Assembly: GCA_037833965.1 (NCBI GenBank)
Contig: AP031353.1
Coordinates: 6,264,501-6,328,500 of the forward strand
DNA: 64,000 nt
Direction of reading: 5' to 3'
Source of the DNA: Marchantia polymorpha subsp. ruderalis
Taxonomy: Eukaryota; Streptophyta; Marchantiopsida; Marchantiales; Marchantiaceae
Positions 1 through 64,000 of the stretch are shown piece after piece (within the stretch, counting starts at the first letter, position 1; every line of letters starts with the position of its first letter). The notes under the pieces are model-generated. The model saw nothing but the letters and a program-made list of their open reading frames with translations, searched no databases and was not told the DNA's origin. A program made the position numbers and the translations under genes.

Positions 1-444
1 GCCTGTGTACCATACCTCATGCCACTGAGTGAAACATGGATGTACGCGGAGACAGCGTACAGTCTCTTTGCTTTCCTCGAAGACTATGAATTCTGCACCT
101 ATCCTTTTCTGATCCTGATTGGTTCGCTACCCGGATGGTTCCTCCTGGCCTACTTCTTCGGGGCATACCTTGGAATTGTTCGCAACAACCGGTGGCCCCA
201 CTTCCTTAGGTTTCATGTGGTCACAGGAATGCTTCTTGAGATTATTTTGCAGGTAATGGGCACCATTAACGATTGGGTACCTCAATCGGTTTATTGGGGC
301 AAACTTGGAGCTCACTACTGGCTAGCAGTCTCGACAGCGTTTCTGTTCATAGTTTTAGATTGCATCCGATGTGCTTTAAGTGGCATGTACGCAGACGTAC
401 CCTTTTTGTCAGATGCATCTTACATGCAGATCCCTTACGAGTAA
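1..444 (+). CDS. TIC20: Tic20-like chloroplast inner-envelope import protein, 3' part
   Basis: The frame is open from base 1 to TAA at 442-444, giving 147 residues; the first in-window ATG (19) is internal. Tic20 is a multi-span inner-envelope protein of the TIC import machinery. The match to the plant Tic20-I/IV C-terminus is strong: a motif RFHVVTGMLLEI, then VYWGK, then RCALSGMYADVPF, ending QIPYE. Three hydrophobic segments are visible (about residues 33-55, 71-92 and 105-126 of the visible part), fitting the last three of four membrane helices. The transit peptide, first helix and promoter lie outside the window. No intron is seen in this part. The gene is read as functional because the frame is clean and the C-terminus canonical. 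Confidence 0.9.
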   Translation, partial: ACVPYLMPLSETWMYAETAYSLFAFLEDYEFCTYPFLILIGSLPGWFLLAYFFGAYLGIVRNNRWPHFLRFHVVTGMLLEIILQVMGTINDWVPQSVYWGKLGAHYWLAVSTAFLFIVLDCIRCALSGMYADVPFLSDASYMQIPYE

Positions 445-1697
445 GTCAGCATTGCATGCACAGAGTTCTTGAGATTTATTATAGACATAAAGAGTACCCA
501 CAATCGGCGTCACAGGATCACATTCACGGAGGGCCATAGCTTGTGGTTTGCATCAGCTCCAACTAAAAGTGTACATCTTTTTCATTAGAAGCTGACAGCC
601 ATGGCTTTGGGCTTTCTGGAAGAGTCTTGATACTTGGGCAGTTGGGAGGATTATCGGAAGTGCTCTTGTTGGTTTGTGATTGTGTTTTTATCCAGGAGAG
701 TGGTTTGTCTTTGATGAGAATGACATTCCGAATGCAGAGATACTTGCGAAGACTTTTGATCTGAGTGGAATCGCACGCATGACATCGTGACCTGTCCACG
801 TTGTCTCAAGTCCATGATCAAATACTATTGGAATAACACGAAAGGAAGAGTGTAATCACGTTGAATGAGATCTGGGAAAGACCAAAGCAATTCGTTTTGT
901 TTATTTGGGTCATGTGTATTTGATTCATACCCAGATGCCTGTCTCACGATGTCTGTATTACAACGAAATAGTTCATGATGTTTGTTATGATGATAGTGTT
1001 CTGTCGTGGCTTTTGGTTTTACAGTTCTGCTATATTCAAAAGCACGACGGATTACCCGGTTTGACATTCTCCAGTTTGACGCATCTACCTGATACTAAAG
1101 ACTACTTGCGATGAATGAATGGGAAGAAGAATTTTGCCTGTGGTTCACAATCGAGTTCAATCTGGTGGTGGCTTGCAATAGTAACGAAATTCAAATGTGA
1201 AAAATCACGAAAAGTTCTAGACGCAAATCGGAAGAATTTTACGTACCGCAGGGTCAAAGTATCAAGCCGATTGAAACTGGCCGAAAAGAATACAGAGGAT
1301 GTGGGAAGGTGATTATGCAGACAAAATTGCAGTTGTTGGCTAGTTGAGGTGGCAAGTTCTTTGGATGACAGTTGGGAATGTAGAGTTGTTGTGGGAATGT
1401 GGGAAACTGGAATCGTACTTAATATGTTTGACGTGCAAGCTATATTACTTTCTTTTCATCAAATATTCCGTGACATTAACATTGCAAGATTGGATGTGGT
1501 ATACCAGGTTGGGGAAGAACTGTGGTTAAAAGATGGTATGGGTCCAGGATATTTTCGTTCTACTTGGATGTTGATATTCGCCAAATCGGGATTATACTGC
1601 ATTTATGGGAGGAAATATGTGTCAAGAAAAGTACCAGATGAAAGAAGAGTATTGCACGTTATATACATTGGAGTATAAAGCAACTCAGAAAGTCAGA
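445..1697. other. Tic20 downstream region, no gene seen
   Basis: The first few hundred bases probably hold the Tic20 3' UTR. Short open frames occur on both strands (for example 1349-1678 +), but none has recognisable domain content, convincing start context or splice structure. Confidence 0.5.
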
Positions 1698-2042
1698 GTT
1701 CTGAGCTGAGAACTGAAACGGTTCATAACAATCTTTGACCAGATTTCATGAGTTCTTGTAAAACTCATGAGAAATGGATCTGCCTCTAATGCATGCAAGC
1801 TATGAAGAAATGAGTGTTCTGAGCTGAGAACCGAAACGGTTCCTGACGTCTTTGACCGGGACTTCAAGAGTTCTTGTAAAAACCATCAAATGGAAAAAGC
1901 CTCTGATGCATGCAAGCTATGGTGGAATCAGTTTTTTTATCTGAGAACTGAAACGTTTCCTAACATCTTTGACCAGACTTGATGAGTTCTTGTAAAAGCC
2001 GTGGAATGGATTAGCCTCTGATGCATGCAATGCAAGCTATAG
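1698..2042. repeat. Three-copy ~117-bp tandem repeat
   Basis: Copies begin near 1698, 1816 and 1931. Each holds a block CTGAGAACTGAAACG (one-base variants), then CTTTGACC, GAGTTCTTGTAAAA and ATGCATGCAAGCTAT in the same order. Copies differ by substitutions and small indels, so the array is not recent. The third copy has an extra ATGCA near its end. No coding capacity is seen. Confidence 0.85.
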
Positions 2043-2524
2043 ACTTGTTACGCACTTTCTACTGCGACAATTCCTGTTCTACTTTGAAAGTCCTGCACAA
2101 CAATTTATACAATCTCTATCTGGTTGGATCAACTAAATTTACAGTCGGATTTCGAACGCTGGCACATGATTAATGCCAGCTGCTGGTGCGTCATTACCTT
2201 CAGTTTAGTGATACTCCTGAATGCTACGACGTTGTCATCGTAAGCTTACACATCAGAACACAAAATATGTCTGGAAAATGTCAAAGGTCCTGACATGTTA
2301 ACAGCTTAGAGTATTCTTGGTGCAATCCACTATCCGTTGCATGCTTACACAGTCGTTGGTACCATTCTTCAAAGTTCCGACTGCGAATGCAAGGACAAAG
2401 TTTTTAGATCCGGCACGGACTTCCTTCAAGAAGAAAGATTTAGATCCAGCACGGGTTTCCTTCAAAAGGACCTTCGAATGTTCACGTATAACTACAGCGT
2501 GTACAGTAGCTATATAGTGCAGAT
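2043..2524. other. Interval between tandem repeat and ferritin 3' end
   Basis: No gene is seen. The ferritin 3' UTR should lie here, on the minus strand. Within it two near-copies of a short block (TTTAGATCC..GCACGG) lie at about 2400-2422 and 2437-2457, a ~37-bp local duplication. Confidence 0.4.
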
Positions 2525-3265
2525 TCAGGCCTCATGTCCGCCTAAGACTCTGTCGAAGTAGTAGATACCATGGCCATCCTCTCCAATACGTCTCAGCTGT
2601 GCCACGTACTCGGACACTCTTTTGACGATTTCAATTTGCTCAGCTAAGTACGTGCTCTTGACCAGGTGGTTCAAGTGTTTGTCCCCAGCTTTCTCAGCGG
2701 CTCGTTGCAGATCATAAAACTTCTCAGTTAACAACTTTTCCAGAGAATTAGCAAGCTCCATGGATTTAACAACCTCCTCGAACTCCACAGCTGGGGCCGA
2801 GAGCACAGGTTTGAGCCCGACTCTCCCTCCTCTCTTGTTCTGATACATCATCAACTCCTCCGCGCGTTTCCTCCGCTGGTCACTCTCCTCTTTGAAATAA
2901 TGAGAGAAGCCAAGCAACGCCACATTGTCACGATCGAAATAGGCAAACAAGCTGTGATAGAGATAGGACACGCTGTACAAGACATTGATCAGCTCATTGA
3001 TCGAAGACTCGCAAGAGTCGGTAAAATTGAGCCGAGCCAACGATGCATGCGACTCTTGAGGCAACCGGAACAAGTCCTTCTCCAGCTCCTTCATGGGCTC
3101 AAACACAGCCGCACTTGCCACCCCAGCCACCTTCCCCCCCGCATCTTGGGCACGCCCCCGCCTCCCCGCCACCACCACCACCGGTGCCCCTCTCGCCCAA
3201 CCTTTGCCACTCCAACCTTTGCATGCAGCAATCGGCCCGACCACCGCCGCCTGCAATACCAACAT
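2525..3265 (-). CDS. Plastid-type ferritin, single exon, degenerate ferroxidase centre
   Basis: A 246-residue protein. The start chosen is the ATG at 3265, the first ATG in this frame; the frame stays open upstream but only with non-ATG codons. Residues 1-53 are rich in Ala, Gly, Val and Arg with few acids, like a chloroplast transit peptide. The ferritin fold follows: FEPMKELEKDL (55-65), YFDRDNVAL (109-117), YQNKRGG (141-147), SLEKL (174-178), and the plant-type end SEYVAQLRRIGEDGHGI (218-234). Compared with remembered H-type and plant ferritins, several di-iron ligands are changed: E27 is Leu96, E61 is Gln130, E62 is Arg131 and H65 is Arg134, while Y34 (Tyr103), E107 (Glu176) and Q141 (Gln210) remain. 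Plant ferritin genes normally have several introns; this one has none. It may be a retrocopy or an L-like structural subunit. Confidence 0.9.
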   Translation of the reverse strand: MLVLQAAVVGPIAACKGWSGKGWARGAPVVVVAGRRGRAQDAGGKVAGVASAAVFEPMKELEKDLFRLPQESHASLARLNFTDSCESSINELINVLYSVSYLYHSLFAYFDRDNVALLGFSHYFKEESDQRRKRAEELMMYQNKRGGRVGLKPVLSAPAVEFEEVVKSMELANSLEKLLTEKFYDLQRAAEKAGDKHLNHLVKSTYLAEQIEIVKRVSEYVAQLRRIGEDGHGIYYFDRVLGGHEA

Positions 3266-5472
3266 CCTTCCGCCTCTCGCCTTCAGCCAAATCTTGCCAA
3301 ATCGCCGGATACACACCCACCACCGAATCCACGAAGCCTGGAGGCAAGCAAGCACACAAATGCTACCCTGGAGACCAAAAGAGCAGAAGCGGCACAACAG
3401 AGAGAAAGAAGAATCGGAGGTTCCGCCTCGAAGTGAATGAATGTTGCCAAGGGTCGAGGCTGGAGGACAGCAATGATTTATAGGCGGCAGCAGCAGCAGC
3501 AACTCTCGAGGGCACGGGGAAAAGGCGAAACGGAAATGGACGGCTGATCGAAGAATCTATCTGTCCAAGGAGGGGAACGAGTGTCCGGCGCTGGGAAATA
3601 AACAAGAATGAATCTTGTCAGCGATCAAGAACTGAATCTACAGCCAGCGCCACTTGACTTGACTCGCGCGCGGAGCAGCCGCGTGTGCCCATTCCTCCCC
3701 CTCCCGGGAGAATCTACAAGCGGAAGGAGCGTCAGGATTCAAAAAATGAATGCGTCCATGATGCGCGGCCATGACCGGCGCTGGAAGGTTCAAAGGACCG
3801 ACCGTCACTGACGTAACGTTCGTGCAGCTGAGCTGGTGGATGCTCGTCTCGACTGCGCCCAATTGTGAAGCCAGCCGGGAATGGGCTCATGTCCTTGCCA
3901 AGTCGGCAGCAATCGCAGCCTTTTCACACGTGTGTTCCCACGGACTGGACACACAGTTTGATGCGAAAGTGTGGCTTAGATTTGCCCTCGTTTCCGCATG
4001 CGGTTTTGTTGTTGTATCCTGATACTTTTAATATATTCTGAAAACATTTGTTTAGAAAATAAGGCTCAAGCACATCTTTGTAACGTGTTTGCCCTTTTCC
4101 TTCCATCTTGAAATGTTTGATGTCAAAGAACTACTTGTAGAGTCAGTTATCTAAAAGAAGTTTGAATATCTATGACACCGATCTCTAAAAACTTGTGTGA
4201 GGGTAAATACAGTTCTTTAAACGATTTGCAGTCTAATTGTCTAAGATCCTTATACAGTTCATGTTAGTGTGTGTCTTAGTAATTCAAAATGTAAAACTAA
4301 AATAAATCAGTCAAAAGGATTAATGATATGAAATCCGGTCACATACTCGGGCATGGTTATATTAGTCTGTCATTTTAATTATCTAAATTAGCTTAATATG
4401 GATGCATTAAGAAAGTTAATTTAGGCGTTTTGGTGTTAAATACAGGTTTAGAGCGAATGATAGGTTCGGGAGAGAGTCACCATAATCGGGACTTGCAGTC
4501 GTGCTGTGAGTCCGGTGGACTAGAGAAAATTTAATTTACAAACTTTGGATTACAACTCGATGAACTATGAGAATGACGCGGAAACAAGTTGATTCACAGC
4601 TAAAATCCTCACTTGCTCCAATTTTGAGTCAAATACAGACTGGATGCTTAGGTAATTTAGACGCTAGAGGGAGCGCCACTTTGAGTTATTTCGGCGGCAT
4701 GGTATACGATAGGCTAAAATAACCATGACTGCCTACTCTATCCCATCTAAAAAAAAACATAATCCATGTGTCATCTCCATAAGCTCTAGGTAGAATAAAA
4801 GGAAAACCACTTAATTCATCTGTGTATTTGATTTGGAAGATCAAGAAATGTAAAGAACATGTTAGGAAGTAATCAAAGCTTTTCATTATCGTCGTTATTA
4901 TTATTAACAGCATACCATGCACAACTATTTATCAAGTAGCCTCAGTATATCAGTCGAGTGGGAATTTGGATCGAATAGCAATCTTGCAGATAACGTCTTC
5001 TACTTAAACTGATGTGTTTCTTTTTTCAAAAGGTGCATTGTTCCTTTTAGTGTGTCGAAGGAGGATGATGTGACCACACTCTGCACTTGACGCATTGCAG
5101 TGTATTGTATTGACTCGCGTCCTTGTCGATTTAGAAATCATGAAATTATGTGCTTATTAAGCGGATTGGTTTATCAAGATTACTTTGCTAAGTTAATTTT
5201 ACCTTTGTCTCATCGTCAGACAAAGCTAGAATTAACCTAAAAAGGGTTACCAAGATATATGTTTCTCACGTGGTCAAACGTACATTGGCCAACATGGATA
5301 AAATCATTCTCTATACTTTCATGCAAAGTTTGGTGAACATTGATGCTTGTGTAAACTTTAGTGCGTCGTTGATCAGAGCAACCACATGCATTTACGAAGC
5401 TTGAAATGATTTTCATACCTTTACACAAGGTCCATAATATAGTGGAATATATAAGAAGCACAATGTTGGATT
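3266..5472. other. Ferritin upstream region and gene-poor spacer
   Basis: The first ~650 bases are relatively GC-rich and should hold the ferritin 5' UTR and promoter on the minus strand; I found no convincing match to the maize-type iron-dependent regulatory sequence. From about 4000 the DNA becomes AT-rich with no recognisable coding content. Open frames antisense to ferritin (2900-3440) are Pro/Arg-rich shadows. Confidence 0.4.
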
Positions 5473-5630
5473 ACAGTATATCATTGAGTACAATGCTTAA
5501 ATATGTTTGTGTCGTGACTACACATATTGCATCATCTCAAATGTATCAGATACAATATATCATTCAGTATAATGCTTAAATATGTTTGTGTCATGACTAC
5601 ACATATTGCATAATCACAAATGTATCAAAA
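5473..5630. repeat. Two-copy ~79-bp tandem duplication
   Basis: Copies begin near 5473 and 5552 and share TATATCATT, AATGCTTAAATATGTTTGTG, CATGACTACACATATTGCAT (one mismatch) and AATGTATCA. They differ at only a handful of positions. Confidence 0.85.
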
Positions 5631-6516
5631 TACATATAATTTTTTTAATGAAAATCTCCATAAATTTGCCTTTTCATAATAAAAGCATAAAACATAGATC
5701 AGACTCGATCAGTTCATTATTTTTGGAGAGCCGTATGAGCGGTAACGTTCAAGTATGGTTCTTTCAGAAGGGTTGGGGACGGAAATGGCCCCATAAACTT
5801 TACCCTATGTCTACTAACGAATGAGTCCTTCCAATGATGCTGATGACATTGAAAAAACTACAAGGTTCGGTTGTCATGTTGGGGTAGGAGGAGGTGATTG
5901 TTGTGGTTTGAGGTAAAACGAAGTTATTATGCAGTTTTTGGGTTTTGAGGAAAGCAAAAGCTTTTATCTTAATCACAGGCGCGTACTTATCTCTTGCAAT
6001 TTTCCAAGTCTGTGGTTCACAGAAACTTCGTTAATGCATCAGCGTGTTGAGAACTAACTACACTAGTACGTGTCATTCTTTGGAGTATGACTTTCCAAAA
6101 CGCTCTTACTATTTTAACATTTCCATATGCCATTTACTTGCTACAGCAACTGGTCAAGAATCCGAAGGACACGAAATCCTTGAGTAAGAATTCTGGACGT
6201 AGGTTTGCAGCTGGATAATATGTATCTTTGAAGGGATAAATTCAACATTAATTTTGGATTTTGGTGCTGTGATATTCCCTTAAAGCTACAAAACAAGTTT
6301 GTACATGCCAATAAATATTTTAAAAAATAAATTTGAGTACATATCATGAAAATATGAAAAAAAATCAGACTTTCATGAAAAAAAAATTTGTGATAAGATG
6401 GATATCATTGACATGTTTAATTAAGCCACTAATGGTAAATTTAACGTGATTTATTTCGTACATAGAGACATACCAAAGATACTTCTTCAAATCCAAATAG
6501 CCAAAGCTACGTCCGT
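5631..6516. other. AT-rich spacer
   Basis: No gene, RNA or domain recognised. Short open frames (5606-5824 + and 6141-6347 -) have no support. Confidence 0.4.
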
Positions 6517-6924
6517 TGTAACCATCTTTAGTTAGTTAGAACTAAAGTAGAGGTTACTCTAAATATTGATGTAGATACTTTAGTGTGCACTAGTCATAGC
6601 TGTCACGTCAGCGATCCGTGCACTTGGTAGGTACAGAGTGGATATGTTAGTTAACAGTGCCACGTCAGCAATCCGTGTGCTTGTAAGTAAAGATTGAGTG
6701 TGTTAGTTGGATACGCCACGTCAGCGATCCGTGTGCTTGTTAGTGTTATCCGCCACGTCATCCATCCACTAGGAGTGGGATGGATGGTGGGGATTAGATC
6801 TTATCTCTTTGTACTTGTTGGTAAGAGCTATATAAGGGAGAGGATAACCATTGTTGGTATCTCTCATCTTCAGAGTTTACGTTTCTATCTTCGAGTGAGC
6901 TTCTCTCTAAACCCTAGTGTTACA
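6517..6924 (+). mobile_element. Solo LTR (408 bp) of a chromovirus-like Ty3/gypsy family, copy 1
   Basis: Begins TGTAACCATC and ends AGTGTTACA. It is flanked by a perfect 5-bp target-site duplication TCCGT (6512-6516 and 6925-6929), so it is a complete insertion reduced to one LTR. The middle contains repeats of a ~55-60-bp module with CCACGTCAGCGATCCGTG-type cores at about 6602, 6660, 6716 and 6751. A TATATAAG element lies near 6829. The same LTR recurs at 36878-37207 (inverted), 42673-43093 (next to a chromodomain) and 44388-44640 (degraded), which identifies the family. Confidence 0.9.
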
Positions 6925-8204
6925 TCCGTCCACGATCAGATATCTTCAACATGGATACGATGGTTTGAAACAGGTAGGTTGGATAAGGAAGTTCATGTCT
7001 ATAATGAGTATGGTCAAAGTTTCATGTTGAAGGTTTGATCAAGGTTGCTTGGATAGGGGAGTTCATGTCTACAATGAGGATTGTCAAAGTTTTATGACGA
7101 AGATTTACATTTAAATAACAATCGGGAAGTGTAGCGTTTAAAGCTCGTCATTGGTTTCAAAATATACACTTCAATAAATAGTATATTTTCGCGTTCCCAA
7201 ATGAGTATTGTGCACACCTGATTTAGAAGTTTTTTTCAGTTCTTTCACATGTGTGAATTAAATTTCTCTATTTAATGTGAATGTGCACATGATTTTTAAA
7301 TGGGTACAAGTTTGAATTGTACTATTGGAAGTTAAAATGTGAATTTTAATGGGTAGATTTAAAATTTAATGGTAAAGATGTGACTTTGGTTAGAGTATTT
7401 TTAAAAGTTAAAGTTTAGTTATAGTTTAGTTTAATTATATTCACCCAGCTATACTTTACACGAGATTTCGTGATTGAGAATTAGAAAAGAATAAATGAAT
7501 AGAATATTATGACTGTAATTTTTTTAAGTGAGAATATAATTATAGCTAAGTTTAGTTTAATCATCATTCACCCTGTTATATAAGATGATTTTGTGATTGA
7601 TAAGCTAGAAAAAATAGAATATCATGATTGGTATCGTGACATTATGTCATTTCATGTTCGACTTCTATTTCACCCATTTCTTCATGTGGGATTGCTCGCC
7701 TGGTTTCTAGCACAAAAGCTAAAAAGTCCATCCTAATGTGAATAGTACTAACTGTTCATGCAAGCGTTGAATAAAGGATTTGATCCATAGAGTGGTGGAA
7801 AAGTCTTATCAGAGCTAATGTTAATCAAGATGAACACTGCAGATTTTGGATGCATTAATTCAGGCAGTGGGGAATTGACGTGTTCACTGCCAATGCAATG
7901 AGAACATTTTCCCATTTCACTAAAACAATACTAGGCGAAATACATTTATAGTGGCCGCGTCAAGTCTATATTCACAGGCCGATTTTTGTCTTTACATATT
8001 ACCGAACGTGTTTTTCTTTCCCTATGACCATTTAGATAAATTTTTATGTACATTACAAGAAAGTGCGCACTACTTTGTTTCAATTTGGAATTAAATTAAC
8101 TTAACTAAACCTTCCTTTTCAAAGTAAATTTCCTATTAGATTTTTAGGTAAGTGTTCTCATCTTCCAAGGATCATTCGTATTAATTTTGCTTATTTATCT
8201 TTTT
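6925..8204. other. AT-rich spacer
   Basis: No gene seen. Two near-identical blocks containing GTTCATGTCTA.AATGAG. follow the solo LTR (about 6990-7010 and 7060-7080), a small tandem duplication. Diverged repeated blocks around ATTTTGTGATTGA also occur near 7465 and 7590. Confidence 0.4.
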
Positions 8205-8530
8205 TCATGTTTTGTTCACAATTTTTTTCGAATGTTGGTTTTTATTTCAAGTATCTCTATGTTTATTTTTTTTTCTTCTAATTATTCAACAAATATTTTA
8301 TCCTTTTCAAATAATTTTCTTTCGTTTTTCCTTCAAAACGATGGGAAGAGAAGATTTGCTACTTTACATTTATTCTGTACATAGACTTGTATAATTATAA
8401 AAGCCCTACGAAGATAGACGTGCATAGTTTCAGAGTCGCATCTGAAATCTAGTGAAAAGAAGATCCGTGTTATCCCTAAGTGTCGTTCTGTAATTTTTAG
8501 ATTGTATGAAAATGAAATATAACATATATA
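8205..8530. repeat. Direct repeat unit 1 of a ~320-bp duplicated segment
   Basis: The segment from TTTTGTTCAC through CGATGGGAAGAGAAGA (about 8340) to GTCGCATCTGAAATCTAGTG (8434-8453) and AATGAAATATAAC recurs in the same order at about 9000-9315. Similarity is high in the second half and weaker in the T-rich first half. Confidence 0.75.
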
Positions 8531-8999
8531 ATAGTATCCCATCTAAATTACTTAAATACGTATAATTAAGTCTACTCGAAAAGATTACTTTAGTCTATTC
8601 AAAAACATTAATTTAAGCGAGTTTAGTCTCGTCACAAAGTTCATTTAAGTTAATTTAGTATACTAAAAAGAATTTAGACCAATTTAATTTCTAAAAATTA
8701 AATTTAGGCTAATTTAGTTTATTAAAAATTTTTATCAGAGCAATTTTTAGATTTTTATTTATATTAAAAAATTTATATCAATGTATAAAAATTGAAACAA
8801 AACATCCATCAATTCAGCATACGTGTTCACTCTCTTTTGATTAGTTCATGTACATGCCAAATCGTGACTGCCTACTCACCATAAAGGTTAGGTGATTTAG
8901 GCGATCTTACAGAGTGTCGACTACTATAATCATGCCTGAATATAATCCGCAACGCTGTACACAAGGGTCGCTAATTGGATAATATAGATATTTCTATAT

Positions 9000-9315
9000 T
9001 CTGTTCACAGTTTCTTCGTATGGCCGTTTTTATTTGAAGAAGCTATAAATTTTTTTTCTTGTCTCTCTGATCACTCACCATATATTTCATCTTTTTCAAT
9101 TTTTTCTTTCATTTTTCCTTCAATACGATGGGAAGAGAAGAAATTACTACTTTTCTTTTATTCTGTACACACTTGTATAATTATAAAAAACCACGAAGAT
9201 ACTCGTGCATAGTTTCCGGGTCGCATCTGAAATCTAGTGAAAAGAAGATCCATATTTAACTATCCGTAAGTAACAGTCTGTAATTCTTAGATTATATGAA
9301 ATTGAAATATAACCT
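9000..9315. repeat. Direct repeat unit 2 of the ~320-bp duplicated segment
   Basis: Second copy, about 790 bp downstream of the first, same orientation. Shared landmarks are CGATGGGAAGAGAAGA, ACTTGTATAATTATAAAA, GTCGCATCTGAAATCTAGTG and AAAAGAAGATCC. The spacer (8531-8999) is AT-rich with loosely repeated TTAGTcTAtt-like words and no gene. Confidence 0.75.
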
Positions 9316-9700
9316 ACAACGCTAAACACAAGGGTCTCAAATTGAGCACAATTCATAATAAAACTTCTAGAATCTGTGGCAACAGAGGCAGCCATTGTAG
9401 ATCAAAATACAAATCCTGACAAAACTCTTGGATACAAACTTAATGTTGAAGAAGAGTGAATATGAATATTTAACGAACGAGGACAACACTCAGCAGGGGA
9501 TAATGTCGAAGTCTTGAAGAAGCACTTTATAAGTAGCGAATGAGAAGTATAATTGTCACGATCCAAGTTTCCAAATGGAAGCCAGAGCTCATCTGCGTGC
9601 TAGAGAAATATGATTACATGAACGGCGGGCAGATAAATCTTCGACTACCTTCCCATAACTAAATGTACAATTGTTGTATCACCTAATTCTTTGCAACATC

Positions 9701-10625
9701 TTATGCAAGGGCGCTGGTGCTGTAGACGAGGAAAGCTCCGGCGGCCAAAAGTCCAGCCAAAGTCACAGCCCACAACAGAAGTCCGGGAGTACCTGAAAGA
9801 TATTCATTCACTTCCTTAATTTTCACATTCAAATGCATCGTTGGTGAAATCGCAGCGGAAATCCGAAAAATTACTTAGTGTACTCGCCAGTTCCATAGCT
9901 GATAATGGCAACGGTGTGATGATTGGGGCTTACCTCCGGCGTAGGTGCTGCCTCCGGCTGACCATTCCTCAGGTGCCCAGATTGGGGAGTATCCATCGAC
10001 GTTGGCACCGTACTTCTTCACGAACTGGTACACTCCCTTTCCATTTGTCTTGCGCCCTTGGGCATCGAGTCCACCCCTGTACTTGTTCTCACCAGAGGGA
10101 CCTGCCAGAGGCGGAATATCGATATCAGAGATATATACTGACTTCAAACTGCGCACGACTACAGCAAGAGGCTCTTCTGGCCACAAGAAGTTCTGAAGAT
10201 GGAGCCGGAACCTATTGCTGAGCAAAAAATCGCCTCTTCCAGGAAGGACGCGCTGAATGAAAATGGAACATACAATTGAAAACAAGCCAGATTGGGGCGT
10301 CTTTGAGTAAACCGGGAAAGAGAGTCTGATCGGCTAATCTTCCATTCACTTCACGGAGAACCGTGCGAGGAAGAGAACTTCGGCACAGTGAAGAGTTCTC
10401 GTCGATAAAACTCCAATTTCAAAGGCGATTGATAGACTCACCGAGAGGCTCCTTCACGTTGATCTTCTTGGGGGCATTGGCAACGATCTTCAAGGTGCGG
10501 ACGGTCCTGACGGGGCCCAAGGCGGGGAGACCAGAGACGGAGGTTCCGCAGAATGCAGACTTCTGAACGGCGGAGGTGGGAACGGCAGCAGGGGCCAGGA
10601 AGGCAGAGACGGCGGTGGCTGCCAT
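9701..10625 (-). CDS. psbR: Photosystem II 10-kDa protein PsbR, three exons
   Basis: Exons on the minus strand: 10442-10625 (ATG at 10625), 9934-10101 and 9701-9792 (TAA at 9701-9703). Donors GTGAGT and GTAAGC and CAG acceptors join in phase to 444 nt and 147 residues. PsbR is a nucleus-encoded extrinsic/transmembrane subunit that helps assemble the oxygen-evolving complex of PSII. Residues 1-~48 form an Ala/Ser/Val-rich plastid-targeting region. The core signature is [19 protein letters not shown], then EEWS and TYAGG. Exon 3 encodes the single membrane span ([20 protein letters not shown]) and the C-terminal STSALA, both typical of PsbR. Reading phase and family motifs agree across both introns, so the model is well supported. 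Confidence 0.95.
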
Positions 10626-10939
10626 GGCTTCGATCGACGAGATTGCTAGTGCTCGAAGAAGAGTGCTGCCGACGGGCGATAATGGTAAGCTGAGATCTCG
10701 CGCGCTGCAGAGGGAAGCGAAAGCAGAGCTGCTTAAGTGAGGAGGGTGGACTCAGAGATTCAGGCACGGGCGATCCAATCCCCGAACCACGCTGCGACCG
10801 CTGCCAACGTGTGGGCCACAATGCGCTCTATCCTGTCTACGTTGTCGCAGGGCTCCGGGGCCCCGTGCTAGTGGATACCGCGAGAACAGCGCAGACCTCC
10901 GTCGCTCACGCCATCCTATCCACACAAATCCGCGCCTCG

Positions 10940-11170
10940 CTTTCCCATTGGCGCGGCCGCGAGGGCCTCGAGAATGTCCGGCGACAGTTTCCGTCCCCGT
11001 TCGATCGATCGACTGCGTGACGACGGACATTACGGCTCGGGAGCTTGAGAGACGCCGTTAAACTGGTGCATTTAAAAACAGCCGTTGGGCCGCTGCCGTT
11101 GCTCGGAGTTCGCAGCTCTCATTGGGCTCATGGGAAAATGTCCTCAATAATTTATCCCCATTGGTTATGG
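10940..11170 (-). promoter_or_regulatory. Candidate psbR upstream promoter region
   Basis: The DNA upstream of psbR (10626-11260) is markedly GC/CpG-rich compared with its surroundings. On the minus strand it holds three CCAAT boxes (plus-strand ATTGG at 10947-10951, 11121-11125 and 11160-11164) and a GATAA word (11152-11156) of the I-box kind common in light-regulated promoters. No clear TATA box sits at a normal distance from the ATG, so the transcription start is not placed. Confidence 0.3.
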
Positions 11171-11264
11171 GGGCTCGACAAATATTTTCCTGTTACGAAG
11201 GGCGGGTCACGAGGAGGAGGAGGTGTCATGTCGTCGTGCTTCTTAGTTTTTTATGATTGTTGAA

Positions 11265-14200
11265 CTGGAGTTCTCGAGCTGTTGATTGGGGATTTAGTAT
11301 TTGCTTACATATGGAATACGGAAATTCCTGCCTGAAGATCGTCCTCACTACTCTAGTCACGGGGGTTGTCATATGTCCCCACATAAAATTCGTAACTGAA
11401 AGTCACCTCCTTCTGATTGGACTCTGTCATTAGCATCTAATTAGGCTCCTAGATTTTCTAAAATATTTTCCTGGAAAGTGGCTGCTTGTTGGTTGTATTT
11501 TTCTACTGACAATTATTTACGTTTCTGATCCTTTTGATTCCTGGAGAAGCGGTGAAATCAGGCTTACTCCTCTGGGACGTGCATATTAGTAAAATTCTAA
11601 TCCAGAGGAAAATAAATGCACAAACAAGGAGGATGCGCTGGACCATACCATCATGAAGATATTTAAAAGATGAGGAGCATTGTACTCTGCGTACAGAAAA
11701 TATCACGAAAAGGGATCACACATCCCTAATAAACGCTTTTCCTTGCAGCCTCCAAAATCTCAAAAACAATTTTGACTTTAATAATTAATCAACTTTTAAT
11801 AGTATTACAATCACGCTAGATATTTTTTCAGATATTCGCGTGATACTTCATGAGATTAATTTGAATAAAATGAAGTACGACATGTTCCCCGTTATGACGC
11901 TGTTGGGTAATCACATCCACCCCTTTGGTGTCATGATTTGGACTTGATGGGGTCTTCCTTTCCTTTTTTGCTATTTATTCTATTTCCCAGGCCCCAGTCG
12001 CTGGGTAAGAATGTGCGGTCGTTTCCGTCTATGTAAAGAGACAACCTGATGCCTCAACTTTTTGTTCGCAAAAGGCGGCGTGAGATTTGTGGTCTGCATA
12101 CTTGATTCGTTCGTGGTCAGGTCACTTGCAAGACATGTGTAAAAAACTGGGCCTTCCTTGGTGGATAAACTCCCACGGGCTTAGGAAGTTAGACTTTCAG
12201 TTCCGAGATTCACGAGCACGCCACGCCGTGTAGAGTAGGCTAACCGTGCCTTGTACCACAAGCCTCCTTTCTAACTTCGCTATAGCGCCATCCTAGGCAT
12301 TTACATCCACTGTGAAATTACATCAACCCATTTTATTTTAAATTCTGTTCCTTACATAATAATTCATAATGTAAACATACAATCTGTAGTGCACGTAATT
12401 AATGGAATTTATATTTCCGTTTTATAATTTAAATGCATATATTCTCCTGTACCTTCAATGTGTCCAATTTACTGTTCAACTTATGTTTTTCAAATATTCA
12501 TCATTTTTCAAACTGGAATACTAAATCCTTCGAAAAAAAAAATCTAAAGTATAATTAATTTGGATAAAATCAAGTTTTTAATGTAAATTGAAAATTTATA
12601 TCATGTACTAAATCACTTTTACCTTTTTATAGAAAACTGTACGAAATTTTATACTCTGCATCTTCTCTTTAATTTTTTAGTCCTTGAACAAATTAATTCA
12701 AAAATTCTATGATTTTGAGTAGTACCTAAGAGCAAAATGTAGTTCTTTTCCCAACTGATTGTGCTTGTATAATAATTTTGAATTTGAAACGTGAACATTA
12801 TTTAAAAAGCTTTTTGGAGAGGTACTTTTTGATGCGATAAGAGTAAAACACTGAAGTTATGAGGACATCAATATCGTGACTTTTATGATATTTGATATCA
12901 AAATCAATATTTAAGAAACCTTATAAATTAACTTTACTTTAGAATATGAAAGAAAGAACCTGAAAACGATAGCCCTCAGATTGCATCATGAGCACGGGAC
13001 TTTGTGGTGATGAATATGAGCCTCGGGATAAAAAAAACTCGTTAACAAGATAAGTAATCGTTCGGCAAGCTGCAGTCAACACCAAGCTACCCTTCAAACT
13101 CAAGGCATCGTTGGACTCCATATGCCAGTGTTAGAAGATGAGATTGTGATGACGATTGCAGCCAAGCAGTCTGCCCTTTGTCATAGCAGATGGCATATCC
13201 CTTTGCCAAGTGCCCCAAACCGATTCACAACGACGAGCTGGATTGTAAGGTTGGAGACCAGCCTGCATCTGAACTCCATACCCCAACGATCAAGCAACGC
13301 ACGCCGTAGAAGTCTCCTTGTCGTTCGGAAGCTAGTAAATCCACTACTATGACAGTGATTAATATTAATTGTGAACAGATTTCAGACGTGGAGCGTCAAC
13401 TCGTCGAGCCAGGTACGTGGCTGAGATCAAAAGTGGGATACAAAATCATGTTCCATGCTCGCTAATGCAAAAATGAAATGCAAGAAGAACAATATGTCTT
13501 CAAACCAACCCGAAATACACTGTAACAAGTTGAGGACTGGGTACAGCGCGTACATCTTTCAACGGTCCAATCCAAATTTCTCCTCCATGCCTTAGAAAAG
13601 CCGTCTAGAGCTCTCTGAACGGGCCGATCGTTAGATGATCTTTCGTAACTTACAGAGCAACTCACAAGTCACACAAAACATTCGGATTCGGGTTCTACCC
13701 CGCGAGTCCGCACTTCCATGTAGGTTATTAGTGTGAAGCCCTCGATACTTTAGTTTGTTACTTCGTCTTTTTTATTCCATTGTTATGATAGTGCTCAAAG
13801 TGGACGAGATGTTCATGCAAGGGATTAGCCATCAACTCAACGACCTTTGTGTTAGCGAATGAATGATCATCCAAGTTGATTGTCTATGAGACATATTGTC
13901 ACATTTCTCATGTCCAAACAATGTTGAACTAAAATCCAAAGAAAAAACTGGTCATGAAGATATACCCTTCTTTTGTTATTCTCCTAAACTATCATAGGAA
14001 AAACAATATGTACTATATATTACAGTATATGTTTCATCTTCTTGTAACATGTAAGTTGACTTCTTGAAACTAAAATTTAGTGCTTGAAATCCATTTTTTA
14101 CAAATTCCTTTTTTATAGTAGTGACAACTACTCTTAGTTAGCAGCCAAGGAGAATTATAAATGACTAGAATGAAATGTATCCAACATATGTTTTATACGT

Positions 14201-16299
14201 TAAATTATTTATGAATCTAATAATATTTTTTTGATTTGAAATATATATATTCATCTTAACATTCTCATTTTACATTGTTTGAACATAGTTTGATGAATAT
14301 GTGAATTTAATATGAATTTTTGATTAAATTCTATTAAAGAGTGAGAAATTGGAGCAAAATCAATTTTAAGAAAAAAATAAATTATTTATGAAATATATGA
14401 AAAATATTTTGAAGGAAGTAATGAATAATCATCATTTTCTTAAATTAATTTTATTCAATATTTTATTGAATTTATTGCAATTATTTGGATTTAATTATTA
14501 AATATATAAAAAATTCGGAAATTTAGTGACAAAACTAAAAATTGATATAAATCTTCATGTATTTAATTTAAATATTATAATGAAGATAAATTTTAAATGT
14601 TGGATTCAATTTTATTCTAAATTTCTCAACTTGTGGATAACTTTCATCTTCTGATTTGTTGTTAGATTTTAATCTGTATGATATCTAAAAAAATTGTATT
14701 AAGTTTGAAACGATTAAATTTATCATGTTTATATCTGATATATTTGAATAAAATATATTTTTTCATCTATTTGAATCTCATTATAATATTCATACTTCAC
14801 ATCAAAAAATTTTAAATAAATTATATTTAGGTGAACTTTATTTTTATATTGATTTGACAAAAATGAAATTTTTTTATTGTTTAAGTATTTTTTTAGCAAA
14901 ATTTCAAAGAAAATTAAGAAGATCCTTTTCAAAATAATTATTAGTTTTTTAAGAATATTACAATGGAGTTATGAGAGGTCAAAGAATTTTAAAAATAACA
15001 TACATATGAATACAATATTGCTTACTATAAAATGATATGAAATATAATCTTGCATAAAATAACAATATTTTTTATGTATATCATTCATCCAAAAAAAAAA
15101 GTCAAATCCAATAACACGTATAGTCATCACATCACAAGATTGCACATGCACAACCAAATGTCAAACATACATTGTTCAACCATTACAAGCTACATATTAT
15201 GAAACATTTTAGGTTTATTGATGACACTTTTAAGTATTAAAATACTAGAAATATCATCAATAATTTTGTTTGAGTTTATTTTATATAGTGACAATATAAT
15301 CACCACTAATGATTGTAAAAAAAAAATTTAAGTTAAATAAATTTGATCGCTTAGCTTGTAACAATTTTTCCTTAAATTGATTTCATGAAAATTATAATAT
15401 CTAAAATTTATATAATTAATATGTGATCAATTTTACAAAATAAAAATTTATGAATATCTTTAGATTCAAATTAATCATAATTAATTTGAATTTAAAAAAA
15501 TACATACATATAATTAAATTGTTATTATATTGTATTAGTGTTTTTTATGCAAAACTTGCAAAGTAATTTATTATCTTCTTAAATTATTCAATAAATAATT
15601 TTCATCAATGCATGAGTTAAATTGAGTTTATTGCAGAACTCATAGTTTGTGGCAAACGCAAAGTTTGCCAACATTAATTAATTTTGGCAACTTTCTTTGG
15701 AAAATTTTGGCAAAATTGGCATTGTGTGTATTTTATTGTTAAAAAGTGAATTTCCATGATTGTCACCATAGTCTGCAGCGTTTGGACTTTTGAAAAGGTC
15801 CTTTAAGAGCTCAAATTGCTTCGTCTGCATGATACCAGCCAGCACCAGGTTGGTCAGGCTTGTACGAGTGTCGTTGTTTTCTCACTTGACCATCAAAAAA
15901 TTTCAACAGCTTTCAACAGCCGATGTGTTGAAAAATGCCGTTGCCAATCCATCACAAAACTAACGTAGATCACTAAATCAATCCTTGACAATGTCTCACG
16001 CATACTTAAAAAATGTATTTTTGTCATGCTGATCGAATATCTTTGGGCATGTGGCTCGTGATTTTATACCACACGCAAATGTTGATGTTCTTTTTTCACG
16101 TCATTGATGCGTTGTTGAAACCAATGTTTTGAGATATGAGTGCGATATGGATCCGACACATCTTGGATGAATGCAGCTGGACAAATTTTGACGAAATCCG
16201 TGATGTCGTGCGAATACATATCGCCATACACTCTACATCGCTGACATGCTACTCACATACACATACGCACACACATACACACATATAAGGCGCGAGACA
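11265..16299. other. Long AT-rich gene-poor stretch
   Basis: I see no gene, RNA or complete mobile element. 11.3-12.3 kb and 12.9-13.7 kb are less AT-rich and hold short open frames without recognisable content (for example 13122-13352 +). 13.9-15.6 kb is extremely AT-rich and contains an A/T-only word landscape. Next to element B (16255-16290) there is a short CA-rich microsatellite. Confidence 0.45.
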
Positions 16300-16490
16300 G
16301 TACACACTCAAATGTCACAACTCGCCCCCCTAGCTGGCGGTCAGGTCCCTCTGACTCCCAGGTAGCCCCATCTACAACTACATGCTATACACCTTCGTGG
16401 GTGCGCGAATCAGTAGACCGGGTGCTATGTCGCCCCATCGTTAGTCGCCTATCTGCAATTCATAACATGTGAAGATCAAGTCATCTACCC

Positions 16491-16838
16491 CTATGAAGTA
16501 CATCGAGGACAAACCCATCGTCCAGCCGGAATAACATCGATAGGCGGAGTTAGGCGCGACATGTGCCATCCCCTAGAGCACCTATCACACACCAACATAC
16601 GGGCCGCCTGACCAGCCGACCCACACAGCATGCACCTCAAGCTAGCACGTACTATCGCTAAGCTTGGGTCCATAGTGCCATCTACGTTTGGGAGGTGGCA
16701 TGGCGCACAATTGCGCACATGATCCTTCCAAACAACGCCGTCACGACCCTCCAACAGGAGAACTCCAGAAGGTAACACCTCCCGCACCCGCAAGATGGTG
16801 CGTCTCGCCGTCAGATCCAATGTCGTCGGTGCAGTCTG
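16491..16838 (-). pseudogene. Element B: PHD-like zinc finger at the polyprotein C-terminus
   Basis: This follows the integrase in the same frame after a TAG at 16839-16841. In the 109-residue open segment ending at 16491 the finger ligands are C63, C66, C78, C81, H86, C104 and C107, with a PHD-typical context (MLVCDRCSRGWHM, then LTPP, then RWVCPRC). The Cys expected three residues after the His is Arg89, so the eighth ligand of a C4HC3 PHD is missing in this copy. PHD fingers generally bind histone H3 tails; on an integrase it would be analogous to the chromodomain of chromoviruses, as an insertion-site reader. That role is inference. Upstream of it is a conserved-looking CAPCHLP stretch of the integrase tail. 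Confidence 0.7.
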
Positions 16839-17246
16839 CTATAGATAGACGTAGTCTCCCACATGGAATCTACGAATTGATGGTCGATAACCTCCTCCCC
16901 GAATGGTTGCATACCGCAACGTATCTCTATGTTGAGCAATCGCAAGAATCTCAAACGCTGCAGGCATAACTCTTCGAAAGAGCTCTGCACGTTGAGAACA
17001 TACTCTCACCCACATATTCGGGTCATCAAGGTTCACCACCTCGCTAGACTCACGACGAATCGATGTTGGCAAGTCTGGATCTCGGCCGTACAATAGAAAA
17101 TATGGTGAGAAGGAAGCCAAGGATGCTTACCGACTGAACTGATATCCCATGGCCAACCACGGTAACTGGATATCCCAGTCCCCAAGATGACCTTTCTGTA
17201 GGCCATACTTGCGCAACGCCCTCTTCACCGTCTGTACAACACGTTC
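16839..17246 (-). pseudogene. Element B: C-terminal part of integrase, cut off by element A
   Basis: It begins at the TSD next to element A and runs in one frame through a TAA (17127-17129) to a TAG (16839-16841). The segment SPYFLLYGRDPDLP is the usual integrase catalytic-domain end (the 'PF/YxLxYGRxP' block), and HVGDYVYL belongs to the GPY/F-like tail. Both stops differ from Gln codons by one C-to-T change. It continues the integrase of 25099-25669. Confidence 0.8.
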
Positions 17247-18100
17247 TGTAAGACCGGGTGTTGCACATATGTACTAAGTCTTAGAAGTGGTCAAGGGAAT
17301 AAGGATGATTAGCCAAGGCATAGCTAAGACTAGCTAGTTATGACTAAACTAGTTAGTTATAACTAAGTTTATCTAGTCATGACTAAGTTTAGCTACAATG
17401 TCTATAGTTGGCGGAATAATTAGCGGAGTTCTAGAAGAATGGAGTGAGCACTTCTATTTTGTCCTTTACAAGGAGTGAGCACTTCTATTTTGTCTTATAC
17501 AAAAGTTCTAGATTCCAAGGGATTAGATATTTGACTAGAAGCTTGGATTTGATTGGTTTGACTAAATGTATGAAAGATGATTGGCTAGACTAAGTCTAAT
17601 GTTGACTTAGTGGCTAGGAAGCTTGTAGAAGTTTAAAAGCTTCAAATGGCATGTCGCCACCTCAACCTTGGATTCCAGAAGCTTCTAGAAGGTTTAGGTA
17701 GGCCAATGGCATGTTGCCACGTAGAGAAGGTTAGTCAAACTTACCTAGGTAAAAGTAAGTTAGGAGAAATTACCACATGTTACTATGGTAACTTCTCAAG
17801 TAGTATAAATAGAGAGGTAGAGTAGCACCTCTCAAGCAAGTTTGGAGAGTCATGTGTGAGGACTTGTTTCAGTAATGAAGGAGTGAAGTTTTTGAGTATC
17901 TTGGAGTATCGACGTGTGTTTGCATTTATGTGAAGAGGGTGATGTGAGGAGAGTTGTGTGTGAGTTGGAGTGATACATGAGAGTTTGTGAAGGTGTTTGG
18001 GACATGAGTGAGAGTATGAATCTTAGTCTTCTAGAACCATGATGCGCTACCACAAAGCCATCAGAGGTAAACCTGAGTGAGAGTCAGCCCGGAGGTTGCA
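17247..18100 (+). repeat. Element A 5' LTR
   Basis: 854 bp, TG...CA ends. U3 holds many TGACTAA/TAGTTA words (17320-17395), a 31-bp-period direct repeat of GGAGTGAGCACTTCTATTTT (17441 and 17472), and a TATAAATAG box at 17804-17812, so transcription should start about 30 bp later. Confidence 0.97.
17804..17812 (+). promoter_or_regulatory. TATA box of element A 5' LTR
   Basis: TATAAATAG in a normal LTR position, about 290 bp before the LTR end. The identical box occurs in the 3' LTR near 24798. Confidence 0.7.
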
Positions 18101-18104
18101 TTTT

Positions 18105-18122
18105 TGGTTCCGTTGCCGGGAC
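18105..18122 (+). other. Element A primer-binding site, tRNA-Asp-like
   Basis: Four bases after the 5' LTR lies TGGTTCCGTTGCCGGGA. It resembles the TGGCGCCGTTGCCGGGGA site (complement of plant tRNA-Asp 3' end) used by Athila-type elements, with changes at positions 4-5 and one G fewer. The RT sequence is also of Athila/Tat style, so the two observations agree. Confidence 0.6.
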
Positions 18123-18777
18123 CTCAATCTAGAAGGCGGAATGTTTAGGATTCGATTTCTAGCTCGAGAGAAAGTATCCATGAGGGATCACTTGGTGTTA
18201 ACATTGGGGAATGAAAGAGCGGAGAGTGTGCTTGAGAGCGAAATTCCATTTGTTTATCCCATAGTCTCATATGATAGCCTAGAAGTGATTTTGTATGTTT
18301 TGTTCACGTAAACATGTCTTTTTGAGAGAAAAGTGATCTTAGACACCGAAAAGTATTTTTGAAGGTATTCTTCAAAGTTTTTATTGATTTTAGAGTGAAA
18401 GATAGAGAAAATTTACGTTTTTGTTTCAGGTCCAGATCATGTGTTAACAGAAAGATATGAGAGTTAGAAGTTGAGTGGGTTTTCACGGGTATCAAAAGTC
18501 TGCTCTCTGGAAAGTTTGTACAGAGTTGATTACTTTTTCTGTATTTCAATTTAGGCTTTGAAACTTCGTACGAGTGTGTATTGGAAGATAAGCTACGTTT
18601 GAGTCAAAATTTCACTGAGAGATCACGTCTAGAGACGAAGTTATGTTGATTTGAAGTTGAGGGGGTACAAAAGCAAGATAACAAAGCAAAAGTTTTTGAT
18701 TTCTTTATTCACAGTTTTCGTCAAGTAGATAGCGTTTCTGGGAGAGGTCTTTTGAGTGGTTTCTACCTTATGGGAAA
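18123..18777 (+). other. Element A leader with a short coding-like module
   Basis: An open frame runs to a TAA at 18309-18311 and includes LGNERAESVLESEIPFVYPI. A recognisably similar peptide is encoded at about 19256-19385, after the 147-residue leader ORF. The rest of the leader shows nothing recognisable. Confidence 0.4.
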
Positions 18778-19221
18778 ATGAGTGAACAAGAAGGTTGGAA
18801 GGTTAGGTTATCCAAAGTACCTCAAGGCTTGGATGTTATAGTGTCTTTAGACTCCAATACAAGAGAATTCAAGGTGGAGTTTGAAGAAAGAGTAGTGAGT
18901 CAATCTCCAAGAGTCAAACGTGAAACTTGTTTTTATTGTGGAGAGGAGGGCCATAAGGTTGTCAATTGTTCCCTGCGGAACAAAGATAGAAGATTGAGGA
19001 GCAAGAGGAACTTGGGAGATTTGAAACTTCACTTGGGACCATCATCGCCACATGAATCCCAAAGCGCCACCTTCTGTGACAATTGCGGAGTGATTGGGCT
19101 ACCAGCGGGACACGAATGCAGCGGAGTGAAGGCACTTCTGGAATCACTTGTGGAAGGGTTTGACGGCAAGCTAAGTGCTGAAACAGAGAAAGTGACCTCA
19201 GCGGGTTCAAGCTCCAACTGA
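18778..19221 (+). CDS. Element A leader ORF with zinc knuckle, 147 residues
   Basis: ATG at 18778, TGA at 19219-19221. It lies upstream of gag-pol in a different frame and is not part of the standard gag. A CCHC knuckle (CFYCGEEGHKVVNC, residues 47-60, spacing CX2CX4HX4C) suggests nucleic-acid binding. A second Cys/His cluster follows (CDNCGVIGLPAGHEC, about 99-113). The N-terminal third contains a short repeated RVV/KVE-rich stretch without a family I recognise. It could be a separate accessory protein or a gag-like relic. The frame is intact in an element that looks recent, which favours function. Confidence 0.55.
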   Translation: MSEQEGWKVRLSKVPQGLDVIVSLDSNTREFKVEFEERVVSQSPRVKRETCFYCGEEGHKVVNCSLRNKDRRLRSKRNLGDLKLHLGPSSPHESQSATFCDNCGVIGLPAGHECSGVKALLESLVEGFDGKLSAETEKVTSAGSSSN

Positions 19222-19413
19222 AGATGGAGATCATCATTCGAATGATGGAGAAGATGATGATGAGGGTAAGACTCATCGTATGCCTAGGAGAGGAGAGAGC
19301 TTTGGCTATCTTGGAACAACCAATTCCTTTTGTGTTTCCTTTGATGAATTACTCAAGGATGGAGTTAGTGTTGTTTATATTGTATTAGGAAGCCCCATAT
19401 AAATTTCCAATAG

Positions 19414-19440
19414 AAAAAAAAAAAAAAAAAAAAAAAAAAA
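19414..19440 (+). repeat. 27-nt poly(A) tract just before gag-pol
   Basis: An uninterrupted run of 27 A residues ends 10 bases before the gag-pol ATG at 19451. The gag-pol frame has a TAG directly after the tract (19441-19443 region), so the ATG is fixed as the start. Homopolymer length may be affected by assembly error. Confidence 0.9.
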
Positions 19441-19450
19441 TTAGTTGGAA

Positions 19451-22400
19451 ATGGGGAAGCTTCCGGTATTTTATGGGAGGGAGAATGAGGATGTAGAAGC
19501 TTTTGTTAGGGACTTCAAGAGGGCTTGCATAGGAAACAATGAGAGGAAGAAAGACGAGTGGGCTATGCTTTTGCCGGATTTCTTGGAGGATTCTGCTCTC
19601 AAGTGGTACAAGGAGTACAAGAGGGAGCATTCGGAGGACGACACGTGGGAGACATTAACGGAGAACCTGATCGAAAACTTTCTTCCCAGTGAAAGTTATG
19701 AAAAGTTGATGTGTGAGGTCACCTTCTTGAAACAAGGAGAGAACGAGAAGGTGAGGACCTATGTGGAGAGAACCGAGAAGTTGGAATCTAGATTCCACGT
19801 GGTGTTGAGGAAGGGCGGAGACGAAGTGGATGCTACAATGGTGGGGATAAGGGCGATGCTCATGAAGAACTTCGTTGGAGGTTTGAGACCAGAGATTCGA
19901 AGTAAGGTGAGATACGAGAAGCCCTCTTCTAAGGCTGAAGCCATTCGAATTGCTATTAGAATGGAGGAGAGCTTAGAAGATGATGATTCTAGCTTGGTGG
20001 CTAGAGAAGTAGCTCCACCGGTTGTAGGAAGGTCTATTGTTTCAAACACTTCTACTTCATCCACGATAGCGAATCCTAGTGTGGATTTTCAAAATGAGTT
20101 GAAATCTATCACGGAGACTCTAGCAGATCTCAAGATCAATGTAGTACAGTTGTGGGAGAAGAGGAATCAGAACGTAGTAGGAGGCTCTAGGGGGTATGGA
20201 AATTATCCTCCAAGAGGAAATCCACCTTCAGGAAACTTTGCGGTTTCTTGCTTTTCTTGTGGAGGTCCTCATTTTCAGAGGAATTGTCCTAACCCTCGAC
20301 AACATGATGGAGTTCGGCACAACAACAATGCACCGGCCACGCAACAAGCCAAGGATAAGGGAGTAGCATCCATTGATGTATTCCCTCATCAATGCACTTT
20401 TGAGAAAGGGGAGAGCTCAAAATCGAAAGTGGATATCCTTGCTCATGAGAAGAAGCGGGCCCGATTTGCGGACGAGTCGATTTTCATGGAGGACACGCCA
20501 AGTCGAAGTACACGGTCAAGTGGAGTGAGTCAACCAAGAGTACCAAGGAAGAAGTTGGGCATGGATGACTTTTCCATTTCATCTTCTCAAGCTAAGTATG
20601 ACGTGGTGGAGGATGTAGGAAATCAGAAGGCCAATATAACAGTTGGTCAGCTGATTGCCTTGAATCCAGCCATTCGGAAGGAGTTAAGAGGAGGTCTTAT
20701 CTCCACAAGGACCAAGAAGCGGAAATCTAAGGGGAAGGCTCACATGACCAATGTGGGAGTTGGGGTGGTGGATGCGGCTGCTTCGGAGGTATGTACACAT
20801 GCTTCAAAGATCGAAGTGAGGATCAATGGACATGATGTATCAGATGTGTTGGTTGATGGTGGATCGGCTGTGAATGCCATGTCTGAGAGGTTGATGCAGA
20901 AGTTGGGTATGCAACCTTCTAGACCTTCTAGCATAATTGTTGGTATGGCCAACAAACAGAAGGTAAGACCACTGGGGGTGGTAGACAAAGTTGTGGTTAG
21001 TGTGAGGGGAGTGCAAACTTTGCTTTCCTTCCAAATTCTCAAGGAAGCTAGCTACGACTTGCTGTTGGGACGTCCTTGGTTGAGGGCGGTAAGGACTACG
21101 GACCGATGGCACAAGGGCTATTTGAGGATAGGCCCAAAGAACCATCGAGTTAAGGTTCCTTTGACGAGAGGAGGGGAATCCACCACTGACTCAGATAGAC
21201 CAACTGACGAGTATTGGGAATCTGAGAGTGAAGAGAGTGGTAGCTTTTCAGAAGTTGACACAGACATCTCAACTTCTGATCAAGAAACATCATCGGAGTA
21301 CTCTTCTGATGATAATGTTCAAGTACAAGTCATTGCTGCCATGGAGTTGTTGCCTAGGCCTGGAGTGAAGAAAGATCCTGACAAAGTGGAGATGAGCGAA
21401 GAGGAGGTGTGTCGACGACTGTCCACTCTCAGGTTTGGTCCCAAGGTTACCAAGGAGGAAAAGGCAAAGTTTCTGGATATATTTCGCAAATATATTCATG
21501 TTTTTGCCTTTAGTTACAAGGATCTTAAGCATGTGACGTTGGAGACTCATCGCATCGAGTTGGAGGAGAAAGCTCGTCCTATTCGGCAAAAGCAACGCCG
21601 AATAAATCCACCTACGGCTCTTGTGGTGAAGGAGGAGATCGACAAGCTCAAGGAGGCTGGCTTCATCTACGAGGTAGAAAATTCTGAATGGGTGTCTCCA
21701 ATTGTGATAGTGAAGAAGAAGAATGGTAAGCTACGAGTGTGCGTAGATTACAAAAAGTTGAATGCTGTCACAAAGAAAGACTACTATCCCTTGCCTTTCA
21801 TAGATGAGATTCTAGAGGAGGTTGCTGGCCATGAGTGGTATAGTTTTGGAGATGGTTATAGTGGCTATAACCAAATCCAAATTGCCTTAGAAGACCAACT
21901 CAAAACAACTTTTACTACTCCATGGGGAACCTTCGCTTTTAGAGTGATGCCGTTTGGTCTATGTAATGCTCCTGCCACTTTTCAAAGGTTCATGAATAGA
22001 GTGTTTGAACCTTTCATTGGAAAGTTTGTAAGGGATTTCATAGATGATTTTTGTGTTTACGGGAGGAAAGCGGATCATTTTGATCATTTGATCAAAATAC
22101 TTCAACGGCTGGAGGAAGCTAAGGCTTCACTCAATCCAGAAAAATGCATTTTTGGATGTGAGGAAGGCCTATTGTTGGGGCATATCATCTCCAAGAATGG
22201 TATAGCGGTGGACCCAGAGAAGGTGACACGGATCATGGAGTTACCTTTTCCGGCGACTTTAACCAAGTTGAGGCAATTCCTTGGTATGGTGGGGTACTAT
22301 CGACGGTTCATCTTGTCCTTCTCCAACAAAGCTCATGCCTTGACAAATTACATGAAGAAGGGAGTGGAGTACGAACTCATTTTCAAGGATGAAGCTGCAA

Positions 22401-24217
22401 AGACGGCGTTCGAAGTTCTCAAGAAGGCGTTGGTGACGGCTCCAATTTTGGCGAAACCGGATTGGGGTAAACCTTTCATTCTCTACACAGATGCATCAAA
22501 TATTGCTGTAGGATGCACCTTGAGTCAATTAGATGATGAAAAGCATGATCATCCAATTGCCTATGCTAGTAGACAAATGGTTCAAGCGGAGAAGAACTAC
22601 TCAGTGACAGAGAGAGAGGCGTTAGCTGTAATCTTCTCACTTAAGAAGTTTCGACATTATTTGTTGGGTGGGAGATTCACTATAGTGACTGATCATAAGG
22701 CTTTGAAATACATTTTCAACAAGCCTAATGCTGAAGGGAGGATAGCTAGATGGAAGCTACTACTAGCAGAGTTTGATTATACCATTGAGGATAGACCTGG
22801 AAAGAAGCATGCTAATGCGGATTTGATGTCGAGAGCATATGATGATGGAGGAGATCAGTCAGTAGATGACACCTTTCCGGATGAGGACTTGCTAGTCATG
22901 GACACGGTGACAACAGTACCGGAGGAGTACAAGGAAATTTGGGATTTCATCTCTAAAGGAGAGTTTTCTCAAGGAATGCATCAAAGGGAGAAAAATGCAT
23001 TAGTGAAGAGATGTCAACCATATATGATCATGGAGAAGGTACTTTTTCATCAAGGAGCTGACGGACTTCTACGAAGGGCGGTTGGGAGAGGAGAGGCATT
23101 ACAACTCATGAAGGAGTTTCATGATGGTGCAGTATGTGGAGGACATTTTGCGGGGAAGGTAACTGCCTTCAAAATTCTTGATGCTGGTTATCATTGGAAG
23201 GGTATTTTTAAGGATTGTGTGGAATATTGCAAAAGTTGTGATGTGTGTCAAGCTTTTGCTAAAAAGTCCATGAAAACCCCTCCTATGATTTCTGTACCAG
23301 TGTTAGGTCCTTTTGAAAAGTGGGGAATAGATTTTGTAGGTCCTTTGAATCTTACTCCTCGAGGGAATAAGTTCATTGTGATAGCTACAGATTATCTTAC
23401 GAAGTGGGTAGAGGCAAGACCACTTAAATCTACTAATGAGAAGGAGGTTGGTAGATTTTTATATGAGAGAATCATTACTCGATTTGGTTGTCCATTGGAG
23501 TTAGTATCAGATAGAGGAGGAGAATTTGTGGGAAGTATGATTCAAGCCATGTTGGAGCACTTTTCCATCAAGGCTCGAGTGACCACTTCCTACAAACCTA
23601 ACGCTAATGGGTTGGCGGAGCGGACCAACTACACTTTGTGTATGATGTTGGCCAAGGATGCAGACATGGACGGGAGTAAACACAATTGGGACAAGAGGCT
23701 CCATGCTATCTTATGGGAGTATCGCACAACATGGAAGACATCTACTGGATACTCACCTTTTCGGATGGTGTATGGAGTTGAGTCAAAACTTCCCATACAG
23801 TTTGACTTGACAACATTCACAACAATCCAGCAAAGGTTGAAGAAATCAAATGGAGCAGAAGCCATCAAGTCTCGCCAACAACAATTGATGGAGTTGGAGG
23901 AAGCTCGAGCACTAGCCATGGTACGAGTGGAGCGGGCTCAACACTTGCAGAAGAAGTATCACGACAAACGAAGTGGAAACCAGAACTTGAAGCCGTTCAA
24001 GGAAGGTGATTGGGTGATGCTCTTTGATGCAATTAGATACAAGAGAGCTAGGAAAAAGTTTCTTCCTAAGTATTTTGGACCTTTCATAGTTGAGAAGGTG
24101 TGGGGAAATTTCACTTATGACATCAAGGAGTTAGGAGGACGTCACTTCGATCGAGTCAACCACGACAAGTTGAAGTTATTCCATCGAAGATCAGATTCTT
24201 TCACTCCGAGGGCGTAG
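19451..24217 (+). CDS. Element A gag-pol polyprotein (gag-PR-RT-RH-INT), intact
   Basis: 1588 codons without interruption; the start is the ATG at 19451 right after an in-frame stop. Order of parts: retroelement gag (LPVFYGRENEDVEAF, residues 3-17, then ALKWY), one knuckle CFSCGGPHFQRNC (CX2CX3HX4C), an aspartic protease with VDGGSAVN (a DGGS active site as in Athila-like elements), RT (VCVDYKKLN, DGYSGYNQI, MPFGLCNAPATFQ, and FIDDF as the YxDD equivalent), RNase H (YTDAS, then TDHKAL), integrase with HHCC zinc site (HFAGK..CKSCDVC), DDE residues (IDFVG, SDRGGEF, NGLAE), and a C-terminal tail without chromodomain. All catalytic motifs are present, so the protein is probably active. Confidence 0.97.
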   Translation: MGKLPVFYGRENEDVEAFVRDFKRACIGNNERKKDEWAMLLPDFLEDSALKWYKEYKREHSEDDTWETLTENLIENFLPSESYEKLMCEVTFLKQGENEKVRTYVERTEKLESRFHVVLRKGGDEVDATMVGIRAMLMKNFVGGLRPEIRSKVRYEKPSSKAEAIRIAIRMEESLEDDDSSLVAREVAPPVVGRSIVSNTSTSSTIANPSVDFQNELKSITETLADLKINVVQLWEKRNQNVVGGSRGYGNYPPRGNPPSGNFAVSCFSCGGPHFQRNCPNPRQHDGVRHNNNAPATQQAKDKGVASIDVFPHQCTFEKGESSKSKVDILAHEKKRARFADESIFMEDTPSRSTRSSGVSQPRVPRKKLGMDDFSISSSQAKYDVVEDVGNQKANITVGQLIALNPAIRKELRGGLISTRTKKRKSKGKAHMTNVGVGVVDAAASEVCTHASKIEVRINGHDVSDVLVDGGSAVNAMSERLMQKLGMQPSRPSSIIVGMANKQKVRPLGVVDKVVVSVRGVQTLLSFQILKEASYDLLLGRPWLRAVRTTDRWHKGYLRIGPKNHRVKVPLTRGGESTTDSDRPTDEYWESESEESGSFSEVDTDISTSDQETSSEYSSDDNVQVQVIAAMELLPRPGVKKDPDKVEMSEEEVCRRLSTLRFGPKVTKEEKAKFLDIFRKYIHVFAFSYKDLKHVTLETHRIELEEKARPIRQKQRRINPPTALVVKEEIDKLKEAGFIYEVENSEWVSPIVIVKKKNGKLRVCVDYKKLNAVTKKDYYPLPFIDEILEEVAGHEWYSFGDGYSGYNQIQIALEDQLKTTFTTPWGTFAFRVMPFGLCNAPATFQRFMNRVFEPFIGKFVRDFIDDFCVYGRKADHFDHLIKILQRLEEAKASLNPEKCIFGCEEGLLLGHIISKNGIAVDPEKVTRIMELPFPATLTKLRQFLGMVGYYRRFILSFSNKAHALTNYMKKGVEYELIFKDEAAKTAFEVLKKALVTAPILAKPDWGKPFILYTDASNIAVGCTLSQLDDEKHDHPIAYASRQMVQAEKNYSVTEREALAVIFSLKKFRHYLLGGRFTIVTDHKALKYIFNKPNAEGRIARWKLLLAEFDYTIEDRPGKKHANADLMSRAYDDGGDQSVDDTFPDEDLLVMDTVTTVPEEYKEIWDFISKGEFSQGMHQREKNALVKRCQPYMIMEKVLFHQGADGLLRRAVGRGEALQLMKEFHDGAVCGGHFAGKVTAFKILDAGYHWKGIFKDCVEYCKSCDVCQAFAKKSMKTPPMISVPVLGPFEKWGIDFVGPLNLTPRGNKFIVIATDYLTKWVEARPLKSTNEKEVGRFLYERIITRFGCPLELVSDRGGEFVGSMIQAMLEHFSIKARVTTSYKPNANGLAERTNYTLCMMLAKDADMDGSKHNWDKRLHAILWEYRTTWKTSTGYSPFRMVYGVESKLPIQFDLTTFTTIQQRLKKSNGAEAIKSRQQQLMELEEARALAMVRVERAQHLQKKYHDKRSGNQNLKPFKEGDWVMLFDAIRYKRARKKFLPKYFGPFIVEKVWGNFTYDIKELGGRHFDRVNHDKLKLFHRRSDSFTPRA

Positions 24218-24227
24218 TGAAATCTTA

Positions 24228-24240
24228 GTCCGGGGGTAAA
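24228..24240 (+). other. Element A polypurine tract
   Basis: A G/A-rich run (GTCCGGGGGTAAA) directly abuts the 3' LTR start TGTAAGACC, the normal position for the plus-strand primer. Confidence 0.7.
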
Positions 24241-25098
24241 TGTAAGACCGGGTGTTGCACATATGTACTAAGTCTTAGAAGTGGTCAAGGGAATAAGGAT
24301 GATTAGCCAAGGCATAGCTAAGACTAGCTAGTTATGACTAAACTAGTTAGTTATAACTAAGTTTATCTAGTCATGACTAAGTTTAGCTACAATGTCTATA
24401 GTTGGCGGAATAATTAGCGGAGTTCTAGAAGAATGGAGTGAGCACTTCTATTTTGTCCTTTACAAGGAGTGAGCACTTCTATTTTGTCTTATACAAAAGT
24501 TCTAGATTCCAAGGGATTAGATATTTGACTAGAAGCTTGGATTTGATTGGTTTGACTAAATGTATGAAAGATGATTGGCTAGACTAAGTCTAATGTTGAC
24601 TTAGTGGCTAGGAAGCTTGTAGAAGTTTAAAAGCTTCAAATGGCATGTCGCCACCTCAACCTTGGATTCCAGAAGCTTCTAGAAGGTTTAGGTAGGCCAA
24701 TGGCATGTTGCCACGTAGAGAAGGTTAGTCAAACTTACCTAGGTAAAAGTAAGTTAGGAGAAATTACCACATGTTACTATGGTAACTTCTCAAGTAGTAT
24801 AAATAGAGAGGTAGAGTAGCACCTCTCAAGCAAGTTTGGAGAGTCATGTGTGAGGACTTGTTTCAGTAATGAAGGAGTGAAGTTTTTGAGTATCTTGGAG
24901 TATCGACGTGTGTTTGCATTTATGTGAAGAGGGTGATGTGAGGAGAGTTGTGTGTGAGTTGGAGTGATACATGAGAGTTTGTAAGAGAAGGTGTTTGGGA
25001 CATGAGTGAGAGTATGAATCTTAGTCTTCTAGAACCATGATGCGCTACCACAAAGCCATCAGAGGTAAACCTGAGTGAGAGTCAGCCCGGAGGTTGCA
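24241..25098 (+). repeat. Element A 3' LTR
   Basis: 858 bp. It matches the 5' LTR throughout apart from a 4-bp insertion after GAGAGTTTGT near 24983. Followed by the TSD GTTC and then element B integrase sequence. Confidence 0.97.
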
Positions 25099-25669
25099 GT
25101 TCAGCTAAACCATCCGCCTCTGGATGATCTCGCGACGTGGTCCGATGATCAATCAGTGCCTTGTCGCACAAGACCTGAAACTCCGTTCCCTGATCGGTCA
25201 ACACCTCAGCTGGTGCACCATAGTGACTAAGCACTCTGTCAAGAAAAGCATACGCTACTCCCTCACTTGCCTTGTCAGGTAATGCCACCAACTCAATCCA
25301 CTTGGAGAAATGCTCCACCATCACCAACACATACCGATGATGTCGTAAAGTCAAAGGTAGTGGTCCAGCAAAGTCCAAACTCCAACGGTAACCCAACCCC
25401 ATGATGGGTAATGGATGTAACACTGGTGTCGGGGCATTGAATGATGCCCTCACTCGATCACAAACCATGCAACGTGATACCAACTGCTGTACCTGAGTAT
25501 GCATACCACGCCACCAATACTGACCAAGGAGTAAGCTGTATGTACGCTTCACTCCAAAATGTCCCAACTCCTCATGAGCATGCCTCACAATGCGTGCTCT
25601 CTGGGCTGGATGTGGTACTACTCGTACCCTACCGTCCTCCCATACTCGGAGAACATGTGATCCCTCCAA
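25099..25669 (-). pseudogene. Element B: integrase N-terminal and catalytic part
   Basis: It follows RT-RNase H in the same frame after a TGA (25670-25672). The HHCC zinc site is visible (HEELGHFGVKRTY, then CMVCDRV), as are the first two catalytic acids (SLDFAGPL and LTDQGTEF) and the third in ADGLAE. Element A begins right after that Glu block; the rest of the integrase is at 16839-17246. Confidence 0.85.
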
Positions 25670-27463
25670 TCAGTACCTCTTGGCCCGTTGGAGAACACGA
25701 TCTCGCTCCTTGGCACCCACTGTGCCTGGCATCATGCAGGTCCGTAGGAACTCCAACACCAATGCATCATCGTATACATCACGCTGATCCACACCACCAT
25801 CCTCAACCTCAGGATCTGGAGATCGACCATCTACTCTCTGACTAGAGTAAGATGTCAGATGATCCTCTCTGCTGGAGTTCCCACGTAACCAACACATGAA
25901 GGCAGATGCATGCCAACCAGGCACCATCTCCTCGTCAACCTCACCATGCCATCTAGCTCCAGTGTCATCCTCCTGGCTAGTGCATGGGTTTCGACTCAAA
26001 CCATCGGCATCTAGGTTCGCAACTCCAGGTCTATGCACCACCTGAAAGTCGTACTCCTGTAAGATGAGAGCCCACCGTGCAAGCTTCCCTATAAGCTTGT
26101 CGGACTCCATCAACCACTTGAGCGGTTGATGATCAGTAACAAGGATGAACTGCGTACCAAACAAGTAACACCTGAAGTGCGCCACAGCCCACACCGCTGC
26201 CAAGCACTCTCCCTCGTACGAACTATACCGCGACTCCGCTGCATTGTTCGAACGACTAGCGTACGCAACCACAAACTCCTTGCCCTCATCATCACGCTGC
26301 GTCAACACCGCTCCAAGTCCCAACATACTCCAATTAGTGTGCAATTGGTATGGACGACCTCTTATAGGTCTCCTCAAGATGGGAGCGGCCACCAACCTGG
26401 CCTTGAGCTCAACAAAAGCTCTCTCCTGCTCATCTCCCCATTGCCACTCCTGATCTGACTTCAGCAACTGGTTCAAAGGCTTGGCTATAGCACTGAACCC
26501 CTTCACATACCTCCGGTAGTAGTTCGCTAAACCCATAAATGCACGAACTCTACTCACATCCGTGGGACGAGGGATGCGTGCAATAGCCTCCACCTTTGCT
26601 TGCTGAACTCCTAAATCACCTGGGTATATCACATGACCCAAGTACTCAACCTTCTCCTGGAAGAACTTACACTTCCCAGGATGTAACCTGAAACCATGAG
26701 CCCTCAATCGCTCAAACACAATCTGCAAGTGTATCTGGTGTTGCTCCATAGTGTCACTAAACACCAAGATATCATCAATGTAACATCTGACAAAATCCAG
26801 CCCCGCCAGGATTCTGTCCATAACCCTCTGAAACTCGGCAGGTGCATTCTTCAACCCAAAGGGTAAGAATCGCCACTGATACAAACAATCCTTGCCGTGG
26901 GAGTTGACGCCCCAAAACGCTGTCTTGGTTTTGTCCTCCTCCCGAATTGGCAACTGATGGTATCCTGCCCGAAGATCCAAAGTACTAAAAATCCTCGCAT
27001 GTCCCACCACATCGAAGATCTCCTCAGGTGTAGGCATGGCATACTTATCGGACTTCGTCTGCCGATTGATAGGACGGTAGTCTCCACACATGCGCCTATC
27101 CGTGTAGTTGCCATGTACATCCTTCTTCACCGGCATGACAGTGGCTGACGCATACTCACCATGCGATAACTCCACTAGTCCAGCCTTCAGTAGGTCCAAC
27201 GTCCTACTCCGAATCAAATCTCTCTCCATCTCACTGTATCGATAAGGACGACGGAAGATTGGCGTATCACTAGCCAATTCTATCCGTATACCGAGTCCAA
27301 TCAAATCACCCAACTCCTTCATACTGAAGGCAAAACAACTCCTATAGTCTCGTAGGAATTGTGTCAATCGTCGCCTCTCTCCTCCTGTGATCTGGGAACC
27401 AAGCAATGGCTCCCATTCCTCCTCCATAGGCACACTAGAGGGAGGCGACACTGTCAATGGTTG
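25670..27463 (-). pseudogene. Element B: reverse transcriptase and RNase H
   Basis: One open segment of about 597 codons between TAG 27464-27466 and TGA 25670-25672. RT blocks: MCGDYRPIN, STLDLRAGYHQL, FLPFGLKNAPAEFQ, and the catalytic YIDD with DDILVFSD, then LGHVIYPG. RNase H: HTNWS, SRYSSYEGECLAAVWA, TDHQPLKWL and DADGLSR. The first RNase H catalytic position, normally Asp in H/YTDxS, is Asn (codon AAT at 26333-26335), a single G-to-A change on the coding strand. RT itself looks complete. Confidence 0.9.
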
Positions 27464-27499
27464 CTACGCTACACACTGCAAAGAAGGGTTCTCCGTACC

Positions 27500-28720
27500 C
27501 TACTTCGTAGCCACCTCCACCTGAGAATCCCCTCCAACTGCATGAGCTGCAACTCTGGCAAGTCCTTTCGTCACGTCCCATAAACTCCAAGGATGACGAA
27601 TATCTTGCCAATCGCCCCCAGCCATTGCTACTACCGTCCCGGTAGGCAATGAGCTAATAAGTGGTGTTACAACCACCAAATCTGCGCGCAAACGGCGTTG
27701 CTCGGCCAAATCCAAGCTCACAATCCATGTCAAGCAGTTCAGGTCCATAGCCTGACCCAAAACCTGACGACGCGACGCCTCTGAAACTGAAGAAGCCGCG
27801 GTCACACCAGTAAGAAACCCCATCGCACGCTCTCTCTCATCAGCGTTGGGCTCCACCAACTGATGTAGGGTACTGTCCCATAGTAGTCCAGGTCCCCCAT
27901 CACGATATGCATGTGATGCCGGATAACTGACAAATGTAGGTAAAGCCATCCGAGGCTGACCTACGCGGTTCACCAACGCCATTGGTGACCTGTCAGCAAC
28001 TCTCACTACTTGAGAGTGCCGGGAAACATTCAAGATACTGTCAACGGTGAGTGTAGTATCACGCTTCACCGAATCATAGGCATGACGCAATATCTCACGT
28101 GGCAAAAGGTTGGTCCACCACAAACGTGCACGATGCGCCCGTGATCCAACCCTCGCAGCATCCAACAGTACTGCTGATCCAATCCATGCTCGGACTTGAT
28201 GGACACTCGCCATCAATTGGGCCCGAGTGTCACCCAACAATGGTACGTTCTCCAGAATGTATGCTGGAGAACGTGTCTGCTGCACTTGGAGATGACGTAA
28301 CACTCGCATCATCTCCCAAAACATCCGAGATCTGGGATCATGCAACCTTGTCCCATGTCCAGCGCGTGTGTGTCCCTGACATGGCCAGCCCGCAATCACC
28401 ATATCAATATGGCCAACGCGGTCAAGGTCTGGCGCCCCCAGCAACGAAATGTCTGAAGGCAACGCCTTCTGGAATCCTCGGACAGCTGATCGCGGCAACA
28501 ATGAAGGGAAACGCCGCATCAACTGTGCAACATGTCGTGAAGAGACTCGACGTGCAGTCTCGTCCTTCTCCACATATAAGTATCTCCGTACGAGAATACC
28601 TGACTGCAACACTGCAGCCAAACCTGTGCTGATTCCACCAAAAAGATCCAGCAAACAAACGCCCTCTGAGGAATACTCCCATGCAATAGGTGTAGTAACC
28701 AATGGAGACCTAGCTAGAAC
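27500..28720 (-). CDS. Element B: C5-cytosine DNA methyltransferase domain inside the polyprotein
   Basis: About 406 codons without a stop between protease and RT (the 400-residue numbering below starts at TTG 28702). Motifs in order: I LLDLFGGISTG (17-27); an acidic motif II (VEKD, 44-47); IV IAGWPCQG with catalytic Cys108; VI ENV (151-153); VIII RAHRARLWW (188-196); a variable 200-280 region in the place of the target-recognition domain; IX ERERAMGF (290-297... block); X VLGQAMDLNCLTWIV. Motif VIII and the FGGISTG block are closest to DNMT3/DRM-style enzymes as I remember them. There is no bacterial R-M partner. It ends at TAG 27500-27502, in the same frame as RT, with another TAG at 27464-27466; both could be former Gln codons, so it was probably part of one Pol precursor. 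Expected role: methylating element cDNA or genomic copies. That role is inferred. Confidence 0.85.
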   Translation of the reverse strand, partial: VLARSPLVTTPIAWEYSSEGVCLLDLFGGISTGLAAVLQSGILVRRYLYVEKDETARRVSSRHVAQLMRRFPSLLPRSAVRGFQKALPSDISLLGAPDLDRVGHIDMVIAGWPCQGHTRAGHGTRLHDPRSRMFWEMMRVLRHLQVQQTRSPAYILENVPLLGDTRAQLMASVHQVRAWIGSAVLLDAARVGSRAHRARLWWTNLLPREILRHAYDSVKRDTTLTVDSILNVSRHSQVVRVADRSPMALVNRVGQPRMALPTFVSYPASHAYRDGGPGLLWDSTLHQLVEPNADERERAMGFLTGVTAASSVSEASRRQVLGQAMDLNCLTWIVSLDLAEQRRLRADLVVVTPLISSLPTGTVVAMAGGDWQDIRHPWSLWDVTKGLARVAAHAVGGDSQVEVATK

Positions 28721-31545
28721 CTAGAACCACTAACGAGCCGATCAGCTGAAGCCCTGTCTGGTTCTGCTGGTAAAGAGGCTTCACTCCAAGCCTTTCTCAC
28801 CAACCTATCAGCCTCCAACTGTAGTGCTTGGCACGAACTCCACAGTGGAACATCTAAGGGTGAAGTCACCGCTGCTGTGCAACCCACAACCTCCTCCACA
28901 TCCTCGTAGAGTGAGGTATCGTCGGCAGTCATGTTCCCCTCCAACAAGTCATCGGGCCAAGTAAGCACTCCGCTAAAACCCGCAACAGATGCCAAGACCG
29001 CTGATGAAGATCCAAGAGGTCGATCCCGAGAAATGAATCTCACTGGCAGCTCGCTCAGACGTCCATCTCCGGACTGCCAACCAGGACGATATGCGGCAGT
29101 CTCCGTCCAATAGTCCATCCGAAAGCCCATCGGGTATAACACCACTCCACCAACAAGCACATCATATGACTCTGCTGATGTAACCACAGCACGAACTCCA
29201 AACTGCGAGCTATCATGAGGGTGATCATGCCTCAACTGCACCGCTATGCTCTCCTTGGTCATAAAGTAAGACCTATTGCTGGCGCCACCAAGGGATGTCT
29301 GGATCTGGAAGGGGCAAGGTTCCAACTCTGACCTCCGAATGCCCAAACTAATGCATGCAGCCTTGCCCAACATCAAGGGCTGTGCACCAGAATCCAACAA
29401 AACTCTGGCTGGGACATACACCTGTCCAGTAGAACTCACTAACCGAAATAGACCACTTCGGTTGTCCACCATACATACACCAGGAACAATACTCTCGCGA
29501 TCAATGGCTGGGCGAGCTGGTAAGGACTCCATCCTCGCCGCTGCGGCCTGCCAAGTCGTCTCCTTGAACGATGTAGACGTTGAGGATGGGTCCTCAACTG
29601 TATCCTCACGTATCTCGGCACTCGTAGCAGCGACTCTCCCATGCTCACACAACGTGGCTGCTACCCGAAATACTCGAGCCAAATCAATACCAGAGTCTAT
29701 CAACTCCGTGGCTGAGAACAATGGAGATCGCAAGACTGAAGTGGCCATCCGCATCACTGCACTAGATGGCACGTCTGCGCCCATAACAGATGATGTAAGA
29801 ACCTCAGTTCTCACTCTAGTGTCAGTAGGCGGTGCAGGTCTCATAGATGAACTTCTACCCACCTCTAACAACAAAAAGGACTGGGGAAGTCTAGACTGAC
29901 GTCCACCCTCACCCCTCTGAGGGTCCAACTCCACAGTCGCACCACGTGGCTCTGAAGTGCGAGCACCACCTCTGGTCACTGCAACTGATGCCTCAACCTG
30001 TGCTGCACTGGCCAAATAGGAGAAATCCTCTCCCTCGTAAGATGTGGAAGTGCTCGCCCCCAGACCGGCCATAGCAGCAAGCCTCTGCTCCAACTGCTCA
30101 ATCCGAGCAGCCATAGCGCTCTCTGTGGCAGAAGTAGCACTCGCTGCGGTACGCTCAATGGCCCCGATACCTCTACCACCTCTACCACCTCTGCCACCTC
30201 GACCACCTTGGCCTCGCGGAGCATCACCTCCACGACCTCTACCTCCAGATCTCAACTCAGGATGAAGGTCAAAGCAACGCTCTCGAGGGTGACCCGGTCG
30301 ATGACAATGATCACAGGTCACATGTGCCGGCTGTGGCCTAGCCTGTGGAGTTTGTCCCTCTCGCTCCTGGGGACAATCCTTCCTCATATGGCTACCTCCG
30401 CATGTCCAACATGACGGTCCCTGTGGCTGACCCGAAAATGAAGGCAGTGGTGGCCGCGCACTAGGCTCTCTATGACCTGAAGGATGTCGTGTATGACCTC
30501 CACGACTCCCACTTATGGGGCGAGACTGTGCTGGGCTATGTGGGATACGCGAGGTAGTGGTCGTGTCCCTCGCAAATGTAGACGTCACCACCCTCTCCTC
30601 CACCATGTTAAGCTCAATCTTCTCAGAAAGAGCAAACACATGGGCTAGTGTGGGTGATGAGTCGCTCATGAGAGTAGCATCACGCACTCTCCTCCGCAAC
30701 TCTCTGTCAATGATCCGATACCAGTACTAGACAGCATGTGCCTCAGTCACACCGTGAGTAACTGAGATGAGCCGTCGCATACGAGTGTATGCCTCACGAA
30801 GACTCTCACCAGTCTTCCGCTCAAACTCCTGGAGGCTCCTCAACTTCTCCGTTTTCACCCCTTGATAATTCTTCCTCAATCTCTGGAAGAACTCAGGAAT
30901 GGGGCTAAACGAAGGTACGCCACCAGCATCTCCCCTCGTGCTGCCACCGGCAATGCTAACAGTACCGCTGCTGGTACTAGTACCAGTTGCGCCAACTGCT
31001 CCACTGGTACCCTCGCTGATGCTACTACTCGCACCTCCACTGATGCCGATACTCGCAGCTCCACTGGTACCCACACCACCCTGGGTAATGGATGAGTAGT
31101 TCGGAGACCAATGCCGTCTCCATGCATCAATCTCTACAGCATACTCTCTCCCAAACTCATGATAATCGTCCATGGGAGGCCCCTCCAAATGCTACAATAA
31201 TCCCTTCCATGCAAAGAAGGGTGTAAACAACGTGGGGTTACGCAGAAACTGCATATCACACCACGTGTCGAACTCCTGAATAAAATCATCAAGCTCGATG
31301 GTGCCCACTGCACCAGAGTAACGTCGAGGGCCCTTCGCGGCCCCGTACATCCCGTCCATGTCCCAAATCAATGGGGTGGGGACACTAGACGATATCACCA
31401 CCAAAGACTCTCTGTCTGCAACACTCTGGTCCTGCTCCGCAACAACTCGCGAAATAGGTGAAGGTAGCTGATACCTCAACCCATTCCGCGTAAATCCCCC
31501 GCGGCCCTCAACAGGACCACTAGACTGCTCCGTGATGGCGAGACT
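28714..31545 (-). pseudogene. Element B: gag and aspartic protease, with in-frame stops
   Basis: One frame from below a TGA at 31546-31548 to the stop at 28714-28716, broken by TAG at 31192-31194 and 30727-30729. Gag-like parts: FEKWC-type segment DDFIQEFDTWCDMQFL (near 31260), a Ser/Gly/Thr-rich spacer, EFERKTGESLREAYTRMRRL. In the segment 28714-30699 there are two knuckles, CWTCGGSHMRKDC (CX2CX3HX4C) and CDHCHRPGHPRERC (CX2CX4HX4C), an RGG-rich run (about residues 151-177), a short coiled coil (SAMAARIEQLEQRLAAM), and the protease with LLDSGAQ (434-440) and YDVLVGGVVLYPMG. The frame then shifts by -1 into the methyltransferase. The gag start was not located. Confidence 0.8.
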
Positions 31546-31580
31546 TCAACTGGCACCACTGCCAGATCTCCACCCAATAA

Positions 31581-31717
31581 CCCAATCCGCCTCTGATGCC
31601 GTGCTGCACTGAGCTACTCTAGCCCTACTAGCTAAGGTGTATGGGCAACCTAACCTGTCATCACAGCAAGAAGACTCTCACGGTCTACTGGTCATCACTC
31701 CAGTCTCACCGTGAGAG
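31581..31717 (-). other. Element B candidate primer site and leader hairpin
   Basis: Minus-strand GGCATCAGAGG (about 31590-31601) resembles the initiator-Met primer site TGGTATCAGAG with transitions, weak on its own. Just upstream in the element, CTCTCACGGT (31675-31684) and ACCGTGAGAG (31708-31717) are perfect inverted repeats, with an inner ACTGG/CCAGT stem and an 8-nt loop. Confidence 0.4.
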
Positions 31718-33060
31718 AAACATAGATAGACCGGCCGGTGATCAAGTCCAGCCCCCTATCGCCAGCACACAGGAGTAAAACTACTCCGGAAATCAGCATC
31801 ACCCCTACACGGACGCGCACCAGGAAGCAAGACTGGAGAGGATCCAAACACAAGCAACCAGCTAGCAACGACTCTCCAGTCTAAAGGAAACACAGCACAA
31901 AACAAGACAACACACACGGGACATCGCATCGCTTCGCGATCCCGATTCGATCTCCATCGCCCTCCATTTACGTGGGCCTCCAGTGCCTATGATGCCCTCT
32001 TCCACCAAATTGCAAACAAAAATTGTTTGAAAACTTTTTACTTTTTTTTTTTTTCTTTCTCCTTCACACAGGGGTCACACTGCCCCTCAACAAACACACT
32101 ACACACTGAAAGCTCAATATATTGACTACGTCATATATATATTTACAATGCTTTCAAAACATCACGTCACAGGTAGTGAAACCGGGTGCAAACTCCTGAT
32201 CCCTTCAGGAACTCCTATCTAAACGCTACAAGTATTTGCTATCAATCCTTTGAGAGACTATCAAGAAATTTCTCTAGTACAAGAATTTCTTCTGAAAGAC
32301 AATCTTGAACATACTAAACATCTCTCAAATGGTCAGCAATATCCTGTGGAAGGTCTAGTAACTCATCCTCACATATCCTATACTCTAGGCCGGATTCCTC
32401 TAGAAGTTTCTCTACGGCTAGTGCCTCGTCCCAATCTAACCCGGAATCTTTTTCTTCTGCCACAACAGTGTTTGCCGGATTCTCTTCTACTTGAGGCTGC
32501 ACCGTCACCTCTTGCTCCTGATCACGTTCCTCGCTACTGACGACTTCCACTGTCTGGATTTCTTGTATATCACTGTCATCCGCTTTTTCTCCAAGCGGCA
32601 TTTTCCCTTTATAGTTAACACTTCACAGTGTACAAGGATAATTGTTTTTACAGAGAATTTGTAAACTAAATCTGGAGTGAAAACTAAAAACTGTTTAACT
32701 ATAAAACTATAAAAAGGTTTGAATAGCTTTAAAGAACTTGGCATAAACAAATTCACTTGAACTAGTGAATTTGAAATTTTCTACAGCAAACTTAGCACTG
32801 CTGTATTTTATCACAAATCTGATTGTAATCAAAAGACCTGCATAGGCCAACTTCACCTAGCAGATCTCCAAAAACAGAGGCTACAGCTATTGGACTCTTT
32901 CAGTATGGTATTATGCCAACTAAGTCACACATAATCCTCTTTGGCTCAAGTATAGCACACTATGTAATTAAGTTCGTGTGGATATAGGTGGCTGAACATC
33001 CAAGTAGATATTCGAAAGCAATGTCACTAAACATTCTTTTACCATGAAATGTTTTAGGAA
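31718..33060. other. Region upstream of element B, unassigned
   Basis: 31.7-32.1 kb may hold B's 5' LTR or leader but could not be matched to the other end. A pyrimidine run lies at 32037-32062. Beyond it is an acidic open frame (32314-32601) and AT-rich DNA. Confidence 0.35.
32314..32601 (-). CDS. Hypothetical acidic 95-residue protein
   Basis: ATG at 32601 and stop at 32314. Very rich in Glu and Asp (about a third of residues), with no knuckle, membrane segment or family motif that I recognise. It could be a small gene, a first exon, or part of a retroelement; its neighbours give no help. Confidence 0.25.
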   Translation of the reverse strand: MPLGEKADDSDIQEIQTVEVVSSEERDQEQEVTVQPQVEENPANTVVAEEKDSGLDWDEALAVEKLLEESGLEYRICEDELLDLPQDIADHLRDV

Positions 33061-34140
33061 AGAGAGAGAGTTATGGCAACCAACTTCAAGCTAACCAGGG
33101 TAAGTTACCTCCATTTACCCCATTTGGTAATCTCTGTATTCGGTGCCGGTGATCTGATCCCTCTTTCTTGGTGTTCACTCGCTCGGAGGTATCCAATGTT
33201 GGCGCCTATGGTACCAATAGCAGATACTGAAACAAAGGTAACAAAAGATTCTGCTCTTTTCCCTTCTTCGAATTATCCTCTAACAGTACCTCCTCTGAGT
33301 CTTTAGTCACTAATTTGCTGTTCCCGCAGGTGGACCTCCAACTTCAGTTCTCCTCGTTCAAAATTCTTCACCCGCTGCCAGCGTCCGAGCACCCATCCAC
33401 TCTTCCCACTTCTTGTAAATTCAACTCAGAACTCTCGTCTTGCTGTTTGCTGAACTCTACAGAATTCTCCTCTCCATGTCTGATGAAATCAAGCCTATCG
33501 GTTTCACTGAGCTGCTGCTGCGATGCTCTGCCTCCCGCTCGCGGACCAGGGAGCAGAACTCAACCCTCTCAGAAAAAGCCCTCTATCTACGTCCCGGACA
33601 TCCGCGCGCTCCTGAAGGAAGGAAGGAAAGAAGGAAAGAGAGAAAGAAAGAACGAAAGGTCTGATCTAATCCAGCTTTCCCATGCAGAGAAGGCTCCCCC
33701 GCAAACCTCGCGACGAAAGCGAAAAGCCCCTCAGCGTGCAACAACCTCAAAGCGTCGCCCACTGGTCGTTCACGAATTTTCCATTCCTCAATGTTTGATG
33801 AACAAAACTCGCCGAGTTTCACTCCACGGCTCTGCGGTCACTCCCGAACCTGGAAACCCTCCAAACCATATTCCGCCCGTGCTGAACTACCGGCCCACTC
33901 ACTCGCTCACTCACTCGATCATCCCCTCCACCAGAAGCATCCGCCGCTGGAACGAGTTGCACTCTATCAATCACTCACTCAGTTGATCGTTTCCTCCACA
34001 AGAAGCCTCTCTTGTGATTGATTTTATACTTTCTAACTCGAAAGTATCGAGCAACCCGTGCTTCCGATTCACCACGCACGCCCCGCTTGCCTGCGGGGGG
34101 GAGATCACAAAGAAGAGAGAACCTCTCTCTCACTCCCTGT
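33061..34140. other. Unassigned region with a possible short exon and GA microsatellite
   Basis: At 33073 a short ATG frame reaches a strong donor-like GGTAAGT at 33100-33106, which could be a first exon, but no partner exon was found. A purine microsatellite of GGAA/GAAA units lies at about 33614-33658. The Ser/Pro-rich open frames here have no recognisable domains. Confidence 0.3.
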
Positions 34141-34345
34141 AATCTCTCCTTTCGAATTCACAGATCACAGAATTCGAATTCTGTGATTTCGAATTCTGTA
34201 ATTTTGAATTGATTTCGAACTTTGTGAACTCAAAGTTTGGGAATTCGAATTGAATTTGAATTCTGCGAATTCAAATACTGTGAGTTCGAATTTAATTCGA
34301 ATTTAAAACGAATTCAATTTTAGATGCATTCAATTCAATTCGATA
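34141..34345. repeat. Degenerate GAATTCGAATTC palindrome-rich tract
   Basis: About 200 bp dominated by GAATTC, TTCGAA and AATTTGAATT words, with many short self-complementary stretches (for example CAGAATTCGAATTCTG near 34167-34182). Not a regular tandem array. Confidence 0.7.
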
Positions 34346-35699
34346 TCTCCCTGTATTTCACTACCTATCGACCCTAAAGCGATTCGTTCCAGGACATCAA
34401 AAGTCCCCAGGCAGCGAATCGGCCGACTTCAACACAGGTTGAAAAATCCCAGTCTCCCACGATGCATCTCAATGCTGCTGCTTTCCGAGTGAGCTGTGCT
34501 GGACCGGAAAAATCCGCAGCAAAGACAGGACTGCACGATCGGTGGTATAGTGTGGATACTGATCCTAGAAATGTCGCTATTAGCTCTCCTCCTCTTCGCC
34601 GACCAATTCCCCACGAACACTGTAGTTCAGTGGAGTAATATGTGCCGTGGAGCGCAGAGTAAAGATCTCCTTATCCGCAGTCTCAAATCTTTCACCGGAT
34701 CGAGCTCTCGGCCCTAATCCAATTGGCTCCGGGAAAGCAATGAATCACATGAGCGGTTCCCAGAAGGCAAAAGAGCAAATTCTCAAGCTGTCCGAACACC
34801 TCTGATCGCTCCATCTACCAAATGACTCCCGTCTTTCCTCCACCCCTACGGAACTCATGATGCTGGCCCGCCATAGCTGGCACTCCTCGAGCTCTCGTCT
34901 CCTCCTTCACTGCCTTTCCTCGATATGCTTGCTCGCTTCCGCGATACTACGTACAACACTACTACCGCCACCCCAATACTGTTGTAACAGATTACTTCGT
35001 TTACTCCGCGAACCGAACGAACGTACTGAAATGAAGCTTCAAACTGAATTTTCCCTCTTCCCATCGAAGATTATCGACCGAAATCCAACAATATTCTCAG
35101 TATTCCTGTCACTGACGGCCCCAGACCGTCACCCAAGATCAACGCTCTCAGTCGATCAACCTACTTCAAATCTCCAGTCGAGACTATCGGAGTCCACAAG
35201 CAAAATTGAAATCACTAATCCTAGGACAAGAGGCTAAATTCTGCAACACCACCAGCAACGATTCTTTTTGCTGTTTTACAGCGAGTTCTTCGAGTGAAAT
35301 GTACGGGAATTCCCCACTGGAATTCCCGTCGGTCAATTACCCTACTGGCAACAAACCGTCACCGTCACAAACATGAGTCAAGCCCAACCCACTCCACACT
35401 CGGAGAATCCAGGTCGACGCAAAGGGGAAAGTCACTCTACTCTCCCAACGCTTCCAGGCTCGACTCAAAGAACTGACGTTCTTCGAGCCGTCCCCGACTG
35501 TATACCCCTCGTGACCGGAACCCTAACTTTACGGCTAAATATAGTAAGTGTTTGAACTTCGTGAGCCGACTCGTAACTACATGACAGCGACCATGACAGA
35601 AGTTGCTTCCAACTCCCAGACGTTCTTGTTTGAATCACATTCAGCTTGTACCTACGATACATTAGCAACAATAAAAATGTCAAATATGGTGATTGCTTT
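34346..35699. other. Unassigned moderately GC-rich region
   Basis: No gene recognised; short open frames on both strands lack domain content. A perfect 10-bp inverted repeat (ACGGGAATTC / GAATTCCCGT, 7-nt spacer) lies at 35303-35329. Confidence 0.35.
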
Positions 35700-37490
35700 C
35701 AAAATTCTTTTGTTTGCCAGTGTTAGAAAGATCATTGTACAGTACACATCAATCCCTTCCAACGTCTCATCGATGTCGGTAAGGATGTCCAAACTTGCGG
35801 CAATATAAACGACCAATTTTGACATTTCTTGTTGTTGCTACAAGATCACGATGTTGCGTGTCTAGATCTTGGTGAATCTGATTGCAATCATGTCAAACAA
35901 TGATGAAATAGCAGCCGTAATAATCCATTACATTCCCAACGGCGCCTGAACAGTGCGTTTTGCAGCATTGTGGATCATCAATCGATAATAATTTTGAAAA
36001 AATCAGTGAAGAATGCTACTAAATGCAACCCAACATGTCGTGTCTTTCAGGAATTTGGATCTAAAATCTATGATAAGATTTTGCTGCATTCAAAGATGAA
36101 TAGAATATGCATTAACTACTTTGTAGAACGCTTGATCCAAAACATCTTGCGTCACATTCTTGACAACAATGTCAAATAGATGTGGGATGCACAAAGTTTG
36201 GAGCACAAGATGATTGCACTCATTCTCGAGCAAGGTGACAACTCCTCTATGTCAACCGGTCATCGTGTTCTCCCCGTCAGAGTTTATCAAACTCAATTTG
36301 AAGCCAATCTGAACAGAAAGTATCAAACATGATTTTAATGAATTTCACGTGTTTGACGGACAGATGTTGTTCAAAGAATGAAATCAGGATCATATGGAGA
36401 TTGTAAAGCATCTTTTCAACGTAGATCCAAATACATTATCGAGTAGAGAGACTATCATATGCAAGATGACGTCAGTAACTAGTGAAAACACCCATATATG
36501 TTTTTGATTCATAATGATGTACATCGACTGTATGGCAACGGCGAGGAGTACTTAGACAAACTTTATCACCATAAGATCGTTGAGAATAGCGAGCTTTGAC
36601 TTCTTGCACAAGTTATAATGTTGGATGATAGTAGCTATAGTTTGGAAAAATGACAATCCAACATACACGTGTTCAAATGCAAGATTGAAACGCATCGAAT
36701 TCTCATAATGATCACATACAATCCATCTTCCTGCAACTTGAACAGTTTCATGAGGTTTGATTTGCTGATCGATTTTGAATCGTCACCTTCTTTGTTTACC
36801 ATGGAATTGAAGAACAAATTTCCAACAATTTTGTCAAAAATGGCTGATAAATGATATAGCAAACGTTAGATTGTCATTGTAACACTAGGGTTTAGAGAGA
36901 AGCTCACTCGAAGATAGAAACGTAAACTCTGAAGATAAGAGATATCCATCAATGGTTCTCCTCTTCCTTATATAGCTCTCATCAACAAGTACAAGGCGCA
37001 CCAAACTAACACACTAACTAACACACTCAATGCTTACCTCCAAGCACACGGATTGCTAACATGGCACTGTCAACTAACACATCCACTGTGTACCTACCAA
37101 GTGCGCGGATCGCTGACGTGGCAGCTAGCTCTACTGCACACTAAAGTATCTACATCAATATTTAGAGTAACCTCTACTTTAGTTCTAACTAACTAAAGAT
37201 GGTTACAGTCATGATCCTTGTCGAGAAATGTGTTGATTACTTTCGTCTCCTTCTTGTTAAAATACGCTAGTTTGTCTGTAGTAGAAAGAGTATGGTCTTT
37301 TGTCCATTCATCAGTGTGTTGCGATTGCATATGGCTTTTGTAATATTCAAGACAAAAAAAAAACTGGAATAATTGCACATTCTTCGTGTGTTGACTCTTA
37401 ACAACTGGACCATTGCATTTTTCACGTCTGATGTGCACGCATTACAGGCATTGGACTGTCGTAATGGTTCCATTTGGCACATATTGGACG
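35700..37490 (-). pseudogene. Decayed hAT-like transposase
   Basis: On the minus strand, broken by many stops and frame changes, an order typical of hAT-related transposases can be followed: a zinc-finger-like N-terminus (SHMQSQHT near 37310), an alpha-helical middle (36400-36860, with ending LNDLM..V and WVFSLVTD), then the RNase H-like part with GENTMTG near 36260, CIPHLFDIVVK near 36170, and a late block similar to ...DTTCWVAF near 36030. A solo LTR (36878-37207) sits inside it. The assignment is from residual pattern only. Confidence 0.5.
36878..37207 (-). mobile_element. Solo LTR (330 bp), same family as 6517-6924, copy 2
   Basis: Reads TGTAACACTAGGG...GATGGTTACA on the plus strand, i.e. 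the 6.5-kb LTR in reverse. It is flanked by perfect 5-bp TSDs GTCAT (36873-36877 and 37208-37212). It has about two of the CACGTCAGC modules, compared with three to four in copy 1, which accounts for the 78-bp length difference. Confidence 0.9.
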
Positions 37491-37549
37491 CGATTCAATC
37501 AAATTCAGCCTCATTTTAAATGAAATGTCACAATCCTACAAAGGTATTA

Positions 37550-40130
37550 TTTGAATCATTGCTACTATATGAAAACTTCCTTCATTTGAGAAGACTATAT
37601 CCAAATTGTTCATTGAAAGACATAGACATGACATGCATAATTAGCGATGTAGAGAAGAAGATGCAATTCTAGCTTTGCAGTGGCTACCAATGCAACGTGA
37701 GTATGTTAAAATCTATAAGTGAAATGAAGTACAATTCGGTAATTGTCGATACATGGGAGGAAGAAACGAACGTCACAATCCAAGCAATATCATCACTTTT
37801 GTGAACATAATAGTTGTTGTTGGATGTGTAGCAAAGAATAACATTTTGCTTTTATCTTCTCACAAAGTAAACTTGGAGGCACTTCAAGAAAGCGACGCGA
37901 GTCGATCAAGTTTATCATGCATGATGGGGACAAAATGCATTACAATATTACTATAGAATATACTTTGATATGACATTAGCAAATGTGACCAATCATCAAA
38001 ATCACAAATGACATATGAATAGTGGTGCTTCTAATCACATGACAAACAATAAAAAGTCATTAGATTCGTTAAAGATTGAAAGAGCAACACGAGTCAATCA
38101 AGTTTATCATGCATGATGAAAAAGAATTGCACTACAATATTGTTGTATAATATTTTGATATGGCATTAGCAAATGTGCCCAATCACAAAAAAAAAATGAC
38201 ATAGTAATACCGGTGCTTCTAATTACGTGACAAACAATAAAGGTTCATTAGATTTGTTAAAGATTGAGAAGGTAGATATTGTGATGACAACTTGAGGAAG
38301 ACATCATAGAATTGAGGGACGTGAAAGTGCTCACGCTTCAGCAAAAAGTTAAAGATTAAGCTTAAAAATATTCTCTACAACCTATTTGTGAGCAATAATA
38401 TAATTTCAATAGGTAATCTTGCAGGTAAAGATCCTGCTATTTTATTTGCAAAAAGATTATATTGGATCATGAACAAATTTATTAACAAGCAATAAATAGT
38501 ATACCATAGGAAATCAAGATCAATATTGTGGACTCTACATGTTCAACTCATCAGTTGATGAAATACACAACATGACAAAAACAAAAAGTGCAACTTTGTG
38601 TCATCACTGTTTTGAATATATCAAATTCTATGAAATAAATCACTGTTTAGATTGAATTATGTAATAGGTATGGCTTGAGTAGATGATATTTATAAAGTTT
38701 GCAAAGCATATGAAGTTGATAAACAATCAAGAAAAATATTTCCTAGATTGTCAACTAATAGAGCTACTAAACGATTAATATTAATTCACCTGATGTAGTT
38801 GAAACTTTAAGTTCTACTTTACTAAACATGTCTTAGTTTTGTAGATTAACTATTAATTATTCAAGATTATTGTTTGTTTATATAATGAAGTCAAAAGTGA
38901 AACCTACATCAAATATTGAATCTTTAAAATCAAGATGGAGAAACAAGAAAATAAAAAGATGAAGATTTTAAGGTCTGATAGAGGATGCAAGTATATGTTT
39001 AAGGTGTTTGAAGCATATTTGAAGTTCAAAGACATTACAAGACTTCTGACACAACCTCAAACATCACAAAAAAATGGAAATTCAAACCAACGTAACATAA
39101 AGTCCTAGATGATCACCTTTGACATGTCCATCAATAATCAAGAAGATTCAAGCAATGAGATTCAAATATCACGATGAGCGAAGCAATCAATACAACAATT
39201 CTTCTTGTGAACATCAGTCCAACAAAAGCAAATCATGGGTATACACTATTAAAAAAGTTCCATGGTAAAAAACCCCAAGTGTTTCATCTTAGAATATTTA
39301 GGAACATAGATCATGTTCATATAGCAAAATAAAAACGTAGAAAAATGAACAATAAATCAATACAGTGCATGTTGGTTGGCTATGATAATGAATTTAAAGC
39401 ATATAAAGTATATTGTTCAAAACGTAGAAAAATTATTATCATCCAAAATGTTGTTATCGATGAGAGTATAGTCAATTTTTTTGCACTAAGTCATGTTTGG
39501 ATACGTGATGAAGATATATTTTTGCATTTTTTAAAATTGATGATGAACATGTTGATATTGAAAAAATAATTTCAAACGCTAATTCATCTGTTGAACAAGT
39601 TGAAGTTAAAAAAATGATATCAAACGCAAGTTCAACATTACTTTCAAAACTTCAAAACTCAAACGGTAATGATAGCAAGTTTGTTGATGAAGAGAAAATT
39701 TTGTCCAAAGCAACAAATTATGAGGCTGAATCATTGCCAACTTCACAAGTTTATGTCCGACAACAAAGAAGTCATATGCGTACCAAGTGTAACCGATGAA
39801 AGAACGAGCTCCAAACTTCAGATGTAAAGATTATTCATGAACAGTGACATCACATGAAAATCCAATCACATTTCTACATACTCAGTGATACATGCAGATT
39901 GGAAAACTGGAATGAAATAAGAGGTTGAATCAATTAACAAAAATTGGACATGAAAGATAGTTCACCCATTGTTTTCTGGACTTACTCTTATTATAGCAAA
40001 ATGAGTTTATAAAACCAAAGTTGAAGCATCAAGATAAGCTTTGAAATTAAAGCCAGTATAGTTTCAAAACAAAATTAATAATTAGAGAACGTAGATTTTT
40101 TTGATATCTTTGCTTCGGTGACAAAAAAAA
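37550..40130 (+). pseudogene. Decayed Ty1/copia element, gag/protease to early RT
   Basis: Plus-strand traces in copia order: a protease-side HHMTNN block (near 38035 and 38215), a GAG-pre-integrase-like CKAY...KQSRKIFPR (near 38700), integrase remnants (39000-39350), the integrase tail CMLVGYDNEFKAYKVY with VVIDES (39345-39475), and the RT N-terminus (39890-40080). Stops and frameshifts are everywhere. A ~192-bp tandem duplication (copies from about 37891 and 38083) has doubled the protease-side block. The RNase H end of the same element is at 43120-43760. Confidence 0.7.
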
Positions 40131-40199
40131 TACAAACAATATTTTACTTAGCTGCAAACAAATAGTGAAAGATTTATCAAACCTGATCCCCAGCCTGGA

Positions 40200-42415
40200 A
40201 AACAAATCCCGACAATAAGCATCAGCATGTTGTTTTTGTTAATTATGAGCAATCAACAATTTCTCCTCTGTTGTTGGTGTAGCCCTTGATGTAAATGTTC
40301 CACAAACCTGTTGACAGCAACTATTTTAGTTGAAAACTCATCTACTTTCAAAAACTTCATCAAACTTGATAAAATATTGGAATGAGCATTGTACATGAGA
40401 TAAAATGGAGACACCTTTGTGTATGCATTTACAAAATTGTTGTATGCAAATTTAAAAAAAACAGAAGAGTTTATTATTCTTGCTCCTTTAATATGAATGC
40501 ACATAGCATATACTCTACACTTCTATTGACTTTCTCTATTTAACTATCAATTTGAGTATGATAAGCTGTTGATATTGCTAATTTCATTTTGAAAAATCTA
40601 AACAAAGTTTTCCAAAACAATTGGTGAAATAAATAACTTTGTCAATGATTAAGACTTTGCTTAATAAATGATTCACAAAAATAACATCAAAGTACAATTT
40701 AATAAGTACAATTGTACAATTGGAGCCGTCATTGTTTTTGTGATTGGTCCGATGTAAATTGTCTTGCTAATTATGTCCATAAAAACCACCATTGAATCTT
40801 TTTTTGACTAACTATGATAACTCACATACAAGATACATGATAACATGTTCATATTGTTTTTTAAAAATAGGAAAAGTTTGTAATAAACTAGTTGATTTTT
40901 TATTATTTGCCTTGTTTTGTTGACAAGCAATAGTTGTATTGCTTCATTTCATAAGTATCATCTATTTCAAAAGTAATACTCCACATACTCTTGTAATTTG
41001 GGTCAAAAACAAACTCGTTAGATGTTCTTTAAGGTCTTTTCCACTCCCACATGACATGCAATTGATGTATCATGATTTTTAAATAAAATCATCTTGCGTA
41101 ACTCTTGGTCTTGCATAATTCACATATCGTTGTTTATAGAATGTTAAACCTTTAATCTTCTTTGCCCTTCCAACTTGTAGTATCCTAATGATCTCTTTGT
41201 GCTCCTTTGTGACATGTATCATCTTGCTTCATCATTCGACTTGAATCTTCACTTCTGCAACATGATACAAACAAAGCATGTGTGTGAGAGCATCTGCAAG
41301 TTGCTTCTTGTCTTCCACGTACACAATCTTCATGTTAAAGCGTTGACGTCACTCTATTCATCGAGTTTGTTGTTTAGACAAATCCTTCTAGGTTTCCAAA
41401 TAAACTAAGGATTTATAATAGATCTTCATCATAAACCTTTTATCACTTAAATAATGCTTCTAGTGTTTTATTGCCAACACAATGATTAATTTTTTTCCAT
41501 ATATCGTGTGGTACTTTTGTTCCGCCGCCACCAACTTTTGAGATCAAAAAGCAACTGGATGTCATCCATGCTCCCACTCTTGTTGAAATATGTCACCCAC
41601 TGTTGTACCAGTTGCGTTAGTAGCTAACTTGATAAGATAGTTATGATCATACCACTTTAGTATAAGTGCGTGTAACAAATCATCTTTCAAATGCATAAAA
41701 AACTAGTTCTTGAGTTGTTTCCCATCTCCATTTTGATCTTTTCTTGGCATGAAAGTCAAGGCATGAGTTAGACAAGCAAAACCTTTCAAAAGTCTATGAT
41801 AGAATCTAGTGAGCTCTAGAAAGCTCTCAAAGTGAGTTTGATACTCAAGTGCTGTTCATTTTTGAATGGCATGTATCTTCTCACTCATTACTTGGGTTCC
41901 TATGGCTTTAACCTTATGATCCAAGTAATATACTTCTGATTTGTCAAATTCATATTTTGAAGCTTTGGCATACAATTTATTATTTATCAAAATTTGAAAT
42001 ACTTCTCATATATTACATCTATGATTATTCAAAATTTTCCTATACACCAATATATATCTTGAAAAACAATAATAGATTTATCTAGATAAATTTAAAAGAT
42101 ATCGTTTATCAATTCAATAAATGTAGCTGATGTATTAATGAGATCATAAGGCAACATTAAATACTCAGAATGACCATACCTAGTATAAAAAGCAGTCTTG
42201 TGTTCATCTTCATTTGCAATTCAAATTTGGTTGTAGTCGCTTCTCAAATCTAGCTTGATGAAAACTTTTGCTACTTGAAATTGATAAATTTATGGTAGAT
42301 AAAAAAATCATCCATACGAGATAATGGAATTTTTTTCCATCATATGTTACATATGAAAATACGTCCTGTATTTTATGTGTCACAATTGCAAAAACATGTA
42401 CCACAATTAAAACAA
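40200..42415 (-). pseudogene. Decayed Ty3/gypsy pol fragment (RT-RNase H-integrase)
   Basis: Minus strand, high to low: RT (KTAFYTRYGHSEYL near 42190, LPYDLI, then a diverged YxDD area), the connection/RNase H (FYHRLLKGFACLTHALT near 41800; AAEQKYHTI near 41510), and integrase (FAYNNFVNAYTKVSPFYLMY near 40430). Many stops. It lies between parts of the copia element and so may have inserted into it. Confidence 0.7.
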
Positions 42416-42429
42416 TTCACAAACTAACC

Positions 42430-42672
42430 AGTGTTACCTCCTTGGTCCAACCTTAATAGTTAATCAAGATGAATTTCAAGTAGAAAAGATATTAAAAAAA
42501 CATATTTGAGTCCATAAATATCCCAAGATTCATTATTTGGTTCAATGGAAAGAACCTCCATCATACGAATCAACTTGGGAACCAACTATAAATGTAGCTA
42601 ATGCACTGTTGATAATTGAAGAATTTGAACCGATGAGCAACTAAGACGTTGCGTCTTAAAAGGAGGGAGGTT
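42430..42672 (+). pseudogene. Chromovirus integrase tail with chromodomain, and polypurine tract
   Basis: 42459-42630 on the plus strand reads as a chromodomain: DEFQVEKILKKH, then YLVQWKEPPSYESTWEP, then LLIIEEFE, with one stop. AAAAGGAGGGAGG (42658-42670) is a polypurine tract directly before the LTR at 42673. Chromodomains direct integration through methylated histone H3. Confidence 0.75.
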
Positions 42673-43093
42673 TGTAATAATCTTTAATTCTTTAGAATTA
42701 AAGTAGGGGTTGTTCAAGATGAAGTTATAGTGCACTAGTCATAGTTGTCACGTCAACGATCCACGTGCTTGGTAGGTAGAGAGTAAGTGTGTTAGTTGAT
42801 TAGTTGCAATGTCAGCGATCCGTGTGTTTGGTAGGTAGAGAGTAAATGTGTTAGTTAAAAACCCCACGTCACCAATCCGTGTGCTTGTAAGATAAAATTT
42901 GAGTATGTTAGTTAAGAGCCTCAAGTCATTCATCCACTAGACGTGGAATGGATAGTGAGGATTAAGATCTTATCTCATTGTACTTGTTGGTAAAAGCTAT
43001 ATAAGGAAGAGTAGAATCATTATTGATATCTTTCAACTTCAAATTTTATATTTTCATCTTCAAGTGATATTTTCTTTAAACCCTAGTGCTACA
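42673..43093 (+). mobile_element. LTR of the chromovirus family, copy 3 (3' LTR)
   Basis: Starts TGTAATAATC after the polypurine tract and ends AGTGCTACA. It shares the CACGTCA..GATCC modules, TATATAAGG, and the AAACCCTAGTG end with the solo LTRs at 6517 and 36878. The linkage to a chromodomain types the whole family as chromovirus Ty3/gypsy. Confidence 0.85.
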
Positions 43094-43119
43094 ATTATTA
43101 GTTTTGTAGTAATTAGTGT

Positions 43120-43760
43120 GTGTCAATATATGCCGGATCTTTAGTAGAATTATTAACCACTTCAAAGTCAATTTTGCAATATTTAAAGTGAAAAATGAAT
43201 TGGAGTTTTCATTTCAAGCAGCATGGAGCTTTGATGTATCAAAATTTTGTCAAATCTTATGATGGGAGTAATGTCAATACTTTGAGGTAAACACTCAGAA
43301 TTGCTCAAAAACTTGTAGAAACACGATTGATTGGAGTAGCAAATTGCAATGTACAATGAAGATGTTAACGTGTGAAGCTAAATATTGTACACTTTAATAG
43401 GTTGCAAAGTACATCATTTATTAACTCAAACTACTAAGAAAACTAGAGTTATGCAAGAAAGTATCAACTTTATTTCTAAGTGACAACTATACTTGCCAAA
43501 AGATAGTGAATACTATTTTGCATCCTAGATCAAATCATATAGAAATTCAACATCGCTTCATAAGAAAAAGAGCAAATGCATGAAACCTACAAGTCGATTA
43601 TATACCAATAGATCTACAACAAGTGGACTGTTTGACACTCTCTACTACTCAACAAAGAAAATTTTATAATTAATCAAGAGACCTTGAAGCTAGTAGAATT
43701 TCAAACAGTTTCAACAAAGCTTGATTGTCTCCCTAAAAAGGTTTCATCACCGAACCAAGA
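43120..43760 (+). pseudogene. Decayed copia RNase H end
   Basis: Plus strand: EAKYCTL near 43375, FLSDNYTCQKIVN near 43470, HPRSNHIEIQHRFIRKRA near 43535, and VDYIP..LQQVDCLT near 43600. This is the usual copia RNase H tail and continues the element of 37.5-40.1 kb. Confidence 0.7.
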
Positions 43761-44387
43761 ACATCATTTACAACACTAGGAGAAGAATCGAAATACATTA
43801 TGCAATTCAATTTTTTCAAGTTTGATTCAAAAGAAGAAGAAAAAACTCAATGATGAGCTTTAAATCACATCGGCACTGCATCATTGTGAAATGAAAATGA
43901 TTTGAGTAGATAGAGATTATGTTGGAAGTAACACTCTATGAAAATTCATGACGTGATACATTATCTTACTTTAACCTACTAGCACATGCTTACATCAATC
44001 TTTTATAATTGTAGTAGGTAGTGATTACCTAGCCAAGTGTTTTAGTGACTCGGTTTTACTTGCAAAGTCAAAGTAATTATGCAATGATCTACAGTGATCC
44101 ATGCAACATGAATATGGAATGTATATAAACTTGTACACAATGATAATACAAATTTCATTATTTTCTTTACACTAGTATACTCATTTCTTGCTATGATACC
44201 ATGAAAGAGCTTGTAAAACAATGACCACTGTGAATGACAAGATGTTTATTATCAATCTATATAGATTTATATACATTACATACTCACGGTGCATGGATTA
44301 ATGTAGATTCTTGCATAACTATTTTGCCTTTGCAATTAACGCGGAATTATCAAGATATTTACAGAGCCATGAAGACACTTAATTAGA

Positions 44388-44640
44388 TGTAACCATAATT
44401 AGTTCGTTAGAATTAAAATAGAATTTACTCAATTTTGAAATAAATTGAATGATAATGAAATATGTATAGTGTCATGTGAGCAATCCATATGTTAATTGAA
44501 AACGATATGTCAACAATCTTTGTGCTCACTAAATATATCAACTATGTCATCATGGAGATGAATAATCATTCAAAATATCTCACCTTAATAATTTATGTTT
44601 TAATTTTCTAGTGAGTTTTTCTCCAAAGAGTAATGTTATA
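44388..44640 (+). mobile_element. Degraded LTR of the chromovirus family, copy 4
   Basis: Starts TGTAACCATAATTAGTTCGTTAGAATTAAAATAGAATTTACTC-like (family 5' end) and ends near TCTCCAAAGAGTAATGTTATA. The middle is AT-converted and shortened; the modules are barely visible. Confidence 0.65.
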
Positions 44641-46449
44641 TTAAACAACCTCTATCTACTAAAATTCTAACAATTTAACATAAGCATGTGCTAATAGAGT
44701 AACACAAGATGGTATGTAAACTTTTCATGAATTTTCAAGTAATGTTATTCTCAACATCAAAGAGTGTCTATCCTTTGGATGAGTTAATATGAATTTCTAC
44801 TCAAAGCTACATCCGGAACAATATCATGTAAAACATCAAGTCCTTTATGACTTACTTTACACTTGCAATGAACTATTAGCACTTCCTTCAAACCGCGTGG
44901 AAAGAGTTGTGACTTCCCTTCACGAGAGAGAACCGGGGAAAAAAAAACTCAAAGGCCCACACATTCGAAGGCTTCAAGGCAACCACGCATAGGACTGCAT
45001 ATTATCTTGCATACTTACCGGTGGAGAAGAATTCCTGCCTAAAGGAAGTAACAAATCATGAATATAATAGCTCTTAATGTCGGAGTCTACGGTCTGCAAG
45101 CTCTTGCAGCTCCACGAAGTACTATCTACCTACGCAATCCTATACTCGCTGATTCCAACAGTTTCAAATGAAAAGCCTAAATATCAGCTCAATATACTAA
45201 AAAAATCACTCATTTTAAAAACAAATAACAAGAACAAAATCAACGTTGACACAAGTTGATTTTTTGACAGCTAACATGTAAAACTAACTCTCATCCCTGT
45301 TCTTCACGTTCTGTAAACAAGGGACTGAAAATATACAGCTGATATCCAAAGACATTTTGAAGAAACGAAGATCGAATGAAACTTAAAACTTTAAAAATTC
45401 AAGCACCAAAGGTGCTTGAATATTGTCCCGCTTAATCGTGAGAACGATTAACTATTCTCTCATATAAACGTAGCTGATACCTCTGCATCACAAAAACTCT
45501 GCATGAGAATGTTTAAGAATTGCTAGGCGATAGAGATATTGCAACAGGCACGTTATTATCAGCACTAGCTCGAGATTTCTTGCTGTCCTCTCCGGCTGCA
45601 ACATAAGGCAGTGTACCGAGGAAACAACTCGGCGATGACAGGAGTTTTGCAAACAGTAGAGGCTGCCATGTTCATCTTATGAGGAGCTTCCAAGTCTTCC
45701 GTGATCATCAAATTCCTACCACGATAATCCCTCCCCCACCATCCGTCTGGTCCCCGTCAAATCAGACGAGGTCCACAAAGCAGTGACTCACCAAATTCTA
45801 AGATACTATCACAGGGGAATAACACACTTCTCATCAGGGACTGATAAATTTGACGAGAGACCGATCATATCAAAAGAGCAGAATCCCGTATGCCATACAG
45901 ACAGGCTCCACAGAAGTGAAACAAATTGGCGGCGTTATAGATAATGATCGAGGTCGCAGAGTCCAGAAGAAATAAGTGAAATTCCGTGAGGGCTTGCTAT
46001 AGTTCCAGTGGCTTGAACATATCCTCCGACATGAACCGCTCTCCTCGCAAAGGTTGTACCTCCATTTTTCAGAACATTTGAACAGTCTCTAGGTCCTTCT
46101 CGACCGCCATTCTTCAGCACGGCATTTGTTCGCCTACCTACAAAACTCCAGGGTCTCAATAAACCGTTGCTAATCGTTTCCTCTCGACTCCCCTACAGCA
46201 ACGTCGAAATTGCCACATGCTGAAATTGACGAGTCAACTTTTGAACTGTACGAGAATTCCAAACTTCGAACTAATCCTTCCACCTCAAATCAGACATTGA
46301 AATGCTCTGCTCCTGCGTGCTCTGCCCTCTTCAAGCTTATGATTCCCTTCTTCTGTCGACAAAGATCAATTACAAATATCTGCACGACCGCATCAACCGC
46401 AAAACCAAACTCCAAATTTCTGGCCAATGTGTTGCTTCAGATGTACTTT
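44641..46449. other. Unassigned region with two adjacent perfect hairpins
   Basis: Short frames (44789-44992 +, 46210-46533 +) have no recognisable domains. Two perfect stem-loops stand next to each other at 45399-45420 and 45432-45451. Confidence 0.4.
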
Positions 46450-46450
46450 C

Positions 46451-46590
46451 CACCTCTCGTTCAACCGTTTTCATTTCATAATCTTTACTATCTGCATTTT
46501 TTCACCTCTCGTTCAACCGTTTTCATTTCATAATCTTTACGTTCTGCATTTTTCCACCTCTCGTTCAACCGTTTTCATTTCATAATCTTT
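46451..46590. repeat. Three-copy 52-bp tandem repeat
   Basis: Copies start at 46451, 46503 and 46555; each contains CACCTCTCGTTCAACCGTTT and TCATTTCATAATCTTTA, nearly identical. Confidence 0.9.
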
Positions 46591-49430
46591 AAAAAACTGC
46601 TCTTTTACAAACTGAACCAGATTCTCCAACAGCTACCCAAGACATTTGTACAATGCTAACGTCTCCAATGATGTCAATGGATTACAGTTTCGTAGTGTTT
46701 TTCGACTAAAAGTCCTAGGCAGAGAAATCTGGATGGATTCCCTTCGTTTTGACTTTGACCGTGAAGTTATGGCCTACCATGATAACTTTGAGAAGTACAT
46801 TGTACACATTCCTGTTTACAACTTTTTTTTGGCGTTGACTGAAGGATTACCGAATCTTTCCATGCCTCGTCTACAAAGTTAACATGCATGATATTTATTG
46901 TTCTCTTATACATTATATGAATATATATTGTTGTATATAATATTTACAATCATTAATTTTAAAATCAACTCTTCAAGCTTCTAGAATTATATTATCTGAA
47001 TTTGATTGAATATAAATATAATATTCATTAATATACAATGTTTAAAATGTTAGATTTATAATTCAAAACAATTGATAGATATTTCATTTATATTCGTGTA
47101 TTGATCAATTTGAATAATTTATTTTTATATCTATTTCAAAGATTTTTCATTATTGTAGATAAAATATTAATAGAATATTTGTATACTTTTTTAGATTAAG
47201 ACAAACGATTTTTTATGTTTCGTTGAAAAAATCATAGTCTTCGACCTCAAATGATTTAATCTATCCTTGGTGACTTTTACAAAATATATATTTTTTTATG
47301 AATTTTAAATATTATGTTCCTTGCCTAGAACTGAACTTAAATGATTTTATATACTTCTTCAGTTTCAACATCAACTTTGTTCATGTTTTAGTAATGTCAT
47401 TTATTGATTAAAAAAATGTAGTATTAATAACCTCTCATTCGTTGAATAAATATTGCTATTATTGTTGCTTTTCACCAAATCAAAAAGTTAATCTCTTGTT
47501 GATTTGGTATTATTATTTTGTGATATTCATCTTCAAACATCTTATAAGCTAAGCATACAAATACAATATGGAAAAAGTTAAAAACAATATACCTAATGTT
47601 ATCTAAGAGTAGAAGATACATGTTTTGAACATTTTTGACAAAAGAAAATTTCATCCAAATGACATATCCTATGATGTGCATATCAATCTAGATAGTTTTA
47701 TAGTATTAATCATTTTGATCCAAGATGCAAACCATATTCTAGTAAAAGATATCTAAAATAAAACCAAGTTTTATAATTTCAATGTACAAAATCTGTTAAC
47801 ATCCACTTTATATTTATATTCCTGATTGATCCATTACTTATGAATCAAAGATGATTGTTTCATTATTATGTTGATTATACAATCCACACATCTACATTTG
47901 TTTGAAGATTGTGTTAAACTTGATATGATTATACTATACATTCAATTTGCTCTCAGGTTTTTGTGTGTAACATATATTGATCATTTATTGCAATAATCAA
48001 ATATCAAAATTTTCAGATGAAAACATATTTACATGTAAACTCTTATTTTTTGGGGCCATTTCTTGAACTTATTTTAATTTTATTTTGTTTATCAGCTACT
48101 TGTTTTTATATAATTTTTTATCAAGCTTTACTTTTTTTTTCTAAATAGACAGCACACTTATTTCTGAAATGTTGATTTATATTTGTAAAAATACATACAA
48201 TTTCAATACATTTTATATAATGTTGGGTTGCAAACAAATAGATCTTTGTAAGCTCCACACACAATGTAATTGCGTATTTCTGAACAGAATAAAATTTTTT
48301 TAATACTGAATCCTTGATATTCTACACGTAATTATCAATTATTTGAATATTTTTTTCATATTATAGATAATATTATATATAACTCTATATCGTTTTCATC
48401 TTTGCAAATATACATATATTTTTCATCATTTTCATCCCTGTGGAAGCTGAGAAGATTACATGTCTTCCCCCAGTCAGTTAATTACATGTCCTTCCGCCCT
48501 AAATAGATAAATATGACTCTGAAGTATAATCTGAACAGTCGATCTTTGAAATCGAATCTTCCGTCAGTAGCAGCTCCTTCCGCCCTAAATAAGGCCTTCC
48601 ATGCGATCACTCCGGTAGCAGAAGCAATTGGTCTTCCGGGCCTTCTCGGTGGCACAGAACTCCCGGCTTGAGAATACCTCCATACTATCTGCAAACAACA
48701 TGGAATGATGTTACATCATCTTAGGTGATTATACGTTTATTGTGCTTTCTATAAATCAATGAAACCACTTTTCTAAAATAAACAACTCAATGAGCTACAC
48801 AAATAGTAATTAAGTTTGAATGACATCTACATGAATAAACTTACCATCATCATTATATTTACTATTGCCACCTCCACAACTAAATGTTCCCATGACATCT
48901 CAATACCTGTATTTATCATAATCGCTGAATTTATTATTTTTCCAACCTTTCAGCTATATTCAACCATGACATCTCTACTATATAAATGAATGGAAATGTG
49001 ACTATCGATATAGCTCCAAATTACCGAGATTCTTCCCCATCCCACACAAATAGAAAAACCTTATGTGTCTTACCCCTTGCTTAACAAGATATCCTAATGC
49101 ACTTTGGCAAGAAGAAAACTGGACAGAAATAAAATTTCAAACTTGCTTTACTGTTGCGAGAATGTATTTCCATCCCCGTCTGGTTGGTTTCATGGGTACA
49201 GTGTTTAATCATTCACATAATGCATCATATTTTTCTTATAGATATCGCAGTCCAAATTTATCAACAAGAGACCAGACTTGTGGAAAGACGCGGAATCACA
49301 CCACTGAAGCATATCTTCATCGCTGTGAAAGCAAGAAATCTTTCGTATAATATAACCCAGATACACTCAGGGATATGGTTGTCTGTCGTTGGAAAATCAA
49401 TAGAAACTTGCATGCTGAGTTCAGGGCGAA
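46591..49430. other. AT-rich spacer with one possible terminal exon
   Basis: 46646-46882 (+) is open with a protein-like composition but no ATG near its start and no recognised family. 48482-48694 (-) is open behind an acceptor-like TTGTTTGCAG (near 48683-48692) and could be a 3' exon with PPRRPGRP; no partner exon was found. The rest (46.9-48.4 kb) is AT-rich and featureless. Confidence 0.35.
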
Positions 49431-50854
49431 CCGAACGATGAAACCTCTTTGTTCGTCCGCGGCATGGGGAGGAGGACGAGGAGGAGAAATGGACCGAGCT
49501 CCGCAGTCAACGGACTGCGGACGAAGGCCATAACGGGCGAGGCCGGCGCACAGTTCCAAACAGTAACGACGAGTTTGTGCGCGACAGCCGGAACCCGTGG
49601 AAAAAATCGGCGGCCCGGCCGGGAAGTCGACCGAACGAACGAACGAGCTGCGAGTGTCATCATTCAGGCGACGACGGAGGAGGAGGACGAGGAGGACAGC
49701 AAGAAGCAGCGATACCGAAAGGAAACCCGGCGATCAGAACCTAAAAAAAATACCGATTCCGACTATCCAGCTCGCCACGTGTCGGAAATCGCCTGCCAAC
49801 AACAAACTTCTCTTCGGGTGGCATAGTCGTCTCTCTCGCGGCCCCGCCTTCCGCCTCCGTCGTCGTCTCTCATGCGCTGGCTGGCTGGCTAGTTGGCGCT
49901 CCCACCCCACGGGACGGAACATGGCGGAGCGCGCGCGCTCGAGCGACGGACGGATAGAGGATGGACAGACGGCAGACGTTGAAGGAGCTGGCGCCGGCCG
50001 TCGGGCTCGGGGCTGGGCCGGTGGATGAGGACGCAATTAGGCGCCCATTTGCGCCCGATTTGGCGCAGTGTGTGAGAAGGACTCGGAAATTGTCGTCGCT
50101 GTCGGAGTCTTCTTCTTCTTCGCTCTTGTGCGCATGTCGGTCGGTCGGTCGGGCTGTCTGGCTGGCTGGCTGGCTGGCTGGCTGTCCGCAGGGGAGCTGG
50201 ATCGATCGCAGAGATGGCGGTTGATTAGCAGTTGCGCGGGAGGATTACGAGGGGGAGAATCGGGGGCATGGTGAATGCCGAGGAGGAGGAGACGAGGCAG
50301 TGCGTGAATGCGCCATGATGCCGGCGGAGGAGGGCGGGGAGGGCGGCAAGACATGGAGGGATCGAGGAGGCAGTGGTGGAAGGGCGTGGAAGAAGGACGA
50401 GGATGAGGAGGCGAGTACGGCAAGAGTGGACGGGAGGGTGGTGTGATTTGTGGCGGGCGAATGGAAAGATTGGCTGCTCATGGTTCGTGTGGGCGCAATT
50501 TGGGAGCGGCGTCGCTGTAGCGGAGCGAGGGTGAGAGAGATGCCGATGCCGGGCGACGGGAGAATTTTTATCGCGCCGCAGAGCCGGAGCGCGTGTTGAT
50601 GGTGGGTGCAATTCTTTTCGAGGACCTGAGGCTGCAGCGGCCTGGGATCGTCTTCGCTGCTGGCGGCGGAGGAGGGTGAGGTTTGACTTTGTTGTTTCCT
50701 GTCTCGGTTTGTTGGAAGTTTGGATCCTGTTACGGGCCAAGTGTCGTCGATCTGGTCCCGCGAATGTTGCGCCGTCTGGATTTGATGTGAGAGGCACAAG
50801 GAAACAGCGGCAGTTTTGTAGAGCACGGCGTGAGCGCTGTGTGAATTGGAAGAG
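49431..50854 (+). promoter_or_regulatory. CpG-rich upstream region and probable 5' leader of the SUVH gene
   Basis: GC and CpG content rise sharply from about 49.43 kb to the SUVH start. Microsatellites of TCGG (50136-50152) and GGCT (50156-50184) units lie here. Open frames on both strands are long because stops are rare in GC-rich DNA; none shows domains. If the transcript starts upstream, several ATGs precede the SUVH start, so either the leader is spliced or the start is near 50.7 kb. Confidence 0.45.
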
Positions 50855-53167
50855 ATGGCTGGACACGCACCCGGATCGGAGCCCGTGGGGGACGAGAACG
50901 TGGATATCGAGTCAGTTTCTCCAACGCGAGTCGTTTCCCCAGCAGCGACGGGAGTGAAGAAAATGAGAGGAAGCATCGAAAGAAAGGACGGGGAGCTACA
51001 TATTGGTTGCTACCGATCGCGTCCGAAGATTTTTGCGAGCAAGCCTGCAAGACAACCTCGAACCGCTACGGCTAAGAAACAGAAAACTTCCATAGATGAC
51101 CCTCGAAACTGGGCAATTGTGGTTTATAAACCCCCTCCATTTCCCTTGAGTACGCCAAAGGCTGTCCAAGAAGGCAAAGCGCGAAAGAGATTACCCAAGC
51201 CATATGCTGTGAGAGACGCAATACCAGGTATGCGAATTCGTGGATGTAGAGCTGCTCCAGTGCCCGAAAGACCTGCAGCTGCGTTGGAGAAGTTGCAGAA
51301 GCGCACCGATCCTGTCACAGTTCTGTCTGATTCTGAGTCTGAGCGGGATGAAGCAGAGGCCAGGCGTACTCTGGCTAAGAAGGTACAAGCGGAATTGTCT
51401 GTCGTTCGTGTAGCAGCTAGTGCTGGGCGTTTTGGAGGAGCTGGTCCTGGGCGGTTTGAGGCTTCCACCTCTAAGTCTGCAGAGAAGAAGAAACAAGTCA
51501 TGAAGAGGAGCCAGAGTAACAACACACAGGATGAGCAACATAAGTATTCATCTACGGATCCTCGAACTCGGGTCAAAGAAGTGTTGGAAAAATTCGACAA
51601 TCTTCGGCGGCATTTCCTCCGGGAAGAAGAACACCATGGAAAGAGCGTGGAAAAGGGTACATCTAAGAGAGCTGATCTCAGAGCTTCTAGTATTCTGATG
51701 GATAAGGGATACAGGGTGAATGGTATGGAGAGCATTTTGGGAGAAGTACCTGGTGTGAAAGTCGGGGATCACTTCTACTATCGAATGGAACTTTTGATAA
51801 TATCTCTTCATAGGCAATCACAAGGAGGAATTGATTTTATCCCGGCAAGCAAAAGCACCATCCTCGACAAACGCGGTAATCCCCTTGCAGTAGCGGTTAG
51901 TGTCATTGCCTCGGGAGGTTACGAGGATGATCATGACGAAGGTGAAACTCTGATCTACACTGGTCAAGGTGGCAACAACTACAAAGGTGACAAGAGAAAT
52001 GTGACAGATCAGGAGCTGGTTAGGGGAAATTTAGCTTTGAAAAATTGTTGTGATCTAGGTCTTGCTGTTCGTGTGATACGAGGGAGCGAGGTGAAGAAAA
52101 CAGGAAGTGCCTCGAGCCCATCTGGGAAAATTTATTATTATGATGGCTTGTATGACGTCAAAGAATGCTACCAAGAGACGGGGTCTGCCGGCTACAAAGT
52201 CTGGAAGTATAAGCTTGTCCGCAGGCCTGGCCAGGGACCTCTGTCAACTGACATGGGATTATCAAATCGAGTTTCCAGCCTTCCTCCAATTTTGGCAACA
52301 CGCGGTGAGAAAGTGCTCATGGAGGACATCTCTCTGGGAAAAGAGTCGGTGAAGGTGCGTGTTGTAGGCAGGGAGGGTGTGGAGTTGCCCGAGAAGTTTC
52401 AATACATGGTGAAAATGAAGTACCCTGTGGGTGTAAAACTCCAGCCCGCCAAAGTTTGCTCCTGCACAAGCTTGTGCTGGGACAAGTGCTTCTGTCTGAA
52501 GTGGAATCATGGCGAACCTCCTTACAACGAGAGCGGCTCTCTTGTTAGAGGCAAGAAAGCTATCTTCGAGTGCGGTCCCAAGTGCTCTTGTAAGAGTGAT
52601 TGCTATAACAGAGTCAGCCAAAAAGGGATTCGGTATGATCTAGAAGTCTTTAAAACCGAAGGCAAAGGGTGGGGCGTCCGATCAAGTAACTTCATACCCC
52701 AGGGGAGCTTCATTTGTGAATACATTGGTGAGGTTGTTCATACCTCTGAAGCAGAACAACGAGTTACATCGGATGACTACCTCTTCGACCTGAACGTTCC
52801 CCAAAGTCAGAGCAAGCGCTTTGGGGATGTTTCAGGTCTTGTAGAAGACGTCAGTGATTCGGGTGACGAGAGTGAGAAAGACTATAAAACTTACGACAGC
52901 TGGACGATTGATGCACGGCAGTACGGGAACGTGGCAAGATTCATCAATCATAGCTGTGATGGGAACCTTTTTGTGCAGTGTGTGTTCTATGAGCATCATG
53001 ACATGCGGTTCCCGCACATCATGTTGTTTGCTATGGAGAAAATCAGTCCCTTCAAGGAGCTCACTTATGATTACGGGTATGTGGTGAATTCAGTGAAACT
53101 TGATGGCATACAGAAAACTAAGGACTGTTTATGTGGTGCCCGTAAGTGTAGGGGAAGGTTGTACTAA
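50855..53167 (+). CDS. SUVH-type histone H3K9 methyltransferase (SRA, pre-SET, SET, post-SET), intronless
   Basis: 770 residues from ATG 50855 (context AGAGATGGCT) to TAA at 53165-53167. The product is a chromatin enzyme that binds methylated cytosine through its SRA domain and methylates H3 Lys9, linking DNA methylation to silencing. Domains: disordered basic N-terminus (1-235); SRA/YDG about 290-455, with VPGVKVGDHFYYRMEL, SGGYEDD, YTGQGGN and YYDGLY; Cys-rich pre-SET about 534-590 (CSCTSLCWDKCFCLKW, then CGPKCSCKSDCYNR); SET about 593-742 with GWGVRS, YIGEV, RFINHSCDGNL (NHSC at 698-701) and ELTYDYGY; post-SET CLCGARKCRGRLY at the end. All catalytic and Zn-binding motifs are present. Absence of introns is common in plant SUVH genes. 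Exact SUVH subgroup was not decided; the arrangement fits SUVH4/5/6 as well as SUVH1/3. Confidence 0.95.
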   Translation: MAGHAPGSEPVGDENVDIESVSPTRVVSPAATGVKKMRGSIERKDGELHIGCYRSRPKIFASKPARQPRTATAKKQKTSIDDPRNWAIVVYKPPPFPLSTPKAVQEGKARKRLPKPYAVRDAIPGMRIRGCRAAPVPERPAAALEKLQKRTDPVTVLSDSESERDEAEARRTLAKKVQAELSVVRVAASAGRFGGAGPGRFEASTSKSAEKKKQVMKRSQSNNTQDEQHKYSSTDPRTRVKEVLEKFDNLRRHFLREEEHHGKSVEKGTSKRADLRASSILMDKGYRVNGMESILGEVPGVKVGDHFYYRMELLIISLHRQSQGGIDFIPASKSTILDKRGNPLAVAVSVIASGGYEDDHDEGETLIYTGQGGNNYKGDKRNVTDQELVRGNLALKNCCDLGLAVRVIRGSEVKKTGSASSPSGKIYYYDGLYDVKECYQETGSAGYKVWKYKLVRRPGQGPLSTDMGLSNRVSSLPPILATRGEKVLMEDISLGKESVKVRVVGREGVELPEKFQYMVKMKYPVGVKLQPAKVCSCTSLCWDKCFCLKWNHGEPPYNESGSLVRGKKAIFECGPKCSCKSDCYNRVSQKGIRYDLEVFKTEGKGWGVRSSNFIPQGSFICEYIGEVVHTSEAEQRVTSDDYLFDLNVPQSQSKRFGDVSGLVEDVSDSGDESEKDYKTYDSWTIDARQYGNVARFINHSCDGNLFVQCVFYEHHDMRFPHIMLFAMEKISPFKELTYDYGYVVNSVKLDGIQKTKDCLCGARKCRGRLY

Positions 53168-54292
53168 GATGGATCGGAGGTGGATTCAACCCTCGGTCCA
53201 GATAGTAAAACAAATTGCAGGTCAAGAAATGTGTGAACTTCTTGAAGATTCGTGCTTCAATTAAACCCTTTCCTAGCATTTTGGTGTCTTGTATGTCTTA
53301 CTGCCAATTGAATGCCCGAATTCCATTCTTGTGTATCTCATGTCTCTTATCCTGTGACAAATCTTATAAATTTTATCATACGAAAATTGACATGGGAGTA
53401 AGCTTTTGGAAGTTCGAAGTCTCCGTGCCTTTCATTCTTGCCCAGTGTGCACTGCGTTTCTTAAAAGCCTTTTTTTGTTTGATTTTCCAGGGAGGAGCCA
53501 GTAATGAAAGGGCCCCAAGCCCTTTAATGTTCTTTAGTGTAACGAATTAATGGACAACTTTTTGAGGAGGGTTCGCGTTTAGCTGCAGGAGTATGCCAGG
53601 GTTGTTGTATATAAAAGATCTAATCCAACCTGGAAGGTATTGATTCAGAAAGAACTAGAATACGATTTTGCATTCATCTTCACTTCATTTAGGTTAAAAC
53701 GTGCACGATTTGTTGCTGTACATGTTGTACAGAAAATGTGACATATTTGAGTGAAAATTCAACGTAATTGTAAACATAAGGATTAGGAACATATCGTGAA
53801 TGATAATCATATTGTTGCCAACATCTCCTATGTCCAGTTGAAATTCAACACATATCGGTACAAACCAATTTTCATTTAATAAAAGGTGGAAGATCACAAC
53901 AGTGGGCTTCTAATTACCTTCTTGCTTACTCACCGACACTAAGAGAATTTAGCCACTCGGATCTTCATGGTTGTCTTGGTGACCTTTGTGATTCAGGTAA
54001 AAATTCAGATTTCCTGAAGTCATCCCGTTTGAGGTTCACAGATTATTCAAGAAGTTTCAAAGAGGTTTAATCCTCTGACAACCTGGGATTCTGCAAACAA
54101 CTCTCGGTAATATCTTCGCTTTAAGAAAATGTGAAGTTCTCAAGATTGACACCAATACGTGTCCTTAACTTTGACGTCAAATACAGTTACTTCAAGTACC
54201 AGCGTAATGTCATGAAAGTTCCCATGCATTGCGGCGCATGAACATAATTACGAAACTGGTAAAACGTGCTAGATAACTGGTTCTGTCGGGGA
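53168..54292. other. Interval between convergent SUVH and HD genes
   Basis: The SUVH 3' UTR and, on the other strand, the HD-gene 3' UTR should share this ~1.1 kb. No additional gene is seen. Confidence 0.45.
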
Positions 54293-56302
54293 TCATAGCT
54301 CCCCCTTCCACTCACTCTCAAATTGGGAGAGAAAGTCTTCCATGAACTTGTGGCGACCATCTGCCCGTCTTCTGCCTGCCTGCGTAAGGACTCGTTGTTT
54401 CACGTCAGTCAGGTAGATTCGTACTCGATTATAGACATGTCTGCTCTATGAGAGGAAACCATGAGTTCCTGGAAGTGCAACTATGAGCAAAATATTTCAT
54501 GCTCTTGGATCATAGCAAATCTACGATTTACTTGACAAATCTTGCATTTGATGCGGTACATTATACCTGTGACTTCATGAGGTCTCTGAGTTTCAGAAGC
54601 TTTTCATGAAAGTGGTTGATAGTTGTAGTTTTAGTGGATACATACTCCTCTTTCGTCATTTTAGTACGAGGCAGTACATCAGGATCGAACATCGGGCAGT
54701 TTCTTGCACCTCCAAATGTAAAAGTCCTGCCTATGCCTGCGTACATATTGGCTAATCAGATGAGAGGTAGAAGCTGAGACTTCACAACCAGAGTCCTTAA
54801 CAAACAAGACGCAGCCGAACGAGATGCTCTCCATCGAACGTTGTTGGACCAAACACCGCAGCAAGGAGATATCAAGCACACGAAAACTGAAGGCAAAGCT
54901 TTCCAGCATCATACACGACAGCATGAAGTCATTCAAGTCATCGGCATTGCCTTCTACGGAGTCAATAAAGCATGGCAGTTGGTCTTTATATTTGAATTAC
55001 CCCCGGCCTTACTTTATTGCACGCTCAGTAGAGAGAGAGCGCTTCCTTACGAAGGAAAAGTGACCATTGACAAGCACGAGTTTCTCTGATGCCTGGATAC
55101 GTCCTAAAAACACTGTTCTTTTAAAAGCACAGGACAAACATGAGTTAACTTAAGAGCAAGAAATTGGTTGATAGCGATTCGATACAAAAGATGAGAAGCT
55201 ACCAATGGCGCCAATTGCATCCAGTCGATCTGCGTCTTGGACGACTGCTAGCTCGGGAGAGTACTTCCACTGTGAAGAAGCATTCAGCTCTTCTTTGAAC
55301 CCTGCCATGAGACGAAGGCTTATTATACAGTACATTCTTGTCTGATATCGATATCGAGTATATAGCGTTCGGTCACCGATTAGAAGAACCAACAACATGC
55401 TAGTCAACTTCAATGTTCTGGAGTCGGTGTACTACAATGCTGGGGATGATACCTCTAATTTGGAAAGGAGATTCGCATCTGATTGTGAGCATACAGAGTT
55501 TCGTCATGATCTTGAGCGTGGTTGTAGATCTGCAATAATTTAAAGCAGACTTTTGCTTGGCAGATTATGAATGCGGTTGAGCTAAGGGTTATTTACCCAT
55601 GCTTTGAATGATGGTCATGACGGCTTCTTTCTTAATTGGCTCAATCCGATGCTGAGCCAAGAACTCTTCTGCGGTCGGTTCGACTCGTTTATCCCTGCCA
55701 AATCCCAACCACAAAAGCTGATCATTCCAACTTCCTCTCTGCATCTCCTCATCAGCAGAGTCTGTCTTGCTGCCTCCGTCGAAATTCAATCCTCAGGATT
55801 CACCTCTGGAGAAAGGTTGACACCATTCACAAAGACAGGCAGTGACGGCTGACCTCGACGCATACTTGTGGTCGTCTGCACGACAAGAGTAGGAAAATCA
55901 AGTACGATTCAGAGTGTGATTGATATTTGGACTAAAAGCAAATAATGTAAAGTCAGAAAAGCGGTCGATTGATGAGCTCACCGATATCATGGAGCAGAGC
56001 TGCAAGCTCCACCTGCTGGAAACGTTCAGTGAGTCTGAACAGGACGAGAATTCAAGAAAGGCACCCAAAACAGAGCGCAAGACAGAGCTTCATCATTCTG
56101 TTGAACGCAGGTCCTTGAGATGCCGGCTGCGGCCCGTACTTACAATTTCACAGCTCTCGGGAGACAGGCCCTCCTCAGCTGCCAAAGACAGTGCAAGATT
56201 GCGAACTCTGTACACGTGAAACGGATCATGGGACGAATCCCACTTGCCCATCACATTGTGCACCAGCTCTTCTGCAGCCTTCACCACCTCCTCCATATTC
56301 AT
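54293..56302 (-). CDS. HD-domain metal-dependent phosphohydrolase, seven exons
   Basis: Exons (minus): 56144-56302, 55982-56012, 55854-55875, 55597-55694, 55203-55301, 54567-54736, 54293-54379. All introns are GT-AG and phases join to 666 nt, 221 residues. HD phosphohydrolases act on nucleotides or other phosphoesters; the substrate here is unknown. Metal-site motifs: HDPFHVYRV (25-33), the HD pair in ALLHDI (H61 D62), and QDADRLDAIGAIG (125-137). The C-terminal half, with FTFGGARN, LPRTKMTKEEY, TTINHFHEKLLKLRDLM and RHKFMEDFL, matches the plant/bacterial YpgQ/YedJ-like family as I remember it. Exons 2 (31 nt) and 3 (22 nt) are microexons. The residue after HDI is Asp-Asp rather than the common Gly-Asp. 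No transit peptide is evident, so a cytosolic location is likely. Confidence 0.85.
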
Positions 56303-59300
56303 CGTCGTCGGTTCTCACGGTCGGTTTCGCGCGTTGTGGGCATGTTTGAGACTCATGCGTCCCTCCGTCGCATCATTACCCTTTTCGTCGACGTACAAAA
56401 TAGTCCCTTTTCTGCGGACTCCTCATTGCGAACAAGAAACTGGTCAACGGAGACCTCGCTGAAGTCGGTGTTTCTATGCATTCAGGAAAGCTTGAGGTTC
56501 TAAAAGCTAGTCATGGAAGATTCTAGGTTTTGATTGGAACCATTAATTAAGAAAGAGTTGTGAAGGAAAATGGAGTCAAAAGCATTCAGTTTGCTGATAT
56601 GTTTACTACATTCATCAGTAGTTATCATGTAGCTTTTGACTTAACTTCTTCGGAGAAAATTATATCTTCTACTTGCCATTGAATCATGCGTTAAATTCAC
56701 ACACTGCTGGCATGTGATTGTTTTGTTGTTGTCCATCCAAGGTTGTGATTATGACTCCTCTTGTTTTCATAGATTGTCTAGATCTCAAATTTAGATATTC
56801 GTATGTATGTATTTAATTTTTTATTCAAAAGAATTTTTTCAATAATGTGTTTGAACAAAATTTTGGATTTATATTAAATTAATATTAAATCATGATACAC
56901 AATGATGAAATTTAATGAAAAAATAGTTGAACAAAATGGTAGACATCATGAACACAAAACAATTGAACAAAGTCAAAATGGCAATAGATTGTTCATTTAT
57001 ATATACATTACATCAAAGATTACATAAACAATATATTCAAAATTCAAAATTTCTTTTGAGAAATACAATCAAGTTTTTTATACAATCAAAGATCCATACT
57101 AATCATATTAACTAGACTAACATGAGTTAAAAGATCATAGCAATTTACTCAAAATATTTCAATTTACAAAACTTGTCTCTAATATATATAATCTTCTATG
57201 GTTATTTATTTGTGAAGTAATTTGTTCACGTTTTATTATTTTAAAGATTCTCTTTTTTAAACTCCAGTCCAGAATTTTTTGAATTTTATAATTTTCAAAC
57301 TTGATATAAATATGATGTGAGTCAATCTACATATAATTTCAGAAAATATTTGAATTTCGACATAATCAAATTTTAAGAGTCCAGAAGGCAATTATAGATA
57401 AAATTTTGTTAGAAATTATGATAACACTCTATGTTAAAAAGTGTCAAAATTATATTCTAAAATACATATATTTTCATTCTAATATCATAAATTGAATTAT
57501 ATATATTCAAAGTTTATTTCTTAATAAAATTTGTACTTCTTATGATCAAATATAGTCATAATGATTAAAGACTCATCATCAACTGTGGTTTCACACTAGT
57601 AGATTTTTGGAAATGTTCATTCATGTTATATTTTCAGAAACCATCATTAGCATGTGTTGGGATTAATACCTAGACTAAAATCTATCTTCTAATATCAAAT
57701 TTTACTACCTTTATTGCTCTATGAACATAATTGTCTAAAAATCATTTCTAAATAGTAAAGATTAAAAAACACGAACATCATCAATCAATAAAAAACATAT
57801 GCAACTTCAATCTAATGTAAGTAATTGTATATGTGATCTATTGTTTATTATAATAAAACACATATGACATAATTGATAAATAAACAGAAGATAGTTTAGG
57901 ATTTTTTTAATATTAATTATAATATCATCAAAAACATGAGTTTGAGTTTTTATGCTTGTACACAAATTTTCATTTTTAAATTCATCAACTTCAAAAAATC
58001 ATACATTTTATTAATCAACTCATTGCAATTAAATGTCACTCAAGACTTTCAAATAGAATAATATAATTAACATATGCAACCACTTGTTTTATTAGTTAAA
58101 GTTATAAATGTATTATAACAATATTCTTAACTTGGTGTTTGAGTCTTTCTTTTCAAAAATGAAGGTTTTAGATCTCAACATATTGTACAAACAATTCTCG
58201 ATTGAGTTGTTTGTAACATAATGTACAGTCGTCACACATTCATTGCATTTGATTAAATACAAATATATCTCTTCAATTTTCATGATGATCATCTTATTTT
58301 GTCAAATCATGAAGTTTATAGATTTGTTTTTTTTTATCTATTTTTTTTCACTCATGTAAACAAGTCAATCATTATAAAAATAGGCACATGATGTAAATTT
58401 TGGATCATATATATTTAATTCAATAACATAAACATAATAACATCTTTGATTTTATTTTTTCTTTGTCAACAAAAATTGAAGAGATCATAGATTTGAAAAT
58501 TATAATTTGTGATTTAGAGTTTAAAATTTTTGGATGTAAGATTTAATCCTTTGATTTTTGCTAAATCAAAAAATTGATTCTAAGATTCAATCTTATATCT
58601 TACGATATAAATTTTTTAATCTAAAATAAAAATCTTTGTCAAACTTGTTAGTATTAACCCAAGTTTTATTTATCTCAAGTAGCTTAACCCTAGTTAGGAT
58701 TTTACGTTTTGCCAAAATTTTCCTTTAACACTTTAGGATTCTAGTCAATAAAAACTGTTTGATTGTTCATGTGATCGTAGATTAGCTGTGGCATATCACT
58801 AATTTATGTGTTGGCAATCATGTGTATGTTTTGATGTGTTGGTGTTTTCTATGTTTGTATTTTGTAATTTCTTGGAATAATTGATATCATATATCAAAAG
58901 TATTTTTAGTGATATCTTTGACAGCGGTGATACCCATGTTTCAAAATCTGGACTTCAAATTTCTTCTTCATGGTACTAAAGAATTTTTGAAACTCATTAT
59001 AAAAATACAACAGATCTTGAGTATCAAGATTGATGCTCACAGCTTTCAATTTTTGCTCTTGATGGATGAAGATGATCGCACAGAAGTTAGAAACCTTGCT
59101 CTTTAGATTAATGTAAATGTCAATGAAGGATTGAAAGATAGTGAAAAATGCTAGAATGTTGAATGTGAAGGCCGTTAGTTTGTTGTGATTGATTTACTAA
59201 ATCAATGCTACAACAACATAGTGCAGGCTGGTTTAAGTTTGATAATTATCAAAACTAAAAAAATTAGATAATTTTGGTGTATCATTTGACTTATTTTGTT

Positions 59301-59620
59301 TAATTTTGGTAAATTTCTAGAATTTGCTATTTACTAGTGACGAAAATAAAAAAATTGTTGCCAATCCACTTATTTCATCTTTCAAACAGCTGCAAATTGC
59401 TTAGTTTGCATGATATCTTCTGATGACAAGTTGGACATTGTCTTGCGATGCTCATCTTTATTTCATTTAAGCATCAAAAGTTTCAATTCAATTAGAAATA
59501 TGTTAAAAAAATGGCGTAGAGTGTCACGTCAAATGATAAAAATAAAATAAAATAAAATAAAATATTTCTTTCATATTATTCCAATTCTTTTCAAAAGACA
59601 AGTCATTGCTAACACCAAAA
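56303..59620. other. AT-rich gene-poor stretch
   Basis: Up to about 56.55 kb it probably holds the HD-gene promoter. After 56.7 kb it is very AT-rich; short open frames (56927-57115, 58909-59106) carry no recognisable family. An AAAAT microsatellite lies at 59540-59562. Confidence 0.45.
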
Positions 59621-60298
59621 TTACTTTTCATTGTCAAATTAATTTGATAAGCTTTAAAATGCTCCATTTGTTCTAAGGTGATTTTATTCAACACGTTTAA
59701 TTATCAGTCACATTATTGTTGTAGCAAATATCTAAAATTTCTTCCTCCGAGTTTATCAAGATGTGTAGACATCTTGATGTATACTCTTTGAATGATTGGT
59801 TTTAAAAATCTCGCAACATTAAATTTTGGCTGATACCATTAATGAATTACTTTTTATTGTCAAATTAATTTGATAAGCTTTAAAACGCTCCATTTGTTCT
59901 AAGTTGATTTTATTCAACACGTTTAATTATCAGTCACATTATTGTTGTAGCAAATATCTAAAATTTCTTCCGCCGAGTTTATCAAGATGTGTAGACATCT
60001 TGATGTATACTCTTTGAATGATTGGTTTTAAAAATCTCGCAACATTAAATTTTGGCTGATACCATTAATGAATTACTTTTTATTGTCAAATTAATTTGAT
60101 AAGCTTTAAAACGCTCCATTTGTTCTAAGTTGATTTTATTCAACACGTTTAATTATCAGTCACATTATTGTTGTAGCAAATATCTAAAATTTCTTCCGCC
60201 GAGTTTATCAAGATGTGTAGACATCTTGATGTATACTCTTTGAATGATTGGTTTTAAAAATCTCGCAACATTAAATTTTGGCTGATACCATTAATGAA
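59621..60298. repeat. Three-copy 226-bp tandem repeat
   Basis: Copies start at 59621, 59847 and 60073. Copies 2 and 3 look identical; copy 1 differs at about four positions. Each has a perfect hairpin ATCAAGATGT-GTAG-ACATCTTGAT (first at 59755-59778). No open frame spans the unit. Confidence 0.95.
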
Positions 60299-63200
60299 TC
60301 CAACACCCAACTCATGCTTTGTGATGACTTAGTTTTTACAAAGGTTTAGGCACCATGTCACTCAAGACTAATAATTCACAATCTAAGTGTGATTTGCTTC
60401 TTGATCAAGATAATGAAGAGGTACTAACTTCCACTGTCATGAGTGAAATTGTAACAACTTCTTCAAAAAATTTTGATGTTGATAATCTGTTTACAATTCA
60501 AAATACTAGCAGCGACAACAAATAGGGTCTTGTGTTCTTTTGCGACCAACACATACGTAAACGACATCAAATAATCTCTTAGCACAAGCATAAGCTTGGC
60601 AAAGATTGCCGGTTTGAAGATGAGCTTTTCCTGCTCTTAAACATTGTGTTTGCTCTAAGAATACTGTGAGAATTTTGTTTTGACTGCAAATCACTCCATG
60701 AAGGACTACTTGAGGCTGCATGGTTAGGCATCATTCAACATTGACCAAGAAATTTTCATTTTAAACTCACACAAATCTTCAAAGTCCTTTGCAAATCTTA
60801 CTTCTGTCCTAATTTTTCTCCTTCTTGATTCCTTTTACTCATGAGTCTCTCTGTATAACAGACTGTAGGTACGTAGCTTGCATGCTTGCTTTGATATAGA
60901 TTGTTATTGTAAATGAAAAAAAATCTATAAATCACAAACAAAGAATTAACGTCTACATAAAAAAATATGTGAGTTGTCACTTTCAAGCTACTTCCACACA
61001 TATAATGAGATCTTCATTGAAAAATCATGCAAAGTGTTTGCGGTAAGTTGTGGTTTGTTTCATTATCAATAGAGAGTAACAAAAAGCTCTATGTCATCTT
61101 GTAAAGGGTATGTGCATGTGATGCATGCATAAACTGCTCCAAATGTTCAAATATTTTACGATGCACATCTTGAATTCTCCAAATTGTATAAATCACTTGC
61201 TACTCTAGTGTCTAAATTTTGATATTTCTAGTAGATTATTTGCATGGCATTAGCATTTACAAGCATGAGAGAGGATTTCTAATCTCAAAACCACACATGC
61301 TTCTTGCAAAAAATGCATTAGCTATCTCAACTCACTTTATCTGTTTTTTATGACTCAAATTGCATAAACATCGAATACCAACTTGTGTTTGCAAGGCTTC
61401 CAACTTGCAATCAAGCTAGACATTGTGATTTGATTGTAGTTATTCAAACCATGAAACTAGTTATTGAGCCATATGGATTATCAATTAAGAGACTAGTGCA
61501 TAGATAATACTGCGTGAGATTTGAATAGCCTTTGTTTGAAAGCTGTACCTAGAATAGCATGTGTAAGTCAATCCATATTCTCGTCTTAAAATGTAAAAAA
61601 AAATGCTACATTGTGACCGAGATGTTGTCATAGTAATAAGAAAAGAATGTGTGATTACGTTTCAAGCCTGCTGGGTTGTTCACTATTTTTCTGATCTGAA
61701 AAGTGTTGTGATGGTCTTATAATGCTCAATGATGATGGAAGTAAGTATGACACACATGCGAAGTATACTAGTCGGCCAGGAAGGGAGTGCACGGCAAGAG
61801 GAAGGACGAGGTCTCAGCTCGAGCCACTTTGGCTTTGCCCTTTTTTTGTCTTTCGACGTCGCACAAATTATGAAAGTATAGATTGCATGTACCAATAGAT
61901 TCTGATGTTTTTTATTTGTGCTTGCAACGTTACTAGGATATCATACTCAAAGCAAATTTCCATGAAACTCTCAAATGTTTGGATTGTACATTCAGAACTT
62001 CAATGCAAAAGCCTTACAAACAGAATGGTTTAGCAAGTAGAAAGCAATTTGCTTATATCAATGTGAGTCAGAGACTATGCTTCATTAATGTTATGTCACA
62101 TTTTTGAATAGTGTTAAATCAAGAGACGTCTATGCATCAAATTGTCTAGCTCCGAACATAAAAATCAACCAATAATTTTTTTTGAAATATAAATCCTTGT
62201 AGCTCAAGCTCTCCAACGTATACTCAAGCAAGATTCAATCAATAATTGCATACTGTATCATGTTGGATTCATCAAAACTTGCTCTTTTATCAACAAAAAG
62301 GCGTGGATCTTTCAAATTTATTTACTTGAAGCAAGAAGTTTTTGGTACTTAATATCTTCACGAGCATACCTCTCACCAAAGTCTTATCATTGTCTTATTT
62401 TATCTACTTGTGTAACTAGTTATGTTTTGATGTTTGTACTTTGCAGCAATCTGAGATGAAGTATAACCCTTGCAAAGTGAAATAATTTTCTTTTTTGCTT
62501 TCTCTCATTCATTAACAATTATCTCCACGTATATAAAGATATTTTATAAGTAACTAAACATATATTCTAAATCTAATTAAACTTCATGAGTTAAATTAAA
62601 AATTGCATGAATATCAATAAACTGATTATAATTAAAATTCCAAATATTTTTTTAAAAATTACTTCAAGTAAAAAATGCATTATTTATAGACAAATTTTTA
62701 TCAATATAAATTATTAAAAATTAATCAAAAATATATAACTTCATAGTTGATATTAAATTTTTTAAAATAGTATAGTACTCATATCAATATTTATTATGCT
62801 TGAAATTTATATTCTTTGATCAAAACATTATACATGTTCATCGACAAAAAATTATTTAATAGCAATAAATATAGGAAAATAATACAAAATCCAACATATA
62901 ATTATTATAAAAACCATTATCAATGTGTAAATTTTAACATCAATCCTAAATTTTTACAATTGCAAATTTTAAAATTGAAATATCTTAACTTATCAGCATA
63001 TTTTTATTATATTTTTTATTATATTTATGTTTACATGTTATTTTTTGTGAATAATTTAAATTAATATTACAATATATACTGAAATTTTTTATAATATTTT
63101 TAAGTTACTATCTATGTTAAATACCAATCAGAATTTGGAAAAAATTATTTCTAAAAATTCATATTATTTAGTTTTTATCATTTCAAATTTTCTAAAAATC

Positions 63201-64000
63201 TCATTTTGCTTATGATTTGAATTGATAAGAAAAAATGTATATGAATTATTCTTAATACAATATTGGAATTTTTATCATTGTATATTTAGTTCATTTAACT
63301 TGTTGAAAGCATAATAAAATCCTATATTTGATTTTTTATTATTTTTTATCAACATAAAAAACTCATTTAGAATTATTTTGAATTTTGAAAATTTTGACAT
63401 CATATTTTGAAAGATATCAAAATATAATCAAGCTTTAATAAAAAAAATTTGGATTTAATTAATTTACTTATACAATTAAAAAATAAGTATTATTAATGAT
63501 GATATAGAATAAGAGATTATATTGTGTTATAAATTATCAATATTTATTACATTTTTTTTGATACAAATGTATTCAAAATAAATGTAATAAATTGTATGTT
63601 GCCCTTTCATAGATTATTTTCCCCTGCATATTTTTTTTTGCAACACTCTAATACTTCAAAACTGATCTTAATATTTTACTGCCTTGTTTTATACCCTAAA
63701 TATGTACAATTACACCTCACTATTAATGTCATGTAGTCATACAAACCTTATCTAGGTAAAATTTTTTTTCAAGAAATAGATTAAACTTAAAATATTACAA
63801 TACATAAATTTGGTTTTTCAACTGTTGTCTAATATAAAAGCAATTATTTATTAACAATCATTTTTTACCATAAACTTTGAACTTCTACTGATCTTTACTT
63901 TCAAAGCAAGAGCAATATCATTTGGGAAAGATTCCATGATGTTATGTATCGATAATTCTTGATTCTCCAAAAATTGAATAACAAACTTGGTAGATTTTTT
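60299..64000. other. AT-rich stretch to the window end
   Basis: No recognisable gene. 60506-60721 and 61683-61895 (both -) are open with mixed composition but no known motifs and may be decayed coding relics. From 62.4 kb the DNA is extremely AT-rich. Confidence 0.45.

What the first reader, a model, noticed from the sequence alone, without database searches (positions are those of the whole stretch)
27500..28720. A Ty3/gypsy retrotransposon carrying its own cytosine DNA methyltransferase
Between the protease and RT of element B, on the same strand, there is an uninterrupted ~400-residue domain with C5-methyltransferase motifs in the right order: LLDLFGGISTG (I), GWPCQG with catalytic Cys (IV), ENV (VI), RAHRARLWW (VIII), ERERAMGF (IX) and VLGQAMD (X). 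It shares the RT frame, so it looks like part of Pol rather than a chance neighbour. I recall published cases of methyltransferases in retrotransposons of dinoflagellates and charophyte algae; a land-plant case with this layout would extend that. It would let the element mark its own copies, either hiding from or cooperating with host silencing (a SUVH gene lies 22 kb away, but that is probably coincidence).
Basis: partly seen in the sequence, partly recalled or inferred. Interest (0 to 1): 0.93.

Follow-up and report, generated by a model that had tools for sequence, protein, structure and literature searches.

The report
Retrotransposon carrying a DNMT3-type DNA methyltransferase
The window holds a decayed copy of an abundant, recently mobile liverwort retrotransposon that carries its own DNMT3-like DNA-methylating enzyme and a histone-reading finger, and relatives of it occur in mosses and green algae.

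Summary
Observation confirmed; interpretation partly right. Window 28720-27503 (-) encodes a DNMT3-class C5-methyltransferase between protease and RT of a Ty3/gypsy-type element. Not a one-off: in the same genome 102 MTase copies were scored (66 of 102 without internal stops) and the element's internal repeat junction occurs 161 times exactly. The window copy is dead and interrupted by a younger LTR element.

Corrections and additions: (1) the MTase ends a ~1361-codon Gag-PR-MTase frame; an in-frame UAG-CAACCA separates it from a ~1042-codon RT-RH-IN-PHD frame (29 of 29 other copies read). (2) Instead of an LTR pair it has split direct repeats (A-coding-B-A-B), TGTC/GACA ends and exact 4-bp target duplications (8 of 8 copies read). 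(3) Pol ends in a PHD finger. (4) The MTase is under purifying selection (dN/dS 0.11-0.14). (5) Relatives occur in other liverworts, Sphagnum, Closterium, Klebsormidium (the published KnitGypsy-Dnmt3 kind) and, with the MTase behind RNase H, chlorophytes, which argues against a capture confined to Klebsormidium. Methylation of its own cDNA in the particle is my likeliest mechanism; untested.

The parts
35296..35588 (-). 5' terminal repeat A of element B (TGTCAT at 35586; 96.9% identical to repeat A of copy c4)
   Evidence: blastn of repeat A against the window; edges read
31546..32720 (-). part of the long untranslated leader (92% identical to the leader of copy c4)
30730..31545 (-). Gag region, broken by in-frame stops at 31192-31194 and 30727-30729
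   Evidence: (Retrotrans_gag E=0.012, below cut-off); start lines up with the start of the open first frame of copy c4
28717..30726 (-). rest of Gag with CCHC knuckles, and aspartic protease (DSGA)
   Evidence: (RVP_2 E=0.059, below cut-off); homologous PR region in relatives
27503..28720 (-). DNMT3-class C5-cytosine methyltransferase domain plus tail
   Evidence: Pfam PF00145, PDB sequences, AlphaFold, Foldseek and VIA-align
27500..27502 (-). private premature TAG (absent from the 29 other copies read)
27464..27466 (-). conserved TAG followed by CAACCA, proposed readthrough stop
25673..27463 (-). reverse transcriptase and RNase H
   Evidence: Pfam RVT_1, RT_RNaseH, RT_RNaseH_2
25102..25669 (-). 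integrase, first part (zinc-binding domain and core), cut by nested element A
   Evidence: Pfam
17247..25101 (+). nested younger LTR element A (LTRs 99.4% identical) inserted in the integrase of element B
16842..17246 (-). integrase, second part (open from 17126)
16494..16838 (-). end of Pol with PHD finger; one zinc ligand Cys is Arg here (GWHMSRL; 10 of 10 fetched copies have Cys)
   Evidence: Pfam PF00628 E=1.8e-9; comparison
16204..16322 (-). repeat B; the A-B that follows in complete copies was not found here

Best explanation
What it is (shown by sequence): a defective copy of a Ty3/gypsy-type retroelement family with split direct repeats, whose first frame is Gag-protease-DNMT3-class methyltransferase and whose second frame is RT-RNase H-integrase-PHD. 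How it works (inferred): Gag-PR-MTase is the main product; occasional readthrough of a conserved UAG-CARYYA stop adds RT-RH-IN-PHD. The methyltransferase is therefore made at Gag-like rather than Pol-like levels and is packaged in the particle. There it methylates the new double-stranded cDNA de novo before integration. The DDE integrase inserts the TGTC...GACA ends with a 4-bp target duplication; the PHD finger helps choose chromatin, probably with an unmodified H3 tail. Arriving already methylated would hide the cDNA from defences or place it in tolerated, silent chromatin.
Against: No activity was measured. KnitGypsy-Dnmt3, the nearest enzyme tested, gave no methylation in yeast, which its authors call inconclusive (PMC5890265 section 10). 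Motif IV reads PCQ, not the PCN of DNMT3A. Element A, which has no DNMT, also moved recently, so the enzyme is not needed for retrotransposition as such. CpG observed/expected of the frames (0.69-0.73 in 4 copies) is not lower than in element A (0.55) and close to the whole window (0.76), so no mark of extra CpG methylation was seen. The stop could serve re-initiation: an in-frame ATG follows 12 codons later in the 10 longer copies, though not within the 60 nt read in L001. Relatives P0131 and P0117 run from MTase to RT in one frame without a stop. The MTase is held less strictly than RT, RNase H and integrase (dN/dS 0.04-0.08). Partners of the PHD finger are inferred from kin.
Confidence: 0.55

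Rival explanations
1. The methyltransferase acts in trans on host chromatin or on other copies, altering silencing in favour of the element, and its place in the Gag-PR frame is incidental.
For: DNMT3 enzymes act on chromatin; a PHD finger nearest in sequence to those of CHD4, PHF12, UHRF1 and KDM5 sits in the same element; a large family could give a large dose.
Against: MTase and PHD lie in different frames separated by a stop, so most MTase would be Gag-linked. No host-side data were available here.
Confidence: 0.2
2. The element marks itself for silencing (self-restraint): insertions arrive methylated and stay silent, lowering damage to the host.
For: Purifying selection on the MTase; considered by de Mendoza et al. 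(PMC5890265 section 11).
Against: Needs a benefit at the level of the host; several near-identical young insertions show that the family has moved lately.
Confidence: 0.12
3. The domain methylates RNA (the element's RNA or its primer tRNA), as DNMT2 does.
For: Shared fold with DNMT2 (about 1e-9 by profile); would be packaged with RNA; the 2018 authors raise RNA methylation for a LINE DNMT.
Against: Profile and structure rank DNMT3 clearly ahead.
Confidence: 0.08
4. A passenger domain without function, or a one-off chimera or misassembly.
For: The window copy itself is broken in several places.
Against: 66 of 102 scored copies have no stop in the domain; dN/dS 0.11-0.14; motifs kept in relatives down to 31% identity.
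Confidence: 0.03

Closest known systems
KnitGypsy-Dnmt3 of Klebsormidium nitens (de Mendoza et al. 2018, PMC5890265; abstract, sections 6, 9, 10, 11 with figure legends, and search passages read)
   Same: Dnmt3-class domain in a Gypsy-type element; repeats arranged as in DIRS (A-coding-B-A-B in that paper); purifying selection; K. nitens protein KFL_013780020 (partial) is homologous, with zinc knuckle, DSGA protease motif and MTase, the frame ending 12 residues after the MTase.
   Different: Reported as an acquisition in the K. nitens lineage and as part of the Pol ORF. In the sections I read, nothing on land plants carrying this element, a conserved stop between MTase and RT, a PHD finger, or target duplications of this element. 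Marchantia and Klebsormidium members lie far apart in the tree.
SymbioDIRS-Dnmt3 of Symbiodinium (same paper, section 6)
   Same: Dnmt3 domain in a retroelement with A-coding-B-A-B repeats; two domain orders coexist there, as two orders exist in the present family.
   Different: Tyrosine recombinase and DIRS-type RT there; DDE integrase and 4-bp target duplications here.
Ordinary Ty3/gypsy LTR elements (e.g. element A of this window)
   Same: Gag, PR, RT, RNase H, integrase in gypsy order; Ty3 RT is the best PDB relative of the RT of L001.
   Different: No LTR pair found, an added MTase, a PHD finger, and a stop between MTase and RT.
DNMT3A/DNMT3B
   Same: Closest solved structures of the methyltransferase domain; they also pair the enzyme with a PHD-like histone reader, ADD (recalled).
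   Different: 18-24% identity in the structural alignments; PCQ in place of PCN; no PWWP or ADD found by Pfam beside the domain; encoded in a retroelement.

Membership tests
KnitGypsy-Dnmt3 kind | Dnmt3-class domain without rearrangement | tested here: met
KnitGypsy-Dnmt3 kind | domain inside the coding region of a Gypsy-type element | tested here: met
KnitGypsy-Dnmt3 kind | repeats in A-coding-B-A-B order | tested here: met
   8 of 8 genomic copies whose two ends were read; 34 of 56 scored MTase hits on C1-C5 have the B-A junction at the expected distance. In the window copy only one A (5') and one B (3') were found.
KnitGypsy-Dnmt3 kind | homology of the MTase to K. nitens element proteins | tested here: met
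   (P0168, KFL_013780020)
KnitGypsy-Dnmt3 kind | purifying selection on the domain (Ka/Ks < 0.2 in the paper) | tested here: met
   0.11-0.14 in 4 between-subfamily pairs, 0.15 and 0.16 in 2 within-subfamily pairs
Ty3/gypsy | gypsy-type RT, and order RT-RNase H-integrase | tested here: met
Ty3/gypsy (LTR order) | a pair of long terminal repeats flanking the element | tested here: not met
   none found for element B in the window; the 8 copies with both ends read have split direct repeats
DIRS | tyrosine recombinase, no target duplication | tested here: not met
   no tyrosine recombinase in the Pfam scans of the frames; DDE integrase present; 4-bp target duplications in 8 of 8
DNA methyltransferase activity | transfers methyl to cytosine in DNA | not testable with these tools
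   only sequence and predicted structure were available
UAG-CARYYA readthrough signal (rule recalled) | UAG followed by CARYYA | tested here: met
   readthrough itself was not tested

The most novel reading that the evidence does not exclude
An ancient green-plant retroelement lineage that both writes and reads chromatin: it packages a DNMT3-type enzyme with Gag, methylates its own cDNA before a DDE integrase inserts split-repeat ends, and uses a PHD finger to choose chromatin. The enzyme was captured once, before chlorophytes and streptophytes parted (or spread between them later), and changed its place in the polyprotein once.
Probability: 0.3. Interest if true: 0.92.

Novelty: new variant of a known kind. 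Interest (0 to 1): 0.76.

Why it matters
DNMT-bearing retroelements were reported from dinoflagellates and one charophyte alga. This puts the kind into a liverwort genome as a large, recently mobile family with many open copies, and links it by homology to the Klebsormidium element and to Sphagnum, Closterium and chlorophyte sequences. The question of what a transposon gains from its own DNMT3 becomes testable in a genetically tractable plant. The layout (MTase on the Gag-protease side of a conserved UAG) predicts where and how much enzyme is made. Split direct repeats together with a DDE integrase and exact 4-bp target duplications are an unusual replication problem in themselves. Some database proteins of Marchantia and Sphagnum, a few of them named as cytosine methyltransferases, are pieces of this element, which affects DNMT inventories.

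Tried and rejected
Ordinary LTRs for element B: looked for and not found. tRNA primer sites: eight recalled patterns had no exact match in L001 or the window. Viral or bacterial origin: the single protein found no relative in the viral collection; the family profile found only distant C5-MTases there (15 loci, 26-41% in short pieces) and, among genomes, four Streptomyces loci (29-40%) besides L001. L001 comes from a cyanobacterial MAG but is a eukaryote-type retroelement and is treated as mis-binned. An identity for the C-terminal domain of P0187: none in Pfam, only a chance PDB match. Host DNMT3 genes were not retrieved, so one capture against several is open; a DNMT3A fragment is the only outgroup of the MTase trees and its long branch makes the root unreliable.

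Rows dropped or labels assigned: in the MTase trees only domains covering more than 70% of the profile were used. Order labels were read from the protein for most rows, but P0006 and P0010 were labelled type I from their kin (they show the MTase only), P0001 from a protease linker, and P0168, P0169, P0172 and P0173 from Gag knuckles or protease named upstream. 19 of 73 scored RT hits had none of the 102 scored MTase hits upstream (one search was the same count with 70 of the 102 typed). The one of these 19 that I looked at (C2:20756105) keeps only the last 96 codons of the first frame; the other 18 were not read. For the end analysis I read 8 copies chosen from the 40 scored repeat-A hits; other possible pairs there (e.g. 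C8:3498239 with C8:3508942) were not read. Of the ten long copies, c2 (rearranged 3' side), c7 (nearest listed A about 25 kb upstream) and c1, c5, c8, c9, c10 (no 5' A listed) were not used there. In 22 of 56 MTase hits on C1-C5 no exact junction lay at the expected distance.

Searches for earlier reports. In the titles, abstracts and passages that I saw, none reports this element in land plants; the library holds open-licence papers only. A PHD finger in the algal LTR element REM1 is recalled, not read.

Full report
Observation. It matches Pfam PF00145 above the curated cut-off (38.4 against 22 bits). Downstream lie RT-RNase H (27463-25673) and integrase (25669-25102), above Pfam cut-offs; upstream lie Gag, zinc knuckles and protease, recognised only weakly by Pfam (Retrotrans_gag 0.012, RVP_2 0.059) but by homology to relatives.

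The whole element in the window. The integrase is interrupted by a younger LTR element (17247-25101; LTRs 99.4% identical) and continues from 17246, followed by a PHD finger at the end of Pol (Pfam PF00628 E=1.8e-9, above cut-off). By sequence, the PHD finger of the intact relative L001 is nearest to those of CHD4, the yeast protein Cph2, PHF12, UHRF1, KMT2 and KDM5 proteins; that several of these read the unmodified H3 tail is recalled. The window copy carries two gag stops, a frameshift before the MTase, a private stop after it, further stops at 25670-25672 and 16839-16841, and a lost zinc ligand in the PHD, so it is dead although its MTase domain is open.

The same genome. The nearest named proteins are from Marchantia polymorpha (96% identity to MARPO_0008s0049), so the host is a Marchantia or a near relative. 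The MTase search scored 102 of 719 candidates, the window copy among them; 66 of 102 have no stop in the domain, and 26 of these lie in an open frame of at least 1340 codons. Of 30 copies read as DNA, 26 keep six motif strings exactly, 3 lack the exact GWPCQG string and 1 the GQAM string. Of 73 scored RT hits (of 3916 candidates), 54 have one of the scored MTase hits upstream on the same strand, 51 with a gap of exactly 39 nt. The 19 others may be truncated or simply unscored; the one inspected is truncated.

Frame layout. In the 10 longer copies the first frame has 1361 or 1365 codons and the second 1042 or 1045, ending just after the PHD finger; one of the 10 (c7) has a stop inside the second. 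The frames are in phase and separated by TAG CAACCA in 29 of 29 other copies and in all 10 longer ones (the two sets overlap). The window copy has this stop at 27464-27466 and its private TAG at 27500. In the distant relative L001 (48% identity) the same place reads TAG CAATCA. UAG-CARYYA is the tobamovirus-type readthrough context (recalled). Among the protein hits, many of them fragments, several sets also end at a constant distance after the MTase: 9 proteins with tails of 86-87 residues and 7 with tails of 128-135. Relatives P0131 and P0117 run from MTase into RT without a stop, so the stop is common, not universal. An in-frame ATG 12 codons after the stop in the 10 longer copies leaves re-initiation open.

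Ends. Complete copies have a ~292-bp repeat A at the 5' end, a leader (about 4.1 kb in copy c4), the two frames, then B (119 bp), GC, A and B again. The ends read TGTC...GACA. In all 8 copies whose two ends I read, an exact 4-bp duplication flanks the element: ATCT, AAAG, AGTG, AATC, CTAT, ACGT, AAAG, AAGC. The two A repeats differ at 0 to 4 of about 292 sites (one copy has one gap column), the two B repeats at 0 or 1 of 118, so these insertions are young. The B-GC-A junction occurs 161 times in the genome as an exact 18-mer, its reversed control never. On contigs C1-C5, 34 of 56 scored MTase hits have it at the expected distance downstream, and none has it at that distance upstream. The window copy has an A repeat at 35588-35296 and one B at 16322-16204; A and B were not found again at its 3' end, and no matching 4-bp duplication is seen. 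Split repeats with Gypsy domains agree with the Fig. 4 legend for Klebsormidium in the 2018 paper.

Selection. Nei-Gojobori dN/dS between two subfamilies of the host genome (4 pairs) is 0.11, 0.13, 0.11 and 0.14 for the MTase; 0.09-0.13 for PR; 0.14-0.16 for gag and 0.23-0.25 for its knuckle region; 0.15-0.20 for the PR-MTase linker; 0.04-0.06 for RT and RNase H; 0.06-0.08 for integrase; 0.54-0.83 for the MTase tail. The enzyme core is held about as strictly as the protease, less strictly than RT and integrase, while its tail is nearly free. CpG observed/expected of the frames is 0.69-0.73 in four copies, against 0.55 in element A and 0.76 for the whole window: no sign of extra CpG loss.

Relatives. 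Three protein searches gave 190 protein ids (one search listed 120 of its 164). Among the first 166, two orders appear: PR-MTase-RT (I) and RT-RH-MTase-IN-PHD (II, with parts of it in the Monoraphidium and Cymbomonas gene models); 108 of the 166 show the MTase only. In the MTase tree (43 rows, 36 labelled; some labels from kin, see Tried and rejected) I and II are the two sides of one branch (100/98), and likewise in the RT tree (15 rows, 13 labelled; 96/97). Klebsormidium KFL_013780020 lies among the I rows. The simplest reading is one lineage that has carried the enzyme for long, with one change of its position. Horizontal spread or a second capture is not excluded, because host DNMT3s are missing and the root is unreliable. 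This bears on the 2018 conclusion of an acquisition in the K. nitens lineage. L001, a 9285-bp contig whose ends overlap by 127 bp, has open frames with PR-MTase and RT-RH-IN-PHD.

Mechanism. Shown: gene order, stop, ends, target duplications, conservation. Inferred: the MTase is made with Gag and packaged, acts on cDNA, and the PHD finger steers integration. I rate the anatomy at about 0.95 and cDNA methylation in the particle at about 0.5; the confidence of 0.55 stands for the two together with the rivals in view. The 2018 authors proposed cDNA methylation for the DIRS kind, saw activity of two SymbioDIRS domains in yeast, and none, inconclusively, for KnitGypsy-Dnmt3.

Papers. PMC5890265: abstract, sections 6, 9, 10 and 11, and search passages. 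PMC12344493, PMC6453930 and PMC9516144: search passages only. PMC12344493 states that some DNMT3 members are embedded in retrotransposons as reported in streptophytes and dinoflagellates; its two Marchantia passages concern 4mC. Marchantia does not occur in the main text of PMC5890265.

Verdict. A real, apparently functional and recently mobile DNMT3-bearing retroelement family in a liverwort, of the KnitGypsy-Dnmt3 kind, with anatomy that I did not find described in what I read. The copy in the window is a fossil.

Noticed in passing
17247-25101: A younger LTR element (LTRs 99.4% identical, 1590-codon open gag-pol frame) sits inside the integrase of the MTase element; GTTC appears to flank it on both sides.
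   Followed up: partly
P0187 residues 1731-2022, P0157 877-1149, P0160 (part): Some type-II relatives carry a further C-terminal domain after the PHD finger with motifs resembling a class I methyltransferase (EPFNGTGTI, TSPWF); no Pfam match, only a chance PDB match.
   Followed up: partly
L001 1-9285: A complete-looking, end-overlapping retroelement contig is filed under a cyanobacterial MAG; P0038 is likewise named as a protein of a bacterial MAG. Both look like eukaryote sequence in bacterial bins.
   Followed up: partly
L051 and L055 against L057, L059, L063 (upstream of position about 2747): The leader is not alike in all copies: c1 and c3 stop matching c4 about 419 bp upstream of the first frame, while c4, c5 and c7 share 2.3 kb or more.
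   Followed up: no
59619-60299: Tandem repeat with a period of about 226 bp, copies 98-99% identical.
   Followed up: no
6516-6924, 36876-37207, 42672-43095: Three related stretches of a repeat of about 400 bp, one of them inverted (73-94% identical in pieces).
   Followed up: no
P0161 (Cymbomonas): Gene model joins ankyrin repeats to RNase H-MTase-integrase; probably a fused model.
   Followed up: no
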